Source: Sphingorhabdus sp.
Lineage (GTDB): Bacteria > Pseudomonadota > Alphaproteobacteria > Sphingomonadales > Sphingomonadaceae
Assembly: GCA_028279555.1 (NCBI GenBank)
Contig: JANQNO010000006.1
Coordinates: 278,864 to 342,863 of the forward strand
Reading direction: 5' to 3'
DNA: 64,000 bases
Both the position numbers and the translations under genes were made by a program. The notes beneath the pieces were generated by a model. It made no database searches, was not told the DNA's origin, and worked only from the letters and a program-made list of their open reading frames with translations. This document shows, piece by piece, positions 1 to 64,000 of the stretch. Each line of letters opens with the position of its first letter. The stretch's first letter is position 1.

Positions 1-151
1 CATCGCGCTCGAAGTGGATGGCGGCATCACGGCCGAAACGGCCCCGCTCGCCATCGAGGCCGGTGCCGATACATTGGTCGCCGGCACTGCTACATTCAAG
101 GGTGGCCCGGATCATTATGCCGCCAATATAGCGGCGCTAAGAGGAAGCTAG
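1..151 (+). CDS. rpe: Ribulose-phosphate 3-epimerase, C-terminal fragment (5' truncated by window)
   Basis: Frame 2 reads IALEVDGGITAETAPLAIEAGADTLVAGTATFKGGPDHYAANIAALRGS*; the VDGGI...AGADxLVAGTA motif is typical of Rpe. Confidence 0.85.
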   Translation, partial: IALEVDGGITAETAPLAIEAGADTLVAGTATFKGGPDHYAANIAALRGS

Positions 152-189
152 GGTCCTGACCCTAGGCCAGTTGGCAAGGAAGACCATAT

Positions 190-1908
190 TTGTCCGACTA
201 TGACGACAGGATTGCCAATGGCCGGTCGCTGATGGTGCGGCCAAGCGGCCTGGGCCAAACGCTTTCGGAGCGCATTGCGCTGGCCTTCTACAAACTGACC
301 TGGCGCACGCCGCTGCATAATTCGCGGCTCACCGGCAAGCTGCCGTTGCGCCTGCTCGCCACACCGCCGGATCCGCTGCCCGCCGAGGCGGCGCGCGGCA
401 AGGCGCTGCTGATGGGGAAGTTCCACTTTCAAGGCATGGATCAGGAGCTTGCCAGCATCGACTATAACAAGCTCCTGCTGCCGCCGGCGATGATCGATTA
501 CATTCACCGCTTCGAATGGCTGCGCGATCTGTCTGCCGCTACCAACCGCGGCGAAGGCACAGCTGTCGCCGCAGACATAGCGGCAGAGTGGCTGGCGGGA
601 AATGGCGGGAAAGTGCGTGAGCCGGCCTGGTCGGTTGAAAATTGCGCATGGCGGCTCCTCAACATGGCGGTTGCCGCGCCCTTTATCCTTTCGAGCAATG
701 ATCCTGTATACCGCTCATCTATCCTCAATCATTTTGCCAGGACCGCCCGGCATCTCGACCGCAGCGCGCCGCGTGGTGGCATTCGTTTCCAACGACTATG
801 TGGCTGGGTCGGGGTGGTGGCTGCTTCGCTTTTGCTTCCGGAAGGAAAGGCACGGCGTATCGTTGGGGAAAACGGGCTGGCCGTTTCGCTCGCCGAGACG
901 ATTTTTGACGATGGCGGCGTGATCTCCCGCTCACCCATGCAGCTTATCGAAATCGTCGGGTTACTCAGCCTGCTGCGCCAATGTTATCTGGCGGTCGACG
1001 AAGCCATGCCGGAAGTGTTGAACGATGCCTTGTCGCGGGCGGTTCCTGCCTTGCTGGGCCTCACCCATGCTGATGGCGGCCTCGGCGCATGGCAGGGATC
1101 GGGGCATATCGGCCCAGAGAAAATCGAAGCCATCGTCGCTGCCAGCGGTGTGCGTGCCCGTCCGCACAGGCAGGCGCTCGACTGGGGCTATCAACGCGTC
1201 GCGGCCAGCAACTCGGTTTTGCTCCTCGATGCCGGACCACCCCCTTTGGCCCGGCAATTTTCTGCAGGATGCGCCTCGACGCTCGCTTTGGAATTTTCGC
1301 ATGGCAACCAGCGGCTAGTCATCAATTGCGGCGGCTCGGGGCTTGTGGGAGCAACCATTCCGGCCAGCCTTGCGCGCGGTCTGCGCACCACCGCAGCACA
1401 CAGCACGCTCTGTATCGATGACACCAACAGCACGGCGATTCTACCCGGTGGGCAGCTGGGGCGCGGTGTTACCGAGGTCGGGCTGGAGCGGCGTGATATC
1501 GAGAAGGCCACACGGATCGAAGCCAGCCATGATGGCTATGCTCGCAGTTTTGGCTACAATCATTCCCGGCTACTCATTCTGCGCTCCGACGGGCTAGAAC
1601 TACGCGGCGAAGACAGCCTGTTGCCGGCGGGAAAAGCCAAACCGCGGGACGGGGTTCCCTGCCATATCCGCTTTCATATCGGCCCGGATATCGAACTTGC
1701 CACCAATGACCGCGAAGGAACCGTTATACTGCGCTTGCCCGATGGTGGCGCATGGCTGTTTGCTGCCGGAATGGGCACGGCAGGGGTCGATGAAAGCCTG
1801 TGGGTGGATGAAAATGGTATGCCCCGCCCCACGCAGCAGATTGTAGTGGCGGCTGAAACCGACAAGGGCGGCCTCTCGGTTGGCTGGCATTTCAGATTTT
1901 TGGGTTAG
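190..1908 (+). CDS. Heparinase II/III family protein
   Basis: 572-aa ORF; overall character and position between rpe and purH fit the sphingomonad heparinase II/III-like protein; true start may be a non-ATG codon. Confidence 0.7.
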
Positions 1909-1921
1909 GGTTGGAAAAATA

Positions 1922-3511
1922 ATGAAAGACATCAAAATCAAACGCGCACTGCTTTCGGTATCGGACAAAACCGGTCTGGCCGAACTGGGCCATGCGCTGG
2001 CAGCGCGCGATATCGAGCTTGTTTCTACCGGCGGAACCGCGAAAACCCTGCGTGAAGCTGGCCTCAAAGTCCGCGACATTTCGGAATTGACCGGTTTTCC
2101 GGAAATGATGGATGGCCGCATAAAAACGCTGCATCCCAAGGTTCATGGCGGCTTGCTCGCGGTACGTGACAATAGCGACCATGCGGCGGCCATGAAAATG
2201 CATGACATTGGCGCAATCGACCTGGTGGTGGTTAATCTCTATCCCTTTGCGCAGACAGTTGCGAACCAGGCAGATCGCGATGAGATCATCGAGAATATCG
2301 ACATTGGCGGACCTTCGATGGTGCGCAGTGCGGCCAAAAATCACGATTATGTAACGATCATCACCGATCCGTCGGATTATGACAGTCTCATTGCCGAAAT
2401 GGAGGAAACCGACGGCGCAACCTCACACGCATTTAGACGTATATGCGCCGCCAAAGCTTATGCGGTAACGGCGGCCTACGATGGCATGATCGCCAGCTGG
2501 TTCGCTTTCGCGGATCAGGGCGAGATGTTCCCAGAAAGCCTGAATTTCGGGGCCAAGCTCGGGGACACGCTGCGCTATGGGGAAAACCCGCATCAGCATG
2601 CCGCCTTTTATTTGCCAGCCGGACCTTCTGCGAGCGGCATCGGCCAGGCCGAACAGCTGCAGGGCAAGGAGCTGAGCTACAACAACTATAATGATGCCGA
2701 CGCGGCGCTCGAACTGGTGAGCGAATTTGCCGGCGGCCCGCCCACTGTCGTGATTGTCAAACATGCCAATCCCTGCGGCGTCGCCAGCGGCGATACGCTG
2801 ATAGAAGCCTACCGCGCGGCGCTCGAATGCGACAGCGTCTCAGCTTTCGGCGGAATTGTGGCCGTCAACCAGCCGCTCGACGGCCAAACAGCCGAAGCGA
2901 TAACAGCGGTTTTCACTGAAGTCGTTGTCGCACCGGCAGCCGACGATACAGCCAGAGAAATTTTCGCCAGGAAGAAAAATTTGCGCCTGCTGATCACTGG
3001 CGATCTGCCTGATGCCAGGCGGCCGGGGCTGATGATGAAAAACATCGCCGGCGGCTATCTGCTGCAGTCGCGCGACAACGGCTTTGTCGCCGACGCGGAC
3101 TTGAAGGTAGTAACCAAGCGGCAGCCCACTGCGCAGGAAATGGCCGATTGCCGCTTCGCCTGGACGGTTGCGAAACATGTGAAATCCAACGCTATCGTCT
3201 ATGCCAAGGATTGGGCAACCGCAGGAATAGGCGCGGGGCAGATGAACCGCCGCGACAGCGCGCGCATCGCAGCTGCCAAGGCGCAGGAGGCAGCCGAAAC
3301 CTACGGATGGGATGCCCCCAAAACCAAAGGGTCAGCGGTGGCCTCGGACGCCTTCTTCCCCTTCGCCGATGGCTTGATGGCGGCAGCGGAAGCCGGCGCA
3401 ACGGCGGTCATACAACCTGGCGGTTCGATGCGCGATGACGAGGTGATCGAGGCGGCCGACAGTGCCGGCCTTGCAATGGTCTTTACCGGCATGCGCCATT
3501 TCAGGCACTAG
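1922..3511 (+). CDS. purH: Bifunctional IMP cyclohydrolase / AICAR formyltransferase
   Basis: [26 protein letters not shown]...[14 protein letters not shown]...[16 protein letters not shown]; start taken at internal ATG 1922. Confidence 0.97.
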
Positions 3512-3528
3512 CGCAGGAACGGCAGTAT

Positions 3529-5850
3529 CTACCTTTGCGCTCGCCCGGATCTTGCGGACACGCGTTCCGGGTAGAGAATGGCAACAGCCGGAAGTAGCAG
3601 CAATAGATCGGCCAGCAGAGCAAGAACAAAAATGCTGACGCAAAGCAAACCGAAAAATGTGGCGGTTGGCATTTCGCTAAACAGCGCAGATGAAAGACCA
3701 AAAGATAGTATGCAAGTAGTGGTAATCAGCGCCGGGGCAACATGATTCATGACCGCAGGAAGGTCACTGAATGCCAAAGGCGAACCCTTGCGCCGACGCT
3801 CGATCTGCACTCGATTGAGCACATGGATTGTGTCATCGACTGCTATTCCAAAGGCAACCGACAGGGCAATGGCGCTCGTGAAATGCAAATGGGTTCCGCT
3901 CCACATCAACCAGCCGCCCACGAGCAAAATGGGCAGAATGTTGGGCAATATGGCCGCAATTGAATAACGCCATTCGCGAAACCAGAGTCCGACAAGAAGC
4001 GGACAGACAAAGGCGGCTATCAGGAAACTGATGGTCAGTTCGCGTATCATGTCGTCGGACCGGTACGCCGCGAGCGCCGAAAGGCCGTTGATCTCCTCGG
4101 CGGCCAGCGGGCCATCGCCCAACTTGCTCAATTCTGCCTCTATCCCCCGGCCAAGCTCCCGGATTTCCGCTGAAGGCAGATCGCCAATTCGCATCGCAAT
4201 CTTGAATCCATTTTCATCCCACCCAAGCAGCTCTGCACGCGCTCTTTCCGGCAGGAAATCCAAAAGCTCTGACATTGCCGCTTCGCCGGCTGGCGTATCA
4301 TCCGGGTTCAGCTTTTGCCGAAGGCTATGCAGCGAAATTATGGGGTTGCCCGGAAAGCGCGCAGCCAATGCCTCATGTGCATTCCCCAACGCCTCCTGAT
4401 TTTCCGCGCTTAAAAGTTCGCCGCCATTTTCGGGGCGCAGTATGACGTCGAGCGTCGCGCTTGGCCCGGCGATCTCCTCGACCTGCTTCAGCGATTCCCG
4501 GATCGGGCTGTCTTCGAGCAAATATTGGTTGAAGTAGTGATTGGTTTGAATGGGCAGAAAGGCGGATAGTGCCAGCGCCGCGACCACCAGCCCGCCGGTT
4601 GTCACGACATAACGCTTGCCAACCAGCATATTCGTCACCCTGGACAGCATGATTGGCGCGGATACCCTTTTCGGCGCTGGTTTTTCCAAAACCCGGCGAA
4701 CAAATCCGAATTTCCAGCCGAGCGCGAAGACCAGGGGATGGATGACCAGCACTGCGAACATCGCCATCACTATCCCGACGATACCTGCCGTTGCAAAACT
4801 GCGGATCAGTTCGGAACCCGAATAGAAAAGGCTGGCCAGCGCCAATATTGTCGTTAACCCGGCGAGCATACAGGGCGGCCCGATATCCATCAGCATCCCT
4901 TTTATCGCCGCATCGCGTCCCATTCCTTTTGACGCATTCTTGCGCAATTCATGTGTCATGTGGATGCAGTCCGCCATGGCCAGCGCCATGATCAGCACGG
5001 TGACCGAATTGGTGATCACATTCATGGTTATGCCCAGCAATCCGAATGCACCGAAGGTCAGAAACAGGGCATTCGCTGGCGCAATTCCATTCATAAAGCC
5101 AAGCGTAACGCTGCGAAAAAGGAAAAAGGCGACCAGCGCCCCCAAAATCGCGCCCACTATGTTGAGATATAGCTGCTCGCTACGCAATCGGTTGACGATA
5201 TGATGGCGGATAGGGAGCATGCCCGTCATGCTGAGCTGCATGTCGCCGCTAATCTCCAACTCTCTGTTCAGCGCCTCGATCTTGCCAACAAAGCCGTCAA
5301 ATCTGGCAACATCGGTGAAACCGTCATCGACCGAGAAAATGACAATGGTCTGATTCAGTTCCTTGTTGATCAGCGGTGTCGGTGCCCATTCACTATCGCG
5401 GGCCATCCGCAATGGGGCCGATATGTCATCATAACTGCCGAGATCATCGGCTATCAGCGTCTGCCATTCGCCGGTTTCGCCATTGCGCTCCTGCTGCGAA
5501 AAGACCGAAGCCGCAAATTCGACGCCTTCGAGCAGTTGCAGATCGAGAACATAGTCGCGCAGCGATTCCAGCTGCCGACGGTCGAAAGCCTCCTTCGAGC
5601 TGGCGATTACAAAAATGTCGGTGTCCGATTGCGGATAGCGGCGGACATGTTCCTGATAGGCCGCGTAATGGGGATGAGAAGAAGCGAAAATCTCTCGCGT
5701 GCCGTCCTCGAAATCGATCTGCAGCGCAAAATAGGCTGCCAGTGGAAGCAAAAGTGAGAGGCCCAAAAATATTGTCAGCGGGCGCTTTAGAACATTGCGC
5801 GCGATCGCAGCCAAAAAGGTAGAAATTCCGGTGATTTTGCCCCCTGCCAC
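3529..5850 (-). CDS. MMPL/RND superfamily exporter
   Basis: 773 aa; two repeated TM blocks with large periplasmic loops; AxADCIHMTHELR and FGIAVDDTIHVLNR motifs of RND/MMPL proteins. Confidence 0.88.
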   Translation of the reverse strand: MAGGKITGISTFLAAIARNVLKRPLTIFLGLSLLLPLAAYFALQIDFEDGTREIFASSHPHYAAYQEHVRRYPQSDTDIFVIASSKEAFDRRQLESLRDYVLDLQLLEGVEFAASVFSQQERNGETGEWQTLIADDLGSYDDISAPLRMARDSEWAPTPLINKELNQTIVIFSVDDGFTDVARFDGFVGKIEALNRELEISGDMQLSMTGMLPIRHHIVNRLRSEQLYLNIVGAILGALVAFFLFRSVTLGFMNGIAPANALFLTFGAFGLLGITMNVITNSVTVLIMALAMADCIHMTHELRKNASKGMGRDAAIKGMLMDIGPPCMLAGLTTILALASLFYSGSELIRSFATAGIVGIVMAMFAVLVIHPLVFALGWKFGFVRRVLEKPAPKRVSAPIMLSRVTNMLVGKRYVVTTGGLVVAALALSAFLPIQTNHYFNQYLLEDSPIRESLKQVEEIAGPSATLDVILRPENGGELLSAENQEALGNAHEALAARFPGNPIISLHSLRQKLNPDDTPAGEAAMSELLDFLPERARAELLGWDENGFKIAMRIGDLPSAEIRELGRGIEAELSKLGDGPLAAEEINGLSALAAYRSDDMIRELTISFLIAAFVCPLLVGLWFREWRYSIAAILPNILPILLVGGWLMWSGTHLHFTSAIALSVAFGIAVDDTIHVLNRVQIERRRKGSPLAFSDLPAVMNHVAPALITTTCILSFGLSSALFSEMPTATFFGLLCVSIFVLALLADLLLLLPAVAILYPERVSARSGRAQR

Positions 5851-5979
5851 CGACTATATCAGCAATGTTCCCTATTCGCGCGACCCTGTTCGCAATATTG
5901 GCAATATTGAAAAAAAGCCATGAATATATTACCGCTCTGCATCAGTTGATTGGGATTGCATATCCAAAGCCGGGGGTAG

Positions 5980-6510
5980 ATGGGGCCAGGCAACCAACAA
6001 TTGTTGAATAAAAGCGGGCAAGGAGCATTCATTTTGCTTGCCGCGCTGATGCTGCCTGCATCGACATCGGTAAACCGCGTCGACCTTTCAAAGTACGGCG
6101 GGAAATGGAGCGGCTCCGGATGGGGCAAGCGCGATGCCGGGGCGCCGCGCGAGCGGGTGCGCTGCCGGATGACCGCCAAATATCGCGCCAAGACGCGCCG
6201 CCTTTCGGTCAGCGGAAAATGCGCGGCAGCAAGCCGGAGCTTCACTCTGCTGGGCCATGTTGCGGAATATCGCGGCAGCAACAGGCTGACCGGCCGCTGG
6301 GTCAATCCTTCCGGCATGGGCTCGGTCAAGGTGGCTGGCAGACGCAATGGCAACAATTTGATCTTCACTTTCCGCGCGAAGGACCGGAAACTGGGAAAAA
6401 TGCGGCAATTTAGAACCGTCTGGAAACTGAACAGGAACAGCTTTACCCTGAACTCGCAGGTCGCCAAAGGCGGGTACAGGGACATTGGGAGCATTCGCTT
6501 TAGCCGGTAG
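5980..6510 (+). CDS. Hypothetical secreted/basic protein
   Basis: 176-aa ORF with N-terminal hydrophobic stretch and Gly/Arg-rich body; competes with a less plausible antisense ORF. Confidence 0.5.
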   Translation: MGPGNQQLLNKSGQGAFILLAALMLPASTSVNRVDLSKYGGKWSGSGWGKRDAGAPRERVRCRMTAKYRAKTRRLSVSGKCAAASRSFTLLGHVAEYRGSNRLTGRWVNPSGMGSVKVAGRRNGNNLIFTFRAKDRKLGKMRQFRTVWKLNRNSFTLNSQVAKGGYRDIGSIRFSR

Positions 6511-7411
6511 TTCGGTCAAGGCAGAATTGTCGAGGGGAAAAATTTTGCTGGTAGGAGATGCCACGCCTGCGGCCGGGCCGGGCGAACATTCGATCAAGTC
6601 GCGCAAATTGCGCGCAAAGCCGGGCCGCTTTGGCAACAAGCGCAGATACTGGCTGAATGGCGACCCGGTTGCCACGGCCGTCTACAATGGTCTGTCGCTC
6701 AATTTCCCCAAGGCCGAGGTGTTCTTTATCGAGAGCGTGAACGCCTATCGCAGCAAGGCAAGCGGAAAGCTGGCAAGAGAAATCCGGGTTTTCACGCGGC
6801 AAGAGGCGATGCACACCAAAGAGCATGCCGCGCTTAACAAACATATCTCTGCAGCCGGTTTCGATATCGGCAATATTGATCGTCGCAGCGACATGATAGC
6901 TGCGCGCGCGCGCGGTTGGTCTCCGGTGGCAAAGCTTACATCGACGATGATCCTGGAGCATATAACCGCGATTGGTTCCAAGCAGCTCTTGGCCAACACT
7001 GCGCATTTGGGAGGCGCGGACGAAGAAGTGGCAGCGCTATGGCGATGGCACGCGCTGGAGGAAATCGAACATAAAGGCGTCGCGCACGATGTCTGGCTGC
7101 TCGCAACCGAAGATTGGCCCGGCTGGAAACGCTGGATACTGAAAGCCGGTATGACAGTCTTTGTCACCGCCGGTTTCTGCAAGCAGCGCTGGCTGGATTC
7201 GCTTTATCTGCTCGGGCAGGATGGACATAGCGGCCCGCGAGCCTGGGCGAGGCTTTTGTGGTTCCTGTTCGGCAAGCCGGGAATGGTTCGCAAGTTATTC
7301 CTGCCCTGGCTGCTGCTCCTGCGTCCTGGTTTCCACCCATGGCAGAATGATGATCGTTCGCTTATCAGGCTGGCCGACAGCCAGTATGGCGACGCGATTC
7401 TACCGGAGTAA
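6485..7411 (+). CDS. Metal-dependent hydrolase family protein (PF10118-like)
   Basis: RYWLNGDPVATAVYNGLSLNFPKAEVFFIESV...EAMHTKEHAALN...WRWHALEEIEHKGVAHDVW. Confidence 0.8.
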   Translation: MGAFALAGSSVKAELSRGKILLVGDATPAAGPGEHSIKSRKLRAKPGRFGNKRRYWLNGDPVATAVYNGLSLNFPKAEVFFIESVNAYRSKASGKLAREIRVFTRQEAMHTKEHAALNKHISAAGFDIGNIDRRSDMIAARARGWSPVAKLTSTMILEHITAIGSKQLLANTAHLGGADEEVAALWRWHALEEIEHKGVAHDVWLLATEDWPGWKRWILKAGMTVFVTAGFCKQRWLDSLYLLGQDGHSGPRAWARLLWFLFGKPGMVRKLFLPWLLLLRPGFHPWQNDDRSLIRLADSQYGDAILPE

Positions 7412-7458
7412 GCACAATTGCACCGGACTGTTATGCTGGCTGCCAGAGAAGCTAGCTG

Positions 7459-8328
7459 TCAGTGCGGTAATTCTCCTTCAAATCTGCAGCCGCGCGCTTT
7501 GAGTATCGGTCGGAGCTCCCGAAAAGCACGCGGTGTATCGGTTAGCGGAATGAATGGATAGAGGTGGTGGATCAGGTGATATTGCATCCCCATCGACGCG
7601 ATGTTGCCGACACGGCTTTTCCAGAATTTGGCATTTGTGTAGCGCCCGCGTTCATGCGCCGGATGATGCGGTGCCCAGCTGAAAAAGAACTGGATATATA
7701 CAATTCCAACATGCCGCGGTGCCCACCAAAGCAGCGCCGCCTCAATCGCGTAACCGGTCCACGCAAGCGCAAACAGAATTCCGAAAAACGCAAGCTGATA
7801 GAGCGCACCGTCCACCAGCACATCGCTGCGTCCGATTCTCTCGAGGATATAGCCATAGCCGCGCATTGCCCCGCCCTTGCCGCGCTGTCGCTGGACAATG
7901 CTCTGCCAGATCGCGTCCCACGCACCCTTCGACTGTGTAGTAATATCCGGATCAAGCTCTGGATGATTGACATGCTTGTGATGTTCCATGTGGGTAAGCT
8001 TGTGAATACGGTAGGGCATTGCCATGGGGAGAAGGCTCAAATGCCCGACCAACTCGTTGAACCATCTCCAGTTCCGGCCCGGACGCGCGATGATCCCGTG
8101 CACTGCTTCATGCGCAGGCAGGAAACAGGCCATCACATTGACGCATGCTATCGGAAAGGCGATCCACAAATGCAGGATATCCAGAAAAACCAGCGGCCAG
8201 AGCGACAACCAGGCGAGCAGGTTGCCGAGCCCCCAAAGCGGCACTTCCCAAGGGAAGCGGTCGGCATATTTGCGCGCGATCATACGCTCCGCCTTGCGCA
8301 GCTCCGCCTTGGTCATGCCTTCATTCAC
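7459..8328 (-). CDS. Membrane fatty acid desaturase family protein
   Basis: His boxes HEAVH, HKLTHMEHHKHVNH, HLIHHLYP. Confidence 0.87.
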   Translation of the reverse strand: MNEGMTKAELRKAERMIARKYADRFPWEVPLWGLGNLLAWLSLWPLVFLDILHLWIAFPIACVNVMACFLPAHEAVHGIIARPGRNWRWFNELVGHLSLLPMAMPYRIHKLTHMEHHKHVNHPELDPDITTQSKGAWDAIWQSIVQRQRGKGGAMRGYGYILERIGRSDVLVDGALYQLAFFGILFALAWTGYAIEAALLWWAPRHVGIVYIQFFFSWAPHHPAHERGRYTNAKFWKSRVGNIASMGMQYHLIHHLYPFIPLTDTPRAFRELRPILKARGCRFEGELPH

Positions 8329-8543
8329 GACGGTCTAGCCCATATCCAGCTGCCGCGGATGAAGGCGAGCACCCCCCAGCTACCACCGATAATCATGCCA
8401 AATGCGAGCGTCGAAAGCTCCAGCGGCGCGTGCCATTCGAGCCGGTCCATGACCTGTGCAAATAGCGGTCCGAAAAAGGCAAATCCGAAAAATACCGGCA
8501 TAAAATGCAGGATGTTCTTGATGATGCCTTCAACTATTTGCAT
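8325..8543 (-). CDS. Small membrane protein upstream of and overlapping the desaturase gene
   Basis: 72-aa hydrophobic ORF with 4-nt overlap with the downstream desaturase. Confidence 0.55.
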   Translation of the reverse strand: MQIVEGIIKNILHFMPVFFGFAFFGPLFAQVMDRLEWHAPLELSTLAFGMIIGGSWGVLAFIRGSWIWARPS

Positions 8544-8824
8544 TTGACTTGTCCCCGATTTGCCATGCTATTCAAATATTGGCATTTTTTCAAATATTAC
8601 AACTAGACGGGAATTTGGCGCTGTTTGGTTATATCGGCGCTCAGCCGCCATCATCATGCGAAAGCCAGCGGGTTCAGATTGCGATACTGATTTGGCTGGC
8701 GACAAGTTCGCATGCCCGAAAATTCCCGAAATGGCACAATTTCCTAATGTCGCGTTAACCATCTATTAGCATATTTCCTTCAGAGCTTTCCCCGTGATGA
8801 GTTTCACGAACAAGGGAAAGAAAA

Positions 8825-10420
8825 ATGCCTGAAAAGAATATGCCGGTTGACGTAGCGATTATTGGCGCGGGGCCCGCAGGGCTGACTGCCGCCTATCTGC
8901 TTTCCAAGAAGGGGCATTCGGTTACCGTCATTGAAAAGGACGAGACTTACGTCGGCGGCATCAGCCGTACCGTAGAGGTCGGCGGCTATCGCTTTGACAT
9001 AGGCGGCCACCGCTTCTTTTCCAAATCCCAAGAGGTGGTCGACCTGTGGAACGAAATCCTGCCGGATGACTTTATCCAGCGTCCGCGCATGAGCCGCATT
9101 TATTATGAAGGCAAATTCTATTCCTATCCGCTGCGCGCCTTCGAGGCGCTTTTCAATCTTGGGGTATTTCGCTCAGCACTCTGCATGGCAAGCTATGCAC
9201 GCTGGAACCTCTTTCCCAAGCGTGATGTAAAGAGTTTCGAGGACTGGGTGGTCAACCAGTTTGGCTACAAGCTCTATTCGATCTTCTTCAAGACCTATAC
9301 GGAGAAAGTATGGGGCATGCCCTGCAATGAAATGTCGGCGGACTGGGCGGCGCAACGTATCAAGGGCCTGTCACTTTGGAACGCGGTGACCGATGGCCTG
9401 AAGCGTTCGCTGGGCCTAAATAAGAAACCCAACGACGGCCAGGAAGTGAAGACGCTTCTCGAAACCTTCCGCTATCCGCGCCTCGGCCCCGGCATGATGT
9501 GGGATGCGGCGCGCGACTTTGTCCGCGAGCGTGGCAACGAGGTACTGATGGGCCACAGCCTGAAGCAGCTTGCGCAGGACACAGAAGGCAATTGGCGGAT
9601 GACTGCAAGCAAGGCGGATGGCGGCGAAGCGGTTATTACCGCTAAGCATGTCATTTCTTCCGCGCCGATGCGCGAGCTTGCTGCACGTATTCACCCTCTG
9701 CCCAAGTCGCTGCCCGAAGCGCAGGAACTAAATTATCGCGATTTTCTGACCGTCGCCATCATGGTGAAATCGGAAGATCTGTTTCCCGACAACTGGATCT
9801 ACATTCATGATGACCGCGTGCAGGTTGGCCGGGTGCAGAATTTCCGCAGCTGGTCGCCGGAAATGGTGCCTGACAAAGATATTGCCTGCGTTGGCCTTGA
9901 ATATTTCTGCTTCGAAAATGACGGGCTGTGGTCGTCATCCGACGACGACCTTGTCGAGCTTGCCAAGAAGGAAATGGACATCCTTGGCCTATGCAAACCG
10001 GAAGATGTGGTCGGCGGCGCTGTCGTGCGTCAGGAAAAGGCCTATCCGGTTTATGATGACAGCTACGAAGCCAATGTCGAAACCATGCGCAATGATCTGG
10101 AAACGCGCTTCCCGACACTGCATATGGTCGGTCGCAACGGCATGCACCGCTACAACAACCAGGATCATGCGATGATGACGGCGATGCTGACGGTAGAGAA
10201 TATCGAGGCCGGAAGCCGCGTCTACAATATCTGGAATGTCAACGAAGACGCCGAATATCACGAGGCCGGCGACGAGGGGGCGCAGGCCAGCATTGCGGAG
10301 CCGAGCGTTGCCAAGGGTGCCGAGCTTTCGGAAGGACAGGCAGCGGCGCTTCAATCCGAGCGCGATGTGCCCAAACGCATCGCCAAGGGCGAAGGCGACG
10401 ACGTCAGCAAGGCGGCGTAA
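8825..10420 (+). CDS. NAD(P)/FAD-dependent oxidoreductase (amine oxidase / UDP-galactopyranose-mutase-like fold)
   Basis: N-terminal VAIIGAGPAGLTAAYLLSKKGHSVTVIEKDETYVGGISRT dinucleotide-binding motif; GGHRFFSKS. Confidence 0.85.
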   Translation: MPEKNMPVDVAIIGAGPAGLTAAYLLSKKGHSVTVIEKDETYVGGISRTVEVGGYRFDIGGHRFFSKSQEVVDLWNEILPDDFIQRPRMSRIYYEGKFYSYPLRAFEALFNLGVFRSALCMASYARWNLFPKRDVKSFEDWVVNQFGYKLYSIFFKTYTEKVWGMPCNEMSADWAAQRIKGLSLWNAVTDGLKRSLGLNKKPNDGQEVKTLLETFRYPRLGPGMMWDAARDFVRERGNEVLMGHSLKQLAQDTEGNWRMTASKADGGEAVITAKHVISSAPMRELAARIHPLPKSLPEAQELNYRDFLTVAIMVKSEDLFPDNWIYIHDDRVQVGRVQNFRSWSPEMVPDKDIACVGLEYFCFENDGLWSSSDDDLVELAKKEMDILGLCKPEDVVGGAVVRQEKAYPVYDDSYEANVETMRNDLETRFPTLHMVGRNGMHRYNNQDHAMMTAMLTVENIEAGSRVYNIWNVNEDAEYHEAGDEGAQASIAEPSVAKGAELSEGQAAALQSERDVPKRIAKGEGDDVSKAA

Positions 10421-10425
10421 GCCAT

Positions 10426-10878
10426 ATGCAGCGCAGCGGAATTGACAGACGATCGACGGTCGGGGTCTGGGTAGGTAATCTGCCCGGACCGCTGGCCATA
10501 CTGGGCCGCTTTTCGATCACGCGCTATCTGATCGCCAGCATTGTGAGCCTGGCCTTCGACGTCGCCTTGTTCATGGTGCTTGTTGCGCTGGCGATGGCTC
10601 CGGCCTGGGCATCGGCGGCAGGCTACTCGGCCGGCATCATTGTACATTGGCTGATTTCGTCCAGCTTTGTCTTTCCCGGCAAGGCGCGTGAGGGCGCGGC
10701 TTTGCAAATGCAGCGGCTGGGCTTTGTCGGCACTGCATTGCTCGGTCTCGGGATCACGGTCGGCATGGTCGGCTGGCTCACCGGTATGGGCGTCATTCCG
10801 GTGGTGGCCAAAGGTGCGGCTGTCTTTGTGAGTTTCTTCGCTGTATATGCTGCGCGCAAATATGGCGTCTTCCGCTAA
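10426..10878 (+). CDS. GtrA family membrane protein
   Basis: 150 aa, four predicted TM helices, FSITRYLIASIVSLAFDVALF...SSFVF...KYGVFR pattern of GtrA. Confidence 0.8.
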   Translation: MQRSGIDRRSTVGVWVGNLPGPLAILGRFSITRYLIASIVSLAFDVALFMVLVALAMAPAWASAAGYSAGIIVHWLISSSFVFPGKAREGAALQMQRLGFVGTALLGLGITVGMVGWLTGMGVIPVVAKGAAVFVSFFAVYAARKYGVFR

Positions 10879-10919
10879 TCTGCGGTAACGCAAAGCATGG
10901 CCATCAGGGTGGTACAGCC

Positions 10920-12746
10920 ATGATCCGGAAGTTTCTCGCCGAAGAATATTTCGAAAGATCGCTTTTTTTCTTCTGGCTGACAGGAGCCCTTCTGCTTCTC
11001 GCGGCCAGCTGGTCCAACATTCTTTCCTGGCGGATGGGCGATGCAGATGACTATTTACGGCTGGTTCAGGTACGCGATCTGGTTGCAGGTCAGGGCTGGT
11101 GGGATGTCACCCAATATAGAATGAACCTGCCCGACGGCGGCCCGATGCATTGGTCGCGGCTGGTAGATATCCCGCTCGCTCTTGCCATCCTGTTGCTTTC
11201 ACCGCTGCTCGGCCAGCCGCTTGCAGAACAGGTTGCATCGGCCACAGTCCCGCTTCTCACCTACGGAACTGCAATCTATTTTTTGGCCCAGGCGGCACGG
11301 CGATTGTTCGATCACAAGGTGGCGTTGCTGGCCGCTGCCGCCACATTCGCACTGCTCCCACTTATCAATCAGCTTTTGCCCATGCGGATTGACCATCATG
11401 GCTGGCAACTTGTGGCTTTCTCGATTTGTCTTTGGGCTTTGCTTGAGCCAGCGCGTTCCACCAAGAGTGCGATCATAATCGGGCTTTCGCTCGCCGCCTG
11501 GACCGAGATATCAGTCGAAGCACTGCCCTATGTCGCGGCCTTTATGGGCTTGCTCTGCCTTCGCTGGCTGGCGGCCCCCGCCAAAGCCACTAAACTCGCA
11601 CAGTTCCCAACCGCCATGCTGTCGCTCGCAATATCCGGCTTTATCATGTTGGCGGCAATGGAAGGGCCAAAATTCACCGTCAATTTCTGCGACTCATTTT
11701 CATTGTTTCATGCGCTGAGCTTTGCAGCGGCGGCAGCGATAGTTACTATCGGAGCCCTGGCCGCAGGCCGCTTCGATGGGCCGATGAAGCTGGCTTTCAA
11801 ACTCGCGTTTTGCATGGTTGCCGGTGTTTCCGGAATCGGGGTGGTCCTGTTTGCAGCACCACAATGCGCTGGCGATGCCTTTGGCAATCTCGATCCGCTG
11901 GTCCGGCAATATTGGTATAATTTTGTTCCCGAAGGGATGCCGCTTTGGCAGGTGCAACCGCAGTTCGCCGCCCAGCCATTGGCGGCAATGGCGATTTTCA
12001 CGATCGGCATCGTCTGGTTTCTTGCAAAGTCAAAAACGCAAGCGTTGAGCGTCCGCATCGAAATCGTGTTGCTCTATCTTGCATGCCTCATTGTCGGGTT
12101 GCTGGTGCAGCGGGCCGCCATATATGCGCTTGCAATTGGCGTCATAATAGCCAGCGCGCTCGCCATAGAGATTTTCCGCGCCAGTGATCAAAAGGAAGCA
12201 TTTGTCCCGCGCATTGCGATGAAGCTATTGGCCTGCGCGTTGCTGGTACCCAGCATATTGGGGCAATATGCCTATGATTCCTTCAAAGCATCTGCCGCCG
12301 CCAGCGATTTGCAAAATAATGCGCAGGAAGAAAATTTCCGCGAGCTTGCCAAGGAATGCCACTCTCACGAGACGATTGGCAAACTCAACTCACTCCCAAA
12401 GGCGCGTCTGATGTTGGGGCTGGATGTAAGCCCAAGCATGCTGCTTCTCACCCATCACACTGTCGTGGCAACAGGCCATCACAGGAATCAGGCTGCGATG
12501 AAAGATGTGATACAGGCCTTCACCCTTCCGCCCGGCGACGCCCTTCCCATTTTCAGGCAGCGCAAGATCGAGTATCTTCTGATCTGCCCGGGCAGTTTCG
12601 AACTTTACCGCTATGAAAAAACGGCTCCCGGTGGATTGCTCGCGAGCCTTCGCGCAGGAGATAGCCCCGACTGGCTGAGCCGTCAGACTGATATTGGCCC
12701 CTACAAGATTTGGCGTTTTGTTGGTGATAGCAGCAATGCCCGATAG
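10920..12746 (+). CDS. Polytopic membrane protein, GT-C glycosyltransferase-like (paralogue 1)
   Basis: 608 aa, many TM segments, DADDYLRLVQVRD acidic motif after TM1, LPMRIDHHGWQ; similar to the next gene. Confidence 0.65.
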   Translation: MIRKFLAEEYFERSLFFFWLTGALLLLAASWSNILSWRMGDADDYLRLVQVRDLVAGQGWWDVTQYRMNLPDGGPMHWSRLVDIPLALAILLLSPLLGQPLAEQVASATVPLLTYGTAIYFLAQAARRLFDHKVALLAAAATFALLPLINQLLPMRIDHHGWQLVAFSICLWALLEPARSTKSAIIIGLSLAAWTEISVEALPYVAAFMGLLCLRWLAAPAKATKLAQFPTAMLSLAISGFIMLAAMEGPKFTVNFCDSFSLFHALSFAAAAAIVTIGALAAGRFDGPMKLAFKLAFCMVAGVSGIGVVLFAAPQCAGDAFGNLDPLVRQYWYNFVPEGMPLWQVQPQFAAQPLAAMAIFTIGIVWFLAKSKTQALSVRIEIVLLYLACLIVGLLVQRAAIYALAIGVIIASALAIEIFRASDQKEAFVPRIAMKLLACALLVPSILGQYAYDSFKASAAASDLQNNAQEENFRELAKECHSHETIGKLNSLPKARLMLGLDVSPSMLLLTHHTVVATGHHRNQAAMKDVIQAFTLPPGDALPIFRQRKIEYLLICPGSFELYRYEKTAPGGLLASLRAGDSPDWLSRQTDIGPYKIWRFVGDSSNAR

Positions 12747-14502
12747 CAAGGCCGCCTCTGCCCGGCATCTGCTGCTCATCTGGTTCGCCGCCTGCCTGAT
12801 CCTCCTGGTGGCTTCCTGGCAGCAGATCACAACGCTTTCCGGCTGGGATCCCGACGACCAGTTAAGGCTGGTGCAACTCCGCGATTTTCTCGCCGGGCAG
12901 GGGTGGTTCGACAATAGTCAGCATCGCCTCAATACGCCTTTCGGTTCGCCCATGCACTGGTCACGCATGATCGAATTGCCGCTCGCCGGCCTCATCCTCA
13001 TTCTTTCACCGTTGTTCGGGCAGACCATAGCAGAGATGATAGCGGCAAGCCTTGTGCCGCTGCTGTTAATCGGGGCATCGGGCTGGTTTTTAGGCGGTAT
13101 AGCCCACCGGATCGGAGGCGCTTCGGCGGCTCCTATCGCGATGCTGCTATGCGTCATCACGCCGACCTTGCTGGCCCAGTTCATGCCGATGCGGATCGAT
13201 CATCATGGTTGGCAGATCATGCTGGCCTGTTTGGCGCTCTGGACGTTATTTCGCAAACCGAACCGCACATCTGGGCTTGTGCTGGGTGGCTCGCTCGCGC
13301 TTTGGCTGCATATCAGCCTGGAAGGCGCGCCGCTCGCCGCCGCGTTTTTCATTTGGCTTGGTCTGCAATGGCTTGCAGACGGCGGAAAAGCGCAGCGCCT
13401 CACATCCACTCTGGTGAGTTTTTCCCTGCTTTCGGCAATCCTGTTTTTGACAACACAGCGGCTAGGATTAGCTGCGCCCGACTATTGTGACAGCATCTCG
13501 CCAGCGCATCTCAAGGCCATCTTTGCAGCATCGGCCATTATGATCGGTGGATCGGTCTGGTCGCCGCAAAGCTGGCCGCTGCGCCTTGCTTTCATCCTCG
13601 CTGCGGGGAGCGCGGCTTTGGCTATAGTATATATATCCGTCCCCCAATGTGCTGGCGGCGCTTTTCAGCAGCTCGACCCTCTGGTTCGCCAATATTGGTA
13701 TGCCGGGGTTACCGAAGGATTGCCGGTCTGGAAGCAGGGGAACTGGGCCGCGATAGGCTGGATCGTCCCGGCTGCCGCAGGCTTGATCGGGCTGGTCCTG
13801 CTATACAGGACATTGCCGGCCGATAAGGACGCCAAGGCGCAACTGGCCTTTTTCCAGGCTACGTCATTCCTGATTGCGCTGCTGGTTTTTCGAGCCTCTG
13901 CCGTAGCTTGCGCATTTGCCATACCGCTTCTGGCCAGCTGGCTCGCACGGCTTCTCGAAAGTTATCGTAGCGCAGCAGGCGCTGGACAAAAAATGCGCGC
14001 CGCGGCCACCATGTTTACGATTGTGATGGCAGGGCCGCTCTGGATGCATGCGGTCAATGCGCTACCGGGTCAAAATGAAACAGGTAAGAAAAGCCAAATC
14101 GCGCAGGCCGACAAGGCCAGCCGCATATGCCAGTCGGTTTCGTCGGTCGAAGCGCTGGCTGCGCTGCCGAAAGGACGCATCGTCGCAAGCTTCGATATGG
14201 GGCCCGCGATATTGCTGACCACAGGGCACAGCATTCTTGCCAGCAGTCACCATCGCAACAATGAAGGGATGCGCGACCAGATTGCCCTGTTCCGCTCGCC
14301 GCCTGCAGAAGCGCGGCGGATTATCGAGAACCGCGGAATCACCCATATCGCCGTCTGCCCGGGCGAGGCGGAACTCAAGCAGTATGAGCTGCGTGATGCC
14401 GGTGGACTATGGGCAGAAATGAATTCAGGCAATGTTCCGGCATGGCTCAAGCCTATGCCCGATATGGGTAAGGGAATCCAAGTGTGGCGTGTATTGCGCT
14501 GA
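12736..14502 (+). CDS. Polytopic membrane protein, GT-C glycosyltransferase-like (paralogue 2)
   Basis: Shares DPDDQLRLVQLRDFLAGQGW, PMHWSRxxxLPLAG, MPMRIDHHGWQ and LDPLVRQYWY with the upstream gene; start overlaps upstream stop by 11 nt. Confidence 0.65.
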   Translation: MPDSKAASARHLLLIWFAACLILLVASWQQITTLSGWDPDDQLRLVQLRDFLAGQGWFDNSQHRLNTPFGSPMHWSRMIELPLAGLILILSPLFGQTIAEMIAASLVPLLLIGASGWFLGGIAHRIGGASAAPIAMLLCVITPTLLAQFMPMRIDHHGWQIMLACLALWTLFRKPNRTSGLVLGGSLALWLHISLEGAPLAAAFFIWLGLQWLADGGKAQRLTSTLVSFSLLSAILFLTTQRLGLAAPDYCDSISPAHLKAIFAASAIMIGGSVWSPQSWPLRLAFILAAGSAALAIVYISVPQCAGGAFQQLDPLVRQYWYAGVTEGLPVWKQGNWAAIGWIVPAAAGLIGLVLLYRTLPADKDAKAQLAFFQATSFLIALLVFRASAVACAFAIPLLASWLARLLESYRSAAGAGQKMRAAATMFTIVMAGPLWMHAVNALPGQNETGKKSQIAQADKASRICQSVSSVEALAALPKGRIVASFDMGPAILLTTGHSILASSHHRNNEGMRDQIALFRSPPAEARRIIENRGITHIAVCPGEAELKQYELRDAGGLWAEMNSGNVPAWLKPMPDMGKGIQVWRVLR

Positions 14503-14513
14503 CTGCAGCAGCG

Positions 14514-15275
14514 TCAAAAATACAGAAAATCGCGCTCGAAGCTTTTGAGATGTGCACCGCTATCGGCAAAGATGATCTGGCCGGTAACATCTTCGGCCTG
14601 CGCCAGATAATGCACCGCATGCGCCACGCTGTCAGGTTTCGGCAGACGGCCCAGCGGCATCATTGCATTGAGCCTGGAACGCTGGCCGGCGCGATAGTCT
14701 TCGGTCTCTATCACCAGCCCAGGGGCGACGCCGTTTACGCGGGCACGGCCCTGAAATGCAGATGCCATCGATCGCACCGATGCCGCCAGCGCCTGCTTTG
14801 AGAGCGTATAACTAAGTTGATCGCCATGGGGATTGACGATGCGCTGGTCGAGAATATGAACAATGCTAGGACGCTTATCCTCGCCTGCCGCATTGACGAG
14901 TGCTTTTGACAGCAGCAGCGGCGCAAAGAGATTCAGCTGGAAATGATCCTCCAGCGTTGCGCCGTCCATCGCCGCCCAATCATCCTGCCCGAATTTCGCG
15001 GCATTGTTGACAAGCAGGTCTGGTGCTCGTCCGAAATGGTCGGCGACGGCCGAAATGAGAACCCCTGCATTTTCTGGCTGCGAAAGATCTGCCGGAAAGC
15101 ACCGCCATTCGGCATTCTGTTCCTTCAATATGCCTGCCAGCTCGCCGTCAGGCGTCGTGTCCGAATGACCGCTCAGCGCCAGCGCATAGCCCTGCCTTGA
15201 GAGATACCCGGCAATCACAGCGCCTAGGCGGCGCATCCCGCCGGTCACAAGGGCAAGCGGCGCGGCGCGGCTCAT
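14514..15275 (-). CDS. SDR family oxidoreductase, possible dihydromonapterin/pteridine reductase (FolM-like)
   Basis: ALVTGGMRRLGAVIAGYL, LLVNNAAKF, SYTLSKQAL; 4-nt overlap with folB. Confidence 0.78.
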   Translation of the reverse strand: MSRAAPLALVTGGMRRLGAVIAGYLSRQGYALALSGHSDTTPDGELAGILKEQNAEWRCFPADLSQPENAGVLISAVADHFGRAPDLLVNNAAKFGQDDWAAMDGATLEDHFQLNLFAPLLLSKALVNAAGEDKRPSIVHILDQRIVNPHGDQLSYTLSKQALAASVRSMASAFQGRARVNGVAPGLVIETEDYRAGQRSRLNAMMPLGRLPKPDSVAHAVHYLAQAEDVTGQIIFADSGAHLKSFERDFLYF

Positions 15276-15640
15276 TTTCTGCTGCGCTCCATGGTGATCC
15301 CGATCGCCTCACCGCCCTCGGATATCGCCAGTTTGACGATCTTGACGCGCACATGGCTGACCCGATTGTCGCCTGAAAACAGCCGATCGATGATGTGATC
15401 GGCCACTGCTTCGATTAGCGTGAAATGCACGCCTTGCGGCAGGTCGGTCACGGCCTCTTTCAAATCCATATAGTTTTTGGACGTGGAAAGCGGCGCGTCC
15501 GGCGCATAATGTTCTGCCATGTCCAGCGTGGCATGGACGGAAATGCGCAGCGGCTGCGGCAAATGCGTTTCGCGGCTGTAGATGCCGGTAAGCACATCGA
15601 CTTCCAGATCATCGATTTCGAGGGTCAGCCTGTCCGTCAT
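15272..15640 (-). CDS. folB: Dihydroneopterin aldolase
   Basis: LEIDDLEVDVLTGIYSRETHLPQPLRISV...YMDLKEAV...TLIEAVADHI; start taken at internal Met. Confidence 0.85.
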   Translation of the reverse strand: MTDRLTLEIDDLEVDVLTGIYSRETHLPQPLRISVHATLDMAEHYAPDAPLSTSKNYMDLKEAVTDLPQGVHFTLIEAVADHIIDRLFSGDNRVSHVRVKIVKLAISEGGEAIGITMERSRK

Positions 15641-15654
15641 CCCGTCGCTTTCAC

Positions 15655-16542
15655 CTATTCCCGCGACCAGCGGGCGAAAATCGCCGTGGGCAATAGCCAC
15701 CCGCGCGCTTCTTCGCGAACCGCAAGCTCGCCAATTTCAACCCGCCCGCCTTTGGACGCAAAATGCGATTGCATCAACCCGCCCAGCGCCAGCGCCGACA
15801 TGCGCACGGCATAAACCGTCAGAAACACAAAGCGTGATTTGTCGTCGATAAGCTGCGCAACATTCGCCATCAGGGGCGGCAGGCCTTCTTCCAGTTGCCA
15901 TCTTCCTCCGTCGGGCCCGCGGCCGAATTTGGGCGGGTCGAGCAATATGCCGTCATAGCGCCTGCCGCGGCGAACTTCGCGCGCTGCAAATTTGGCGGCA
16001 TCTTCGACGATCCAGCGAATGGGCCGGTCTTCCATGCCGGAGGCCCGCGCATTCTCCCGTGCCTGAGCCACCGACTTTTTCGATGCATCGACATGCACCA
16101 TCGAAACGCCAGCCGCCGAAAGCGCCAATGTTCCAACGCCGGTATAGCCAAACAGATTCATCGCCTGCGGTTCTCCGATCCCGTCAATCTTGCTCCGCAT
16201 CCAGCGCCATACCGGGTCCATATCAGGGAAATAGCCGAGATGCCGAAAGGGTGTACAGCTGGCGGTGAAAGACACTTCTCCATTCCACCGCATCGGCCAG
16301 CCTTCGCCTGGCACCGGGCGATATTGATGCCACCGGCCGCCGCCATCGGCATCCGAGGCAGGCACAAATTCGGCATCGGCATCCCATTCATCCCGTGCTG
16401 GCTGCCACATGGCCTGGGGCTCCGGCCGGATGAATGTCCTGTCCCCATAGCGTTCGTATTTTCGCCCGCCGCCGCTGTCGAGCAACGTGAAATCCTCGCG
16501 CGGCTCGCTCACCATTGTGACGAATTCAGGCAAAGATGCCAT
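15655..16542 (-). CDS. Class I SAM-dependent methyltransferase, RlmI/RlmK-like
   Basis: MNLFGYTGVGTLALSAAGVSMVHVDASKKSVAQARENA...RYDGILLDPPKFGRG. Confidence 0.87.
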   Translation of the reverse strand: MASLPEFVTMVSEPREDFTLLDSGGGRKYERYGDRTFIRPEPQAMWQPARDEWDADAEFVPASDADGGGRWHQYRPVPGEGWPMRWNGEVSFTASCTPFRHLGYFPDMDPVWRWMRSKIDGIGEPQAMNLFGYTGVGTLALSAAGVSMVHVDASKKSVAQARENARASGMEDRPIRWIVEDAAKFAAREVRRGRRYDGILLDPPKFGRGPDGGRWQLEEGLPPLMANVAQLIDDKSRFVFLTVYAVRMSALALGGLMQSHFASKGGRVEIGELAVREEARGWLLPTAIFARWSRE

Positions 16543-17936
16543 CAGGGCGCAGCGGTGCTCAGGATATGGTCGCGAATGGCTGCATATTCGCCAGGCAGGC
16601 TTTCAAACCGTTCCTTCCGGTCGAACAGATTGCCAACCCGGGCAGGCAATGTCGGCCTCACACCTGTGGCTTGTTCCACAGCGTCGCGAAATTTGGACGG
16701 GTGCGCTGTGGCGAGCGACACGACCGGAATGTCGGCGGGTGTCTCCGCGTGCAAGGCAGCATGCAGAGCAACCGAGGTATGCGGGTCGATCACCTCGCCG
16801 CAATGTTCATAAGCCCAGCGCATGGCACCTGCCATTTCATCGGCATCGGTGCGCATGCTGGAAAAGAAGGCAGCCTTTTTCCTGAGATCGGAAGAGAGCA
16901 CCATTTTGCCCATCTGTTCGAACCATTTCATGCGGGCAGCGGTGGTCGAGCCATCGCGGCCCTCGAGATCGAAAAGCAGCCGCTCAAAATTGCTCGAAAC
17001 CTGAATATCCATCGATGGCGCATCGGTCGGCGTCACCTCAGTCAACGAATAGTCACCGCGCGACAGCGCGCGGTGCAAAATATCATTAACATTGGTCGCA
17101 ACGATCAGACGCTCTATCGGCAGCCCCATTCGCGCAGCGACATAGCCGGCAAACACATCCCCGAAATTTCCCGTGGGCACCGAAAAAGCCACTGGGCGTT
17201 CCGGCGCACCCAGGCGAAGCCCCGCCCAGAAATAATAGACTACCTGCGCCATCAGCCGCGCCCAGTTGATCGAATTGACCGCCGACAGATTGAGCTTTGC
17301 GGTGACATCGGCATCGCCGAACATCGCTTTGACAAAGGCCTGCGCTTCGTCGAAGCTTCCGTCGATCGCTATGTTATGGACATTGGGTGCCAGGATGGTC
17401 GTCATCTGCCGCCGCTGCACTTCCGAAATCCGCCCCTTGGGGTGAAGCATGAAAATTTCGATTTTTTCCCGTCCCGCAACTGCATCGATGGCTGCAGAGC
17501 CGGTATCCCCAGACGTTGCGCCAATGATTGTCAGATTCTCTTCCGAACCGGTCAGGAATCGTTCAAACAGCTGCCCCAATAGCTGCAGCGCCACATCCTT
17601 GAATGCCAGTGTGGGGCCGTGAAACAGTTCGAGCAGCCAATGCTGCTCATTAAGCTGCACCAGAGGCGTCACCGCATCATGGCTGAAATTGGAATAGGCA
17701 GCGGTACAAAGATCGCGAAGCTCGTCTTCGGTCAGCGAACCGCCAACGAAAGGAAGCATCACCTTTGCAGCCAAATCGACATAGGAAAGATGGCGCATCG
17801 CCGCGATATCATCGGCGGCAAATTGCGGCCATTTTTGCGGAACATAGAGCCCGCCATCGCTCGCCAGGCCGGCCAGCGTTACGCCGGCAAAATCAAGATT
17901 GCTCGCATTGCCCCGAGTGCTGATATATTGCATCAC
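16542..17936 (-). CDS. thrC: Threonine synthase
   Basis: MQYISTRG...SDGGLYVPQ...HGPTLAFKDVALQ...GATSGDTGSAAIDAV. Confidence 0.97.
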   Translation of the reverse strand: MMQYISTRGNASNLDFAGVTLAGLASDGGLYVPQKWPQFAADDIAAMRHLSYVDLAAKVMLPFVGGSLTEDELRDLCTAAYSNFSHDAVTPLVQLNEQHWLLELFHGPTLAFKDVALQLLGQLFERFLTGSEENLTIIGATSGDTGSAAIDAVAGREKIEIFMLHPKGRISEVQRRQMTTILAPNVHNIAIDGSFDEAQAFVKAMFGDADVTAKLNLSAVNSINWARLMAQVVYYFWAGLRLGAPERPVAFSVPTGNFGDVFAGYVAARMGLPIERLIVATNVNDILHRALSRGDYSLTEVTPTDAPSMDIQVSSNFERLLFDLEGRDGSTTAARMKWFEQMGKMVLSSDLRKKAAFFSSMRTDADEMAGAMRWAYEHCGEVIDPHTSVALHAALHAETPADIPVVSLATAHPSKFRDAVEQATGVRPTLPARVGNLFDRKERFESLPGEYAAIRDHILSTAAP

Positions 17937-18001
17937 CCGCCGCTGTTAGCGGCGCGTGGCAGCCGCGGCAAGGCGTTAGGGCTCTGAGCCTAAAAGCCTG
18001 C

Positions 18002-18241
18002 TCAGTCCTGCTTGGGTGCGCGGCGTCTCCGGCCCAATGCGATCCCTGCGGCGGCAGCACCGAAAATCAGCAGCATCGACGGTGCCGGAATGTCAGTCGA
18101 ACCGCCCGATGACGAAGATGAAGAGCTGCTCGAAGACGATCCGCCTGAAGACGATGATTTGGGCGGCTTGCTAAAGGCAAGCGCAGCAGGAACCATTGCA
18201 AGGGAGACCACGACAGCTGTGGCTTTGGCCAGTTTCATCAT
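18002..18241 (-). CDS. Small Ser-rich secreted protein with PEP-CTERM-like sorting tail
   Basis: Signal peptide, poly-Ser/Gly tract, then DIPAPSMLLIFGAAAAGIALGRRRRAPK (P-x-P motif, TM, Arg cluster). Confidence 0.65.
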   Translation of the reverse strand: MMKLAKATAVVVSLAMVPAALAFSKPPKSSSSGGSSSSSSSSSSSGGSTDIPAPSMLLIFGAAAAGIALGRRRRAPKQD

Positions 18242-18347
18242 AAAATCCTCCTTCTATGTCGCGAAACTTCAGGAGGTTTTACATTTTACGGGCATTCAAA
18301 TCTTGGGCAAATCGCGTCCCATTATCGGACGTCCCGCTGTGAAACAG

Positions 18348-19934
18348 CTAACCCAGATGCGCCTGAACAAAATCCGCGCAGCGTTCACCAATCATGATGC
18401 TCGGGGCATTGGTATTTCCGCTGACAATTTTGGGCATGATGCTGGCATCGGCCACATAGAGCCCGTCCACGCCCTTCAGGCGCAGCTCGTGATCGACCAC
18501 GGCTTCCTTGTCGCCACCCATGCGGCAAGTGCCGACCGGGTGATAGACGGTGTCTGCGCGGGCGCGAATGAGCTCGTCCAGCGCGTCATCATCATCAAGC
18601 GGTGTGTTGTTGACGTCCTCACCCGCATAATCGGCTATCGGCGGCGTATCGATGATACGATGCATTTGCCGGATACCTGCACGCAGCACGGCGATGTCGC
18701 GCTCGTCGTCGAGGAAATTGGGATCAATCAGCGGCGCATCGCCTGCATTGTTCGATGCCAGCCTCACCGTGCCCCGGCTTTCCGGCCGCAATACGCAAGC
18801 ATGGCAACTGAACCCATGGCCACTGACCTGCTCGCGGCCATGATCCTCAAGCGGCGCAGGGACGAAATGATATTGGATATCGGGTGCTGGCGCTTTGGCG
18901 TTGCTCTTCCAGAAACCGCCGGCCTCGGCAAAAGGCGTCGTCATCGCGCCGGTGCGCCTGATCCGGTGCTCCAAAACCGCCCCCGCCATTTTCAGCGTCC
19001 CTGAAAGTGAGCTACCCAGAAAATCCTTCGATTTCGTCATAAAGCGGCTGACATAGTCGATATGATCCTGCAGATTCTCGCCGACTTGTCGGCGATCGAG
19101 GACAACGCCGATACCCAGCGCCTGCAATTCCGCAGCAGGCCCAACTCCCGACAGTTTCAAGATTTGCGGGCTATTGAAAGCACCTGCCGAGAGAATTACC
19201 GCCCGGCGGGCACGCATGGTTTCGCTGACTGTCCCGCGTTTTACTTGAACGCCTGCAGCCCGGCCATCTTCGAACAGGATGCGCTGCACCAGCTCCCCGG
19301 TCTCGACATGCAGATTGCCCGCCGCCACCGCCGGTTCGACATAGGCACGAGATGCTGACCAACGCTCCCCACCCTTCTGGGTCACCTGATAGAAGCCGAA
19401 GCCCTCCTGCCGGCTTCCATTGAAATCCCCGGTGGCCGGAAGCTGAAGTTTGGCCGCTGCCTCTACGAAAGCTGCCGAACCGGGATTGGCGTAATGCTGA
19501 TCCATGACATTGAGCGGCCCGCCCTGCCCGTGAAATTCGTCGTCGATGCGTTCATTGTGTTCTGCGCGCCTGAAATAAGGCAACACGTCTTTGTAGCGCC
19601 AGCCCTTGCAGCCCGTATCGGCCCAATTGTCATAATCCCATTTGTGGCCGCGGATATAGATCATCGCATTGATCGCGCTCGAACCACCCAAGCCGCGTCC
19701 GCGCGGCTGATAGCCGATACGGTTATTTAGACCCTTTTGGGGAACCGTATCGAAACGATAGTTGGAAGCATCGGGTAGAAAGGGCATGAAACCCGGGGTC
19801 TTGATCAGGAAATTGTCGTTTGTCCCGCCCGCTTCGAGCAAGCAGACGCTATATTTTCCGCTTTCGGACAAACGCCCTGCCGCCGCGCTCCCGGCGCTGC
19901 CGCCGCCGATAACAATGATATCAAATTCCTGCAT
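18348..19934 (-). CDS. GMC family oxidoreductase (choline/alcohol dehydrogenase-like)
   Basis: FDIIVIGGGSAGSAAAGRLSE...GRGLGGSSAINAMIYIRG...HPVGTCRMGGD. Confidence 0.93.
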   Translation of the reverse strand: MQEFDIIVIGGGSAGSAAAGRLSESGKYSVCLLEAGGTNDNFLIKTPGFMPFLPDASNYRFDTVPQKGLNNRIGYQPRGRGLGGSSAINAMIYIRGHKWDYDNWADTGCKGWRYKDVLPYFRRAEHNERIDDEFHGQGGPLNVMDQHYANPGSAAFVEAAAKLQLPATGDFNGSRQEGFGFYQVTQKGGERWSASRAYVEPAVAAGNLHVETGELVQRILFEDGRAAGVQVKRGTVSETMRARRAVILSAGAFNSPQILKLSGVGPAAELQALGIGVVLDRRQVGENLQDHIDYVSRFMTKSKDFLGSSLSGTLKMAGAVLEHRIRRTGAMTTPFAEAGGFWKSNAKAPAPDIQYHFVPAPLEDHGREQVSGHGFSCHACVLRPESRGTVRLASNNAGDAPLIDPNFLDDERDIAVLRAGIRQMHRIIDTPPIADYAGEDVNNTPLDDDDALDELIRARADTVYHPVGTCRMGGDKEAVVDHELRLKGVDGLYVADASIMPKIVSGNTNAPSIMIGERCADFVQAHLG

Positions 19935-20101
19935 GGAACCTCCTCTTGCCTTGGAGTTTAATCAGGCAATTAAATGCTGGCAATGGAGATTTTGAACCTC
20001 GCGCAAAAAAGTGGCGCAGGACCGGAAGGGTGGTCCTGCGCCTGCCCTGCCCCCGATGCGACCCACGAAAAACAGGGGGATGGGCAATTCGCGACGAACT
20101 G

Positions 20102-20617
20102 TTATTTGCGGCGCGCTTTCTTCACAGACTCTTCGATATCGCGCGCGATGGCTTCAAATTCTGGGATCATGCCAGCAAAGGCTTGCGCGAAGCCGCTCAT
20201 CATGGACATCAAATTGCGGCTTTCGTCGCCCAGCCTGGCCGGGATTGCCTCGGCATCCGGCCCAGCCAGATCGGCAAGCGTTGCATCGTCCGGGATGCTG
20301 TCCTTCACCGCACCGGGCCTTGCCTTTTCGATAGCGCCTGCAAACTTGCCGACCGGAAGCGACAGCATCATGCCGGACATCCCTTCAACCATTGCCGCAA
20401 TACTATCCTGCATCGCCGGATCATCCAGCCGCTGTGCAAATTTGGTCATCTTCTCGCTGGCACCGGTGTCCACGACCGGGCTTGCTATCGGCGCATCAGC
20501 GCCTTCGGTGCCGGTACCCTCTACAAAGACGATTTCTGGCGCACTGCCATCCTCCGCAATGACCGGCGCGGATGCGAGCATGAGCGCTGCGAGGGAGATA
20601 TAGGCAAGGGATCGCAT
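20102..20617 (-). CDS. Hypothetical secreted protein
   Basis: Signal peptide RSLAYISLAALMLASAPVIA; no family recognised. Confidence 0.6.
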   Translation of the reverse strand: MRSLAYISLAALMLASAPVIAEDGSAPEIVFVEGTGTEGADAPIASPVVDTGASEKMTKFAQRLDDPAMQDSIAAMVEGMSGMMLSLPVGKFAGAIEKARPGAVKDSIPDDATLADLAGPDAEAIPARLGDESRNLMSMMSGFAQAFAGMIPEFEAIARDIEESVKKARRK

Positions 20618-20752
20618 GGGCCGGTTCCTCAAAAGAATTCAGGGCAGAATTGCCGTTGATCATTCTCTAGAGGAAGGCCCTTGAGTAGATGCTGAACGCC
20701 GCACTCAGTGTAGCGAAAGCGTCGTAACGGGATGTAAATTCCGGTCGGCCGA

Positions 20753-23700
20753 CTATTCGGCCGCTTGCAAATCCCCGCCGTCTTCTAGCGGGTGTCCCAG
20801 CCGTTCGACCATTTCTTTCGGACATATCTGCCAGAATTTGCCGCGCCAGCTATCCCATTCGTCGAGGATGGAGGCGGACCAGCGGCTGTCGGTAGCTGCG
20901 GCATGCGCCTCGACCAGGGCACGCAGTTTCTCTTCCCAATAGACGCTGGCAAGCCGCTGCCATAAAATACTTTCGCCATTGGCGCGGCGCTCGAAGCTGC
21001 CGTCGACATCGAGCACAAAACCCATGCCGCCCGTCATGCCCGCGCCGTAATTACTGCCGACGCTGCCCAGGATGACCGCGATCCCGCCGGTCATATATTC
21101 GCAGCCATTGGCACCGCAGCCTTCAACAACGACTTCGGCTCCGGAATTGCGCACCGCGAAACGCTCGCCGGCCTGGCCTGCCGCAAAAAGGCGGCCCGAG
21201 GTCGCACCATAAAGCACCGTGTTACCGATGATGCTGTTCTCCTGCGTCGCTAGCGGCGAGGAGACTGTCGGGCGCACAATGATCGTCCCTCCCGAAAGCC
21301 CCTTGCCGACATAGTCATTGGCGTCACCAAAGACCTCGAGCGTGATGCCCTGGCACAGATAGGCCCCAAGTGATTGCCCGGCAGATCCGCGCAGACGCAC
21401 ATGGACATGATCTTCGCTCAGCGTCTTCATCCCGTATAGCCGCGTAATCTCAGCAGACAGCCGCGTGCCTACCGCGCGGTGCGTGTTGCGGACATTATAT
21501 GTGAGCTGCATCTTCTCGCGCCGCTCGAACACCGGCTGTGCATCGCGGATCATCTGCGCATCCAGACTATCGGGAACCTCGTTGCGAATGCCTTCGATAT
21601 TGAAACGCCGAGCGCCATCGGGCGCATCTACCTTCGCCAAGATCGGGTTCAGATCGAGATCATCGAGATGTTCTGCGCCGCGGCTGACCTGGCGAAGCAG
21701 CTCTGTGCGCCCGACGATTTCATCGAGGCTGCGATAGCCCAGCCGTGCCAGAATTTCGCGAACCTCCTCTGCAATGAAGGTCATCAGATTGATCACTTTT
21801 TCCGGTGTGCCGGTAAATTTCGCGCGCAGTCTTTCATCCTGTACGCAGACCCCGACCGGACAGGTATTGCTGTGGCACTGACGCACCATGATGCAGCCCA
21901 TGGCGACCAGGCTGAGTGTTCCAATGCCGAACTCCTCTGCACCCAGAATAGCGCCAATCACGATATCCCGCCCGGTTTTCAGGCCGCCGTCGGTGCGCAG
22001 CTTCACCCGGTGCCTCAGACCGTTGAGCGTAAGCACTTGGTTGGTTTCACTGAGGCCCATTTCCCAGGGCGTGCCAGCATATTTGATGCTGGTCTGCGGG
22101 CTGGCACCTGTTCCCCCGACATTGCCGGACACGAGAATCACGTCTGCGTGAGCTTTGGCCACGCCAGCGGCAATCGTGCCGATACCCGACGCACTTACCA
22201 GCTTGACGCAGACCCGCGCCTTGGGGTTGATCTGCTTGAGATCATAAATGAGCTGTGCCAAATCCTCGATCGAATAGATGTCATGATGTGGCGGCGGGCT
22301 GATCAGCGTCACGCCCGGTGTCGAGTGCCTGAGGCGCGCGATAAATTCCGTTACCTTGAAGCCGGGAAGCTGCCCGCCTTCGCCGGGCTTTGCACCCTGC
22401 GCCACCTTGATCTCGATCTCTTCGCAGGCCCCCAGATATTCCGCCGTCACGCCAAAGCGGCCCGAGGCCACCTGCTTGATAACACTGTTGGCATTGTCGC
22501 CATTTTCATAGGGCGTGTAGCGGATCTTGTCCTCCCCGCCTTCACCCGAAACCGCCTTCCCGCCGATACGGTTCATGGCAATGGCCAGCGTTTCATGCGC
22601 CTCTGGAGAAAGTGCGCCCAGGCTCATGCCCGGTGTGACAAAACGCTTCCGTATCTCGGTAATCGCCTCCACCTCATCGAGCGGAACGGGATCGCGCGCA
22701 TAGTTGAATTCCATCAAATCGCGCAGATAGATGGGCGGCAAAGACCGCACGCCGCCAACAAACTGCATATAGGTGGAATAGCTGTCATTGCCGACGGCGC
22801 TCTGCAGCAGATGCATCAGGCCCGCCGAATAGGCATGCTCCTCTCCGTCATGCCGCTGCTTGTAGAATCCTCCCACCGGCAAACGTACGATGGCGCTGTC
22901 AAACGCCTCGGCATGCCGGTCGCGCGCATTGACATAGAGCGAGGCATAGCCCTCACCCGAAATCTTGTTCGGCATGCCCGGGAAAAAGTCATTAACCAGC
23001 GCGCGGGAAAGCCCCACCGCCTCGAAATTATAGCCGCCGCGATAGGATGAAATTACCGCAATACCCATCTTTGACATGATTTTGAGAAGACCTTCATTGA
23101 TCGCCCTGCGATAATTTTCGAATGCCTCGTCATCCGTCATATCCGGCAGCAATCCGCGGCCATGCCGTTCGGCTATGGCCACCTCGGCGACGTAAGCATT
23201 GACCGTCGTCGCGCCTGCCCCGATCAGAACGGCGTAATAATGGGTGTCGAGGCATTCCGCAGCCCGGACATTGACCGAGGCATAGGAGCGCAGTCCGCTG
23301 CGCACCAGCTGCGTATGCACGGCAGCCGCTGCGAGAACCATCTGAATAGCGACGCGATCCTCATTTATATTTTCATCGGTCAGGAAAAGCTCGGTTTTGC
23401 CCGAACGGACGGCTTCCACAGCCTCTTCGCGGATGCGGGCGATAGCGGCGCGCAGCCCCGCCTGCCCTTCCGCCACCTCATAGGTGCAATCGACTTCGGC
23501 GGCGACATCGGCAAAGCCGTTTTTCATGCGGAACCACTCATTGCTCGAAAGCACCGGACTCTCGAGCACCAGCACATTTTCATTCTGGCTGTCATCCTCC
23601 AGGATATTGGCCAGATTGGAAAAGCGCGTCTTCAGACTCATCACATGCCGTTCGCGCAGCGAGTCAATGGGAGGGTTGGTCACCTGGCTGAAATTTTGCC

Positions 23701-25312
23701 GGAAAAACTGACTTATCAGACGCGGCTTGTCGCTGATCACGGCAAGCGGCGTATCATCACCCATCGACCCGATCGCTTCTTTTGCATCCTCGACCATCGG
23801 TGCGAGGATCATCTCGACATCCTCGAGTGTCATTCCGGCCGCGACCTGCCGCCTGGTGAGCTCGGCGCGGCTCCAATCGGGCGCGCCCTCCTTCACCTTG
23901 GGCAGATCATCGATTGTCTGGAAACCCTTCACCAGTGAGGCATAATCCTGTTCGGCGGCGATCCGGTCCTTCAACTCGCCATCCTGATAGACTTTGCCTT
24001 CTTCCAGATTCACAGCGATCATTTCACCGGGACCGAGCCGACCCTTGCCGGTGATCGTCGCCTCTGACAGCACCACCATGCCGGTTTCGGAACCGATCAC
24101 CAGCAGACTGTCGGCCGTGATCGAATAGCGCAGCGGGCGCAGCGCATTGCGGTCCACCCCCGCAACCGCCCAGCGGCCATCGGTCATCGCCAACGCCGCA
24201 GGACCGTCCCATGGCTCCATCACGCTTGCCATATATTGATACATCGCCTTGTGATCTTCAGGCAGATGGGGATTGGCCTGCCACGCCTCGGGGATCAGCA
24301 TTAGCTTCGCCGTCGGCCCTTCCTTGCCCGAACGCACCAGCGTCTCAAAGACGGCATCGAGCGCGGCAGTATCGGAGGAGCCAGCCGGGATAACCGGCTT
24401 GATATCGTCTGATTGCGCCCCGAAAGCGAGGCTTGCCATCTTGATCTCGTGGCTCTTCATCCAGTTCTTGTTGCCGCGGATGGTGTTGATTTCGCCATTA
24501 TGCGCGATGCTGCGGAAAGGTTGGGCGAGCCACCATTGCGGGAAGGTATTGGTCGAATAGCGCTGATGGAAGATCGCAACGCGGCTGACGAAGCGCTCAT
24601 CCCGCAGGTCGGGGAAGAAGACCGACAGGCTCTCCGCGAGAAACAGCCCCTTATAGACAATCGACTGGCAGGACAGGCTGCAAATGTAGAAGTCGCGTAC
24701 CTGCGCGGCGATGATCTTGCGCTCGATCCGGCGGCGGATCAGATACAGATTCTTCTCGAATTCCGACTTGGCTTCTGCATCGGGCGCGGTATCGCGCGTA
24801 CCGTCGGCCAATTCGGGGCCGGAAATCATGATCTGTTCGATCTCGGGCCGTGTCGCCTGCGCCTTGTCGCCGATCACCGAAACATCCACCGGTACCTGCC
24901 GCCAGCCATAGATGGTATAGCCGGCATCGATTATCTCAGATTCGACGATGGTGCGCGCCTGTTCCTGCTGCGCGAGATCGGTGCGCGGCAGGAAGATCAT
25001 CCCCACGGCAAGGATGTTGGGGCGCAGCGCATGGCCACTGTCGGCTATGGCATCATCGAAAAAGCGCACCGGAATGTCGATATGGATACCGGCCCCGTCG
25101 CCCGTCATGCCGTCGGCATCGACAGCACCGCGGTGCCACACCGCCCTGAGCGCATCGATCGCCGAGGCAACGACGCGCCGGGAGGGTTTGCCATCGGTGG
25201 CCGCCACCAGCCCGACACCGCAGGCATCGCGCTCGAACTGCGGATCATACATGCCCTCGCGCGCGAGCCGCTCATGTTCGGGGGTTGGGTAGACAGGTTC
25301 AGTCATCGTCAA
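20753..25312 (-). CDS. gltB: Glutamate synthase large subunit
   Basis: 1519 aa; FERDACGVGLVAATDGKPSR...; class-II amidotransferase, FMN-binding and GXGXG domains all recognisable. Confidence 0.97.
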   Translation of the reverse strand: MTMTEPVYPTPEHERLAREGMYDPQFERDACGVGLVAATDGKPSRRVVASAIDALRAVWHRGAVDADGMTGDGAGIHIDIPVRFFDDAIADSGHALRPNILAVGMIFLPRTDLAQQEQARTIVESEIIDAGYTIYGWRQVPVDVSVIGDKAQATRPEIEQIMISGPELADGTRDTAPDAEAKSEFEKNLYLIRRRIERKIIAAQVRDFYICSLSCQSIVYKGLFLAESLSVFFPDLRDERFVSRVAIFHQRYSTNTFPQWWLAQPFRSIAHNGEINTIRGNKNWMKSHEIKMASLAFGAQSDDIKPVIPAGSSDTAALDAVFETLVRSGKEGPTAKLMLIPEAWQANPHLPEDHKAMYQYMASVMEPWDGPAALAMTDGRWAVAGVDRNALRPLRYSITADSLLVIGSETGMVVLSEATITGKGRLGPGEMIAVNLEEGKVYQDGELKDRIAAEQDYASLVKGFQTIDDLPKVKEGAPDWSRAELTRRQVAAGMTLEDVEMILAPMVEDAKEAIGSMGDDTPLAVISDKPRLISQFFRQNFSQVTNPPIDSLRERHVMSLKTRFSNLANILEDDSQNENVLVLESPVLSSNEWFRMKNGFADVAAEVDCTYEVAEGQAGLRAAIARIREEAVEAVRSGKTELFLTDENINEDRVAIQMVLAAAAVHTQLVRSGLRSYASVNVRAAECLDTHYYAVLIGAGATTVNAYVAEVAIAERHGRGLLPDMTDDEAFENYRRAINEGLLKIMSKMGIAVISSYRGGYNFEAVGLSRALVNDFFPGMPNKISGEGYASLYVNARDRHAEAFDSAIVRLPVGGFYKQRHDGEEHAYSAGLMHLLQSAVGNDSYSTYMQFVGGVRSLPPIYLRDLMEFNYARDPVPLDEVEAITEIRKRFVTPGMSLGALSPEAHETLAIAMNRIGGKAVSGEGGEDKIRYTPYENGDNANSVIKQVASGRFGVTAEYLGACEEIEIKVAQGAKPGEGGQLPGFKVTEFIARLRHSTPGVTLISPPPHHDIYSIEDLAQLIYDLKQINPKARVCVKLVSASGIGTIAAGVAKAHADVILVSGNVGGTGASPQTSIKYAGTPWEMGLSETNQVLTLNGLRHRVKLRTDGGLKTGRDIVIGAILGAEEFGIGTLSLVAMGCIMVRQCHSNTCPVGVCVQDERLRAKFTGTPEKVINLMTFIAEEVREILARLGYRSLDEIVGRTELLRQVSRGAEHLDDLDLNPILAKVDAPDGARRFNIEGIRNEVPDSLDAQMIRDAQPVFERREKMQLTYNVRNTHRAVGTRLSAEITRLYGMKTLSEDHVHVRLRGSAGQSLGAYLCQGITLEVFGDANDYVGKGLSGGTIIVRPTVSSPLATQENSIIGNTVLYGATSGRLFAAGQAGERFAVRNSGAEVVVEGCGANGCEYMTGGIAVILGSVGSNYGAGMTGGMGFVLDVDGSFERRANGESILWQRLASVYWEEKLRALVEAHAAATDSRWSASILDEWDSWRGKFWQICPKEMVERLGHPLEDGGDLQAAE

Positions 25313-25348
25313 TTTCGTTTCCCAGGCGCGCCCTGCAAATGGCAGTCC

Positions 25349-26179
25349 TCACTCCTCGGCCTGCTCATCTTGCGTACTGTCGCGGAAGCGCTCCAGTTCG
25401 CCGATATCAACTGAAAGCAGGTCGGCAAGCTGCTGCATTTGCGCTACATCCAGGTCGGCCAAAGTCCGCGGCGGCGGAACATCTTCGACATCTTTTTCCA
25501 GCTCCGGAATTTTCGCCATTACCTTTTCCAGCATCACCGGCATGGCTTGCATGGAGGCGCTCATAATTTCTGGATCGGCGAGCAGGACAAAAGACTCCGC
25601 TGCATAAAACTCGCCCGCTGGTGTATTGAAAAAAGCGTTGATCTCACGCAATTGCTCCGCGCTGAACTTGCGCGCATAGGCGCGGGCCATCCCCTCACGC
25701 AAGACAGGCTCGATTTCGGTGAAGGCTTCGGTCATCAATGGCACTATGGCCTCGAAGACCTTCTTGTTGCGCTGCTCCGCATGTGGATCGATCAGCGCGC
25801 CTGCCGCAGCAAGTGCTTCTTGATCCAATTCGTAGAGCTGCTCTTCCGGTACGCCCGTTGCTGCCGCAATATCTGCAGGCTTGGCCATCGCGAAAAGCCC
25901 CATCATTGGCGCGAGTATCTGGTCAAAGGTCTCTTGCATCATGCGTGCATAAGTACCGGCCGGCAAAATCTTGCCAGATGTGATTCTGGCCAACGCAAGC
26001 TGTTCCTCGGCGATTGGCGGGGCATCGCTGGTATCGAATATTTCGAGCATCTTCTGGAAGGCAGCCATCTCTCTCGCCGTTACTTCGTCAACGGCTGCAT
26101 CCTCCTGCGCTGATGCCGCCTGGGGTAGTGCAAGCGAAGAAACAGCCAATGACAAGGCAGCAATCGGTGCTTTCAACAT
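25349..26179 (-). CDS. DUF2059 domain-containing secreted protein
   Basis: Signal peptide MLKAPIAALSLAVSSLALPQAASA; YARKFSAEQLREINAFFNTPAGEFYAA motif of DUF2059; start moved to internal Met. Confidence 0.8.
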   Translation of the reverse strand: MLKAPIAALSLAVSSLALPQAASAQEDAAVDEVTAREMAAFQKMLEIFDTSDAPPIAEEQLALARITSGKILPAGTYARMMQETFDQILAPMMGLFAMAKPADIAAATGVPEEQLYELDQEALAAAGALIDPHAEQRNKKVFEAIVPLMTEAFTEIEPVLREGMARAYARKFSAEQLREINAFFNTPAGEFYAAESFVLLADPEIMSASMQAMPVMLEKVMAKIPELEKDVEDVPPPRTLADLDVAQMQQLADLLSVDIGELERFRDSTQDEQAEE

Positions 26180-26204
26180 TTCGATTTCCTCTCTGTTCTT
26201 TTCA

Positions 26205-27650
26205 TTACGCCGCAGCCTTTTCCGCTTTTGCTTTCTGGCGCATCCATGTGTGCATATGTTCCACGACATCGCGGCCGTCGCGGATGGCCCAGACCACCAG
26301 GCTCGCGCCGCGAACGATGTCGCCGACGGCAAAGACGCCGTCGAGGTTGGTCATCATCGTTTTGTGATCGACCCGAACGGTTCCCCAACGCGTGACGCCC
26401 AGTTCTTCGGCCTCGAAAAGCTTGGGCAATTCTTCGGGCTCAAAGCCGAGCGCCATAATCACCATGTCGGCGTCGAGCGTATAGTCCCCATCGGGATCGG
26501 GTTCTGGCACGCGGCGGCCGCTGGCATCGGCTGCACCCAGCCGCATCTTGCCGACATGCACTTTCTCGACCGCATCTTTCTTGCCGCCGAAACCCTTGGG
26601 CCCTGACAGCCAGACAAACTCTACGCCCTCTTCCTCGGCATTGCGCACTTCATTCTGCGAACCCGGCATATTTTCCCGGTCGCGGCGATAGAGGCACTTC
26701 ACCGATTTGGCACCCTGCCGCACGGCTGTGCGCACACAGTCCATCGCGGTGTCGCCCCCGCCTATGACAACCACGCGCTTGCCTTTGGCGTCCATCTTTC
26801 CGCTGTCAAACTCGGGCACGGTATCACCGAAGCCCTTGCGATTGGAGGCGGTGAGATAATCGAGTGCCGGAGTAATACCGTCCAGACCAATGCCGGGCGT
26901 CTTGACCTTACGCGCTTTGTAGACGCCGGTTGCAATCAGGATGCTGTCATGTTTGGCTCGCAGCTCATCCAGTCTGGCATCCTTGCCCACCTCGAAATTC
27001 TCGTGAAAGACAATCCCGCCCTGTTTGAGCCGGTCGATGCGGCGCATCACCACATCCTTTTCCAGCTTGAAACCGGGGATGCCGTAGGTGAGCAGGCCGC
27101 CGGCGCGGTCATGCCGGTCATAGACATGCACGTCATAGCCCGCGACGCGCAGATACTCCGCAGCGGTCAGCCCGCCCGGTCCGGCACCGATGATACCTAC
27201 CGACTGGCCGCGTGAAGTACCGGGCTCGATCGGCTCGACCCAACCCTTGGCCCAGGCCGTGTCGGTAATATATTTTTCCACGCTGCCGATGGTCACTGCG
27301 CCATGGCCGGAAAATTCGATCACGCAATTGCCTTCGCACAGCCTGTCCTGAGGGCAGATACGCCCGCAAATTTCGGGCATGGTCGATGTCAGGTTGGAAA
27401 GCTCATAGGCCTCGCGCAGCCGCCCCTCAGCAGTCAGTTTTAACCAGTCGGGAATGTGGTTGCCAAGCGGACAATGCACCGAGCAGTAGGGCACACCGCA
27501 TTGCGAACAGCGCGCCGACTGCTCGGCGGCGGCTTCTGGCGCATAGCGGTCAGCAATCTCCTGAAAATCCTCAGCGCGCAATTCCGCCTCGCGCTTTTCA
27601 GGATAGGCCTGTCCTGCATCGACAAATTTCAGCATTTTCGTGGCAGCCAT
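26205..27650 (-). CDS. gltD: Glutamate synthase small subunit
   Basis: CSQCGVPYCSVHCPLGNHIPDWL...GPGGLTAAEYLRVAGYDVHVYDRHDRAGGLL. Confidence 0.96.
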   Translation of the reverse strand: MAATKMLKFVDAGQAYPEKREAELRAEDFQEIADRYAPEAAAEQSARCSQCGVPYCSVHCPLGNHIPDWLKLTAEGRLREAYELSNLTSTMPEICGRICPQDRLCEGNCVIEFSGHGAVTIGSVEKYITDTAWAKGWVEPIEPGTSRGQSVGIIGAGPGGLTAAEYLRVAGYDVHVYDRHDRAGGLLTYGIPGFKLEKDVVMRRIDRLKQGGIVFHENFEVGKDARLDELRAKHDSILIATGVYKARKVKTPGIGLDGITPALDYLTASNRKGFGDTVPEFDSGKMDAKGKRVVVIGGGDTAMDCVRTAVRQGAKSVKCLYRRDRENMPGSQNEVRNAEEEGVEFVWLSGPKGFGGKKDAVEKVHVGKMRLGAADASGRRVPEPDPDGDYTLDADMVIMALGFEPEELPKLFEAEELGVTRWGTVRVDHKTMMTNLDGVFAVGDIVRGASLVVWAIRDGRDVVEHMHTWMRQKAKAEKAAA

Positions 27651-27832
27651 GACGCCTCATTCTCGCTCGCTTAGGTGATAGCCGGGGCCGGACCGATGCC
27701 CGCTTCCAGCCGCCGGTCTGATTTTGCATAAAGATACGGTCGCGCAATGTCACGCCAAAACTGCCATATAGGGCAGTAACACTGTATTAAATATTTTAGA
27801 CCGCCGTCGAACAGCGGAGAAAAGCCACGTCC

Positions 27833-27875
27833 CTTGGGATAATTTAGTACCGGTTCGGCCTCAAATTATCCCAAG
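27833..27875. promoter_or_regulatory. Perfect 13-bp inverted repeat with 17-nt spacer upstream of uppP
   Basis: CTTGGGATAATTT agtaccggttcggcctc AAATTATCCCAAG read directly. Confidence 0.6.
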
Positions 27876-27924
27876 ACAGCACGACTCGCTTTGGATATAG
27901 CGGCGCGAATTTCTCCATGCAGGC

Positions 27925-28725
27925 ATGCCAATGACCTTCCTTCAGATGCTGATTCTCGCCATCGTTCAGGGTGTCAGCGAATTTCTTCCCATTTCCTCTT
28001 CCGGCCATCTTATCCTGGTTCCGCATATCATGGATTTCGAGGATCAGGGGCCGATGCTCGACATCGCCGTGCATGTCGGCTCGCTCCTCGCCATCATCGT
28101 CTATTTTTTCCGCGACGTAGTGATGCTCGGCAAAGGCGGACTTTCCAGCATCGGCATCGGCCGGGCACCAGCCGAAAAGCGGCTCTTCTGGTGGATCATC
28201 ATCGGCACTGTTCCCGCCGTTATTGCCGGCCTGTTTCTCAAGACCGGCGGATATCTTGAAGGCTTCCGCAGCACCGATCTGGTGGCAACCAACCTGATCA
28301 TTTATGGCCTGCTGCTCGGCCTCGCCGACCATCTCGGCAAACAGACCAAGAGTTTCGAAGATATGAGCTGGCGCGACGGGTTGATCGTCGGTGTTGCGCA
28401 AGCCCTGGCGCTGATTCCCGGCACCAGCCGCTCCGGCGTCACCATGACCGCCGCCCGCTTTCTGGGCTACAGCCGAGTCGAGGCAGCACGCTTCTCCTTC
28501 TTGCTCTCGATCCCCGCGGTAGCCGGGGCCGGAATCCTCATCATCCCCGATCTGATGGAAGCGGGCGGCGATATGCTGCGCGAGGCGCTGATCACCGGCG
28601 CGCTGACCTTTGTCGCTGCCTTCCTGACGATGGCTTTTCTGATGCAGTTTTTGCGCAAGGCCTCTATGCTGGTCTTCGTGCTCTACCGCGTAGCGCTGGG
28701 CGCAGCGCTGCTTTATCTGTTCTAG
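27925..28725 (+). CDS. uppP: Undecaprenyl-diphosphate phosphatase
   Basis: AIVQGVSEFLPISSSGHLIL...PGTSRSGVTMTAA. Confidence 0.97.
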   Translation: MPMTFLQMLILAIVQGVSEFLPISSSGHLILVPHIMDFEDQGPMLDIAVHVGSLLAIIVYFFRDVVMLGKGGLSSIGIGRAPAEKRLFWWIIIGTVPAVIAGLFLKTGGYLEGFRSTDLVATNLIIYGLLLGLADHLGKQTKSFEDMSWRDGLIVGVAQALALIPGTSRSGVTMTAARFLGYSRVEAARFSFLLSIPAVAGAGILIIPDLMEAGGDMLREALITGALTFVAAFLTMAFLMQFLRKASMLVFVLYRVALGAALLYLF

Positions 28726-28738
28726 CGCGCCAGAAGGA

Positions 28739-29689
28739 TCAGGCCGATACCCGCTCGGCAAACCGGCCATGACGGCGGTAGATGTCGAGCCAATCATGCG
28801 CCACGGCGTCGAGCGAGGTCGCCTCCAGTCCGCAAGCATCGAGACCATCCGCGCCAGCCACGACAGTGTCGCTGCCGAGCATGCGATATTGATCGAGCGT
28901 GATCGGCGCGCCGGGAAGCCAGCCGGTCATGAATGCCATCGCCTTGGCGGCAAAATCCGGAACCTTGACAAACACCGGATCGCGGCCGGTGGTTTTCGCT
29001 ATCCACCGGTTGAGCTCAAGCATCGACAGGGCCTGCGGTCCGCCAAGCTCGTAATGCTTGCCGCCATGGGTCTGCGGATCGGCGAAGCACGCAGCGACGC
29101 AGCGCGCGACATCGCCGACAAAGACCGGCTGAAACCTGGTATCCGCGCCAATGACGGGAACCATGCCGTCTCCCGGGAGCGCGGCGGCCATACGGATCAA
29201 TCCGGCAAAACGGTTTATAAACTGATCTTCGCGGCCAAAAATGATCGACGGGCGCAAAATTGTCGCCTGCGGGAATGCGTCCCGCACCGCTTTTTCACCA
29301 GCGGCTTTGCTCCGCCCGTAGAGTGCCGGGCTCTCAGGGTCTGAACCGATCGCGGACATGTGGAGCAATCCGCAGCAGCCAGCGGCAGCCGCGGCTTCGG
29401 CAACATGCGCGGCCCCTGCATGCTGGACCGCCTCCATATCATCGAAGCTGCCGACAAGATTGACCACCATATCAACGCCGGCCACCGCGCGGCGCACGCT
29501 CTCCGGCTTGGTTACATCGGCTGCGGCGAGCTGGACCTGCCCCAGATTGCCAAGCGGCTTGATATGCATCGCCCCTTGCGGATCGCGCTGCGCGATACGG
29601 AGCCTTGCTCCCTTCGAAAGCAGCGCCTGCGCAACATAGCGGCCGACAAATCCGCCGCCGCCGAAAATCGTGATCAGCTTGCCCTGCAT
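28739..29689 (-). CDS. Complex I NDUFA9-like / NAD(P)-dependent epimerase family protein
   Basis: ITIFGGGGFVGRYVAQALLSKGARLRIAQRDP...ILRPSIIFGREDQFINRFA. Confidence 0.88.
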   Translation of the reverse strand: MQGKLITIFGGGGFVGRYVAQALLSKGARLRIAQRDPQGAMHIKPLGNLGQVQLAAADVTKPESVRRAVAGVDMVVNLVGSFDDMEAVQHAGAAHVAEAAAAAGCCGLLHMSAIGSDPESPALYGRSKAAGEKAVRDAFPQATILRPSIIFGREDQFINRFAGLIRMAAALPGDGMVPVIGADTRFQPVFVGDVARCVAACFADPQTHGGKHYELGGPQALSMLELNRWIAKTTGRDPVFVKVPDFAAKAMAFMTGWLPGAPITLDQYRMLGSDTVVAGADGLDACGLEATSLDAVAHDWLDIYRRHGRFAERVSA

Positions 29690-29868
29690 CGTTAAAAGTC
29701 GCTCCAGTAAATGCCTTTAGCGGAATGACGGCGCTTTGCACCAGCGGCGCAGCGCATGCAAGGCCATTGCCGCCCGAAAGGCTGGGAAATGGCGTGCAAG
29801 AAAAGTTGACTTTCCGGCGCTGCACAGTAAGAGAGCGCCCCTGCCGCGCGGAAACAGGCGCGCGCAAT

Positions 29869-29955
29869 GCCCAGATGGCGGAATTGGTAGACGCGCCAGC
29901 TTCAGGTGCTGGTGTCCGTATGGACGTGGAGGTTCGAGTCCTCTTCTGGGCACCA
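29869..29955 (+). tRNA. tRNA-Leu(CAG), CCA encoded
   Basis: gcccaga...tctgggc acceptor pairing, anticodon arm ccagc-ttCAGgt-gctgg, long variable arm, T-arm ggttcgagtcc, terminal acca. Confidence 0.95.
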
Positions 29956-30194
29956 GCAACATAATCGCCAAGATAGGCTGTTGATTGCTGGACACCGGCA
30001 AAGCTGCCAAAATTTTGCATGGCTTAACGCAATTGTCCGCCACCGCTGCCCTGTCCAACATAGATATACTGTTGGAGCAATACCTCAGATCAAAACGGCT
30101 TCACTGGATCGGTATCACTTGCAAGACCCTTGGAATCCAAGGTGAATAGGTCTTCACACCTGAGTTTTGGCGGCGCTTGCGATGGTGTTGCTGA

Positions 30195-32096
30195 CTACCC
30201 TCCTCGGGCATCCAGGATTTTGTCGATCTCATCCATGACCACCACCATACGATCAATAACTGCATTATAGGGTGTTTCGGTCGTCATATCGAGACCGGCA
30301 TCCTTCAATATCTTGAGCGGATATTTCGAACCACCTGCCTTTAGGAAAGCGAGGTAGGTCTCTCGGGCGGAGGCCTCATTTTTCTCTAGCTGGTCGACGA
30401 AATAGGCAGCACCGGCAATCGATGTGGCATATTGGTAGACGTAGAAATTATAATAGAAATGAGGAATGTAAGCCCATTCGATCGTTTCACGATCGGCGAT
30501 GTTCATGACGCCCTTGTCATGGCCATGATAGCGCTTGAGAATGTCGCCGTAGATATCGGTCATCCGCGCACCCGTCAGCGCCTCACCGCGTTCGACCGCC
30601 TCGTGTATTGCCAGCTCGAACTCGGAAAACATGACCTGGCGGAAAAAAGTGCCGCGCATCTGTTCCAGCGCATAGCCGAGATAATAGAGGCGTTCATCTT
30701 CGGTCTTTGCCTGCTTCAGCATATGCTCCTGTAGCAAGATCTCCTTGGCGATGGCCGCGATTTCAGTCGTGAAGATGGAAAAGTCCGAAAGCTCGTAGGG
30801 CTGGTTCTCATTGGTCAGCACCTGATGCATCGCGTGGCCCCATTCATGGGCGTATGTCGAGGCGCTGTTGTAATCGTCCTGATGGTTGAGCAGGATCAAC
30901 GGGTGCACATCATAAGCGGCTCCGGACATATAAGCGCCAGAGCGCTTGCCCTGCTGCGGATAGACATGCATCCAGCGTTTCTGGGAGGCTTCAGCAAACT
31001 TGGCTGAAAATTCCGGGCCGAGCACCTGGATCGAATCGAGCATATGACGCCGGGTCTCGTCGATCGGGTAAGTCCGATCAGTCTTCACTAGCGCCGGATA
31101 AATATCGTGATAGCCCAAATCGTCAATCTCAAGCATCCGTCCGCGCAGCTTGAAATAGCGATGCAGCACATCGATTCGGTCATTCGTAACTTTGACGAGC
31201 GTGCGGTAGACCTCTTCGGGAATGTTGTCGCCCGACAGGAAGTATTGCAGCGTATTATCATATTTGCGTGCCTTGGCGGTCGCAACATTGGCCTGCACCT
31301 CGCCATTTAGCGTCGCACCGAGCGTGCTTTCATATTTTTTCCAGGTGCTCCAGAAGGCATCAAAGACTGCGATCCGGTCTTCGCGGTTCGGTGCCTGCCG
31401 ATAAAGCCCGTAACCAGCATTATTGATGACTGCCTCGGTTCCATCGCTCAAAGTGACCTTTGGCCATTCGATTTCAGCATTGGACAGAATATCCCGCGCG
31501 CTTTGCGGCGCGGAAAGGGCCGTGCCCAGCAGGCTGAGTACCTGTTCTGATTCTGGTGTAAGCACATGCTCGGACTGGCGGAGCACATCCTTGAGAAACA
31601 GAGCATGTTTCTCAAGCCCAGGCTCCTCGGCGATGAATGCCATTATACGTTCTTCGCCAAGGCTCGCCACTTCGGGGACAAAGAAGCTGCTGGCCGCGCC
31701 CGCGGCCTGACCGAGAGCCTGCATGCGGCCAACCATCTCTTGGCCTTGCCGTGCACCCAGATTGGTGTTGCGCGAATTGGAGGCATAGACCCAAAGCCGC
31801 GACAGTTCCTTTGTGAAAGCTGAGCGGGCATCGAGCGCGGCGAGCAGGGTTGAGGCATCATTGCCAAGCTTGCCCTTATAGGGCTCAAGCCCGCCGACCA
31901 TGCCTCTGAGGCGCTCAACTTCAGCGTCCCATGCTTCCTTCGATTCGTAAAATGGTTTCAGGTCCCAAACATGTTGTTCGTCCACCGCCTCGGCAGCGGA
32001 ATCCTGCGCCTGGGCGGGCGATGTGATTGCCGCAATTGCCAGCGTGCTTGAACAAAGCAGCCCAAGAATCCGCTTCTTTGAAAACAAATTTGTCAT
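30195..32096 (-). CDS. pepF: Oligoendopeptidase F (M3 family) with N-terminal signal peptide
   Basis: YAHEWGHAMH (HExxH-type) zinc motif; signal peptide MTNLFSKKRILGLLCSSTLAIAAITSPAQA; start moved to internal Met. Confidence 0.9.
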   Translation of the reverse strand: MTNLFSKKRILGLLCSSTLAIAAITSPAQAQDSAAEAVDEQHVWDLKPFYESKEAWDAEVERLRGMVGGLEPYKGKLGNDASTLLAALDARSAFTKELSRLWVYASNSRNTNLGARQGQEMVGRMQALGQAAGAASSFFVPEVASLGEERIMAFIAEEPGLEKHALFLKDVLRQSEHVLTPESEQVLSLLGTALSAPQSARDILSNAEIEWPKVTLSDGTEAVINNAGYGLYRQAPNREDRIAVFDAFWSTWKKYESTLGATLNGEVQANVATAKARKYDNTLQYFLSGDNIPEEVYRTLVKVTNDRIDVLHRYFKLRGRMLEIDDLGYHDIYPALVKTDRTYPIDETRRHMLDSIQVLGPEFSAKFAEASQKRWMHVYPQQGKRSGAYMSGAAYDVHPLILLNHQDDYNSASTYAHEWGHAMHQVLTNENQPYELSDFSIFTTEIAAIAKEILLQEHMLKQAKTEDERLYYLGYALEQMRGTFFRQVMFSEFELAIHEAVERGEALTGARMTDIYGDILKRYHGHDKGVMNIADRETIEWAYIPHFYYNFYVYQYATSIAGAAYFVDQLEKNEASARETYLAFLKAGGSKYPLKILKDAGLDMTTETPYNAVIDRMVVVMDEIDKILDARGG

Positions 32097-32341
32097 GTCA
32101 TCATCCTCTCTCTTGTCTGCTAACCAGCATCCGCTGGATTTTCCACCAACAACATTACGCAATCGGCAAGCACCCTTGCTTCATGCCTGTGGTATAGCTA
32201 ACGCCAGATATGGTCGCTGCATTCTGCCTTCGGCCAATGTGCTTAAGTCGGGGTTCATAAATGCAGTGCAATCTTTTGCCGGAATTTACCTGCCAACAGC
32301 TTAGAAATTTCGTCCAACAGCAGCTTCGGAGCATTGAACAT

Positions 32342-33979
32342 ATGCAATCAGCAGCCTCGAACCCCTTTCGTATTTTGATTGCATCCTTGATGCTCTGTCT
32401 GTCGCTGGCCGCTTGCGGTGAGCGTCAACGCGAGACCGACACCGCCGCCCAAGAAGGCATTTTGCTTGTTGGCAATGGATCTGAACCCAAGTCAATTGAC
32501 CCGCATCTTGTCACGGGAGTGCCTGAAAACAAGATTATCCAGGCGCTTATCGAAGGCCTGATTGCCTACCATCCGGATGACGATACCAAGCCGGCCCCCG
32601 GCGTTGCGGAAAGCTGGGAGCATAATGACGACTATACGGTCTGGACGTTCAAGCTGCGCGACAATGCAAAATGGACCAATGGCGATCCGGTCGTTGCGGG
32701 TGATTTTGTCTACAGTTGGCAACGTATTCTCACGCCCGCACTCGGCGCCGAATATGCCGAAACACTTTATGTGATCGAAAATGCGCTCGCATTCCATCAG
32801 GGCCAGATCAAGGATTTTTCCCAGGTCGGTGTGAAGGCACTCGACGATCATACACTTGAAGTGCGGCTCAAGGGGCCAACGCCGCACTTCCTGCTGATGC
32901 TGAAACATTACAGTTTCTACCCGGTAAATCGGAAGGTAGTCGAAGAATTCGGCGGTATGGCTGACCGGCAAAGCGGCTGGTCGACGGTTGAGAATTATGT
33001 GGGCAACGGCCCCTTCAAGATCAAGGAATGGAACACCAACGACTTCCTCGAAGTTGAGCGCAACCCGGACTATTGGGATGCTGACAAAGTCGCCCTCAAT
33101 GGCATTCGCTTTTTTCCGATCGAGAATCTCAATACGGAGTTCACGGCCTTCCAGGGCGGGCGCCTGCATGTTACCAACAACACCATTCCAGCCGACCGCA
33201 TTCCGCGGCTGCGTGAAGAGAATTCCGAAGCCCTCCGTATAGATCCCTATCTCGGCACTTATTTCTATCGTCTCAATGTGACGCGCAAACCATTCGACGA
33301 TCCGCGTGTTCGTGAAGCGCTCTCGCTTGCAATAGACCGCAACCTGATCGTCGAGCGCGTTTCGCAAGGTGGTCAAACACCGGCAACCGGCTTCGTTCCA
33401 GACGGCATTCCGGGCTACGCCACAGCCGATGCTGTCAGCTACGACCCGAAACGGGCGAAGCAATTGCTTGCTGAAGCAGGCTATGCGGATGGCAAGGGAT
33501 TTCCCAAGGCTGAGATCCTGATCAATACATCGGAAAACCATCGCAAGATTGCAGAAGCAATTCAGGCGATGTGGCGCGAGAAGCTCGGCATAGATGTCGG
33601 TATCTTCAATCAAGAATGGAAGGTTTATCTCGATAGCCAGAGTTCTCTCAATTACGATATCTCGCGATCCGGCTGGATTGCCGACTATGTCCATCCCATG
33701 ACGTTTCTGGAGATTTTCACCGCGGGCAATGGCAACAACGACACTGGCTGGGAAAACGCCGAATATGACGGCCTGATCCGTCAGGCGCAGACCGCGCGCT
33801 CGGAAGAAGCGCGCACCAACCTGATGCAGCAAGCCGAGGCGATCCTTATCAAAGAGCTGCCAGTCGTACCTATTTATTGGTATACCAGCCCGCGCTTGAT
33901 CGACCCACGCGTGAAAGGGTGGAAGCCGAAACTGATTGACAACCGTCCCTATAAATATCTCAGCATTGCCAGCAACTGA
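32342..33979 (+). CDS. oppA: Peptide ABC transporter substrate-binding lipoprotein
   Basis: Lipobox LAACGERQ; GNGSEPKSIDPHLVTGVPENKI...NPDYWD; first gene of the opp cluster. Confidence 0.93.
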   Translation: MQSAASNPFRILIASLMLCLSLAACGERQRETDTAAQEGILLVGNGSEPKSIDPHLVTGVPENKIIQALIEGLIAYHPDDDTKPAPGVAESWEHNDDYTVWTFKLRDNAKWTNGDPVVAGDFVYSWQRILTPALGAEYAETLYVIENALAFHQGQIKDFSQVGVKALDDHTLEVRLKGPTPHFLLMLKHYSFYPVNRKVVEEFGGMADRQSGWSTVENYVGNGPFKIKEWNTNDFLEVERNPDYWDADKVALNGIRFFPIENLNTEFTAFQGGRLHVTNNTIPADRIPRLREENSEALRIDPYLGTYFYRLNVTRKPFDDPRVREALSLAIDRNLIVERVSQGGQTPATGFVPDGIPGYATADAVSYDPKRAKQLLAEAGYADGKGFPKAEILINTSENHRKIAEAIQAMWREKLGIDVGIFNQEWKVYLDSQSSLNYDISRSGWIADYVHPMTFLEIFTAGNGNNDTGWENAEYDGLIRQAQTARSEEARTNLMQQAEAILIKELPVVPIYWYTSPRLIDPRVKGWKPKLIDNRPYKYLSIASN

Positions 33980-34017
33980 TCGTAATTGTCAGCTAAACAG
34001 GGACCCGCCCAAGCTCG

Positions 34018-34938
34018 ATGACTCGCTTTATCATCACACGCATCATTCAGGGCCTCGTTGTTCTGCTCGCCATCTATGCGCTGACCTTCGTTCTCGTCGC
34101 GCTGACGCCGGGCAGCCCTTTCAGTACCGAGCGCGCCATTCGTCCGGAAATTCTCGCCCAGATCGAGGCTTTTTATGGCTATGACCGGCCGCCCCTTGAA
34201 CGCTTCTGGACATCATTGACCAATGCATTGCAGGGCGAGTTTGGTCCATCGGCGGTCTATGCGAACCGGTCAGTAACCGACATTATCGGTGAGGCATTTC
34301 CAGTCTCGCTTATGCTTGGTTCCATCTCTCTGATTGTCGCGCTTGGGATCGGTATTCCCGCCGGCATTGTTGCCGCTGTAAAGCGCAACACCTGGCTGGA
34401 CTATCTGCCCATGTCTGCCTCGATGGTGGGCATTTGCCTGCCCACATTCGTCCTCGGCCCGATACTGGTTTTGATATTTGGCATCGGATTGCAGATCCTC
34501 CCCGTATCAGGCTGGGGCGCGCCAGAGTTCATCATATTGCCGGCGGCCACGCTGGGCCTGTTTTATGCCGCCTACTTCGCGCGGCTGACGCGCGGGGGTA
34601 TGCTGGAGATGCTGAATCAGGATTTTGTCCGCACCGCGCAGGCTAAGGGCGTTCCCCAAACCACCATAGTCTGGAAGCACTGTTTGAAGGGCGGATTGAT
34701 ACCGGCCATCACCTTCCTTGGCCCGGCGCTGGCCGGCATTATCGCGGGCTCCTTTGTAGTCGAGACCATCTTTCAGATACCCGGCCTGGGCCAGTGGTTC
34801 GTGAAAGGCGCGTTGAACCGCGATGACTTTCTGATTCTTGGACTGACCGTCTTGTTTGCTGCGCTGATTGTAATGATGAACCTGCTGGTAGACATCATCC
34901 AAGTCGCTCTTAACCCAAGGCTCAAATATGAAAAATAA
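34018..34938 (+). CDS. oppB: Peptide ABC transporter permease
   Basis: DppB/OppB family: FIITRIIQGLVVLLAIYALTF...DFVRTAQAKGVPQTTIVWKHCLKGGLIP. Confidence 0.94.
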   Translation: MTRFIITRIIQGLVVLLAIYALTFVLVALTPGSPFSTERAIRPEILAQIEAFYGYDRPPLERFWTSLTNALQGEFGPSAVYANRSVTDIIGEAFPVSLMLGSISLIVALGIGIPAGIVAAVKRNTWLDYLPMSASMVGICLPTFVLGPILVLIFGIGLQILPVSGWGAPEFIILPAATLGLFYAAYFARLTRGGMLEMLNQDFVRTAQAKGVPQTTIVWKHCLKGGLIPAITFLGPALAGIIAGSFVVETIFQIPGLGQWFVKGALNRDDFLILGLTVLFAALIVMMNLLVDIIQVALNPRLKYEK

Positions 34939-34959
34939 CGGCAAGAGCAGGATAACTCC

Positions 34960-35886
34960 ATGACTGCCCGGACCGCAAAAATGGTGGAGGGCGCGGAAAG
35001 CCGAATTTCGAGCCAGCCAACGGCTGATGATCTCGAGAAGGGGTCGTCGCTATGGTCCGATGCCTGGCACCGGCTGAAACGCAACCGCCTGGCGATGATC
35101 AGCCTGTTCATTTTTTTCGGGATTGTACTATTCTGCGTCATTGGACCCTTTTTTTCGCCGCATGACGCGCAAGAGCAAGACCTATTGAAAGGTGCGCTAG
35201 GGCCGTCGGCGCAGCATTGGTTCGGAACGGATACGCTCGGCCGCGACCTCATGGTGCGGACGATGGAAGGTGGCAGAATTTCCCTGCTTGTCGGCCTTGT
35301 AGCCACGCTAGTCGCGCTCGCAATCGGAGTGATATACGGCGCGACAGCCGGGTATCTTGGCGGGCGGGTCGATGCTGTAATGATGCGCATTGTCGACACG
35401 CTTTACGCGCTTCCATTTACGATTTTTGTAATCCTTTTGATGGTCGCTTTCGGGCGTTCACTCTGGCTCATTTTTGTCGCCATAGGAGCCGTCGAATGGC
35501 TCAGTATGGCGCGTATCGTTCGCGCTGGCGTTATCGGGCTGAAAAAACAGGAATTTGTCGAGGCGGCAGTCTCGCTGGGATATAGCCATTCACGGATCAT
35601 TGTCAGGCATCTGATCCCCAATGTTCTGGGACCGGTGATCGTGATCGCGACGCTCACCGTGCCGGCGGTCATGCTGCTCGAAGCCTTCTTGAGCTTCCTT
35701 GGCCTCGGCGTCCAGCCACCCAACGCTTCCTGGGGCGTGCTGATCAATGAAGGACAGCAGAATATGGATATCTACCCATGGCTGCTGATACTCCCCGCCT
35801 TCTTCTTTGCGCTGACGCTTTTCACGCTGAATTTCCTCGGCGATGGGCTGCGCGACGCGCTTGATCCCAAGAGTTCGAAAGACTGA
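34960..35886 (+). CDS. oppC: Peptide ABC transporter permease
   Basis: HWFGTDTLGRDLMVRTMEGGRISLLVG...FVEAAVSLGYSHSRIIVRHLIPN. Confidence 0.94.
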   Translation: MTARTAKMVEGAESRISSQPTADDLEKGSSLWSDAWHRLKRNRLAMISLFIFFGIVLFCVIGPFFSPHDAQEQDLLKGALGPSAQHWFGTDTLGRDLMVRTMEGGRISLLVGLVATLVALAIGVIYGATAGYLGGRVDAVMMRIVDTLYALPFTIFVILLMVAFGRSLWLIFVAIGAVEWLSMARIVRAGVIGLKKQEFVEAAVSLGYSHSRIIVRHLIPNVLGPVIVIATLTVPAVMLLEAFLSFLGLGVQPPNASWGVLINEGQQNMDIYPWLLILPAFFFALTLFTLNFLGDGLRDALDPKSSKD

Positions 35887-35888
35887 TC

Positions 35889-36911
35889 ATGGCGCTACTG
35901 GATGTCAGATCGCTCACCACTTCCTTTCATTTGCGCAGCGGAATTGTGCGCGCTGCGCAGAGCATTGATCTGTCGCTGGAACGGGGGGAAACGCTTGGTA
36001 TTGTCGGAGAGTCGGGCAGCGGTAAATCGGTAACCTGCTATTCGATCATGGGGCTAATCCCTCAGCCGCCGGGGCGGATCGAGAGCGGCGAGGTGCATTT
36101 CGACGGGCAGGATCTGCTTAAACTGTCCGATGAGGAGATGCGGCAGATTCGCGGAAACAAGATTTCGATGATCTTCCAGGATCCGATGACATCTCTCAAT
36201 CCCTATTTGCGCATATCCACCCAGCTAACCGAGGCAATCCGCGTTCACGGGGACGTTGACGAGAAAGAAGCGCTCAATAGAGCGATCACGGCGCTGGAAG
36301 AGGTTGGCATCCCCGATGCTCCCAAGCGCGTTCAGAGCTATCCGCATGAATTTTCCGGAGGAATGCGGCAGCGCGTCATGATTGCGATGGCGCTGATCAA
36401 CGACCCCGACCTGCTGATCGCCGATGAGCCGACGACCGCGCTCGATGTGACGGTTCAGGCGCGCGTTCTCGATATCATAAAGGATCGCCAAGAACGGCTT
36501 GGCACGGCGGTGATCCTCGTTACGCATGATTTGGGCGTTGTCGCCGGAACCTGCGACCGGGTCCAGGTGATGTATGCCGGGCAGGTGGTTGAAAGCGGAG
36601 ACACCGACCAGATTTTCTACGACCCCAAACATGCCTATACCCGGTCTCTGCAAAAGGCTATTCCGTCGCTCAAGGCCAAGGACGAGGTTCTCTACACAAT
36701 AGCCGGTACGCCGCCAGACCTCTCCAAATCCGTTGCGGGCTGCGCCTTCTATCCGCGCTGCCCCTTCCCAAAAGTGAAAGAGCCTGAAGGGCCGGTGCCG
36801 GAGCTTGTCGAATTGCCCGACGGTCACTGCTTGCGCGAATGCGGCTATTGCGATCGCAGCCAGCCAATAGAAGAGGTATTGGCGCAGGATGTCGAGGAGG
36901 ATGTGCAATGA
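35889..36911 (+). CDS. oppD: Peptide ABC transporter ATPase
   Basis: Walker A GESGSGKS, signature FSGGMRQR, Walker [14 protein letters not shown]-terminal Cys cluster. Confidence 0.95.
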
Positions 36912-37888
36912 ACTCCTCCAGTCCTGCCAGCGAAGATGAGTTTCTCGTTCTTGACGCTGTTTCTCAGCATTTCGATCTCGGCAAACATCTTTTCTCCCGC
37001 GCCAGCAAGGGCGTGGTCAAAGCCGTCAATGACGTGTCACTTTCGATCAGCAAGGGGGAGATTTTGGGTATTGTGGGCGAGTCCGGCTGCGGCAAGACGA
37101 CGCTGAGCCGCACGATCATGCAATTGCTGCGTCCGACATCGGGCCGGATATTTCTGGAAGGCAACGAGCTGAGCGCGCTTAGCGATGCCGATATTCGCGG
37201 GCAGCGGATCAACTTCCAGATGATCTTTCAGGATCCCTACGCCTCACTCAATCCGAGACTCACAGTTTATACCACGCTGTGCGAAGCAATCCGCACGAGA
37301 CATCCCGGCTTAAAGGGCGAGGCCCTGCGCGAGCGGGTTGTCGAACTCATGCGCACCGTCGGTCTCAATCCAGCGCAGATGAACCGCTATCCGCACGAAT
37401 TTTCCGGCGGCCAGCGGCAGCGCGTTGCTATTGCGCGGGCATTGGCACCGGAGCCCAAACTGGTGATCGCGGATGAACCAGTATCGGCGCTCGACGTATC
37501 GATCCAGTCGCAGATCCTCAACCTGCTGAAGCGGCTCAGCGCCGAGATGGAACTGACAATGATCTTCGTGTCGCATGATCTTTCTGTGGTTCGCTATATC
37601 GCGGACCGGATCGCGGTCATGTATCGCGGTCAGATCATCGAACTGGGTAGCGCCGAGGTGATCGTTGACGATCCGCGTCACATCTACACCAAGGCATTGA
37701 TGAGCGCGATACCGCTGCCTGACCCCCGCTCAGAGCGCGAACGCGAACGCATCCTGCTGGAGGATGAACCATCAAGCGGGGATCCCGAAACGGGAGTTTC
37801 GGAAGGCGACATCCTTGAAGAAGTGCATCCGGGGCATTTTGTTTCGACCCGGCCATTCGATCGGCAACTCAAGGCTGATCGAACCTAG
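36908..37888 (+). CDS. oppF: Peptide ABC transporter ATPase
   Basis: Walker A GESGCGKT, FSGGQRQR, LVIADEPVSALD; 4-nt overlap with oppD. Confidence 0.95.
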   Translation: MNSSSPASEDEFLVLDAVSQHFDLGKHLFSRASKGVVKAVNDVSLSISKGEILGIVGESGCGKTTLSRTIMQLLRPTSGRIFLEGNELSALSDADIRGQRINFQMIFQDPYASLNPRLTVYTTLCEAIRTRHPGLKGEALRERVVELMRTVGLNPAQMNRYPHEFSGGQRQRVAIARALAPEPKLVIADEPVSALDVSIQSQILNLLKRLSAEMELTMIFVSHDLSVVRYIADRIAVMYRGQIIELGSAEVIVDDPRHIYTKALMSAIPLPDPRSERERERILLEDEPSSGDPETGVSEGDILEEVHPGHFVSTRPFDRQLKADRT

Positions 37889-37911
37889 CCGGCGATCTGT
37901 CGCCAACGCCA

Positions 37912-37939
37912 CCTGCCGCCTGCCGCCTGCCGCCTGCCG
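37912..37939. repeat. (CCTGCCG)x4 heptanucleotide tandem repeat
   Basis: cctgccg cctgccg cctgccg cctgccg read directly in the intergenic region after oppF. Confidence 0.9.
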
Positions 37940-37964
37940 GAATGAGCAATAGGGGAATCCCGTC

Positions 37965-38183
37965 ATGCTAGTGCAGATATTTATCGGTACCGCGCTGATA
38001 TGCGTGACCATATTCACCACACTGGGATTTGGCGATGTGATTATCAGCAAGGACTGGCGGTTGATGTCGGGGATGATAGCGGCGAATGGATTTTTGCTGT
38101 TCAGCCTCGCCACCGCCTTTCTGATCGATTCTCTAGTGCTTATCCGGGATGCCCAACAGGCGAAACCCGATCATTCGGATTAA
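37965..38183 (+). CDS. Very short ion-channel-like protein (pore filter plus one TM)
   Basis: FTTLGFGDVIISKDWRLMSGMIAANGFLLFSLATAFLID resembles the filter and TM2 of two-TM K+ channel (Ion_trans_2) proteins; upstream in-frame TAG. Confidence 0.55.
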   Translation: MLVQIFIGTALICVTIFTTLGFGDVIISKDWRLMSGMIAANGFLLFSLATAFLIDSLVLIRDAQQAKPDHSD

Positions 38184-38329
38184 AAGCGCCGGCAGAACCG
38201 CGAGTTGCCGCCGGGCAGGCTTAGCCGGTTCCAGATCAGGCCAGTTGGTTTTGTCCAAAACCAACATCCCGATCCACGCTCTTGAAAAGCATTGAAGACG
38301 ACGCGATTTCTGATCGCGCAATTGCGATT

Positions 38330-41300
38330 CTAGAATTTCCCAACCAGGTTCAGAAACAATCCCTTGCTGGTATAGCTTTGATCGGTCAGGTCATCGGAGA
38401 AATCGGTGAAGCTGTATCCCACACCGACCTTCACATTATTGCCAATATGGCGATAGATCGCGGCCAGCGCGCCGACACGGTCGTCGCCAGAAGTATCGTT
38501 GGTCAGATAGCGCCCTTCGAGCAGCAGATCCCAATTCTTCACGACATGGAAATCTGCACGGAGGATGCCCAGATGGGTATTGCTGGAAACGAAGGTGTCG
38601 CTATCACGGCCAAGCGAGACGCGACCCTGGCGATAGCCATATTTGCCGCCCAGCGTAATCCATTTGTTGAGATCATAGTTCGCATCGATCGAAATGATTG
38701 TGCTTTCCTGTTTCGGACTATTCGTCTGCCCGCCTTCGGTAATCTGACCGACTGGCCCAAGATCGCGAAAATAGTTCACCCGTCCCAGGATATTCAGCCG
38801 GTCGTTGTCGACCGGGCGGTAGGCAAAGCCTGCGATCCCGTCGATAAACTCGGCCGCGCGGACATTGGCGGTATCATTGTCCGCGAAGGCGAGATTGAGT
38901 CGGCCTAACAGGTGCCAGTCGGGGGTGAGTTTGGCATTCATGCTGTTGCGCAGCAGCCAGACCTTTTGATCGCGGCCATTACCATCCTCGAACCGTGCTT
39001 CGATATTGGAAGCGATACGCAATTTGTCGGTGCTATAACCCGCACCCAGCGTGAAGGCGGTGCGTTTGAACAGGCCGGTGGCAACATCGTCAATGCGCCC
39101 ATTTTCAAAGCTTCCACTGAAGGACCATTGCGGCGTAGGGTCGAAATTGACGCCGAAGCTGCTCACAAGAGCGGGCGCGTTGCCGCCATGGCTGATCCGG
39201 TTTTCACCATACAGCGACAGCGATGAGGAAAAGCGCTGGCGTGCGCCGACGGTCAGGGTTCCGCTACTATTCCGCGTAAATAAATTCTGCCGTTCCAGCC
39301 CGGTATCGTTGCGATCAGCAAGCAGCGAATAACCGATATAGGCTTCCGAACCCTCGCCAATCCTGCGGTTAAGCTGAACATCCGCGCCCAAACCGCCATC
39401 GCCGCCGGAAACTTCGCCAGTAAAAGACAATCGCTCCGTAACTTCTGCGGTAACGCCGACACCGGCGCGGTTGTTATCGCTGCGGCCAGCATCATTTTCC
39501 AGCGTCAACTGCCCAAAGGCATGCGCCGACCAGTTCGCCAGCACTGGCTTGTAATTCACTTGCAGAGCGGCATCGGTACGCGAGCCGTCTTCGAAGCTGT
39601 TATTCGCCTGGCCCGGCGTCTTGTCATCATGGCGGATGCCGAGATTTGCCGTTACGCCTCCGCCGAATTTCTGGCTGATTTCTCCTACGGCAGAGCGCGT
39701 TTGACCATTGGCCGCCGTCGACAGCTCGTCATACTCCGCCTTGATCCGGGTCGATTGGCCAATCGGAAGATCGAGATGGGTGCCCCATCTCTCCGTGTCC
39801 GAGAAGGTCAGCTGCGCATTCGAAGAGAAGCCAGCGTCGAAATGCTCATAATAGGCACCTGCCTTGCCGCGATCGCCAGATTTTCCGGTGATTTCAGCGA
39901 AGTTGACCGCGATTTCTGCCCGATAGGCATCGGCACTCTGCCCGTTTATTGCGGGCGAGGCAATGTTGATGAAGTTCAAACCGCCATCGACCGAATTGGA
40001 CTGTCCAAAGCCGGGGCCCTCGGTACGCGCCACTTCTGCCTTGATATAGGTTCCGGCAGCGTAGCGAAGCAGCATATCGGCAGCCAGAAGAGTCTGATTG
40101 GCCGTGTCGGTGGTTTCCTTTTGCGAGGTCACGCCGAGCCGGACATGATCGCCGATCCAGCCCGCGCCGCGCGCTGCAACGGTGTAGCCGTCCAGATCGC
40201 CGAAATCCGGCGAATATTCATAGCGCGCAACCAGCACCGGAACATTCCCGGCCGAGCTGCCCTGGCGCACAACCGCACCATCTGCCGCGGTCGATGCAAG
40301 CGGCCTGGACAGTGTGATCCGGCCCTGAAAATAATCTATGTCATAGTCTTCCTGGGGACGCAGCTCGGTCGATGACAGGACAAGCCCGGTCTCGCGATCG
40401 CGCACTTCGATGCGCAACCGCTCTGAACCAATGGTGATATCCTGGCGGTTTAGGAAATAGAGCGAACCACCGGTGCCCCGGAATTCATCGCGCGCCGGGA
40501 CGGTCCCGGGGTCACTGGCAAAGGCCAGCAAATCAAGTTTGCGCTCGCCAAAGCTGGTGATCGCCTGGCTCTTGTAACTAATCAGCCCGCCAAACAGGCC
40601 GCGGTCGATTTGAGCCAGTTCTACCTGATTGATATTGGCAACAAAATTGCCAAGCACGATGCTACTGTCATGATGCCTGAGCCGTGCGTAAATGCCGGCT
40701 TGAGTCGGAGCATCCTCGATCAATATGCTGTCATCGCCGTAGACTGGATAGAACTCGCTCGAATCGAGCCTGCGCAGTAATTGGCGCGGATCTTTGCGAT
40801 CGATATTGGTAAACAGGTCCTTGAGCAGCACTTCGCCGGTATCGAGCGAACTGGTGAGTTCCCATCCATCGCCAAATTTGCCCTTGAGATAATAGGCGGC
40901 GCGCGATGTGATATAGTCGCCGTCGGCAAGCCGGTCGCCGCTCACTTCCACCGCCGGGCCATCGCCATCGGAGGTGATCAGCGTCACATCGCCCTGCCCT
41001 ACAACGAACCAGTCATCCTTTGGCCGCGAAATACTGCGCAAGCTATCCAGGACCGTTTTGCCGTCGCGTTCGATCTGAATTGTGAGATTCTGGGAAAGTC
41101 TGGGAAAAATTTGCTGCCAAACAAAATCTCCATTGGCGTCGACCGGCGTCAGTTGCCCGGATATCCGGATCTCATCTGTTTCAGGATTGGCCCTGCCAGT
41201 TACGGTCACCGTTACGGCTTTGTTCAATCTGATCGAACGGAGCCGCGCCTCATCGCGGTCCTTCAGTGCAAATACATCCGAACCAGGCCTATCGCCTGCC

Positions 41301-41866
41301 AGTCGTTCGCCGACCAGTGTCAGTTCCTGCGGCGCTGTCTCATCGAACCGGCCTTCGCTGTCATAAACACGCCAGACGAAGTACAGCCTGCCGGGTAAAT
41401 CGGCGTCGGCGACAAACTCGGCTTTGTTCGCATCATCGACCGCAACGATGCGAAGCGGTTCGCTATCAGGCGGGCTGCCGTCTGCGAAAACGCGCAGTTC
41501 GGATCGCACGACGAAAGCAGCATAGTTGGTGTAGCCGGCTATTTCCACAGCTTCGCCGCGCACGACGCTACGCTCTCCTTCAACTAGTCGCGCAGTGAGG
41601 ACCGGGTTGTTCAAATGATCGTCGGAACGAATCTCGATCCCGAACGGATCACGCTTCGATACTGGCTCACTTCCGGCAATCCGAATATCAAGACCGGAAT
41701 CGTTAGTATTTTGCTGCTCGGCCTGGGCCGATCGTCCAGCAGCCTGGGCTGAGCCGATGCTGGCACTTGCGATCGCAATCGCGGCCACGCCTGTCTTCAC
41801 CACAGCGGCGACTTTTCGGGACGCAGACCGATGATCGGTCTGGTGTTGGGAAAAGATGCTGGTCAT
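38330..41866 (-). CDS. Large outer-membrane beta-barrel protein partnered with the upstream DUF11-type repeat protein
   Basis: 1178 aa; signal peptide, Ig-like N-region, alternating aromatic/hydrophobic strands through the C-terminal half, terminal ...GLFLNLVGKF aromatic end. Confidence 0.65.
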   Translation of the reverse strand: MTSIFSQHQTDHRSASRKVAAVVKTGVAAIAIASASIGSAQAAGRSAQAEQQNTNDSGLDIRIAGSEPVSKRDPFGIEIRSDDHLNNPVLTARLVEGERSVVRGEAVEIAGYTNYAAFVVRSELRVFADGSPPDSEPLRIVAVDDANKAEFVADADLPGRLYFVWRVYDSEGRFDETAPQELTLVGERLAGDRPGSDVFALKDRDEARLRSIRLNKAVTVTVTGRANPETDEIRISGQLTPVDANGDFVWQQIFPRLSQNLTIQIERDGKTVLDSLRSISRPKDDWFVVGQGDVTLITSDGDGPAVEVSGDRLADGDYITSRAAYYLKGKFGDGWELTSSLDTGEVLLKDLFTNIDRKDPRQLLRRLDSSEFYPVYGDDSILIEDAPTQAGIYARLRHHDSSIVLGNFVANINQVELAQIDRGLFGGLISYKSQAITSFGERKLDLLAFASDPGTVPARDEFRGTGGSLYFLNRQDITIGSERLRIEVRDRETGLVLSSTELRPQEDYDIDYFQGRITLSRPLASTAADGAVVRQGSSAGNVPVLVARYEYSPDFGDLDGYTVAARGAGWIGDHVRLGVTSQKETTDTANQTLLAADMLLRYAAGTYIKAEVARTEGPGFGQSNSVDGGLNFINIASPAINGQSADAYRAEIAVNFAEITGKSGDRGKAGAYYEHFDAGFSSNAQLTFSDTERWGTHLDLPIGQSTRIKAEYDELSTAANGQTRSAVGEISQKFGGGVTANLGIRHDDKTPGQANNSFEDGSRTDAALQVNYKPVLANWSAHAFGQLTLENDAGRSDNNRAGVGVTAEVTERLSFTGEVSGGDGGLGADVQLNRRIGEGSEAYIGYSLLADRNDTGLERQNLFTRNSSGTLTVGARQRFSSSLSLYGENRISHGGNAPALVSSFGVNFDPTPQWSFSGSFENGRIDDVATGLFKRTAFTLGAGYSTDKLRIASNIEARFEDGNGRDQKVWLLRNSMNAKLTPDWHLLGRLNLAFADNDTANVRAAEFIDGIAGFAYRPVDNDRLNILGRVNYFRDLGPVGQITEGGQTNSPKQESTIISIDANYDLNKWITLGGKYGYRQGRVSLGRDSDTFVSSNTHLGILRADFHVVKNWDLLLEGRYLTNDTSGDDRVGALAAIYRHIGNNVKVGVGYSFTDFSDDLTDQSYTSKGLFLNLVGKF

Positions 41867-44800
41867 TGATCATCTCCTTCTGGCGCTTCCGGTCTTTGGC
41901 GACTGATGTCCACTTCGATGATCGGTTCCGTCCCTCCATTTCCTGCAAATATCGCCAGGATCGCTTTGGAGGCTGCGGCGGTACGCGCCTTAGCCAGGTC
42001 GACGCTCTCCGCTTCCGACATTTGGTACGCGATCCGGACTATTGGGTTATTGGCTTCAGCGCCCTTCAGCACTTCGGGCAATCTCGCCGCAACGCTCTGC
42101 CTGAGCACATCGCTGCCCGCTTCGAACGATGCATCGCTTATATCGACCGCAACGTGACCCGCCGCTTTCACACCGAAGTTAAGTTTGCTGACTTTACCGC
42201 GCGTCAGGCGGATGGCGCGTGGATTCTCCGTGGTAACTTCATAGCCCGCCGGCAGGCTGCGCTTGTCCAGTTTGAGCACATAGTTCGACCCGATCCTCGC
42301 ATCCGGTACCGCCGCGCATGTAATATGATAGCGGCCATATTGATCGGTGGTGATCAGTTGACCGTTCACAGTCGCAAGGCGAGCATTTGCGATGCCGGGT
42401 TCGCCATCGTCCTGATAGCCATTGCCGTTTCTGTCCTCGAACACCTTGCCGATGATCTCGGCGCAATCGAATATTGCGCTTGGGAGGATCGACACGACGG
42501 CCTGGCCTCTATTGGAAACCTCCGCTCCATCGATGCTGGCGCGGGCAAAGCCGATATTGACTCGGTCTCCACCGGTAACGCCCGCACCGACAACCATGGT
42601 CAGACTATATTCGACGCTATCGTTGGCCGGGATGATCTGATCTTCCCACCGCAGTTCACGGCTTGCCTGGAGCGGCTCGCTGGCAACACCCGCGACGACA
42701 GCACTTCCCTGAACATATTTGAAACCGGGGGGGATGACATCGATCACATCGACACCGGCGCGCTGAACATTCTCGTTGTTGCGCACGGTAATCGTGTAGG
42801 GAACCAGCTCGCCAACGCTAACCGATCGTTTGATGCTGCTTTTGGTAACCATCAGCGGACCGCGATCAGAGAAAGGATCCAGCGGAATGTGGTTGTTGAT
42901 GATGTCCCGGTCACCACTGCCCAAAACGAAGGACAGATAGTAAGTCGTGTCTTCTCCCGCTGCCGGTGCCGTCGATTGCAGCGCGACCAGGAACGGCCCT
43001 ACACCTGCTGGCGGATTGAGCGGACCGTCCTGCACCGCAATCACGGTGGATGGATTGTCGCTGAAGTTGCCTGGTGCGTCAAAGACTATCCGGTATTCGG
43101 TTTCTCCGACCGGGCAGCTGCTTGCGGCGCCAGGGACAATGTCAAACCGGTAGAAACCGCTTCCGTCACTAAGCTGATTCTGCTGCGATATATCAATGAA
43201 GCAAACATCGGGTAGCGGATTACCGTCACGATTGACCAGAGTTGCCACTACACCTTGTACAGGTGCCCGCGTTACCGCATCATAGAACACACCGGATGGA
43301 TCGATCGGAAGATTCTGATCTACTGTCAGGTTGCCACCAGTCAGCTCGAGCCCGGAAATATCCCCGTAAAGAACATCATTGACCGGATTGCGGAAACGAA
43401 GCTGATAGCTGCCAAGGCGCAGGCCGGTGAACTCATAATAACCGTCGGTATTGGTGGTGGTATGTGCAATGATCTGGGCCTGTCCCTCCGCATTACCGGT
43501 ATTAGCGGAGCTGGAGGCTGATGCCGCGGATTGGCTGTTTTCTTCGCGGATGATTTCAACAATCCAGCCGGGCAGTCGCTGCTCATCGTCCTGGGCGATC
43601 TGGTCGCCATTGCTGTCGTTGAACACAATGCCGCTGATGCTGCCGGCACGCGCCACCTCAAGGATCAGCTCGGCCCGGACAGGATCGGCGATCATGTCAG
43701 CGGCCGCGTTAGCGATATTCCTGACTTCACCCGCGTCGGTATCGGTCAGTGTGACCTGATAGCTGCCCGTCAGGACGCAGGCCGCGCCAGGCGCGAGAGT
43801 AGCGCAGGTCTGACTGCTCGGCATGGTTTTATTGTCCGAGACCACCACATTGTTGAGCGTCACATTGCCATTATTGGTCGCGGCAATACGGTAGGTCAGC
43901 AAGTCGTCCAGCGAGATGTCGCCCGAGCCATCACCATCGGCATTGCCTGCCAGCGATTTGTCGAGTGACAATGCGCGGCGGGCGGGCTGCGTTGCCGTAA
44001 CGACCGGCGGCGTGGTAACAGGATCGGGTATGTCATCGCTGATCACCGATGCCGAGTTTGTGACCGAACCAGCGTCAATATCCGCCTGGCTCACCTGATA
44101 GCTGCCGCTAAGCACGCAGGCTTCAGCTGGCACCAGCGCCGGACAGCTGGTGCTCGACGGCGTGATCTTGTCGTCGGTTATAGTGACACCGGTCAGGCTG
44201 GCATTGCCCTCATTTGTCGCGGTGATGGTGTAGGTAAGCGTGTCACCGAGGCTGATATCGCCCGAACCATCTTCATCGGCATTGACCGGGTCCGATTTGA
44301 CCAGTGTAAGCATAGGTGTGCTTTCCACGGCGGTGACCAATGGCCCGGCTGTCACCGGTGTTGCCACCTCATCGCTTTGAGCCGAAGCGCTATTACGCAC
44401 CTCTCCTGCATCGGCATCTTCCAGAGTGACCCGGTAAGTTCCGCTCAGCACACACATTGCGCCGGGTGCAACACTCGCACATGTCTGGCTATCGGGTGTG
44501 ATCCGATTATCGGAGACCAGCACATTATGCTGCGTGACATTGCCATCATTCGTCGCGGTGACCGTGTAGGTGAGGGTATCCCCCAGCGTGATATCGCCAG
44601 ACGTATCCTCATCGGCATTGGACGCCAGTATCTTGGTCAAGGCCAGCGACGGATCGCGATCCTGGGTCACGGTTGTCAGTGGCGGCACGGTAACCGGCTG
44701 CGGCAGGCTGGGGCTGGTTGCGGAGGCCGTGTTGCTGATCGAACCGCTATCTATATCCGTCTGCGATACGGTGTAGCTGCCCGTCAGGACACAGGTCGCG

Positions 44801-47800
44801 CCTGGAGCCAAAGCCGCACAGGTCTTGCTGTCCGGACTGATCTTGTCATCCAGGACCGTCACATCTGACAGCGTTACATTGCCGTCATTGGTAGCGGTGA
44901 CGGTATAGGTCAGCGTGTCGCCAGCCGAAACGTCACCCGATGTGTCTTCATCGGCGTTGCTTGCGAGCACTTTATCCAGCGTCAGAGACGGGTCGCCAGT
45001 CTGGGTTGGGGTAACAACCGGTGGCGTGGTGGTCGGGCCGGGCACTTCGGTGGATGTGACCGACGCCGTGTTGCTGATCGAACCGCCATCGATATCAGCC
45101 TGGGTCACCTGATATGAGCCGGTCAGAACACAGGTCTGGGCCGGCGCGAGGCTGGCGCAACTTATGCTCGAAGGGTCGATCTTGTCATCCGACACCACCA
45201 CGCCGGTCAGCGTCACATTGCCATCATTCGTCGCGATGACAGTGTAGGTGAGCGTATCGCCAAGCGAAATATCACCCGAGCCATCCTCGTCGGCATTGCT
45301 GGTGAGTTGCTTGGCAAGCGCCAGCGAGGGGTCGCCTTTCTGCGTAGCTGTAACGACAGGAGGTGTGGTCACAGGATCAGCGATGTCTGGCGACGTCACG
45401 GTCGCACTGTTGCTTACGGAACCCGCATCCACATCGGCCTGTGAAACCGTATAATTTCCGGTCAATACACAGGATGCACCGGGTGCCAGGGTCGCACAAT
45501 TTTCGGTATTGGGTGTGATCTTCTGATCACCGACCGTAACGTCATTCAGGGTCACATTGCCGTCATTCGTTGCCGTCACCCTATAGGTCAGCACGTCACC
45601 GACCGAGATGTCGCCTGACCCGTCGCCGTCTGCGTTATTGGCAAGAATTTTCGCCAGCGCGATCGAGGGCATTTTTTCCTGAGTGATCGTAGTCACGGGC
45701 GGTGTAATTGTCGGACCAGGAACCTCGACCGAGGTAACAGAAGCACTGTTGGAGATCACGCCACCGTCCACATCTGTCTGGGAAACGCTGTATGTTCCGG
45801 TCAGAACGCAGGTTTCGCCCGGCGCAATGGTGGCGCAGGTCCGGCTTGAAGGCATGATCTTTGCGTCGGACACGACAACATCAGTCAAGCTGACATTTCC
45901 GTCATTGGTCGCGGTAACAGTGTAAGTCAGCGTATCGCCCACACTGATATCACCCGAGCTATCCTCATCGGCATTCACCGGCGAAGATTTGACAAGTGAC
46001 AGCGCGGCATTGGTGCTGACCGCCGTGATGACCGGCTGGGTCGCAATCGGCGTAGTGATTTCATCGCTTTGTACGGAGGCGGTATTCGAAACTTCTCCAG
46101 CATCGGCATCGGCGAGCGAGACTTGATAGGTTCCGGTTAGAACGCAGGTTGCACCGGGCGCGAGCGTAGCGCAAATCTGGCTGTCGGGCGTGATTTTGGG
46201 GTCAGCAACAACCACGTTGGACTGGGTCACATTACCGTCATTGGTCGCTGTGATGGTATAGGTCAGGGTATCGCCAAGCGAGATATCGCCCGATGAATCC
46301 TCGTCGGCATTGCTGGTGAGCAGTTTGGCGAGGGAAAGAACCGCCGACTGAGGAATGTCGGTGATAACTGGGTTTGTTGTCACTGGCGTTGTGATCAGGG
46401 TCGAGGTTACCGAGCCGGTGTTGCTGATATTGCCAGTATCAACGTCATCCTGCGACACCTGATAGACGCCGGTCAGAATACAAGTGGCACCGGGCGCAAC
46501 ACTCGCACATGTCCGGCTACCCGGTGTGGTTTTGCTGTCGGTGACAACGACATTGTCCTGCGTGACATTCCCGTCGTTGGTGGCCGTGATCATGTAGGTC
46601 AGCGTGTCTCCCAGAGATATTGTGGCAGAACCATCCTCGTCGGCATTGGAAGTCAGAGCCTTGTTCAGGGTGAGTGAACTGTCGGCCGGGGTCGTGGTTG
46701 TGACGACAGGCGGCGTCGTGGTCGGGCCGGGTACTTCGGTTGACGTGATGGAACCGCTATTACTGATCGAGCCGGCATCGACGTCGGCCTGGGTGACGGT
46801 ATAAGTCCCTGTCAGGACGCAGGTCGCACCGGGCGCGACGCTGGCACAGCTTTGGCTGGCCGGTGTCGTCTTGCTGTCCGTGACCTCCACATTGGTCAGC
46901 GACACATTGCCATCATTGGTCGCGGTGACAATGTAGGTGAGCGTATCGCCAAGCGAAATATCACCCGAGCCATCCTCGTCGGCATTGAAGGGTGCTGATT
47001 TGGTTATCGAAAGAGCGGGATTGATGGTTATGCTCGTAACTGCGTTGTCGGACGCAGCCGTCACCTGATCCGCGCTAAACGTAGCGCTGTTGATAATGTC
47101 ATTGCCGTTGTCGATATCGGCCTGATTGGCGGCGTAAGAGGCACTGTAGCTCCAGGTTTCGCCGGGATCGATCTCGCCGTCGCTATCCGTATCCCCCGCA
47201 TTCAGCGCCGGGCCGGAAGTCAGGACAAGCGCTGACCCGTCCTGCGTCAGATTGTCGGTCAGCGCCGGATTGGTCAGGCTGACATTGCCGCTATTGGTGA
47301 CGGCGATGGTGTAGCCCAACGTCGCGGGTGCAGTGATATTGGCGGTATCGACATCCTTGGCGATGGTAAAAGCCGGCACCGCGTTGATGGTTGTCACCGG
47401 CGGATTGGGGGCAGGCGTTGGTCCGGGCAATTCGGTGGTGGAGACTGTGACGCTGTTGGTTATGCTCCCGCTATCGATATCTGATTGCGTGAGCGTGTAG
47501 CTGGCATCGTAGATCCAGTTTTCACCGGGATCGATCTCGCCATCGCCGTCACCGTCAGTGGTGACGCGCAGACTTGGCCCAGAGGTCAGCGCAAGCACCG
47601 AGCCATCGCCATCGGTCAGCACATCGTTCAGCGATACGCCGGTCAGGCTGACATTGCCCGTGTTTGCGACGCTGATCTCCCAGCTGGCGGTATCTCCCGC
47701 CGCTGACGGTGCCGCCGGAGTAACATCGGTCTTGATCACAGTCAGGGCCGGGTTTTGCGCGACATTTGTGGTGATGGGGCCGGCGGTGACCGGGGTTGTT

Positions 47801-50800
47801 ACCTCGTCGCTCTCGGCTGAAGCAGTATTGGTCACTTGCCCGGAATCGGCATCTTCCACCGCGACCTGATAGCTACCGGTCAGCGTGCAGGTCGCGCCCG
47901 GGGCCACCGCCGCACATGTCTGGCTATCCGGCGTGATCAGAGGGTCGGAAACAACCACATTGTTCTGCGTGGTGTTGCCGCTATTGGTCGCCGTAATCGT
48001 ATAGGTCAGCGTATCACCCAGGGTGATCGTGCCGGAACCATCTTCATCGGCGTTCCCGCTTTGAACTTTGGCGATCGAGAGAGACGGCGCGCCAGCAATT
48101 GTTGTCACCGGCGGGTTGGGTGCAGCTGTCGGGCCCGCAACTTCATTGGTTACGACGGATACGGCATTGGTCACGCTGCCACTGTCCACATCCGCCTGCG
48201 TCAAAATATAGCTGGCATCGAAAATCCAGCTCTCGTTAATGTCGATCTCACCATCGCCATCGCCGTCCGTGGCCGCGCGCAATGTCGGACCGCTGGTGAG
48301 CGCAAGGACAGCGCCATCGCCATTGGTCAGCGTGTCCGTCAGAGTCACACCGCTGAGCGAAACATTGCCGCTGTTGTCGACAGTGATTTCCCAATCGACC
48401 CTATCGCCTGCCTGGGCAGGTACAGCAGCTGTAACATCGGCCTTTGAAATGGTGAGCGCGGGCGCAGCACCGATGGTTGTGGTGGCGCTGTCCGATGCGG
48501 GGGCCAGCTGATCGGTATCAAGCGTTGCGATATTGATGATGTCATTGCCATCATCGATGTTGGCCTGGGTGGCAGCATAGTTGGCCGCATAGGTCCAGCT
48601 TTCGCCCGGATCGATCTCGCCATCGCTGTCATCATCGCCGCCGGTGAATGTTGGCCCGGATGTCAGGGTGAGGCTGTTTCCGTCCTGAGATAGCGCATCG
48701 GTCAGCGCGGGCGTCGTCAGCGAAACATTGCCGCTATTAGTAACGGTGATCGTATAGCCAAGTGTCGCGGGCGCTGAAATACTGGCCGTATCGACGTCCT
48801 TGGTGATGGTAAATGCCGGTGTCGACAGGACAGGCGTGACCAGCGAGGTTGTGACAGGGGTGGAGAATTTGGTAGCCTGCACCGAAGCCGTATTGGAAAT
48901 CTGCCCGGCATCGGCATCGGCGAGCGAGACCTGATATGTGCCAGTCAACATGCAGCTTTCACCTGGTGCCACACTCGCACATGTCTGGCTGTTTGGCGTG
49001 ATCAGCGTATCGCTGACCACCACATTGTTAAGCGTCAGATTACCGTCATTGGTCGCGGTAACGGTATAGGTCAGCGTGTCGCCCAGGGTGACAGTACCGC
49101 TGCCATCCTCGTCGGCATTGGCGGTTACCGCCTTGGCAATGGCAAAAGAGGGATTCCCGGCCTGGGTCGGTGTGTTGAGGACCGGCGTGTTGATTGGTCC
49201 GGGCACTTCGGTTGACGTAACCGACCCGCTGTTATCGACAGAACCGGCATCTATCTCTGCCTGCGTGACCACGTAGGTTCCGCTCAGAACGCAGTCCGCG
49301 CCGGGCGCCAGCGTCGCGCAGGTCTGGCTATTGGGTGTGGTTTTCGCATCCGAAACAACCACATTGTTCAGCGTGATATTGCCGTTATTGGTGGCGGTAA
49401 CGGTGTAGGTCAGGGTATCGCCAACCGAGACATCGCTCGAGCCATCCTCATCGGCATTACTCGTCAGTGCTTTGGCGATTGCCAACGACGCATTCTGCGC
49501 AACATTGGTGACAACCGGGCCTGCGGTAACGGGCGTGGTCACTTCGTCGCTCTGGACCGAAGCGCTATTGCTGATCGCACCGGCATCCATATCGGATTGC
49601 TGAACACTGTAGCTTCCGGTGAGCACGCAGGTAGCGGCAGGTGCCAGCGTGGCGCATGTCTGGCTATTCGGCGTAATCAGCGGATCGGAAACGACAACAT
49701 TATTCTGCGTGACATTCCCGTCATTGGTGGCGGTAACGGTGTAAGTGAGCGTGTCGCCAAGGGTGATATCGCCTGAGTTGTCCTCGTCGGCATTCGACGC
49801 CAGTATCTTGGTCAAAGCCAGCGAGGGAGTGGCGTTCTGGGTTGGCGTTGTGACAGGCGGCGTTGTGGTCGGGCCGGGCACTTCGGTGGTCGTGACCGAG
49901 CCGGTGTTGCTGATCGATCCGGCATCGACATCGCCCTGCGTCACCACATAACTGCCGGTCAGTACGCAGCTGCCCGCAGGGGCAACGGACGCGCAGCTGT
50001 TGCTGGAAGGTGTGATCTTCGCATCGGAAACCACCATGTTCGAGAGCGTGACATCACCATCATTGCTGGCCGTTACCGTATAGGTCAGCGTATCTCCGAC
50101 AGAGATGTCGCCCGAAGAATCTTCATCAGCATTGCTGGTCAGCGATTTGGAAATCGATAGCGCCGGATTCTGCGCAACGCTGGTTGTGACCGGGCCAACC
50201 GCGGCCGGAGTCGTGACTTCATCGCTTTGCACCGAAGCCGTATTGGAAATCTGCCCGGCGTCGGCATCGGCCTGGGTAATCTGATAGCTGCCGCTCAGAA
50301 CGCAGTCTGCACTGGGCGCAAGCGTCGCGCAGGTCTGGCTGCTGGGTGTGATCAGCGCGTCGGAAACGACCACGCCATTCTGCGTGATGTTTCCGTCATT
50401 GGTCGCTGTCACCGTATAGGTAAGCGTATCACCTACCGAAACATCACCAGACGCGTCTTCATCGGCATTGCCCGTGACTGCTTTTGCAATGGCAAGCGAG
50501 GGGCTTGCCGCCTGCGTTGGCGTCACCAGGCTGTCGGTAACGGCGGTTGTAACTTCGTTTGATTGGGCAGAGCCTGTGTTGCTGATACTGCCGGTATCGA
50601 CATCCGACTGCGTCACGACGTAGGTGCCGGTGAGGACACAGTCGGCACCAGGCGATGTCTGCGTGCAGGTCTCACTGTTTGGCGTGATCATGGCATCGGA
50701 CACGACCACATCGGCTTGCGTGACATTGCCATCATTAGTGGCAGTAACGGTGTAGGTGAGTGTATCGCCGAGACTGACGTCGCCGGATGAATCCTCATCG

Positions 50801-52872
50801 GCATTGCTGGTCAGCAACTTGGAGATCGCCAGAGACGCAATTTGTGCGGTATTCGTAACAATCGGGCCAGCGGTGACCTGTGTGGTTACTTCATCGCTCT
50901 GGGTCGAAGCGGTATTGCTGATCGAACCTGTATCCATATCGGATTGCTGGACGCTGTAGCTTCCAGTGAGCACGCAGGTCGCACCGGGTGCGAGCGTCGC
51001 GCATGTTTCGCTATTGGGCGTGATCAGCGGATCGGAAACGACGACATTATTTTGCGAGACATTGCCGTCATTGGTCGCGGTGATGGTGTAGATCAGCGTA
51101 TCGCCCAGCGTGATATCGCCCGAGCTATCTTCATCAGCATTGCTGGTGAATGCCTTGCTCAGAGAAAGCGAAGGTGCGGCGTTAAATGTCGTGACCGTGG
51201 GGTCGGAATCATTGGTGCCATCATCATCCGATATATCCGTGACATCATCGCTGCCTGCGGTGCTGTCTCCGGCTGCCGTCGCGGAGTTGCTGATCGACCC
51301 TGCATCGACATCCGCCTGATCGAGCGTGTAGCTGCCGGTTATGGTTGTGGTATCACCGGGCGCTATAGGATCGACCAGCGTCCAGCTTGTTCCCGCAAAG
51401 CTGGCAATCGCCGCGTCGGTGGTGCTGGTGATGCTGTTCGCCCCGGCATGGGTCAGCGTATCAGCAACCTCGATATTGCCGATGGTGACATCGCCAATAT
51501 TTTCGACCGTGATCGACCAATCGACGATATCGCCCGCCGCTGTAGGCGTGGTTGCCGTCACGTCCGATTTGATCACCTCCAGGCCCGCCGTGCCAAACAG
51601 GCTGGCATCTGCCGAAAAAGTGCCGGTGATATTGTTGATTGTCTGATCCGAGGTGATCGAACCGGTATCCACCGTATTTGTAACGATGCTGGGATTGGCT
51701 GAGTCTATGGACAGTCCGGGAAATTCGACGGCCCGGAAATGGATACGCAGCGTGGCGCTATCCCCGACGCAGAGCTTTCCGACATTCCAGTTGCCGGTCG
51801 CGTCATCATAGCTGCCACCCGATGGTGAGGGATACATCGCCGAACCGGGAAATTGCGGATTGGCGCAGGTTGCGTCGCTGGTGAAATTTCCGCCCACAAC
51901 GCCGCCAACCAGTATCTCGTTCGACACAAATTCCAGCCCGGTGGGCAATATATCCGGTATCACTAGATTGGTGAGCGCGGAAGGCCCACCTATGTTGGAG
52001 ATCTGGATATCGAAAAAGGCTTCATCGCCGGGCTGTAGATTACCAGCATTGCTGATGCTCTTGACGATATCGAGCCTTTGAGTTTCGAGTGCGGTACCAA
52101 AACCGAAAGCTTCACGTGCATTGCCGGCAACTGCCGCCAGATTGAGGTTGATCGCGCCAACCGGTACATCTACCGACCAATCAAGGTTCAGATTTTGGAT
52201 AATACCATTCTGTTCAAATGTTGTCGGTTTTCCGACAACAACCGTGTTCAACTCTCCATCAGGATCATTGACGACCGGCAATTCGCCCGTATCGCCAGCA
52301 GGCCAGTCCCAATCGATAGAATAGGAGTCAAAAGCCGAAGCGGTATTGTTGAAGCCGCCATTCCCGCGGATCTGAAGCTTGTAGATGAGATCGGTATCAT
52401 TCATCACCACATTGAAACTGGAACTGGTGAAGGTAAAATTGGCGTTGCTGACTCCGGTCGGGTCAAAGTGGAAACCGATAAAGCCGGAATCCGGGTTAAA
52501 TCTGGTTATGTCGTAGGTTCGGTTCGCGGTTGCCGTGAACGACCAGGTGCCTTCAAAAGTGGTGGGATCGCCATTGGTATCGACGTTGCAACTGACAGTG
52601 TGCGTCGCCTGATTGCTGCCGGTTGTCGTGGTGCAGCCATTCGATCCCGGCGTATGCAGGAAGGTCTGCGCCGAAAGCTGCGCTGGCAAGATCAGCACCA
52701 GGACTGTCAAGACCAGCAGCACAAGGAACAGATAGGATGATAATAGCGACCGGCCTCGACCGGCGCCTTTCTTCCCATCGCGCGAGCGGACCGGGATGTG
52801 CCGGGCCGTTCTTACCGTGGGCCGCGCCGTATCTTTCCCGTCAATCAGTTCTGATTTTTTGACCTGTAACAA
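41863..52872 (-). CDS. Giant repeat surface protein: DUF11-type tandem repeats, SdrD-B-like domains, OmpA-like C-terminus
   Basis: 3669 aa; hydrophobic secretion segment; 23 repeats of ~112 aa counted by hand; SGIVFNDSNGD and GKVFEDRNGNGYQDDGEPGI SdrD-B-like motifs; weak OmpA-like SFEAGSDVLRQSVAARLPEVL C-terminus. Confidence 0.88.
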   Translation of the reverse strand: MLQVKKSELIDGKDTARPTVRTARHIPVRSRDGKKGAGRGRSLLSSYLFLVLLVLTVLVLILPAQLSAQTFLHTPGSNGCTTTTGSNQATHTVSCNVDTNGDPTTFEGTWSFTATANRTYDITRFNPDSGFIGFHFDPTGVSNANFTFTSSSFNVVMNDTDLIYKLQIRGNGGFNNTASAFDSYSIDWDWPAGDTGELPVVNDPDGELNTVVVGKPTTFEQNGIIQNLNLDWSVDVPVGAINLNLAAVAGNAREAFGFGTALETQRLDIVKSISNAGNLQPGDEAFFDIQISNIGGPSALTNLVIPDILPTGLEFVSNEILVGGVVGGNFTSDATCANPQFPGSAMYPSPSGGSYDDATGNWNVGKLCVGDSATLRIHFRAVEFPGLSIDSANPSIVTNTVDTGSITSDQTINNITGTFSADASLFGTAGLEVIKSDVTATTPTAAGDIVDWSITVENIGDVTIGNIEVADTLTHAGANSITSTTDAAIASFAGTSWTLVDPIAPGDTTTITGSYTLDQADVDAGSISNSATAAGDSTAGSDDVTDISDDDGTNDSDPTVTTFNAAPSLSLSKAFTSNADEDSSGDITLGDTLIYTITATNDGNVSQNNVVVSDPLITPNSETCATLAPGATCVLTGSYSVQQSDMDTGSISNTASTQSDEVTTQVTAGPIVTNTAQIASLAISKLLTSNADEDSSGDVSLGDTLTYTVTATNDGNVTQADVVVSDAMITPNSETCTQTSPGADCVLTGTYVVTQSDVDTGSISNTGSAQSNEVTTAVTDSLVTPTQAASPSLAIAKAVTGNADEDASGDVSVGDTLTYTVTATNDGNITQNGVVVSDALITPSSQTCATLAPSADCVLSGSYQITQADADAGQISNTASVQSDEVTTPAAVGPVTTSVAQNPALSISKSLTSNADEDSSGDISVGDTLTYTVTASNDGDVTLSNMVVSDAKITPSSNSCASVAPAGSCVLTGSYVVTQGDVDAGSISNTGSVTTTEVPGPTTTPPVTTPTQNATPSLALTKILASNADEDNSGDITLGDTLTYTVTATNDGNVTQNNVVVSDPLITPNSQTCATLAPAATCVLTGSYSVQQSDMDAGAISNSASVQSDEVTTPVTAGPVVTNVAQNASLAIAKALTSNADEDGSSDVSVGDTLTYTVTATNNGNITLNNVVVSDAKTTPNSQTCATLAPGADCVLSGTYVVTQAEIDAGSVDNSGSVTSTEVPGPINTPVLNTPTQAGNPSFAIAKAVTANADEDGSGTVTLGDTLTYTVTATNDGNLTLNNVVVSDTLITPNSQTCASVAPGESCMLTGTYQVSLADADAGQISNTASVQATKFSTPVTTSLVTPVLSTPAFTITKDVDTASISAPATLGYTITVTNSGNVSLTTPALTDALSQDGNSLTLTSGPTFTGGDDDSDGEIDPGESWTYAANYAATQANIDDGNDIINIATLDTDQLAPASDSATTTIGAAPALTISKADVTAAVPAQAGDRVDWEITVDNSGNVSLSGVTLTDTLTNGDGAVLALTSGPTLRAATDGDGDGEIDINESWIFDASYILTQADVDSGSVTNAVSVVTNEVAGPTAAPNPPVTTIAGAPSLSIAKVQSGNADEDGSGTITLGDTLTYTITATNSGNTTQNNVVVSDPLITPDSQTCAAVAPGATCTLTGSYQVAVEDADSGQVTNTASAESDEVTTPVTAGPITTNVAQNPALTVIKTDVTPAAPSAAGDTASWEISVANTGNVSLTGVSLNDVLTDGDGSVLALTSGPSLRVTTDGDGDGEIDPGENWIYDASYTLTQSDIDSGSITNSVTVSTTELPGPTPAPNPPVTTINAVPAFTIAKDVDTANITAPATLGYTIAVTNSGNVSLTNPALTDNLTQDGSALVLTSGPALNAGDTDSDGEIDPGETWSYSASYAANQADIDNGNDIINSATFSADQVTAASDNAVTSITINPALSITKSAPFNADEDGSGDISLGDTLTYIVTATNDGNVSLTNVEVTDSKTTPASQSCASVAPGATCVLTGTYTVTQADVDAGSISNSGSITSTEVPGPTTTPPVVTTTTPADSSLTLNKALTSNADEDGSATISLGDTLTYMITATNDGNVTQDNVVVTDSKTTPGSRTCASVAPGATCILTGVYQVSQDDVDTGNISNTGSVTSTLITTPVTTNPVITDIPQSAVLSLAKLLTSNADEDSSGDISLGDTLTYTITATNDGNVTQSNVVVADPKITPDSQICATLAPGATCVLTGTYQVSLADADAGEVSNTASVQSDEITTPIATQPVITAVSTNAALSLVKSSPVNADEDSSGDISVGDTLTYTVTATNDGNVSLTDVVVSDAKIMPSSRTCATIAPGETCVLTGTYSVSQTDVDGGVISNSASVTSVEVPGPTITPPVTTITQEKMPSIALAKILANNADGDGSGDISVGDVLTYRVTATNDGNVTLNDVTVGDQKITPNTENCATLAPGASCVLTGNYTVSQADVDAGSVSNSATVTSPDIADPVTTPPVVTATQKGDPSLALAKQLTSNADEDGSGDISLGDTLTYTVIATNDGNVTLTGVVVSDDKIDPSSISCASLAPAQTCVLTGSYQVTQADIDGGSISNTASVTSTEVPGPTTTPPVVTPTQTGDPSLTLDKVLASNADEDTSGDVSAGDTLTYTVTATNDGNVTLSDVTVLDDKISPDSKTCAALAPGATCVLTGSYTVSQTDIDSGSISNTASATSPSLPQPVTVPPLTTVTQDRDPSLALTKILASNADEDTSGDITLGDTLTYTVTATNDGNVTQHNVLVSDNRITPDSQTCASVAPGAMCVLSGTYRVTLEDADAGEVRNSASAQSDEVATPVTAGPLVTAVESTPMLTLVKSDPVNADEDGSGDISLGDTLTYTITATNEGNASLTGVTITDDKITPSSTSCPALVPAEACVLSGSYQVSQADIDAGSVTNSASVISDDIPDPVTTPPVVTATQPARRALSLDKSLAGNADGDGSGDISLDDLLTYRIAATNNGNVTLNNVVVSDNKTMPSSQTCATLAPGAACVLTGSYQVTLTDTDAGEVRNIANAAADMIADPVRAELILEVARAGSISGIVFNDSNGDQIAQDDEQRLPGWIVEIIREENSQSAASASSSANTGNAEGQAQIIAHTTTNTDGYYEFTGLRLGSYQLRFRNPVNDVLYGDISGLELTGGNLTVDQNLPIDPSGVFYDAVTRAPVQGVVATLVNRDGNPLPDVCFIDISQQNQLSDGSGFYRFDIVPGAASSCPVGETEYRIVFDAPGNFSDNPSTVIAVQDGPLNPPAGVGPFLVALQSTAPAAGEDTTYYLSFVLGSGDRDIINNHIPLDPFSDRGPLMVTKSSIKRSVSVGELVPYTITVRNNENVQRAGVDVIDVIPPGFKYVQGSAVVAGVASEPLQASRELRWEDQIIPANDSVEYSLTMVVGAGVTGGDRVNIGFARASIDGAEVSNRGQAVVSILPSAIFDCAEIIGKVFEDRNGNGYQDDGEPGIANARLATVNGQLITTDQYGRYHITCAAVPDARIGSNYVLKLDKRSLPAGYEVTTENPRAIRLTRGKVSKLNFGVKAAGHVAVDISDASFEAGSDVLRQSVAARLPEVLKGAEANNPIVRIAYQMSEAESVDLAKARTAAASKAILAIFAGNGGTEPIIEVDISRQRPEAPEGDDQ
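43642..51582 (-). repeat. Protein-coding tandem repeat array (23 DUF11-like units, mostly ~336 bp)
   Basis: Units aligned by hand on the consensus SLxLxKxLTSNADEDxSGDISLGDTLTYTVTATNDGNVTxNNVVVSDxxITPxSxTCATLAPGATCVLTGSYxVTQADVDAGSISNTAS. Confidence 0.9.
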
Positions 52873-53209
52873 AATTCTGCCCCTTGCATGTAATTCGGTT
52901 CATGGCTTTGTCGGGTGACAGAATGAAAATCAGATTTAGTGGTTAATTATTTACTTATCATTTTCGAATGATCGCAGTTTATAGGACTATCTTTTGTCCA
53001 TATCGGATATATTATTTATATTATACTTTATTTTTATAGATATAATTCTGGGTAACAATGGCAAGCTTCATCCAGAATGGATGATTAGGCTCGTCGCCAT
53101 GACAATACTCATTTGTTTGAGTGCCGCTGCATGCCTTGAAATACGGCCGGGATGCAGCCGACAAGACATGGCAGCGGCCTGCATCATACCCGGAGACTGT
53201 CAGAAAAAC

Positions 53210-53254
53210 TGGAGCGGGCTAGGCGATTCGAACGCCCGAACCCAACCTTGGCAA
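53210..53254 (-). pseudogene. tRNA-Gly(GCC) 3' half (anticodon loop to CCA), possible attachment-site scar
   Basis: Reverse complement TTGCCAAGGTTGGGTTCGGGCGTTCGAATCGCCTAGCCCGCTCCA: GCC anticodon loop, T-arm GGGCG-TTCGAAT-CGCCT, acceptor 3' strand and CCA; no matching 5' half alongside. Confidence 0.55.
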
Positions 53255-53341
53255 AATCGAAAGATGGTTGAACATGGTAGCGATCGCTGAAACTTCTCAG
53301 CAGGTTAGGTGAACATACTAACCCATAATATCGCGCCATCT

Positions 53342-53365
53342 GTTACCTAAAAGGCCTTAGGTAAC
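53342..53365. promoter_or_regulatory. 24-bp palindrome GTTACCTAAAAGGCCTTAGGTAAC (copy 1)
   Basis: Perfect 9-bp arms GTTACCTAA/TTAGGTAAC; second copy at 61330. Confidence 0.7.
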
Positions 53366-53477
53366 ATCCCCAATAATGCTAAAAATTATTATGCCCAACC
53401 GCTCATGGGTTTGAGGATCAACATCTGCAATATCCCGGAAACAGACCTAAAATATCGCTTTTCCGCCCAATCGATTG

Positions 53478-54434
53478 TCAGTACGATTTGCGCTGAACAC
53501 CGCCCGGTCCCAAGGGTTTGCAAGTGTAGGTTCCACTTTCAGAAAAATGCCGTAACAATTTGCCTGCCGGACTCCGAACATAGAACATGAAGCCCATTGT
53601 TTTCTTGGGTGGCGAGCCCGTGCCAAAATTGGCGTCTGACCAGTCGACAGGAAAATCGGCTATATACTGGACTTCATCGCCCGGCGACGCTTTCACCTCC
53701 TGATGCCCGCCGGTCCAATTCCGTCCGCGAAAATGCACTTGCCCCGAGAAAGGAGCTACCCAGGTGGCGTTGACCGCCAAGCGGATTTTGGTGGGGCAGA
53801 TATAGCCATTCATCACCTGGTCGCCATGCTGGCCTGAGAGAAACTGGAAAGGCCTGAACTTCACAACAGGTTGAGGGTTGCTGCGGCGCGGTTTGCCAGA
53901 GGCGGAAGTTTCGCCTTCCTCAACCTTCCAGGTGGTTTCGACATTGCCGCCCTTTGCTGCCTGAGCCGGGCGGATGTTCTTATATGTAATGCCGAGCGAT
54001 TGCAGAGGGCTGCCATCATCGCCCAGCTTTTTCATATCCCTCCGCTTGCCGGTGACAACGCCTTCGAGAAGGTATCTTTTTTCCGTCCCATCCTTCCTCA
54101 TCACCACCAGCGCCGAGCGGCGTTTGGCCTTGGCAAGGCGGCCATCTTTCAGGGGTTTTCTGTAAACAATGGTAACGGTCCCGGGGCCGGACAGAGATTT
54201 TGGAAAAGCCGATTGCGTCAGGCCCCAGCTCCAGGACAGGACGTCAATTTCATCCGTATGATCGTCGCTTTTGTTTTGCGTGCCTGAAAATTTCACATAG
54301 CCCTCTGCCAAAGCGGGCGGCGCAGCGGCAACGGAGCCGAAAAAGCAAAGAGCCGCCAGCGCAAAAAACGCTTTCTTGCTACTGCCCCTGAATATTGCCG
54401 CCGGCCTGATCGATACTGCTTCGAACTTCCACAT
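53478..54434 (-). CDS. Secreted protein: Hcp-like domain plus shared C-terminal 'CPTxxRL...CKP' domain
   Basis: Signal peptide; VKFSGTQNKSDDHTDEIDVLSWSWGLTQS resembles T6SS Hcp (DEIxVLSWSWG); C-terminal ICPTKIRLAVNATWVAPFSGQVHFRGRNW shared with two neighbours. Confidence 0.65.
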   Translation of the reverse strand: MWKFEAVSIRPAAIFRGSSKKAFFALAALCFFGSVAAAPPALAEGYVKFSGTQNKSDDHTDEIDVLSWSWGLTQSAFPKSLSGPGTVTIVYRKPLKDGRLAKAKRRSALVVMRKDGTEKRYLLEGVVTGKRRDMKKLGDDGSPLQSLGITYKNIRPAQAAKGGNVETTWKVEEGETSASGKPRRSNPQPVVKFRPFQFLSGQHGDQVMNGYICPTKIRLAVNATWVAPFSGQVHFRGRNWTGGHQEVKASPGDEVQYIADFPVDWSDANFGTGSPPKKTMGFMFYVRSPAGKLLRHFSESGTYTCKPLGPGGVQRKSY

Positions 54435-54516
54435 TTCATTTCTCCTCGAAATAGCTGCTTCAAAAAAGTTGTTATGCATCTGTCGCGCCGATTGATTCAG
54501 CGTGCCTATGGGCAGG

Positions 54517-55119
54517 TCACTCTCGCTGCGCTCCTGATGGCATCGGGCTGCAAATGACCCTCACCGTCAACCTCTGCGGATGTGCCTCCCTTACGCGCGT
54601 TTTCGTGCTGTAGCCGCTCCTCGGCCAGCGCCTTTTCTCGCGAACATCCCAGACGGCAATGGCGGAAACGGTGTAAGCGGAATGGCGCATCAATGTGCCG
54701 CCAACCCTGAGAAATTGCCTGCGCGCATTGCCGCCGCGGCGTTTGATCTCATCATTGCAAAGGCGAACGGGCGAAAGCTTCATCGACGGATTGACCCACG
54801 CGGCGACGTCCATGACCGGAACGCTGTAGGTATCGACCCGGCTGCCCGTGAACTGACCGCTATCCAGACTGACCAATGTTTCGCCAATGCGCAGCAATGC
54901 ATCGCGTTGGCGCACCATGTTTTTGGGTCGTTCGATGGTTACGCCCAGCTTATAGCTGATCAGCCGGTTGGAAACGCGCGTATATTCGGTGCCATTTCCT
55001 ACCACGATTATTGACGGAACCGGCGAGTATATATTGATTTCAACCGTCTCGGCCTGTGCAATGCCAGGCGCGAAGACGGCGGCGCAGATACAGCAGAAGA
55101 TATTGCGAGGAGAGCGCAT
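54517..55119 (-). CDS. Secreted LCND-domain protein
   Basis: Signal peptide MRSPRNIFCCICAAVFAPGIAQA; PVMDVAAWVNPSMKLSPVRLCNDEIKRRGGNARRQFLRVGGTLMRHSAYTVSAIAVW shared with neighbours. Confidence 0.7.
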   Translation of the reverse strand: MRSPRNIFCCICAAVFAPGIAQAETVEINIYSPVPSIIVVGNGTEYTRVSNRLISYKLGVTIERPKNMVRQRDALLRIGETLVSLDSGQFTGSRVDTYSVPVMDVAAWVNPSMKLSPVRLCNDEIKRRGGNARRQFLRVGGTLMRHSAYTVSAIAVWDVREKRRWPRSGYSTKTRVREAHPQRLTVRVICSPMPSGAQRE

Positions 55120-55142
55120 CTCAATCGATCCGAAACGCCCGT

Positions 55143-55589
55143 CTAACCCGGCGGCAAGGCATCGTCGGGATCCCAGGTCGAAATGATGATGATGCAGCCG
55201 CTTCCCACACCCGAGCAAACAGTGTTCTTGCCAACCTTGGTTGCTTTCATCGTGACAGTGAGATCGCGCGCCGGACGCCCAGGGACAGCGAAGTTATTGG
55301 TCGAGATGATTTCGGTCAGCGATGCACGATCGATCAGGCATCTCTTCTTTTGCCCATTGCGGCTTTGGACCCGCGTTATCTTGAACGCGCCCTTGCCAGG
55401 AACCGACAGCTTGTATTTGCCGCGTTTCTGCTCGATCGCTTTCGAGCTGATATAGCGGCTGTCGGGCGCGCTTCTCACCTCCTTTTTCGCCTCGGAGGCA
55501 GTCACGGCCATGCTCGCTAGGGCGATGCAAGCGAAGGCAGAACCGGCGGCAAATTTGCGGCTTGTCAGCGACCGAAATTTGATGGGCAT
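55143..55589 (-). CDS. Small secreted protein of unknown family within the LCND operon
   Basis: Signal peptide MPIKFRSLTSRKFAAGSAFACIALASMAVTASEA; cysteines near the C-terminus. Confidence 0.65.
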   Translation of the reverse strand: MPIKFRSLTSRKFAAGSAFACIALASMAVTASEAKKEVRSAPDSRYISSKAIEQKRGKYKLSVPGKGAFKITRVQSRNGQKKRCLIDRASLTEIISTNNFAVPGRPARDLTVTMKATKVGKNTVCSGVGSGCIIIISTWDPDDALPPG

Positions 55590-55644
55590 TCTATTGCTCC
55601 TTTGTCGCATAATGATCGATATCGATAGGAAGATGTGCAGCGCT

Positions 55645-56673
55645 TCAGGGTTTCCTGCATTTGATGGTGACCTTTTTCTCGATCACCTGTTTCTCGACAT
55701 TGCGCTGATTGAGCACATGCAGTTTTACCGTCAGACGTTTCGTCTTGTTTTTCCGTCCGCCCAATTGCCACTGCAATGGATAGCTGGCGACAGCCCCCGT
55801 TCTGCTGAATGCATTCAGCTTGATTGGTGTTTTCTTTGATTTCCAGCCTTTGACTGAGAAATATACATCGCCGGTAAATTCGCGGCGCCCTTTGATCTGA
55901 CTTTCCAGCCGGAGCCTCGCAGGACACAGGAAATTCCCTGCCGCCAGAAATCTCTTCGGTGTAGATAGGATTTTTGCGCCGATGGGTTTCTTCCTGGCCT
56001 GCTTTTCCATGACCGCGCCCATATCAACACGCGTCGTGCTCGTTTCGGTCGCTTTCTTCGCCTTGTTGCCGATCGGATTGCATTTGACGTAAACCGTGGT
56101 CATGATCTTGGGAGAGTCGAAGGTCCGGTAATAGGTGGGATCGAAGCGACCTACCCTGTTTTCCTTCAGCAACCATTTTGCGCTGGCTCTAACTTCATAG
56201 GCGGAATGTCTAAGAATGGTGCCACCATTTTTCAGGAATTTCTTTCGCGCGCTTCCTTTCTGATAGCTGAGTTCATCGTTGCACAATTTTATCGGCGACA
56301 CGCGCTCATTCACAGCTCTCCATGCGCGAAGATCCATGACTGGCGTGGTAATTTTGTGAACCTCATGCGCCAGAACATTGTCGACATCGGCATAGTGATT
56401 TTCGACAAATATCTTGCCGGTCGCCCTTTGCCCTGTTTTCGGTTTTCTGCCCTTGAGAATAAAGAAGAAATCGAGCTGTTTGGTGACCACGGTATCGTAG
56501 CCGCCGCCATGGCCGTCCACCACAATCACGGGCGTTTTATACCTGTCGAAGCCTGCTTTTTCGACGGGCGCTTTAACCTGTGTAACCGGGGGCAGTTCCG
56601 GAAGGCCAGCCATAACCGCCACCGGCAAGGAGGCTCCCGCCAAGGCCAATACTCCGCATACTAGATATCGCAT
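55645..56673 (-). CDS. Secreted LCND-domain protein with C-terminal CP[TA]xxRL domain
   Basis: TTPVMDLRAWRAVNERVSPIKLCNDELSYQKGSARKKFLKNGGTILRHSAYEVRASAKW; FLCPARLRLESQIKGRREFTGDVYF...VTIKCRKP. Confidence 0.72.
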   Translation of the reverse strand: MRYLVCGVLALAGASLPVAVMAGLPELPPVTQVKAPVEKAGFDRYKTPVIVVDGHGGGYDTVVTKQLDFFFILKGRKPKTGQRATGKIFVENHYADVDNVLAHEVHKITTPVMDLRAWRAVNERVSPIKLCNDELSYQKGSARKKFLKNGGTILRHSAYEVRASAKWLLKENRVGRFDPTYYRTFDSPKIMTTVYVKCNPIGNKAKKATETSTTRVDMGAVMEKQARKKPIGAKILSTPKRFLAAGNFLCPARLRLESQIKGRREFTGDVYFSVKGWKSKKTPIKLNAFSRTGAVASYPLQWQLGGRKNKTKRLTVKLHVLNQRNVEKQVIEKKVTIKCRKP

Positions 56674-56687
56674 CGACTACCTCCCAG

Positions 56688-57776
56688 TCATCCGGTGATT
56701 TCGCCAGCCGCCTGATCGCCGTGGCCGCGCCGCGGTTTCTTGCAGACGACCTTGATCCGTTTCGGCGCGCTTTTGATGAGCTTGCCGTCGGCTCCGGCGA
56801 CATTGAATTTGAAATCCAGCGTCTGGCGCGACGGTTTGTCGCTGCTGGCAGCCGACAGGCTATGCAGCCCGCTGCGCGCCCAGTTCATGTCATAGGTCGC
56901 GGTGACATAACGGCCCTTCGCGCTCTGGAATTTGATCTTTGTCTTGCGCGAGAGCCAGCGCGGGCCGACGAATATGCTGTCGCCGGAAAATGGCCGGATG
57001 ACATCGATGCGGCCAGACAGGCGCAGTTGCGTGGGGCAGATCCACTTGCCCACGCGCTTAACACTCATCGGCGTGATCTTCAGCGTGAGATTGCTGATGG
57101 TGGGTTTGCGCGATTGGCCTTGGGGAAACCGCGAAGGATCAAGAGGGGTCGTTGTCGTTGTGGTCGCTTTGCCAGCAAAATGCCCAGTAGGACGGCATCT
57201 CACAAAAGCTGGGACATAATAGCTATCGTCCCATGTTCTGGTGTCGGTGTTAGCCCATCCGGCTTTAACTTCCCATCGTGACGTTGCCCTTAAAGTGTAA
57301 GCATTATCAAGCTTGATCAATTCACCTTTGTTCAGGAATTTCTTTCTGGCTTTACCACGTAGAGTGCTGGCCCTGTCGTTGCATAGCTTCGAAGGTGAGA
57401 CGCGCGGAGGAATGTAATTGAAGGTTGTTTTTTCAACCCTCACTGACCTCGGACGATTGATTCTAACGCTGTGAAATTTACCGTTACTGAGTAGCCGAAT
57501 ATACGTTTCAAAATATTTTTTGTCCCTTTTTGGCGTGCTTCCTTTAACGCGATACCAAATTTTAAGGCTATTATTCAGCACCTTGCCATATTCACCTCGA
57601 GCAACACCCTGAACTTCGATGACCGGGTAAATGTCAGTTGGCTCGACGCCGCTCCCAGCCTTTATGACATAGGCGGAAATGTCTACCACCGGTTCCCCAG
57701 CCAGCGCCGGTCCGGCTGTTGACCAAGCAGCAAACGGCACCATGGTAGCGAGCAGAATTTTCCTTGTTGGTGACAT
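56688..57776 (-). CDS. Secreted LCND-domain protein with C-terminal CP[TA]xxRL domain
   Basis: RVSPSKLCNDRASTLRGKARKKFLNKGELIKLDNAYTLRATSRW; WICPTQLRLSGRIDVIRPFSGDSIFVGPRW...IKVVCKKP. Confidence 0.72.
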   Translation of the reverse strand: MSPTRKILLATMVPFAAWSTAGPALAGEPVVDISAYVIKAGSGVEPTDIYPVIEVQGVARGEYGKVLNNSLKIWYRVKGSTPKRDKKYFETYIRLLSNGKFHSVRINRPRSVRVEKTTFNYIPPRVSPSKLCNDRASTLRGKARKKFLNKGELIKLDNAYTLRATSRWEVKAGWANTDTRTWDDSYYVPAFVRCRPTGHFAGKATTTTTTPLDPSRFPQGQSRKPTISNLTLKITPMSVKRVGKWICPTQLRLSGRIDVIRPFSGDSIFVGPRWLSRKTKIKFQSAKGRYVTATYDMNWARSGLHSLSAASSDKPSRQTLDFKFNVAGADGKLIKSAPKRIKVVCKKPRRGHGDQAAGEITG

Positions 57777-57805
57777 ATGTTTGTTCTCCTGATTTCGGTG
57801 CCTGC

Positions 57806-58441
57806 TCAACTAACGCGGCTGCGGTTGCGCGAGAGAGGGCGGCAGTGGATGTTGACACCGACGGTCACCGGTTTGGATTGCCATGTCCGGTCATATCGCT
57901 TGCCCCACCGGCCCTTCATCCGCCACACGGCGGTGGCGTGAATCTGATAGGCGGAATGACGGAACATCTTGCGTCCGGTCCTGAAAAAGCGTTTGCGGTC
58001 ATTACCTTGCCGGCGCTCGATCTCGTCATTGCACAGTCGAACGGGCGTCAGGCGCAGATTCGGGTCGCTCCACGCCCGAAGATCATGGACCGGAAAGGTC
58101 AGGCGGCGAAGATGCCAGCCATATCTCGAAAAAGCAGGCTTGCCGCGCGCCGTCATGAAGAATGCTGCCGGGTCGCGCCCTTCCATCCACACGAAACCGT
58201 GCTTCATATGAATCATCTTGTCGGGTTCGCGGACTCGCAATGGAATGTCATAGACCAGCTCGCGCGTCGTCACACGGTTGTAACGCGTACCGCTGCCCTC
58301 CACGACGATCGTCGGGAAAGCACCGGGGTTGCGAATATCGGTATAATCGATTTCCAGAACATCGGCAGAAGCCCTGGAAGGCATCAAAGCCGCTACAAAC
58401 AACAAAGTAGCAAAGATATGCAATTTGGTAGTGCTTTTCAT
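57806..58441 (-). CDS. Secreted LCND-domain protein
   Basis: Signal peptide; TFPVHDLRAWSDPNLRLTPVRLCNDEIERRQGNDRKRFFRTGRKMFRHSAYQIHATAVW. Confidence 0.72.
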   Translation of the reverse strand: MKSTTKLHIFATLLFVAALMPSRASADVLEIDYTDIRNPGAFPTIVVEGSGTRYNRVTTRELVYDIPLRVREPDKMIHMKHGFVWMEGRDPAAFFMTARGKPAFSRYGWHLRRLTFPVHDLRAWSDPNLRLTPVRLCNDEIERRQGNDRKRFFRTGRKMFRHSAYQIHATAVWRMKGRWGKRYDRTWQSKPVTVGVNIHCRPLSRNRSRVS

Positions 58442-58646
58442 TGCCTCACTCTCTTGGCTTTGCGGCAGTCGAAACCGCCATTGGCAGCTCAGCGGCGCTG
58501 GCTGCGCGATCTTTTCAAATTTCGAGAGGTGATATTTACGGGCCCGAGGGGTGTTTTTCGTCGGGGCGCACACCCAATTTTCGCGGCAGGCATACCTAAA
58601 TTTGGCGTGCCGGAGGTTTGAGAAGTTCGCTGACTTCGCCTAATTT

Positions 58647-61295
58647 ATGCACCGAAGGGATTCAAAAGCGGTGCTGGCGGAAAGAGAAGATCAACAGAAA
58701 GAACTGCTCAAACTGGCCGCCAAGGCCAAAAGCGGCAGCGGTCATATTGTCACGCTTGGCGGCGAAGCCGGCATTGGGAAATCCTCTCTTTTGCGAGAGT
58801 TTTGCCAGCAGTTGGAGGAGGATATTCCATCCGTTTGGGGCATGTGTGACGCGCTTTTTACGCCGCGTCCCCTTGGCCCGGTATATGATATCGCACAGCT
58901 CATGCCGGGATTTGGTTCCGACTGGAGGAATGACAGCGGCACGGAGCTTTTCTCCCAGATTCTTGCACATCTATCGAATCTTACCCAGCCTCTGGTTCTC
59001 ATTCTGGAGGATGTACATTGGGCCGATATCGGCACGCTCGATTTCATCCGCTATCTCGGGCGGCGCATCTCGCTATGCCCGGTGCTGCTGATTATTTCCT
59101 TTCGTGACGACGAGCTGGGCAGGGATCATCCGCTAAACCGGGTATTGGGTGAGCTGCCAAGCGACCGGGTGGAAAGAATAGAATTGCTGCCCCTATCTGC
59201 AAAGGCTGTCGCTCGGATCAGCGGCATCGGAGAAGCAGATGCCCACAAACTATGGGCAGTGACGGGCGGCAACCCGTTTTTCGTATCCGAAATTCTGGCC
59301 AGCGGTATACAACGCGGCATCGAGGTGCCGGCCTCGGTTCAAGATGCTGTCCAGAGCCGTCTGTCGCGCCTTTCCGCCGAACATCGTGACTTTCTGATAT
59401 CGCTGAGCATCATTCCCGTCCCAATCAATCCGGAGCTTCACTGCCAATGGATGAGCAAATCCGAACATTGGCTGCAACAGTCATTGGTTGCGGGAATATT
59501 GGTCGAAACAGGCGATGGAAGTCTGCGCTTTCGCCACGAACTGGCCCGGCTGGCAACGAGCAGGCGTTGCTCCTCGATTGAGCTCAAGTCCCTGCATAAA
59601 GAGCGGCTCGATGTCATGCTTCAAGCGCCGGACAAATACAGCTACGCGGAATTGATGCATCATTCGCAAGGGGCAACCGATGCCGCCTCTGTTCTGCGCT
59701 TTGCGCCGCTCGCAGCCGAAGATGCCGCCAAGCTGGGCGCACACCGCGAAGCGGCAAGTCATCTGGAGACCGCTCTAAAATATGTGGATGAGGCACCTCC
59801 GCAAGATGCAGCGGAGTTATATGATGGGTGGGCATATGAGTCGGGTATTTCCAACCGGATCGATGATCGGGTTATCGAGGCCCGGCGTCACGCGCTGACA
59901 TTGTGGAGAGCTCTAGACCGATCCGACAAAGTCGCCGAGGGTCTTCGTTCGCTTTCCCGTTTACACTGGTATCGCGGCGAAGCCGCACAAGCTGGCCGCT
60001 ATCTCGATGAGTCGATAAACCTGTTTGAACAGCTGGGTGATGAGGACAAGCTGGCCCTAGCCTACTCGATGCGGTCGCAGATGTTCATGTTGAACAGCCA
60101 GATGGCCGAAGCCATCGATTGGGGCAAGCGCGCAATTGCAAAGTCTGCGGGTTCGACATCTTTCGAAGCGAAGGTGCATGCCCTCAACAATATCGGCACG
60201 GCCAAGCTTTTCCTCGGTCAGGAGGAGGGCATCGGAGATTTGCAGGAAAGTCTGCAAATCGCACTCGAGCACAACCTGCACGAGGACACCGCCCGGGTTT
60301 TCACCAACCTGTCCGAACATGCGATCGATATCCGCAAGCTCGATTTGGCGGAAAAGACGTTGGCCGAGGGGATCACGTTCGACACTGAACATGATCTCGA
60401 TTCCTGGCTTTATTACCTGCTTGGCCGCAAGGCGCAGCTGCGGCTCGAGCAGGGACGCCTGCAGGAAGCTGCGGAGATAGCATCCGGCGTAATCGCAACG
60501 GAAGGGCAAACGCTCCTGATGAAACTGCCATCGCGCATCATGCTTGGCCGTGCGCAGATCAGGATGGGAGATAGCCAAGCCGGAGAAACGCTGGAGAATG
60601 CTCGCGCAGATGCTCTGGCTACTGGAGAGCTGCAATATCAGATTCCGGTCCTGCTGAGTCTTTTGGAAAAGGCCTGGCTTTCGATGTCATCTTCAACGGC
60701 AAGCCAAACATTAAGGACGCTGGCAAAAATAGAACCGCGCCTGTTCACCAAGTGGAGTCTTGCGGAGTATGCCTTTTGGGCGACGCTTCTGAATGCGCCG
60801 CTGCCTGACGGGGTGAAGGCATCATCGACCGCTTTCGAAGCAGCCGTGCAAGGCAATATGAAAATGGCAGCGGAGGATTTCTCCGCGCTGGGAGCTGACC
60901 ATCTTGCCAATATTTGCCTTGGTTTATGCGGCGAACCGAACCTCGTTTCCAGTGCCCTGGCGGCGCTGCATGCGCAAGGCGCGAGTGCCGCAACAGCGCG
61001 ATTGATAAAGGAAGCCGAGGCGCGCGGGATCCATCGCGACGAAATAAAAGTCCCACGCGGCCCCTACAAGGCCGCTCGGTCCAACCCCTATGGCCTTACT
61101 GCCAAGGAGCTATCGGTGCTCGTCCTATTGTCACAAGGACAGAGCAACGCCGAAATTGCCGAAAAGCTATCGCGTTCGCAGCGGACGATCGAGCATCATG
61201 TTTCGGCTATTTTGCACAAGTTGGAAGCAGAAAACCGGATGGCCGTAATCCTACGTCTGCAAAAGGAACCTTGGCTGCTGCCGGATTCAGCCTAA
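58647..61295 (+). CDS. LuxR-family transcriptional regulator with N-terminal AAA/NTPase and TPR-like region
   Basis: Walker A GGEAGIGKSSLLREF; C-terminal GerE-type HTH LTAKELSVLVLLSQGQSNAEIAEKLSRSQRTIEHHVSAILHKL. Confidence 0.92.
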   Translation: MHRRDSKAVLAEREDQQKELLKLAAKAKSGSGHIVTLGGEAGIGKSSLLREFCQQLEEDIPSVWGMCDALFTPRPLGPVYDIAQLMPGFGSDWRNDSGTELFSQILAHLSNLTQPLVLILEDVHWADIGTLDFIRYLGRRISLCPVLLIISFRDDELGRDHPLNRVLGELPSDRVERIELLPLSAKAVARISGIGEADAHKLWAVTGGNPFFVSEILASGIQRGIEVPASVQDAVQSRLSRLSAEHRDFLISLSIIPVPINPELHCQWMSKSEHWLQQSLVAGILVETGDGSLRFRHELARLATSRRCSSIELKSLHKERLDVMLQAPDKYSYAELMHHSQGATDAASVLRFAPLAAEDAAKLGAHREAASHLETALKYVDEAPPQDAAELYDGWAYESGISNRIDDRVIEARRHALTLWRALDRSDKVAEGLRSLSRLHWYRGEAAQAGRYLDESINLFEQLGDEDKLALAYSMRSQMFMLNSQMAEAIDWGKRAIAKSAGSTSFEAKVHALNNIGTAKLFLGQEEGIGDLQESLQIALEHNLHEDTARVFTNLSEHAIDIRKLDLAEKTLAEGITFDTEHDLDSWLYYLLGRKAQLRLEQGRLQEAAEIASGVIATEGQTLLMKLPSRIMLGRAQIRMGDSQAGETLENARADALATGELQYQIPVLLSLLEKAWLSMSSSTASQTLRTLAKIEPRLFTKWSLAEYAFWATLLNAPLPDGVKASSTAFEAAVQGNMKMAAEDFSALGADHLANICLGLCGEPNLVSSALAALHAQGASAATARLIKEAEARGIHRDEIKVPRGPYKAARSNPYGLTAKELSVLVLLSQGQSNAEIAEKLSRSQRTIEHHVSAILHKLEAENRMAVILRLQKEPWLLPDSA

Positions 61296-61329
61296 CAGCT
61301 ACTCTCTGTCGGGAAAAATCAATGTGTTT

Positions 61330-61353
61330 GTTACCTGGAAGGCTTTAGGTAAC
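61330..61353. promoter_or_regulatory. 24-bp palindrome GTTACCTGGAAGGCTTTAGGTAAC (copy 2)
   Basis: 21/24 identical to copy 1 at 53342; outer arms GTTACCT/AGGTAAC. Confidence 0.7.
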
Positions 61354-61511
61354 AGACATCCCACCTGACTTATTCTCTGTTTCCGCAGTCCCAATCTAGC
61401 GGCGCCGATTCCTTATGCCGAAATATTTGGGTCAGTTTCTGTTCATCCTGCGCCTCTCCCTTTGAGGGCTCTTTTTTCAGGGCTTTCTGCGACCAATGAG
61501 GGGGAAAGCCG

Positions 61512-64000
61512 ATGCCAATTCGCCGGACAATCATAAAGAAGCCAACCATCTTGCATTCCGTCAGTGCCCTGGCGCTTGCGATCGGGAGTTTTGCCGCGGC
61601 ATCCGGCGCAAATGCGCAGCAACGCACACCCGGCGTCAGCGCGGAATGCCCGATCGTAGCGGGCGTTGCGACCTGTTCGGGTGATATCGGCGGCGGGATC
61701 AACACCACACCGGGCGATCCAGGCTTTGACACCATCATCATCGAGAACCCAACAGGCCCGATAGCGCCTCCGGGCTTTTTCGGGGTCGGCGTGGTCAAGG
61801 ACGACCGGGACATTACGATCAACATTCAAGACGGTGTCGAAATCAATGTGTTCGACGATCCGCTCATTGCGGGGCCAGCCCAAGGCGTCATTGCGATTGT
61901 CGACAATGGCTTTGACCTGACCATCGATAGCGGCGCGAATATCACCGCAGACGGGAATGGCTCGGCGGGTATCGGCCTGGAAGCAAATACGTTGGGGGGC
62001 GGCCATGTCAGCGTCACCAACCGGGGCGATATCGACGCCTTTACCAGCGGCGAGACAGCGATTGCGCTGATGGCGCGGGCCTTTGGCGGCAATGGCAATA
62101 TCACGATCGACAATAGCGGCACGCTAACCGCCACTTCCAATGGCGTGGGTGAGCGCACCACCATTACCGCAGGCATATTCGCCTTCAGCGATCTGGGCGG
62201 CAACGTGATCGATGTCACCAATAATGGCGACATCTCCGTCACCACCGGCGCGGCGAGCTTCGACAGCGATTTCAACGGCGTGGCGGGCGCAATCGTCACC
62301 AATGTGTTCGGCGATGCCTCGACGACAAATATCGTCAATAATGGCACGCTTGCCGCCACCGGCCCTGCGACCAGCGGCATTGTCGGCTTTGCCCAGAATA
62401 ACAGCATGACGGACAGTTCGACCGTGATGATCGACAATAATGGCGCGATCACCGTAAATGGCATTGGTGGCTACGGCATTCTCGCGCAAAGCAGCGGCAC
62501 CAGCGTCAATCTGGATGTCGATAACGGCGCGCTCATCCACATGGTCGCCCCCGGCGGCACGGCCACCGGGATTTTCAATCTCAACCAGGCGCAGAATGCG
62601 ACCTCCTCCATCGTCAATACCGGCGATATGACTGGCAGCGGTCTTAACCTGCGCGGACTGGGCATTTCCAGCTTTGGCGCACCAGCAGGCGGCACTTACA
62701 ATTTCAGCGTAACCAATAGCGGCAATTTCACCTTCGATTCTGGCGCACCGATCGGCATTTCGGCTTTTTCAACGATGGAAGACGATGTCACCGTCACCAT
62801 CACCAATAGCGGCAATTTTGATTTCAGCTCCTCCACCGGCGCTCTTTCCCGGGGTATCAGCGCCACTTTCGACTTTGTCGATGACACCGCAATGGGTGCC
62901 GACGGCACCAGCAATGTCACCATCAACAATAGCGGCAACATCATGATGGGCGCGGGCAATGCGATCTTTGCGGTTGCCGATCAGGTGAATCTGATCAACA
63001 CCGGCAATCTCAGCACTACCGGGGATTTTTCCGATGTCGTGCGGGTCGAAGGGATCGATGCGGATTCTGACGTCGACGTTACGATTGGCGGTGATGCCAT
63101 CGCAAGCGGTGCGGATTCCGATGCCATCAATATCACCAATGCTGGCTCGACCACTGTCACTGTGAGTAATGGCGCGCTGGTTTCGAGCGGCACAGGCGAT
63201 GCCTTTGCCATCCATCTGCTCGGTGCACAGGCCAATATGGCGGGAACCGATGAAATCACCGGCGAGGTTACCGGGTCGGTGGGCAGGCTCGAACAGAAAT
63301 TCTTCGAATATGACGCCGGGTGTCTGACAGGCTGCACGCTCACCGACATCTTTGCCCCGATTGCACCGGGCAATCCGGATGCGAGCGCGTTCGACGATGT
63401 TGTCAATGTCGACAATGCGACGGTGGAATCGATGATGGGTGCTGGCGCGATAGACAGCTCCGGCTCGCTGCTTGTCAACGGGATGAACGGAGCGGTCATC
63501 CGTTCGGGCAATAATGGCGCGCCGGTGATCTCCGCCGTCGGCGCGCTCGGCATCGTCGCCAGCGATACGACCTTCAGCAGCATGGGCGACGACGCGCCAC
63601 TCTTCAGCATTGCGGAGATGACCGCCGGCGACGGTACCGCCGTTTATGTCGAACTGACCGATGTCGATGCCTCCACCGCTGGGAGCAACAGCGATGCGAT
63701 CGTTCTCAGTGGCGGCACCGGCAACAGCGTCGCCACGCTGTTCCTGGATGCCAGCGATCCGATGGCGCCGACCAGCATTTCGACCGTTGGCGACAACTCG
63801 CGCGCCATCGTCTTCGACGCGCCCGGATCGTCGACATTTGCCGGATCCATTTCGAACAGCCTGATTACGACGCTCGGCGATAATGCCGATGCTGTCTATC
63901 TCAATGTCGGCGATGACGGTTATCTGATCGCCGAATTGCTCAACACGACCATTGAAACCTCAGGCGATGACAGCGACGCGTTCGATCTGCTGGCCGGCAA
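61512..64000 (+). CDS. Autotransporter-type beta-helical surface protein, 3' truncated by window end
   Basis: Hand translation from ATG 61512: MPIRRTIIKKPTILHSVSALALAIGSFAAASGANAQQ..., then many N[NS]SGxI / TNSGNF rungs; open through 64000; not in the supplied ORF list. Confidence 0.8.
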   Translation, partial: MPIRRTIIKKPTILHSVSALALAIGSFAAASGANAQQRTPGVSAECPIVAGVATCSGDIGGGINTTPGDPGFDTIIIENPTGPIAPPGFFGVGVVKDDRDITINIQDGVEINVFDDPLIAGPAQGVIAIVDNGFDLTIDSGANITADGNGSAGIGLEANTLGGGHVSVTNRGDIDAFTSGETAIALMARAFGGNGNITIDNSGTLTATSNGVGERTTITAGIFAFSDLGGNVIDVTNNGDISVTTGAASFDSDFNGVAGAIVTNVFGDASTTNIVNNGTLAATGPATSGIVGFAQNNSMTDSSTVMIDNNGAITVNGIGGYGILAQSSGTSVNLDVDNGALIHMVAPGGTATGIFNLNQAQNATSSIVNTGDMTGSGLNLRGLGISSFGAPAGGTYNFSVTNSGNFTFDSGAPIGISAFSTMEDDVTVTITNSGNFDFSSSTGALSRGISATFDFVDDTAMGADGTSNVTINNSGNIMMGAGNAIFAVADQVNLINTGNLSTTGDFSDVVRVEGIDADSDVDVTIGGDAIASGADSDAINITNAGSTTVTVSNGALVSSGTGDAFAIHLLGAQANMAGTDEITGEVTGSVGRLEQKFFEYDAGCLTGCTLTDIFAPIAPGNPDASAFDDVVNVDNATVESMMGAGAIDSSGSLLVNGMNGAVIRSGNNGAPVISAVGALGIVASDTTFSSMGDDAPLFSIAEMTAGDGTAVYVELTDVDASTAGSNSDAIVLSGGTGNSVATLFLDASDPMAPTSISTVGDNSRAIVFDAPGSSTFAGSISNSLITTLGDNADAVYLNVGDDGYLIAELLNTTIETSGDDSDAFDLLAG

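Follow-up and report, generated by a model that had tools for sequence, protein, structure and literature searches.

MalT of E. coli is an inducer-activated STAND activator (PMC4381067). RbmA is a matrix scaffold with two FnIII domains (PMC5605196) in the biofilms of V. cholerae. A six-gene operon and its divergent regulator, located in a 64,000-nucleotide stretch of Sphingorhabdus DNA (contig JANQNO010000006.1, positions 278,864 to 342,863; hereafter the window), bear a partial likeness to both (Table 1). The host is a marine-type alphaproteobacterium, and the gene cluster is rare.

Operon layout and the X and Y domains

The original prediction described six consecutive minus-strand genes forming an operon with gaps of 14–82 bp. 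These ORFs were recovered at 53478–58441, with intergenic gaps of 29, 14, 55, 23 and 82 bp at the most likely ATG starts. The prediction of signal-peptide-like N-termini on all six products is also agreed, as a judgement made by eye. Predicted sigma-70 promoters and terminators were no more numerous than the chance level.

Table 1. Genes and predicted operator of the locus, in window coordinates
Feature	Coordinates	Strand	Description	Basis
g1	53478..54434	-	Secreted; Hcp-like domain (about 53946-54296), PRRSNP linker, Y (53514-53819)	Pfam T6SS_HCP sub-threshold; PDB Hcp1, E 5e-4; Y profile, E 2.5e-39
g2	54517..55119	-	Secreted; X alone (54541-55023)	X profile; 72% identical orthologue in L007; AF2 model, pLDDT 88
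g3	55143..55589	-	Small secreted protein, CxGxGxGC...WDPDD motif; conserved partner	Homologues in X-Y loci L008 and L032
g4	55645..56673	-	Secreted; X (56071-56541), Y (55648-55959)	BLASTP; profiles; AF2 model
g5	56688..57776	-	Secreted; X (57186-57632), Y (56733-57071); mosaic in base composition	
g6	57806..58441	-	Secreted; X alone (57833-58321); first gene of the operon	BLASTP; X profile
Predicted operator	58561..58602	-	AATTTAGGT-N13-AAATTGGGT-N7-CCGA direct repeat, 22-bp period	
Regulator	58647..61295	+	Divergent; AAA_16 ATPase, TPR, GerE (LuxR); MalT/STAND-like	Pfam; orthologues adjoin X-Y genes

Two domains recur in the operon, each found both by BLASTP and by profile search: four genes encode X (g2, g4, g5 and g6) and three encode Y (g1, g4 and g5). 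Among the operon proteins the X-Y pairs reach BLASTP E values down to 6e-32, while the Y domain of g1 matches that of g5 at 8e-7 and those of other homologues at E values down to about 4e-10. Profile matches range from E 1e-39 to 1e-65, the window copies having contributed to building the profiles. As judged by sequence comparison, the four copies of X and the three of Y are real homologous domains. Searches of Pfam, NCBIfam, PHROG and PDB sequences yielded no family match for either domain, in keeping with the earlier failure to assign them. A relationship between X and Y themselves is unsupported (HHalign probability 0.2%). Two details required amendment. The motif given as PVxDLRAW for three of the four X genes reads PVMDVAAW in g2, so that it becomes PVxD[LV]xAW in g2, g4 and g6. 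The suggestion that each domain is bounded by cysteines holds for Y, which has one at each boundary and two in all, but not for X, where the first is the LCND cysteine in mid-domain and only the second lies at the domain end. In the mature proteins, X alone comes with exactly two cysteines and X-Y with exactly four; each X and each Y probably contains one disulfide. The operon proteins have a predicted pI of about 10–11, and every homologue is basic.

AlphaFold (AF2), proposed earlier as a check, models the X-Y protein g4 as two beta-sandwiches (pLDDT 77). In the models X appears as a beta-sandwich with an inserted helical hairpin, and Y as an Ig/FnIII-like beta-sandwich. X alone found no match below E 0.03 among PDB structures and no confident match in viral fold libraries. 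The best Foldseek match of the X-Y model is RbmA (E 4e-6), with a TM score of 0.23–0.31 and an rmsd of about 20 Å; this speaks for tandem beta-sandwiches and not, therefore, for a shared function.

X-Y is the usual architecture, carried by about 2% of the family genomes that were sampled. The distribution is patchy, with 5 of 401 family genomes and 2 of 37 from the same genus. Local duplication and domain shuffling, as envisaged in the original prediction, are both borne out. The homologue in L018 is a chimaera of a g4-type X joined to a g5-type Y: its X is 55% identical to that of g4 but only 30% to that of g5, whilst its Y is 82% identical to that of g5 but only 27% to that of g4. Within g5 the GC3 is 0.46 in X and 0.80 in Y, a mosaic in composition. 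The duplication is old rather than recent, since g2 and g4 have one-to-one orthologues in L007 (72% and 61% identical, respectively). Neither plasmid nor viral carriage was found for g5, and no viral relative of g2 was confirmed. The small protein g3, earlier considered an orphan, proves to have relatives of 40% and 31% identity at two other X-Y loci and is a conserved partner.

The divergent regulator and its candidate operator

The regulator, of 882 amino acids, has an AAA-TPR-LuxR organization of the MalT/STAND type, with an AAA_16 ATPase (E 5e-20), three TPR_12 stretches and a GerE helix-turn-helix (HTH) at residues 817–869 (E 3.8e-14), all by Pfam. It adjoins X-Y genes in five loci, namely the window, L007, L008, L019 and L032, which have a rare operator-like repeat in common; the claim of a dedicated regulator is thereby upheld. 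Not every genome links the regulator to X-Y: G075 has it, together with the operator, beside a hydrolase and an unrelated 683-residue protein. Beside its Sinorhizobium homologues lie a cytochrome c gene and one for a small secreted protein, from which no function can be transferred. PADLOC matched only the HTH of the regulator, and a defence system was rejected for want of any other match. The literature yielded nothing direct on AAA-TPR-LuxR regulators of this kind. With MalT the regulator shares the order of ATPase, helical repeats and LuxR/GerE domain, a position next to its target operon and a direct-repeat DNA target, the last being predicted here. Unlike MalT, which serves sugar uptake, it has secreted beta-sandwich proteins as its presumed targets, and its score against the MalT model is only about 35 bits, the HTH matching best. 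The predicted half-site, AWWTTRGGK, presumably also differs from that of MalT.

The candidate operator lies between regulator and operon and has the consensus AWWTTRGGK-N13-AWWTTRGGK-N7-CCGR. Its half-sites (58572–58602) are 130 bp from the ATG of g6 and 44 bp from that of the regulator. In its own genome the exact repeat occurs once, at this site, and it was present in 3 of 321 family genomes, all three with a close orthologue of the regulator; a reversed control pattern gave no matches. Every regulator-linked X-Y promoter has the repeat. It is found at the X-Y promoters of L007, L008, L018, L019 and L032, at the regulator in L044, and at a solitary X-Y gene in G193, about 450 kb from the regulator of that genome. 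Versions also lie beside most of the regulator homologues of 39–44% identity in rhizobia and Roseibium. Held-out homologues matched at 18/18 positions in S. terangae, 17/18 in R. sullae, Neorhizobium and R. algicola, and 15/18 in S. meliloti; R. algicola adds little to L035, the sites in these two Roseibium genomes being almost the same. The repeat is thus very probably the operator of the regulator, which most likely switches the operon on through it, acting as an activator rather than a repressor.

Possible roles of the exported proteins

The reading we favour, to which we accord an even chance, is of a self-contained regulon in which a MalT-like STAND regulator and a repeat operator govern exported, domain-shuffled proteins with a scaffold role. 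It builds on the domain homology, shuffling, regulator linkage and operator conservation established above from sequence. Upon a signal, the STAND factor, with its AAA ATPase, TPR sensor and LuxR-type DNA-binding domain, would bind the direct repeat and activate the divergent operon, whose products would leave the cytoplasm by Sec. Five of these consist of three kinds of stable domain, X, Y and the Hcp-like barrel, joined by Pro/Arg-rich linkers and swapped between genes during evolution, with g3 a further small secreted partner. The strongly basic and probably disulfide-stapled proteins most likely bind anionic polymers of the envelope or matrix and, we would guess, form a non-catalytic scaffold outside the cell, loosely like that of RbmA. 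Like RbmA, the X-Y proteins would be secreted and are predicted to have two beta-sandwich domains; however, the PDB search gave no sequence match to RbmA, the TM score is at most 0.31, and the X-Y domains differ in their probable disulfides and in the helical hairpin of X. Within the operon, no polysaccharide synthesis locus and no dedicated secretion machinery could be identified. A basic pI and secretion would also fit antagonistic proteins or enzyme partners.

As enzyme partners, the X-Y proteins would be non-catalytic, substrate-binding or regulatory companions of secreted serine hydrolases of family PF00144 (beta-lactamase/DD-peptidase/esterase fold) and would act on substrates in the envelope or the environment, which we consider unlikely. 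An X gene with a different C-terminal module is translationally coupled, by an overlap of 4 bp, to a PF00144 gene in L020, and X lies beside a 94%-identical homologue of that hydrolase in L022. PF00144 genes also come after the regulator in L007 and L044, where they share 79% identity, and, behind the repeat, in Roseibium. Yet the window operon has no such gene and its genome only weak paralogues, the hydrolases of L020 and L007 are only distantly related (23–24% identity), and none was recognised among those neighbours of X-Y that were scanned in L008, L018, L019 and L032. The PF00144 loci of Roseibium, G075 and L007 share the regulator family and the repeat with the window, again before or close to a gene for a secreted protein, but neither in Roseibium nor in G075 were X-Y genes found next to the regulator. 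Contact-independent antagonism, by a bacteriocin-like set of small, cationic, secreted proteins that few strains carry and that domain swapping has diversified, would account for the patchy distribution, the shuffling and the high pI. It is less probable still, as there is no immunity-type gene or recognised toxin domain, PADLOC found nothing beyond the regulator HTH, and the conserved residues of X are scattered over a structural domain and form no evident catalytic set.

The beta-sandwich domains and weak Foldseek matches to chaperone-usher proteins might recall pilus or fimbria subunits assembled from Ig-like domains; this is improbable, for the operon has neither usher nor chaperone, and X and Y are modelled with fair confidence as full multi-strand sandwiches, with no hint that they lack a strand as donor-strand-exchange subunits do. 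Least probable of all is a role for g1 and its neighbours in a type VI secretion system (T6SS), whether as components or as effectors. The Hcp of such systems is cytoplasmic. The original designation of g1 as Hcp-Y stands for Y, but the likeness to Hcp is weak: the best PDB sequence match of the N-terminal half is Hcp1, whereas the protein scores 18.4 bits against Pfam T6SS_HCP (PF05638), below the gathering threshold of 23.5. In L032 a gene standing by itself matches Hcp very weakly. Unlike Hcp, g1 has a signal-like sequence and a fused Y domain. Its genome, 99.9% complete, has neither a VipB sheath nor an above-threshold PF05638 protein, the E. coli control being positive; this rules out a T6SS origin here and with it a T6SS role for the Hcp-like protein. 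Nothing direct on secreted Hcp-like proteins was found in the literature.

Returning to the regulon that we favour, it may be suggested, tentatively, that X represents a new beta-sandwich topology, stapled by a disulfide and interrupted by an LCN helical hairpin, and that X, Y and the Hcp-like barrels serve as exchangeable modules in an extracellular assembly not described before, its subunits re-assorted by recombination and switched on by one STAND sensor through one operator. The analysis defines two uncatalogued secreted domains together with a cognate regulator and its predicted operator of 22-bp period. An extracellular system thus becomes experimentally addressable through one promoter, one binding site and one operon, and the operator provides a candidate DNA target for the poorly characterised large LuxR-type regulators of rhizobia and Roseibium.

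Architecture of the operon products

The original prediction described six minus-strand genes, g6 (first) to g1 (last), encoding secreted proteins assembled from two domains, X ('LCND') and Y ('CPTxxRL'). The six reading frames and their motifs lie where it placed them. With ATG starts the intergenic gaps, from g6 to g1, are 29, 14, 55, 23 and 82 bp, and all six products carry, as judged by eye, a hydrophobic signal-like N-terminal stretch.

The shared domains represent statistically solid homology. BLASTP matched g4 to g5 at 6e-32, g2 to g6 at 2e-32, g4 to g6 at 2e-26, g2 to g4 at 2e-21 and, via Y, g1 to g5 at 8e-7; profiles built partly from the window copies themselves matched X in four operon proteins and Y in three. 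X and Y are unrelated to each other by HHalign. The failure to name a Pfam family for either domain was borne out, since neither has a significant family in Pfam, NCBIfam or PHROG; X-Y proteins have no sequence match in the PDB.

An AlphaFold2 model of mature g4, from an input of eight sequences (window and locus L007 only), consists of two beta-sandwiches (mean pLDDT 77). The best PDB matches in Foldseek are to RbmA (E 4e-6), with TM scores of only 0.23–0.31, so that support is limited to a tandem-sandwich character of the model. X alone, modelled from g2 (pLDDT 88, pTM 0.77), has a helical hairpin that starts at the LCND motif and lies between sheet strands, and has no confident match among PDB or viral models. 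Mature X-only proteins have exactly two cysteines and X-Y proteins four, and disulfides are probable in both. The predicted pI of all homologues is basic (9.2–11.1).

Directly downstream of the operon, 605 bp beyond g1, are two large reading frames (Table); neither was found adjoining X-Y genes in the relatives examined.

Features of the window and of compared loci (L) and genomes (G)
Feature	Source	Position	Strand	Remarks
g6	window	57806-58441	-	ATG start
g5	window	56688-57776	-	ATG start
g4	window	55645-56673	-	ATG start
g3	window	55143-55589	-	ATG start
g2	window	54517-55119	-	ATG start
g1	window	53478-54434	-	ATG start; RRTNP-type motif in linker
Predicted operator	window	58561-58602		half-sites 130 bp from g6 ATG, 44 bp from regulator ATG
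Regulator	window	58647-61295	+	
3669-aa repeat-rich secreted protein	window	41863-52872	-	
1178-aa ORF	window	38330-41866	-	
Repeat-rich secreted protein	window	61512-63998	+	cut by contig end (= window end)
RRTNP-type motif	L007, uncultured Erythrobacter	within 6657-7730		locus: regulator, X-Y, X-Y, X
RRTNP-type motif	L008, G012	within 2567-5616		locus: regulator, X-Y, g3-like, X-Y
RRTNP-type motif	L032, G515	within 8940-10097		locus: regulator, Hcp-like single-domain protein, X-Y, X-Y, g3-like
RRTNP-type motif	L019, G193	within 8735-9769		locus: X-Y convergent with regulator
RRTNP-type motif	L044	within 10621-12672		
Solitary X-Y	L018, G193			~450 kb from L019
Distant solitary X-Y	G138, G552			
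X + other C-terminal module	L020	6598-8942		in tandem with PF00144 gene, 4-bp overlap
X + other C-terminal module	L022	2945-5297		in tandem with PF00144 gene
667-aa secreted protein	L055, G912	6339-8342	-	
Plasmid repeats	L034, L035, L036, L037, L070, L073, L074, L076			

Distribution and domain shuffling

X-Y loci are rare, occurring in 2 of 37 same-genus genomes; X was found in 5 of 401 genomes sampled from the family and Y in 5 of 301 from the order. The gene g3, formerly regarded as an orphan, is instead a recurring partner, since g3-like genes recur in two other X-Y loci, L008 and L032. In two genomes (G397, G345) X is joined to a different C-terminal module, adjoining a PF00144 serine hydrolase gene. 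One Y domain (E 1e-5) was found in another alphaproteobacterial family, in a protein (L055) where inspection by eye shows an X-like N-terminus and another stretch resembling Y. Pro-rich linkers of X-Y proteins repeatedly contain an RRTNP-type motif, and four copies lie at the C-terminus of an unrelated gene (683 aa) transcribed divergently from the G075 regulator.

The proposed local duplication and domain shuffling is supported by the solitary L018 protein, whose X is 55% identical to that of g4 versus 30% for g5, and whose Y is 82% identical to that of g5 versus 27% for g4. The two parts of g5 also differ in composition (GC3 0.46 in X, 0.80 in Y). L007 carries one-to-one orthologues of g2 (72%) and g4 (61%), so some duplications are older than the species divergence; the domain trees resolve their deep branches poorly, and thus no order of events is claimed.

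A divergent regulator and its predicted operator

The 882-aa regulator, divergent from the operon, has the AAA_16–TPR–GerE layout of MalT-type STAND activators (PMC4381067). Few genomes of the family encode it (5 of 251 at E 1e-60 or better), 61% identity being reached among them only in G075 and G193. A direct repeat, AWWTTRGGK-N13-AWWTTRGGK, with a period of exactly 22 bp and usually N7-CCGR after the second half-site, emerged when the divergent intergenic regions were compared; we predict from sequence that it is an operator. All regulator-linked X-Y promoters carry it, which together with the regulator's presence in X-Y loci upholds the suggestion of a dedicated divergent regulator, and it also lies upstream of the solitary X-Y gene in G193, for which control in trans is therefore predicted. 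The exact repeat occurs once in the window's genome. Across 321 family genomes the extended pattern occurs in four places, all in the three genomes that encode a close orthologue of the regulator (G000, G075 and G193), and a reversed control pattern gave no match; a class-wide sample of 298 genomes yielded only two sites, both already known.

The same repeat, or a close version, lies just downstream of regulator homologues on plasmids of Sinorhizobium, Rhizobium and Roseibium, preceding genes for a small secreted protein and cytochrome c, or a PF00144 serine hydrolase. The motif was defined on sphingomonad loci, two Sinorhizobium loci with exact matches and one Roseibium locus with a near match belonging to the same stage. 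Nine further plasmid-borne homologues were scored out-of-sample, out of 18: S. terangae 18, R. sullae and Neorhizobium 17, R. algicola 17 (weak as independent evidence, being nearly identical to the Roseibium site) and R. leguminosarum 16, with a variant repeat. S. meliloti scored 15, in the same position and with CCGA, by score alone not clearly above shuffles. For S. terangae, R. sullae, Neorhizobium, R. algicola and S. meliloti the best of five shuffles per sequence, with only base composition preserved, reached 14–15. Homologues from Paracoccus, Terrarubrum and Deinococcus were negative for the repeat. The Neorhizobium site precedes a different gene, ~1 kb upstream of the regulator; the others lie directly downstream of theirs.

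Possible roles

Membership of g1 in a type VI secretion system was rejected: the genome has neither VipB sheath nor above-threshold Hcp, E. coli controls being positive, so the weak Hcp resemblance of g1 does not mean T6SS. Defence-system models gave no match except to the regulator's HTH. A less likely reading, that X-Y proteins are partners of PF00144 hydrolases, draws on the recurrence of such neighbours in L007, L044, Roseibium, L020 and L022. Since the set is probably secreted, basic, apparently non-catalytic, modular and under one sensor, its products may best fit a scaffold that binds polymers at the surface or within the matrix, a reading that we hold tentatively. The original observation is thus confirmed and its reading upheld, and a predicted operator is added to it: the X-Y set appears to comprise beta-sandwich proteins, secreted and controlled by a MalT-like regulator, with two uncatalogued domains.
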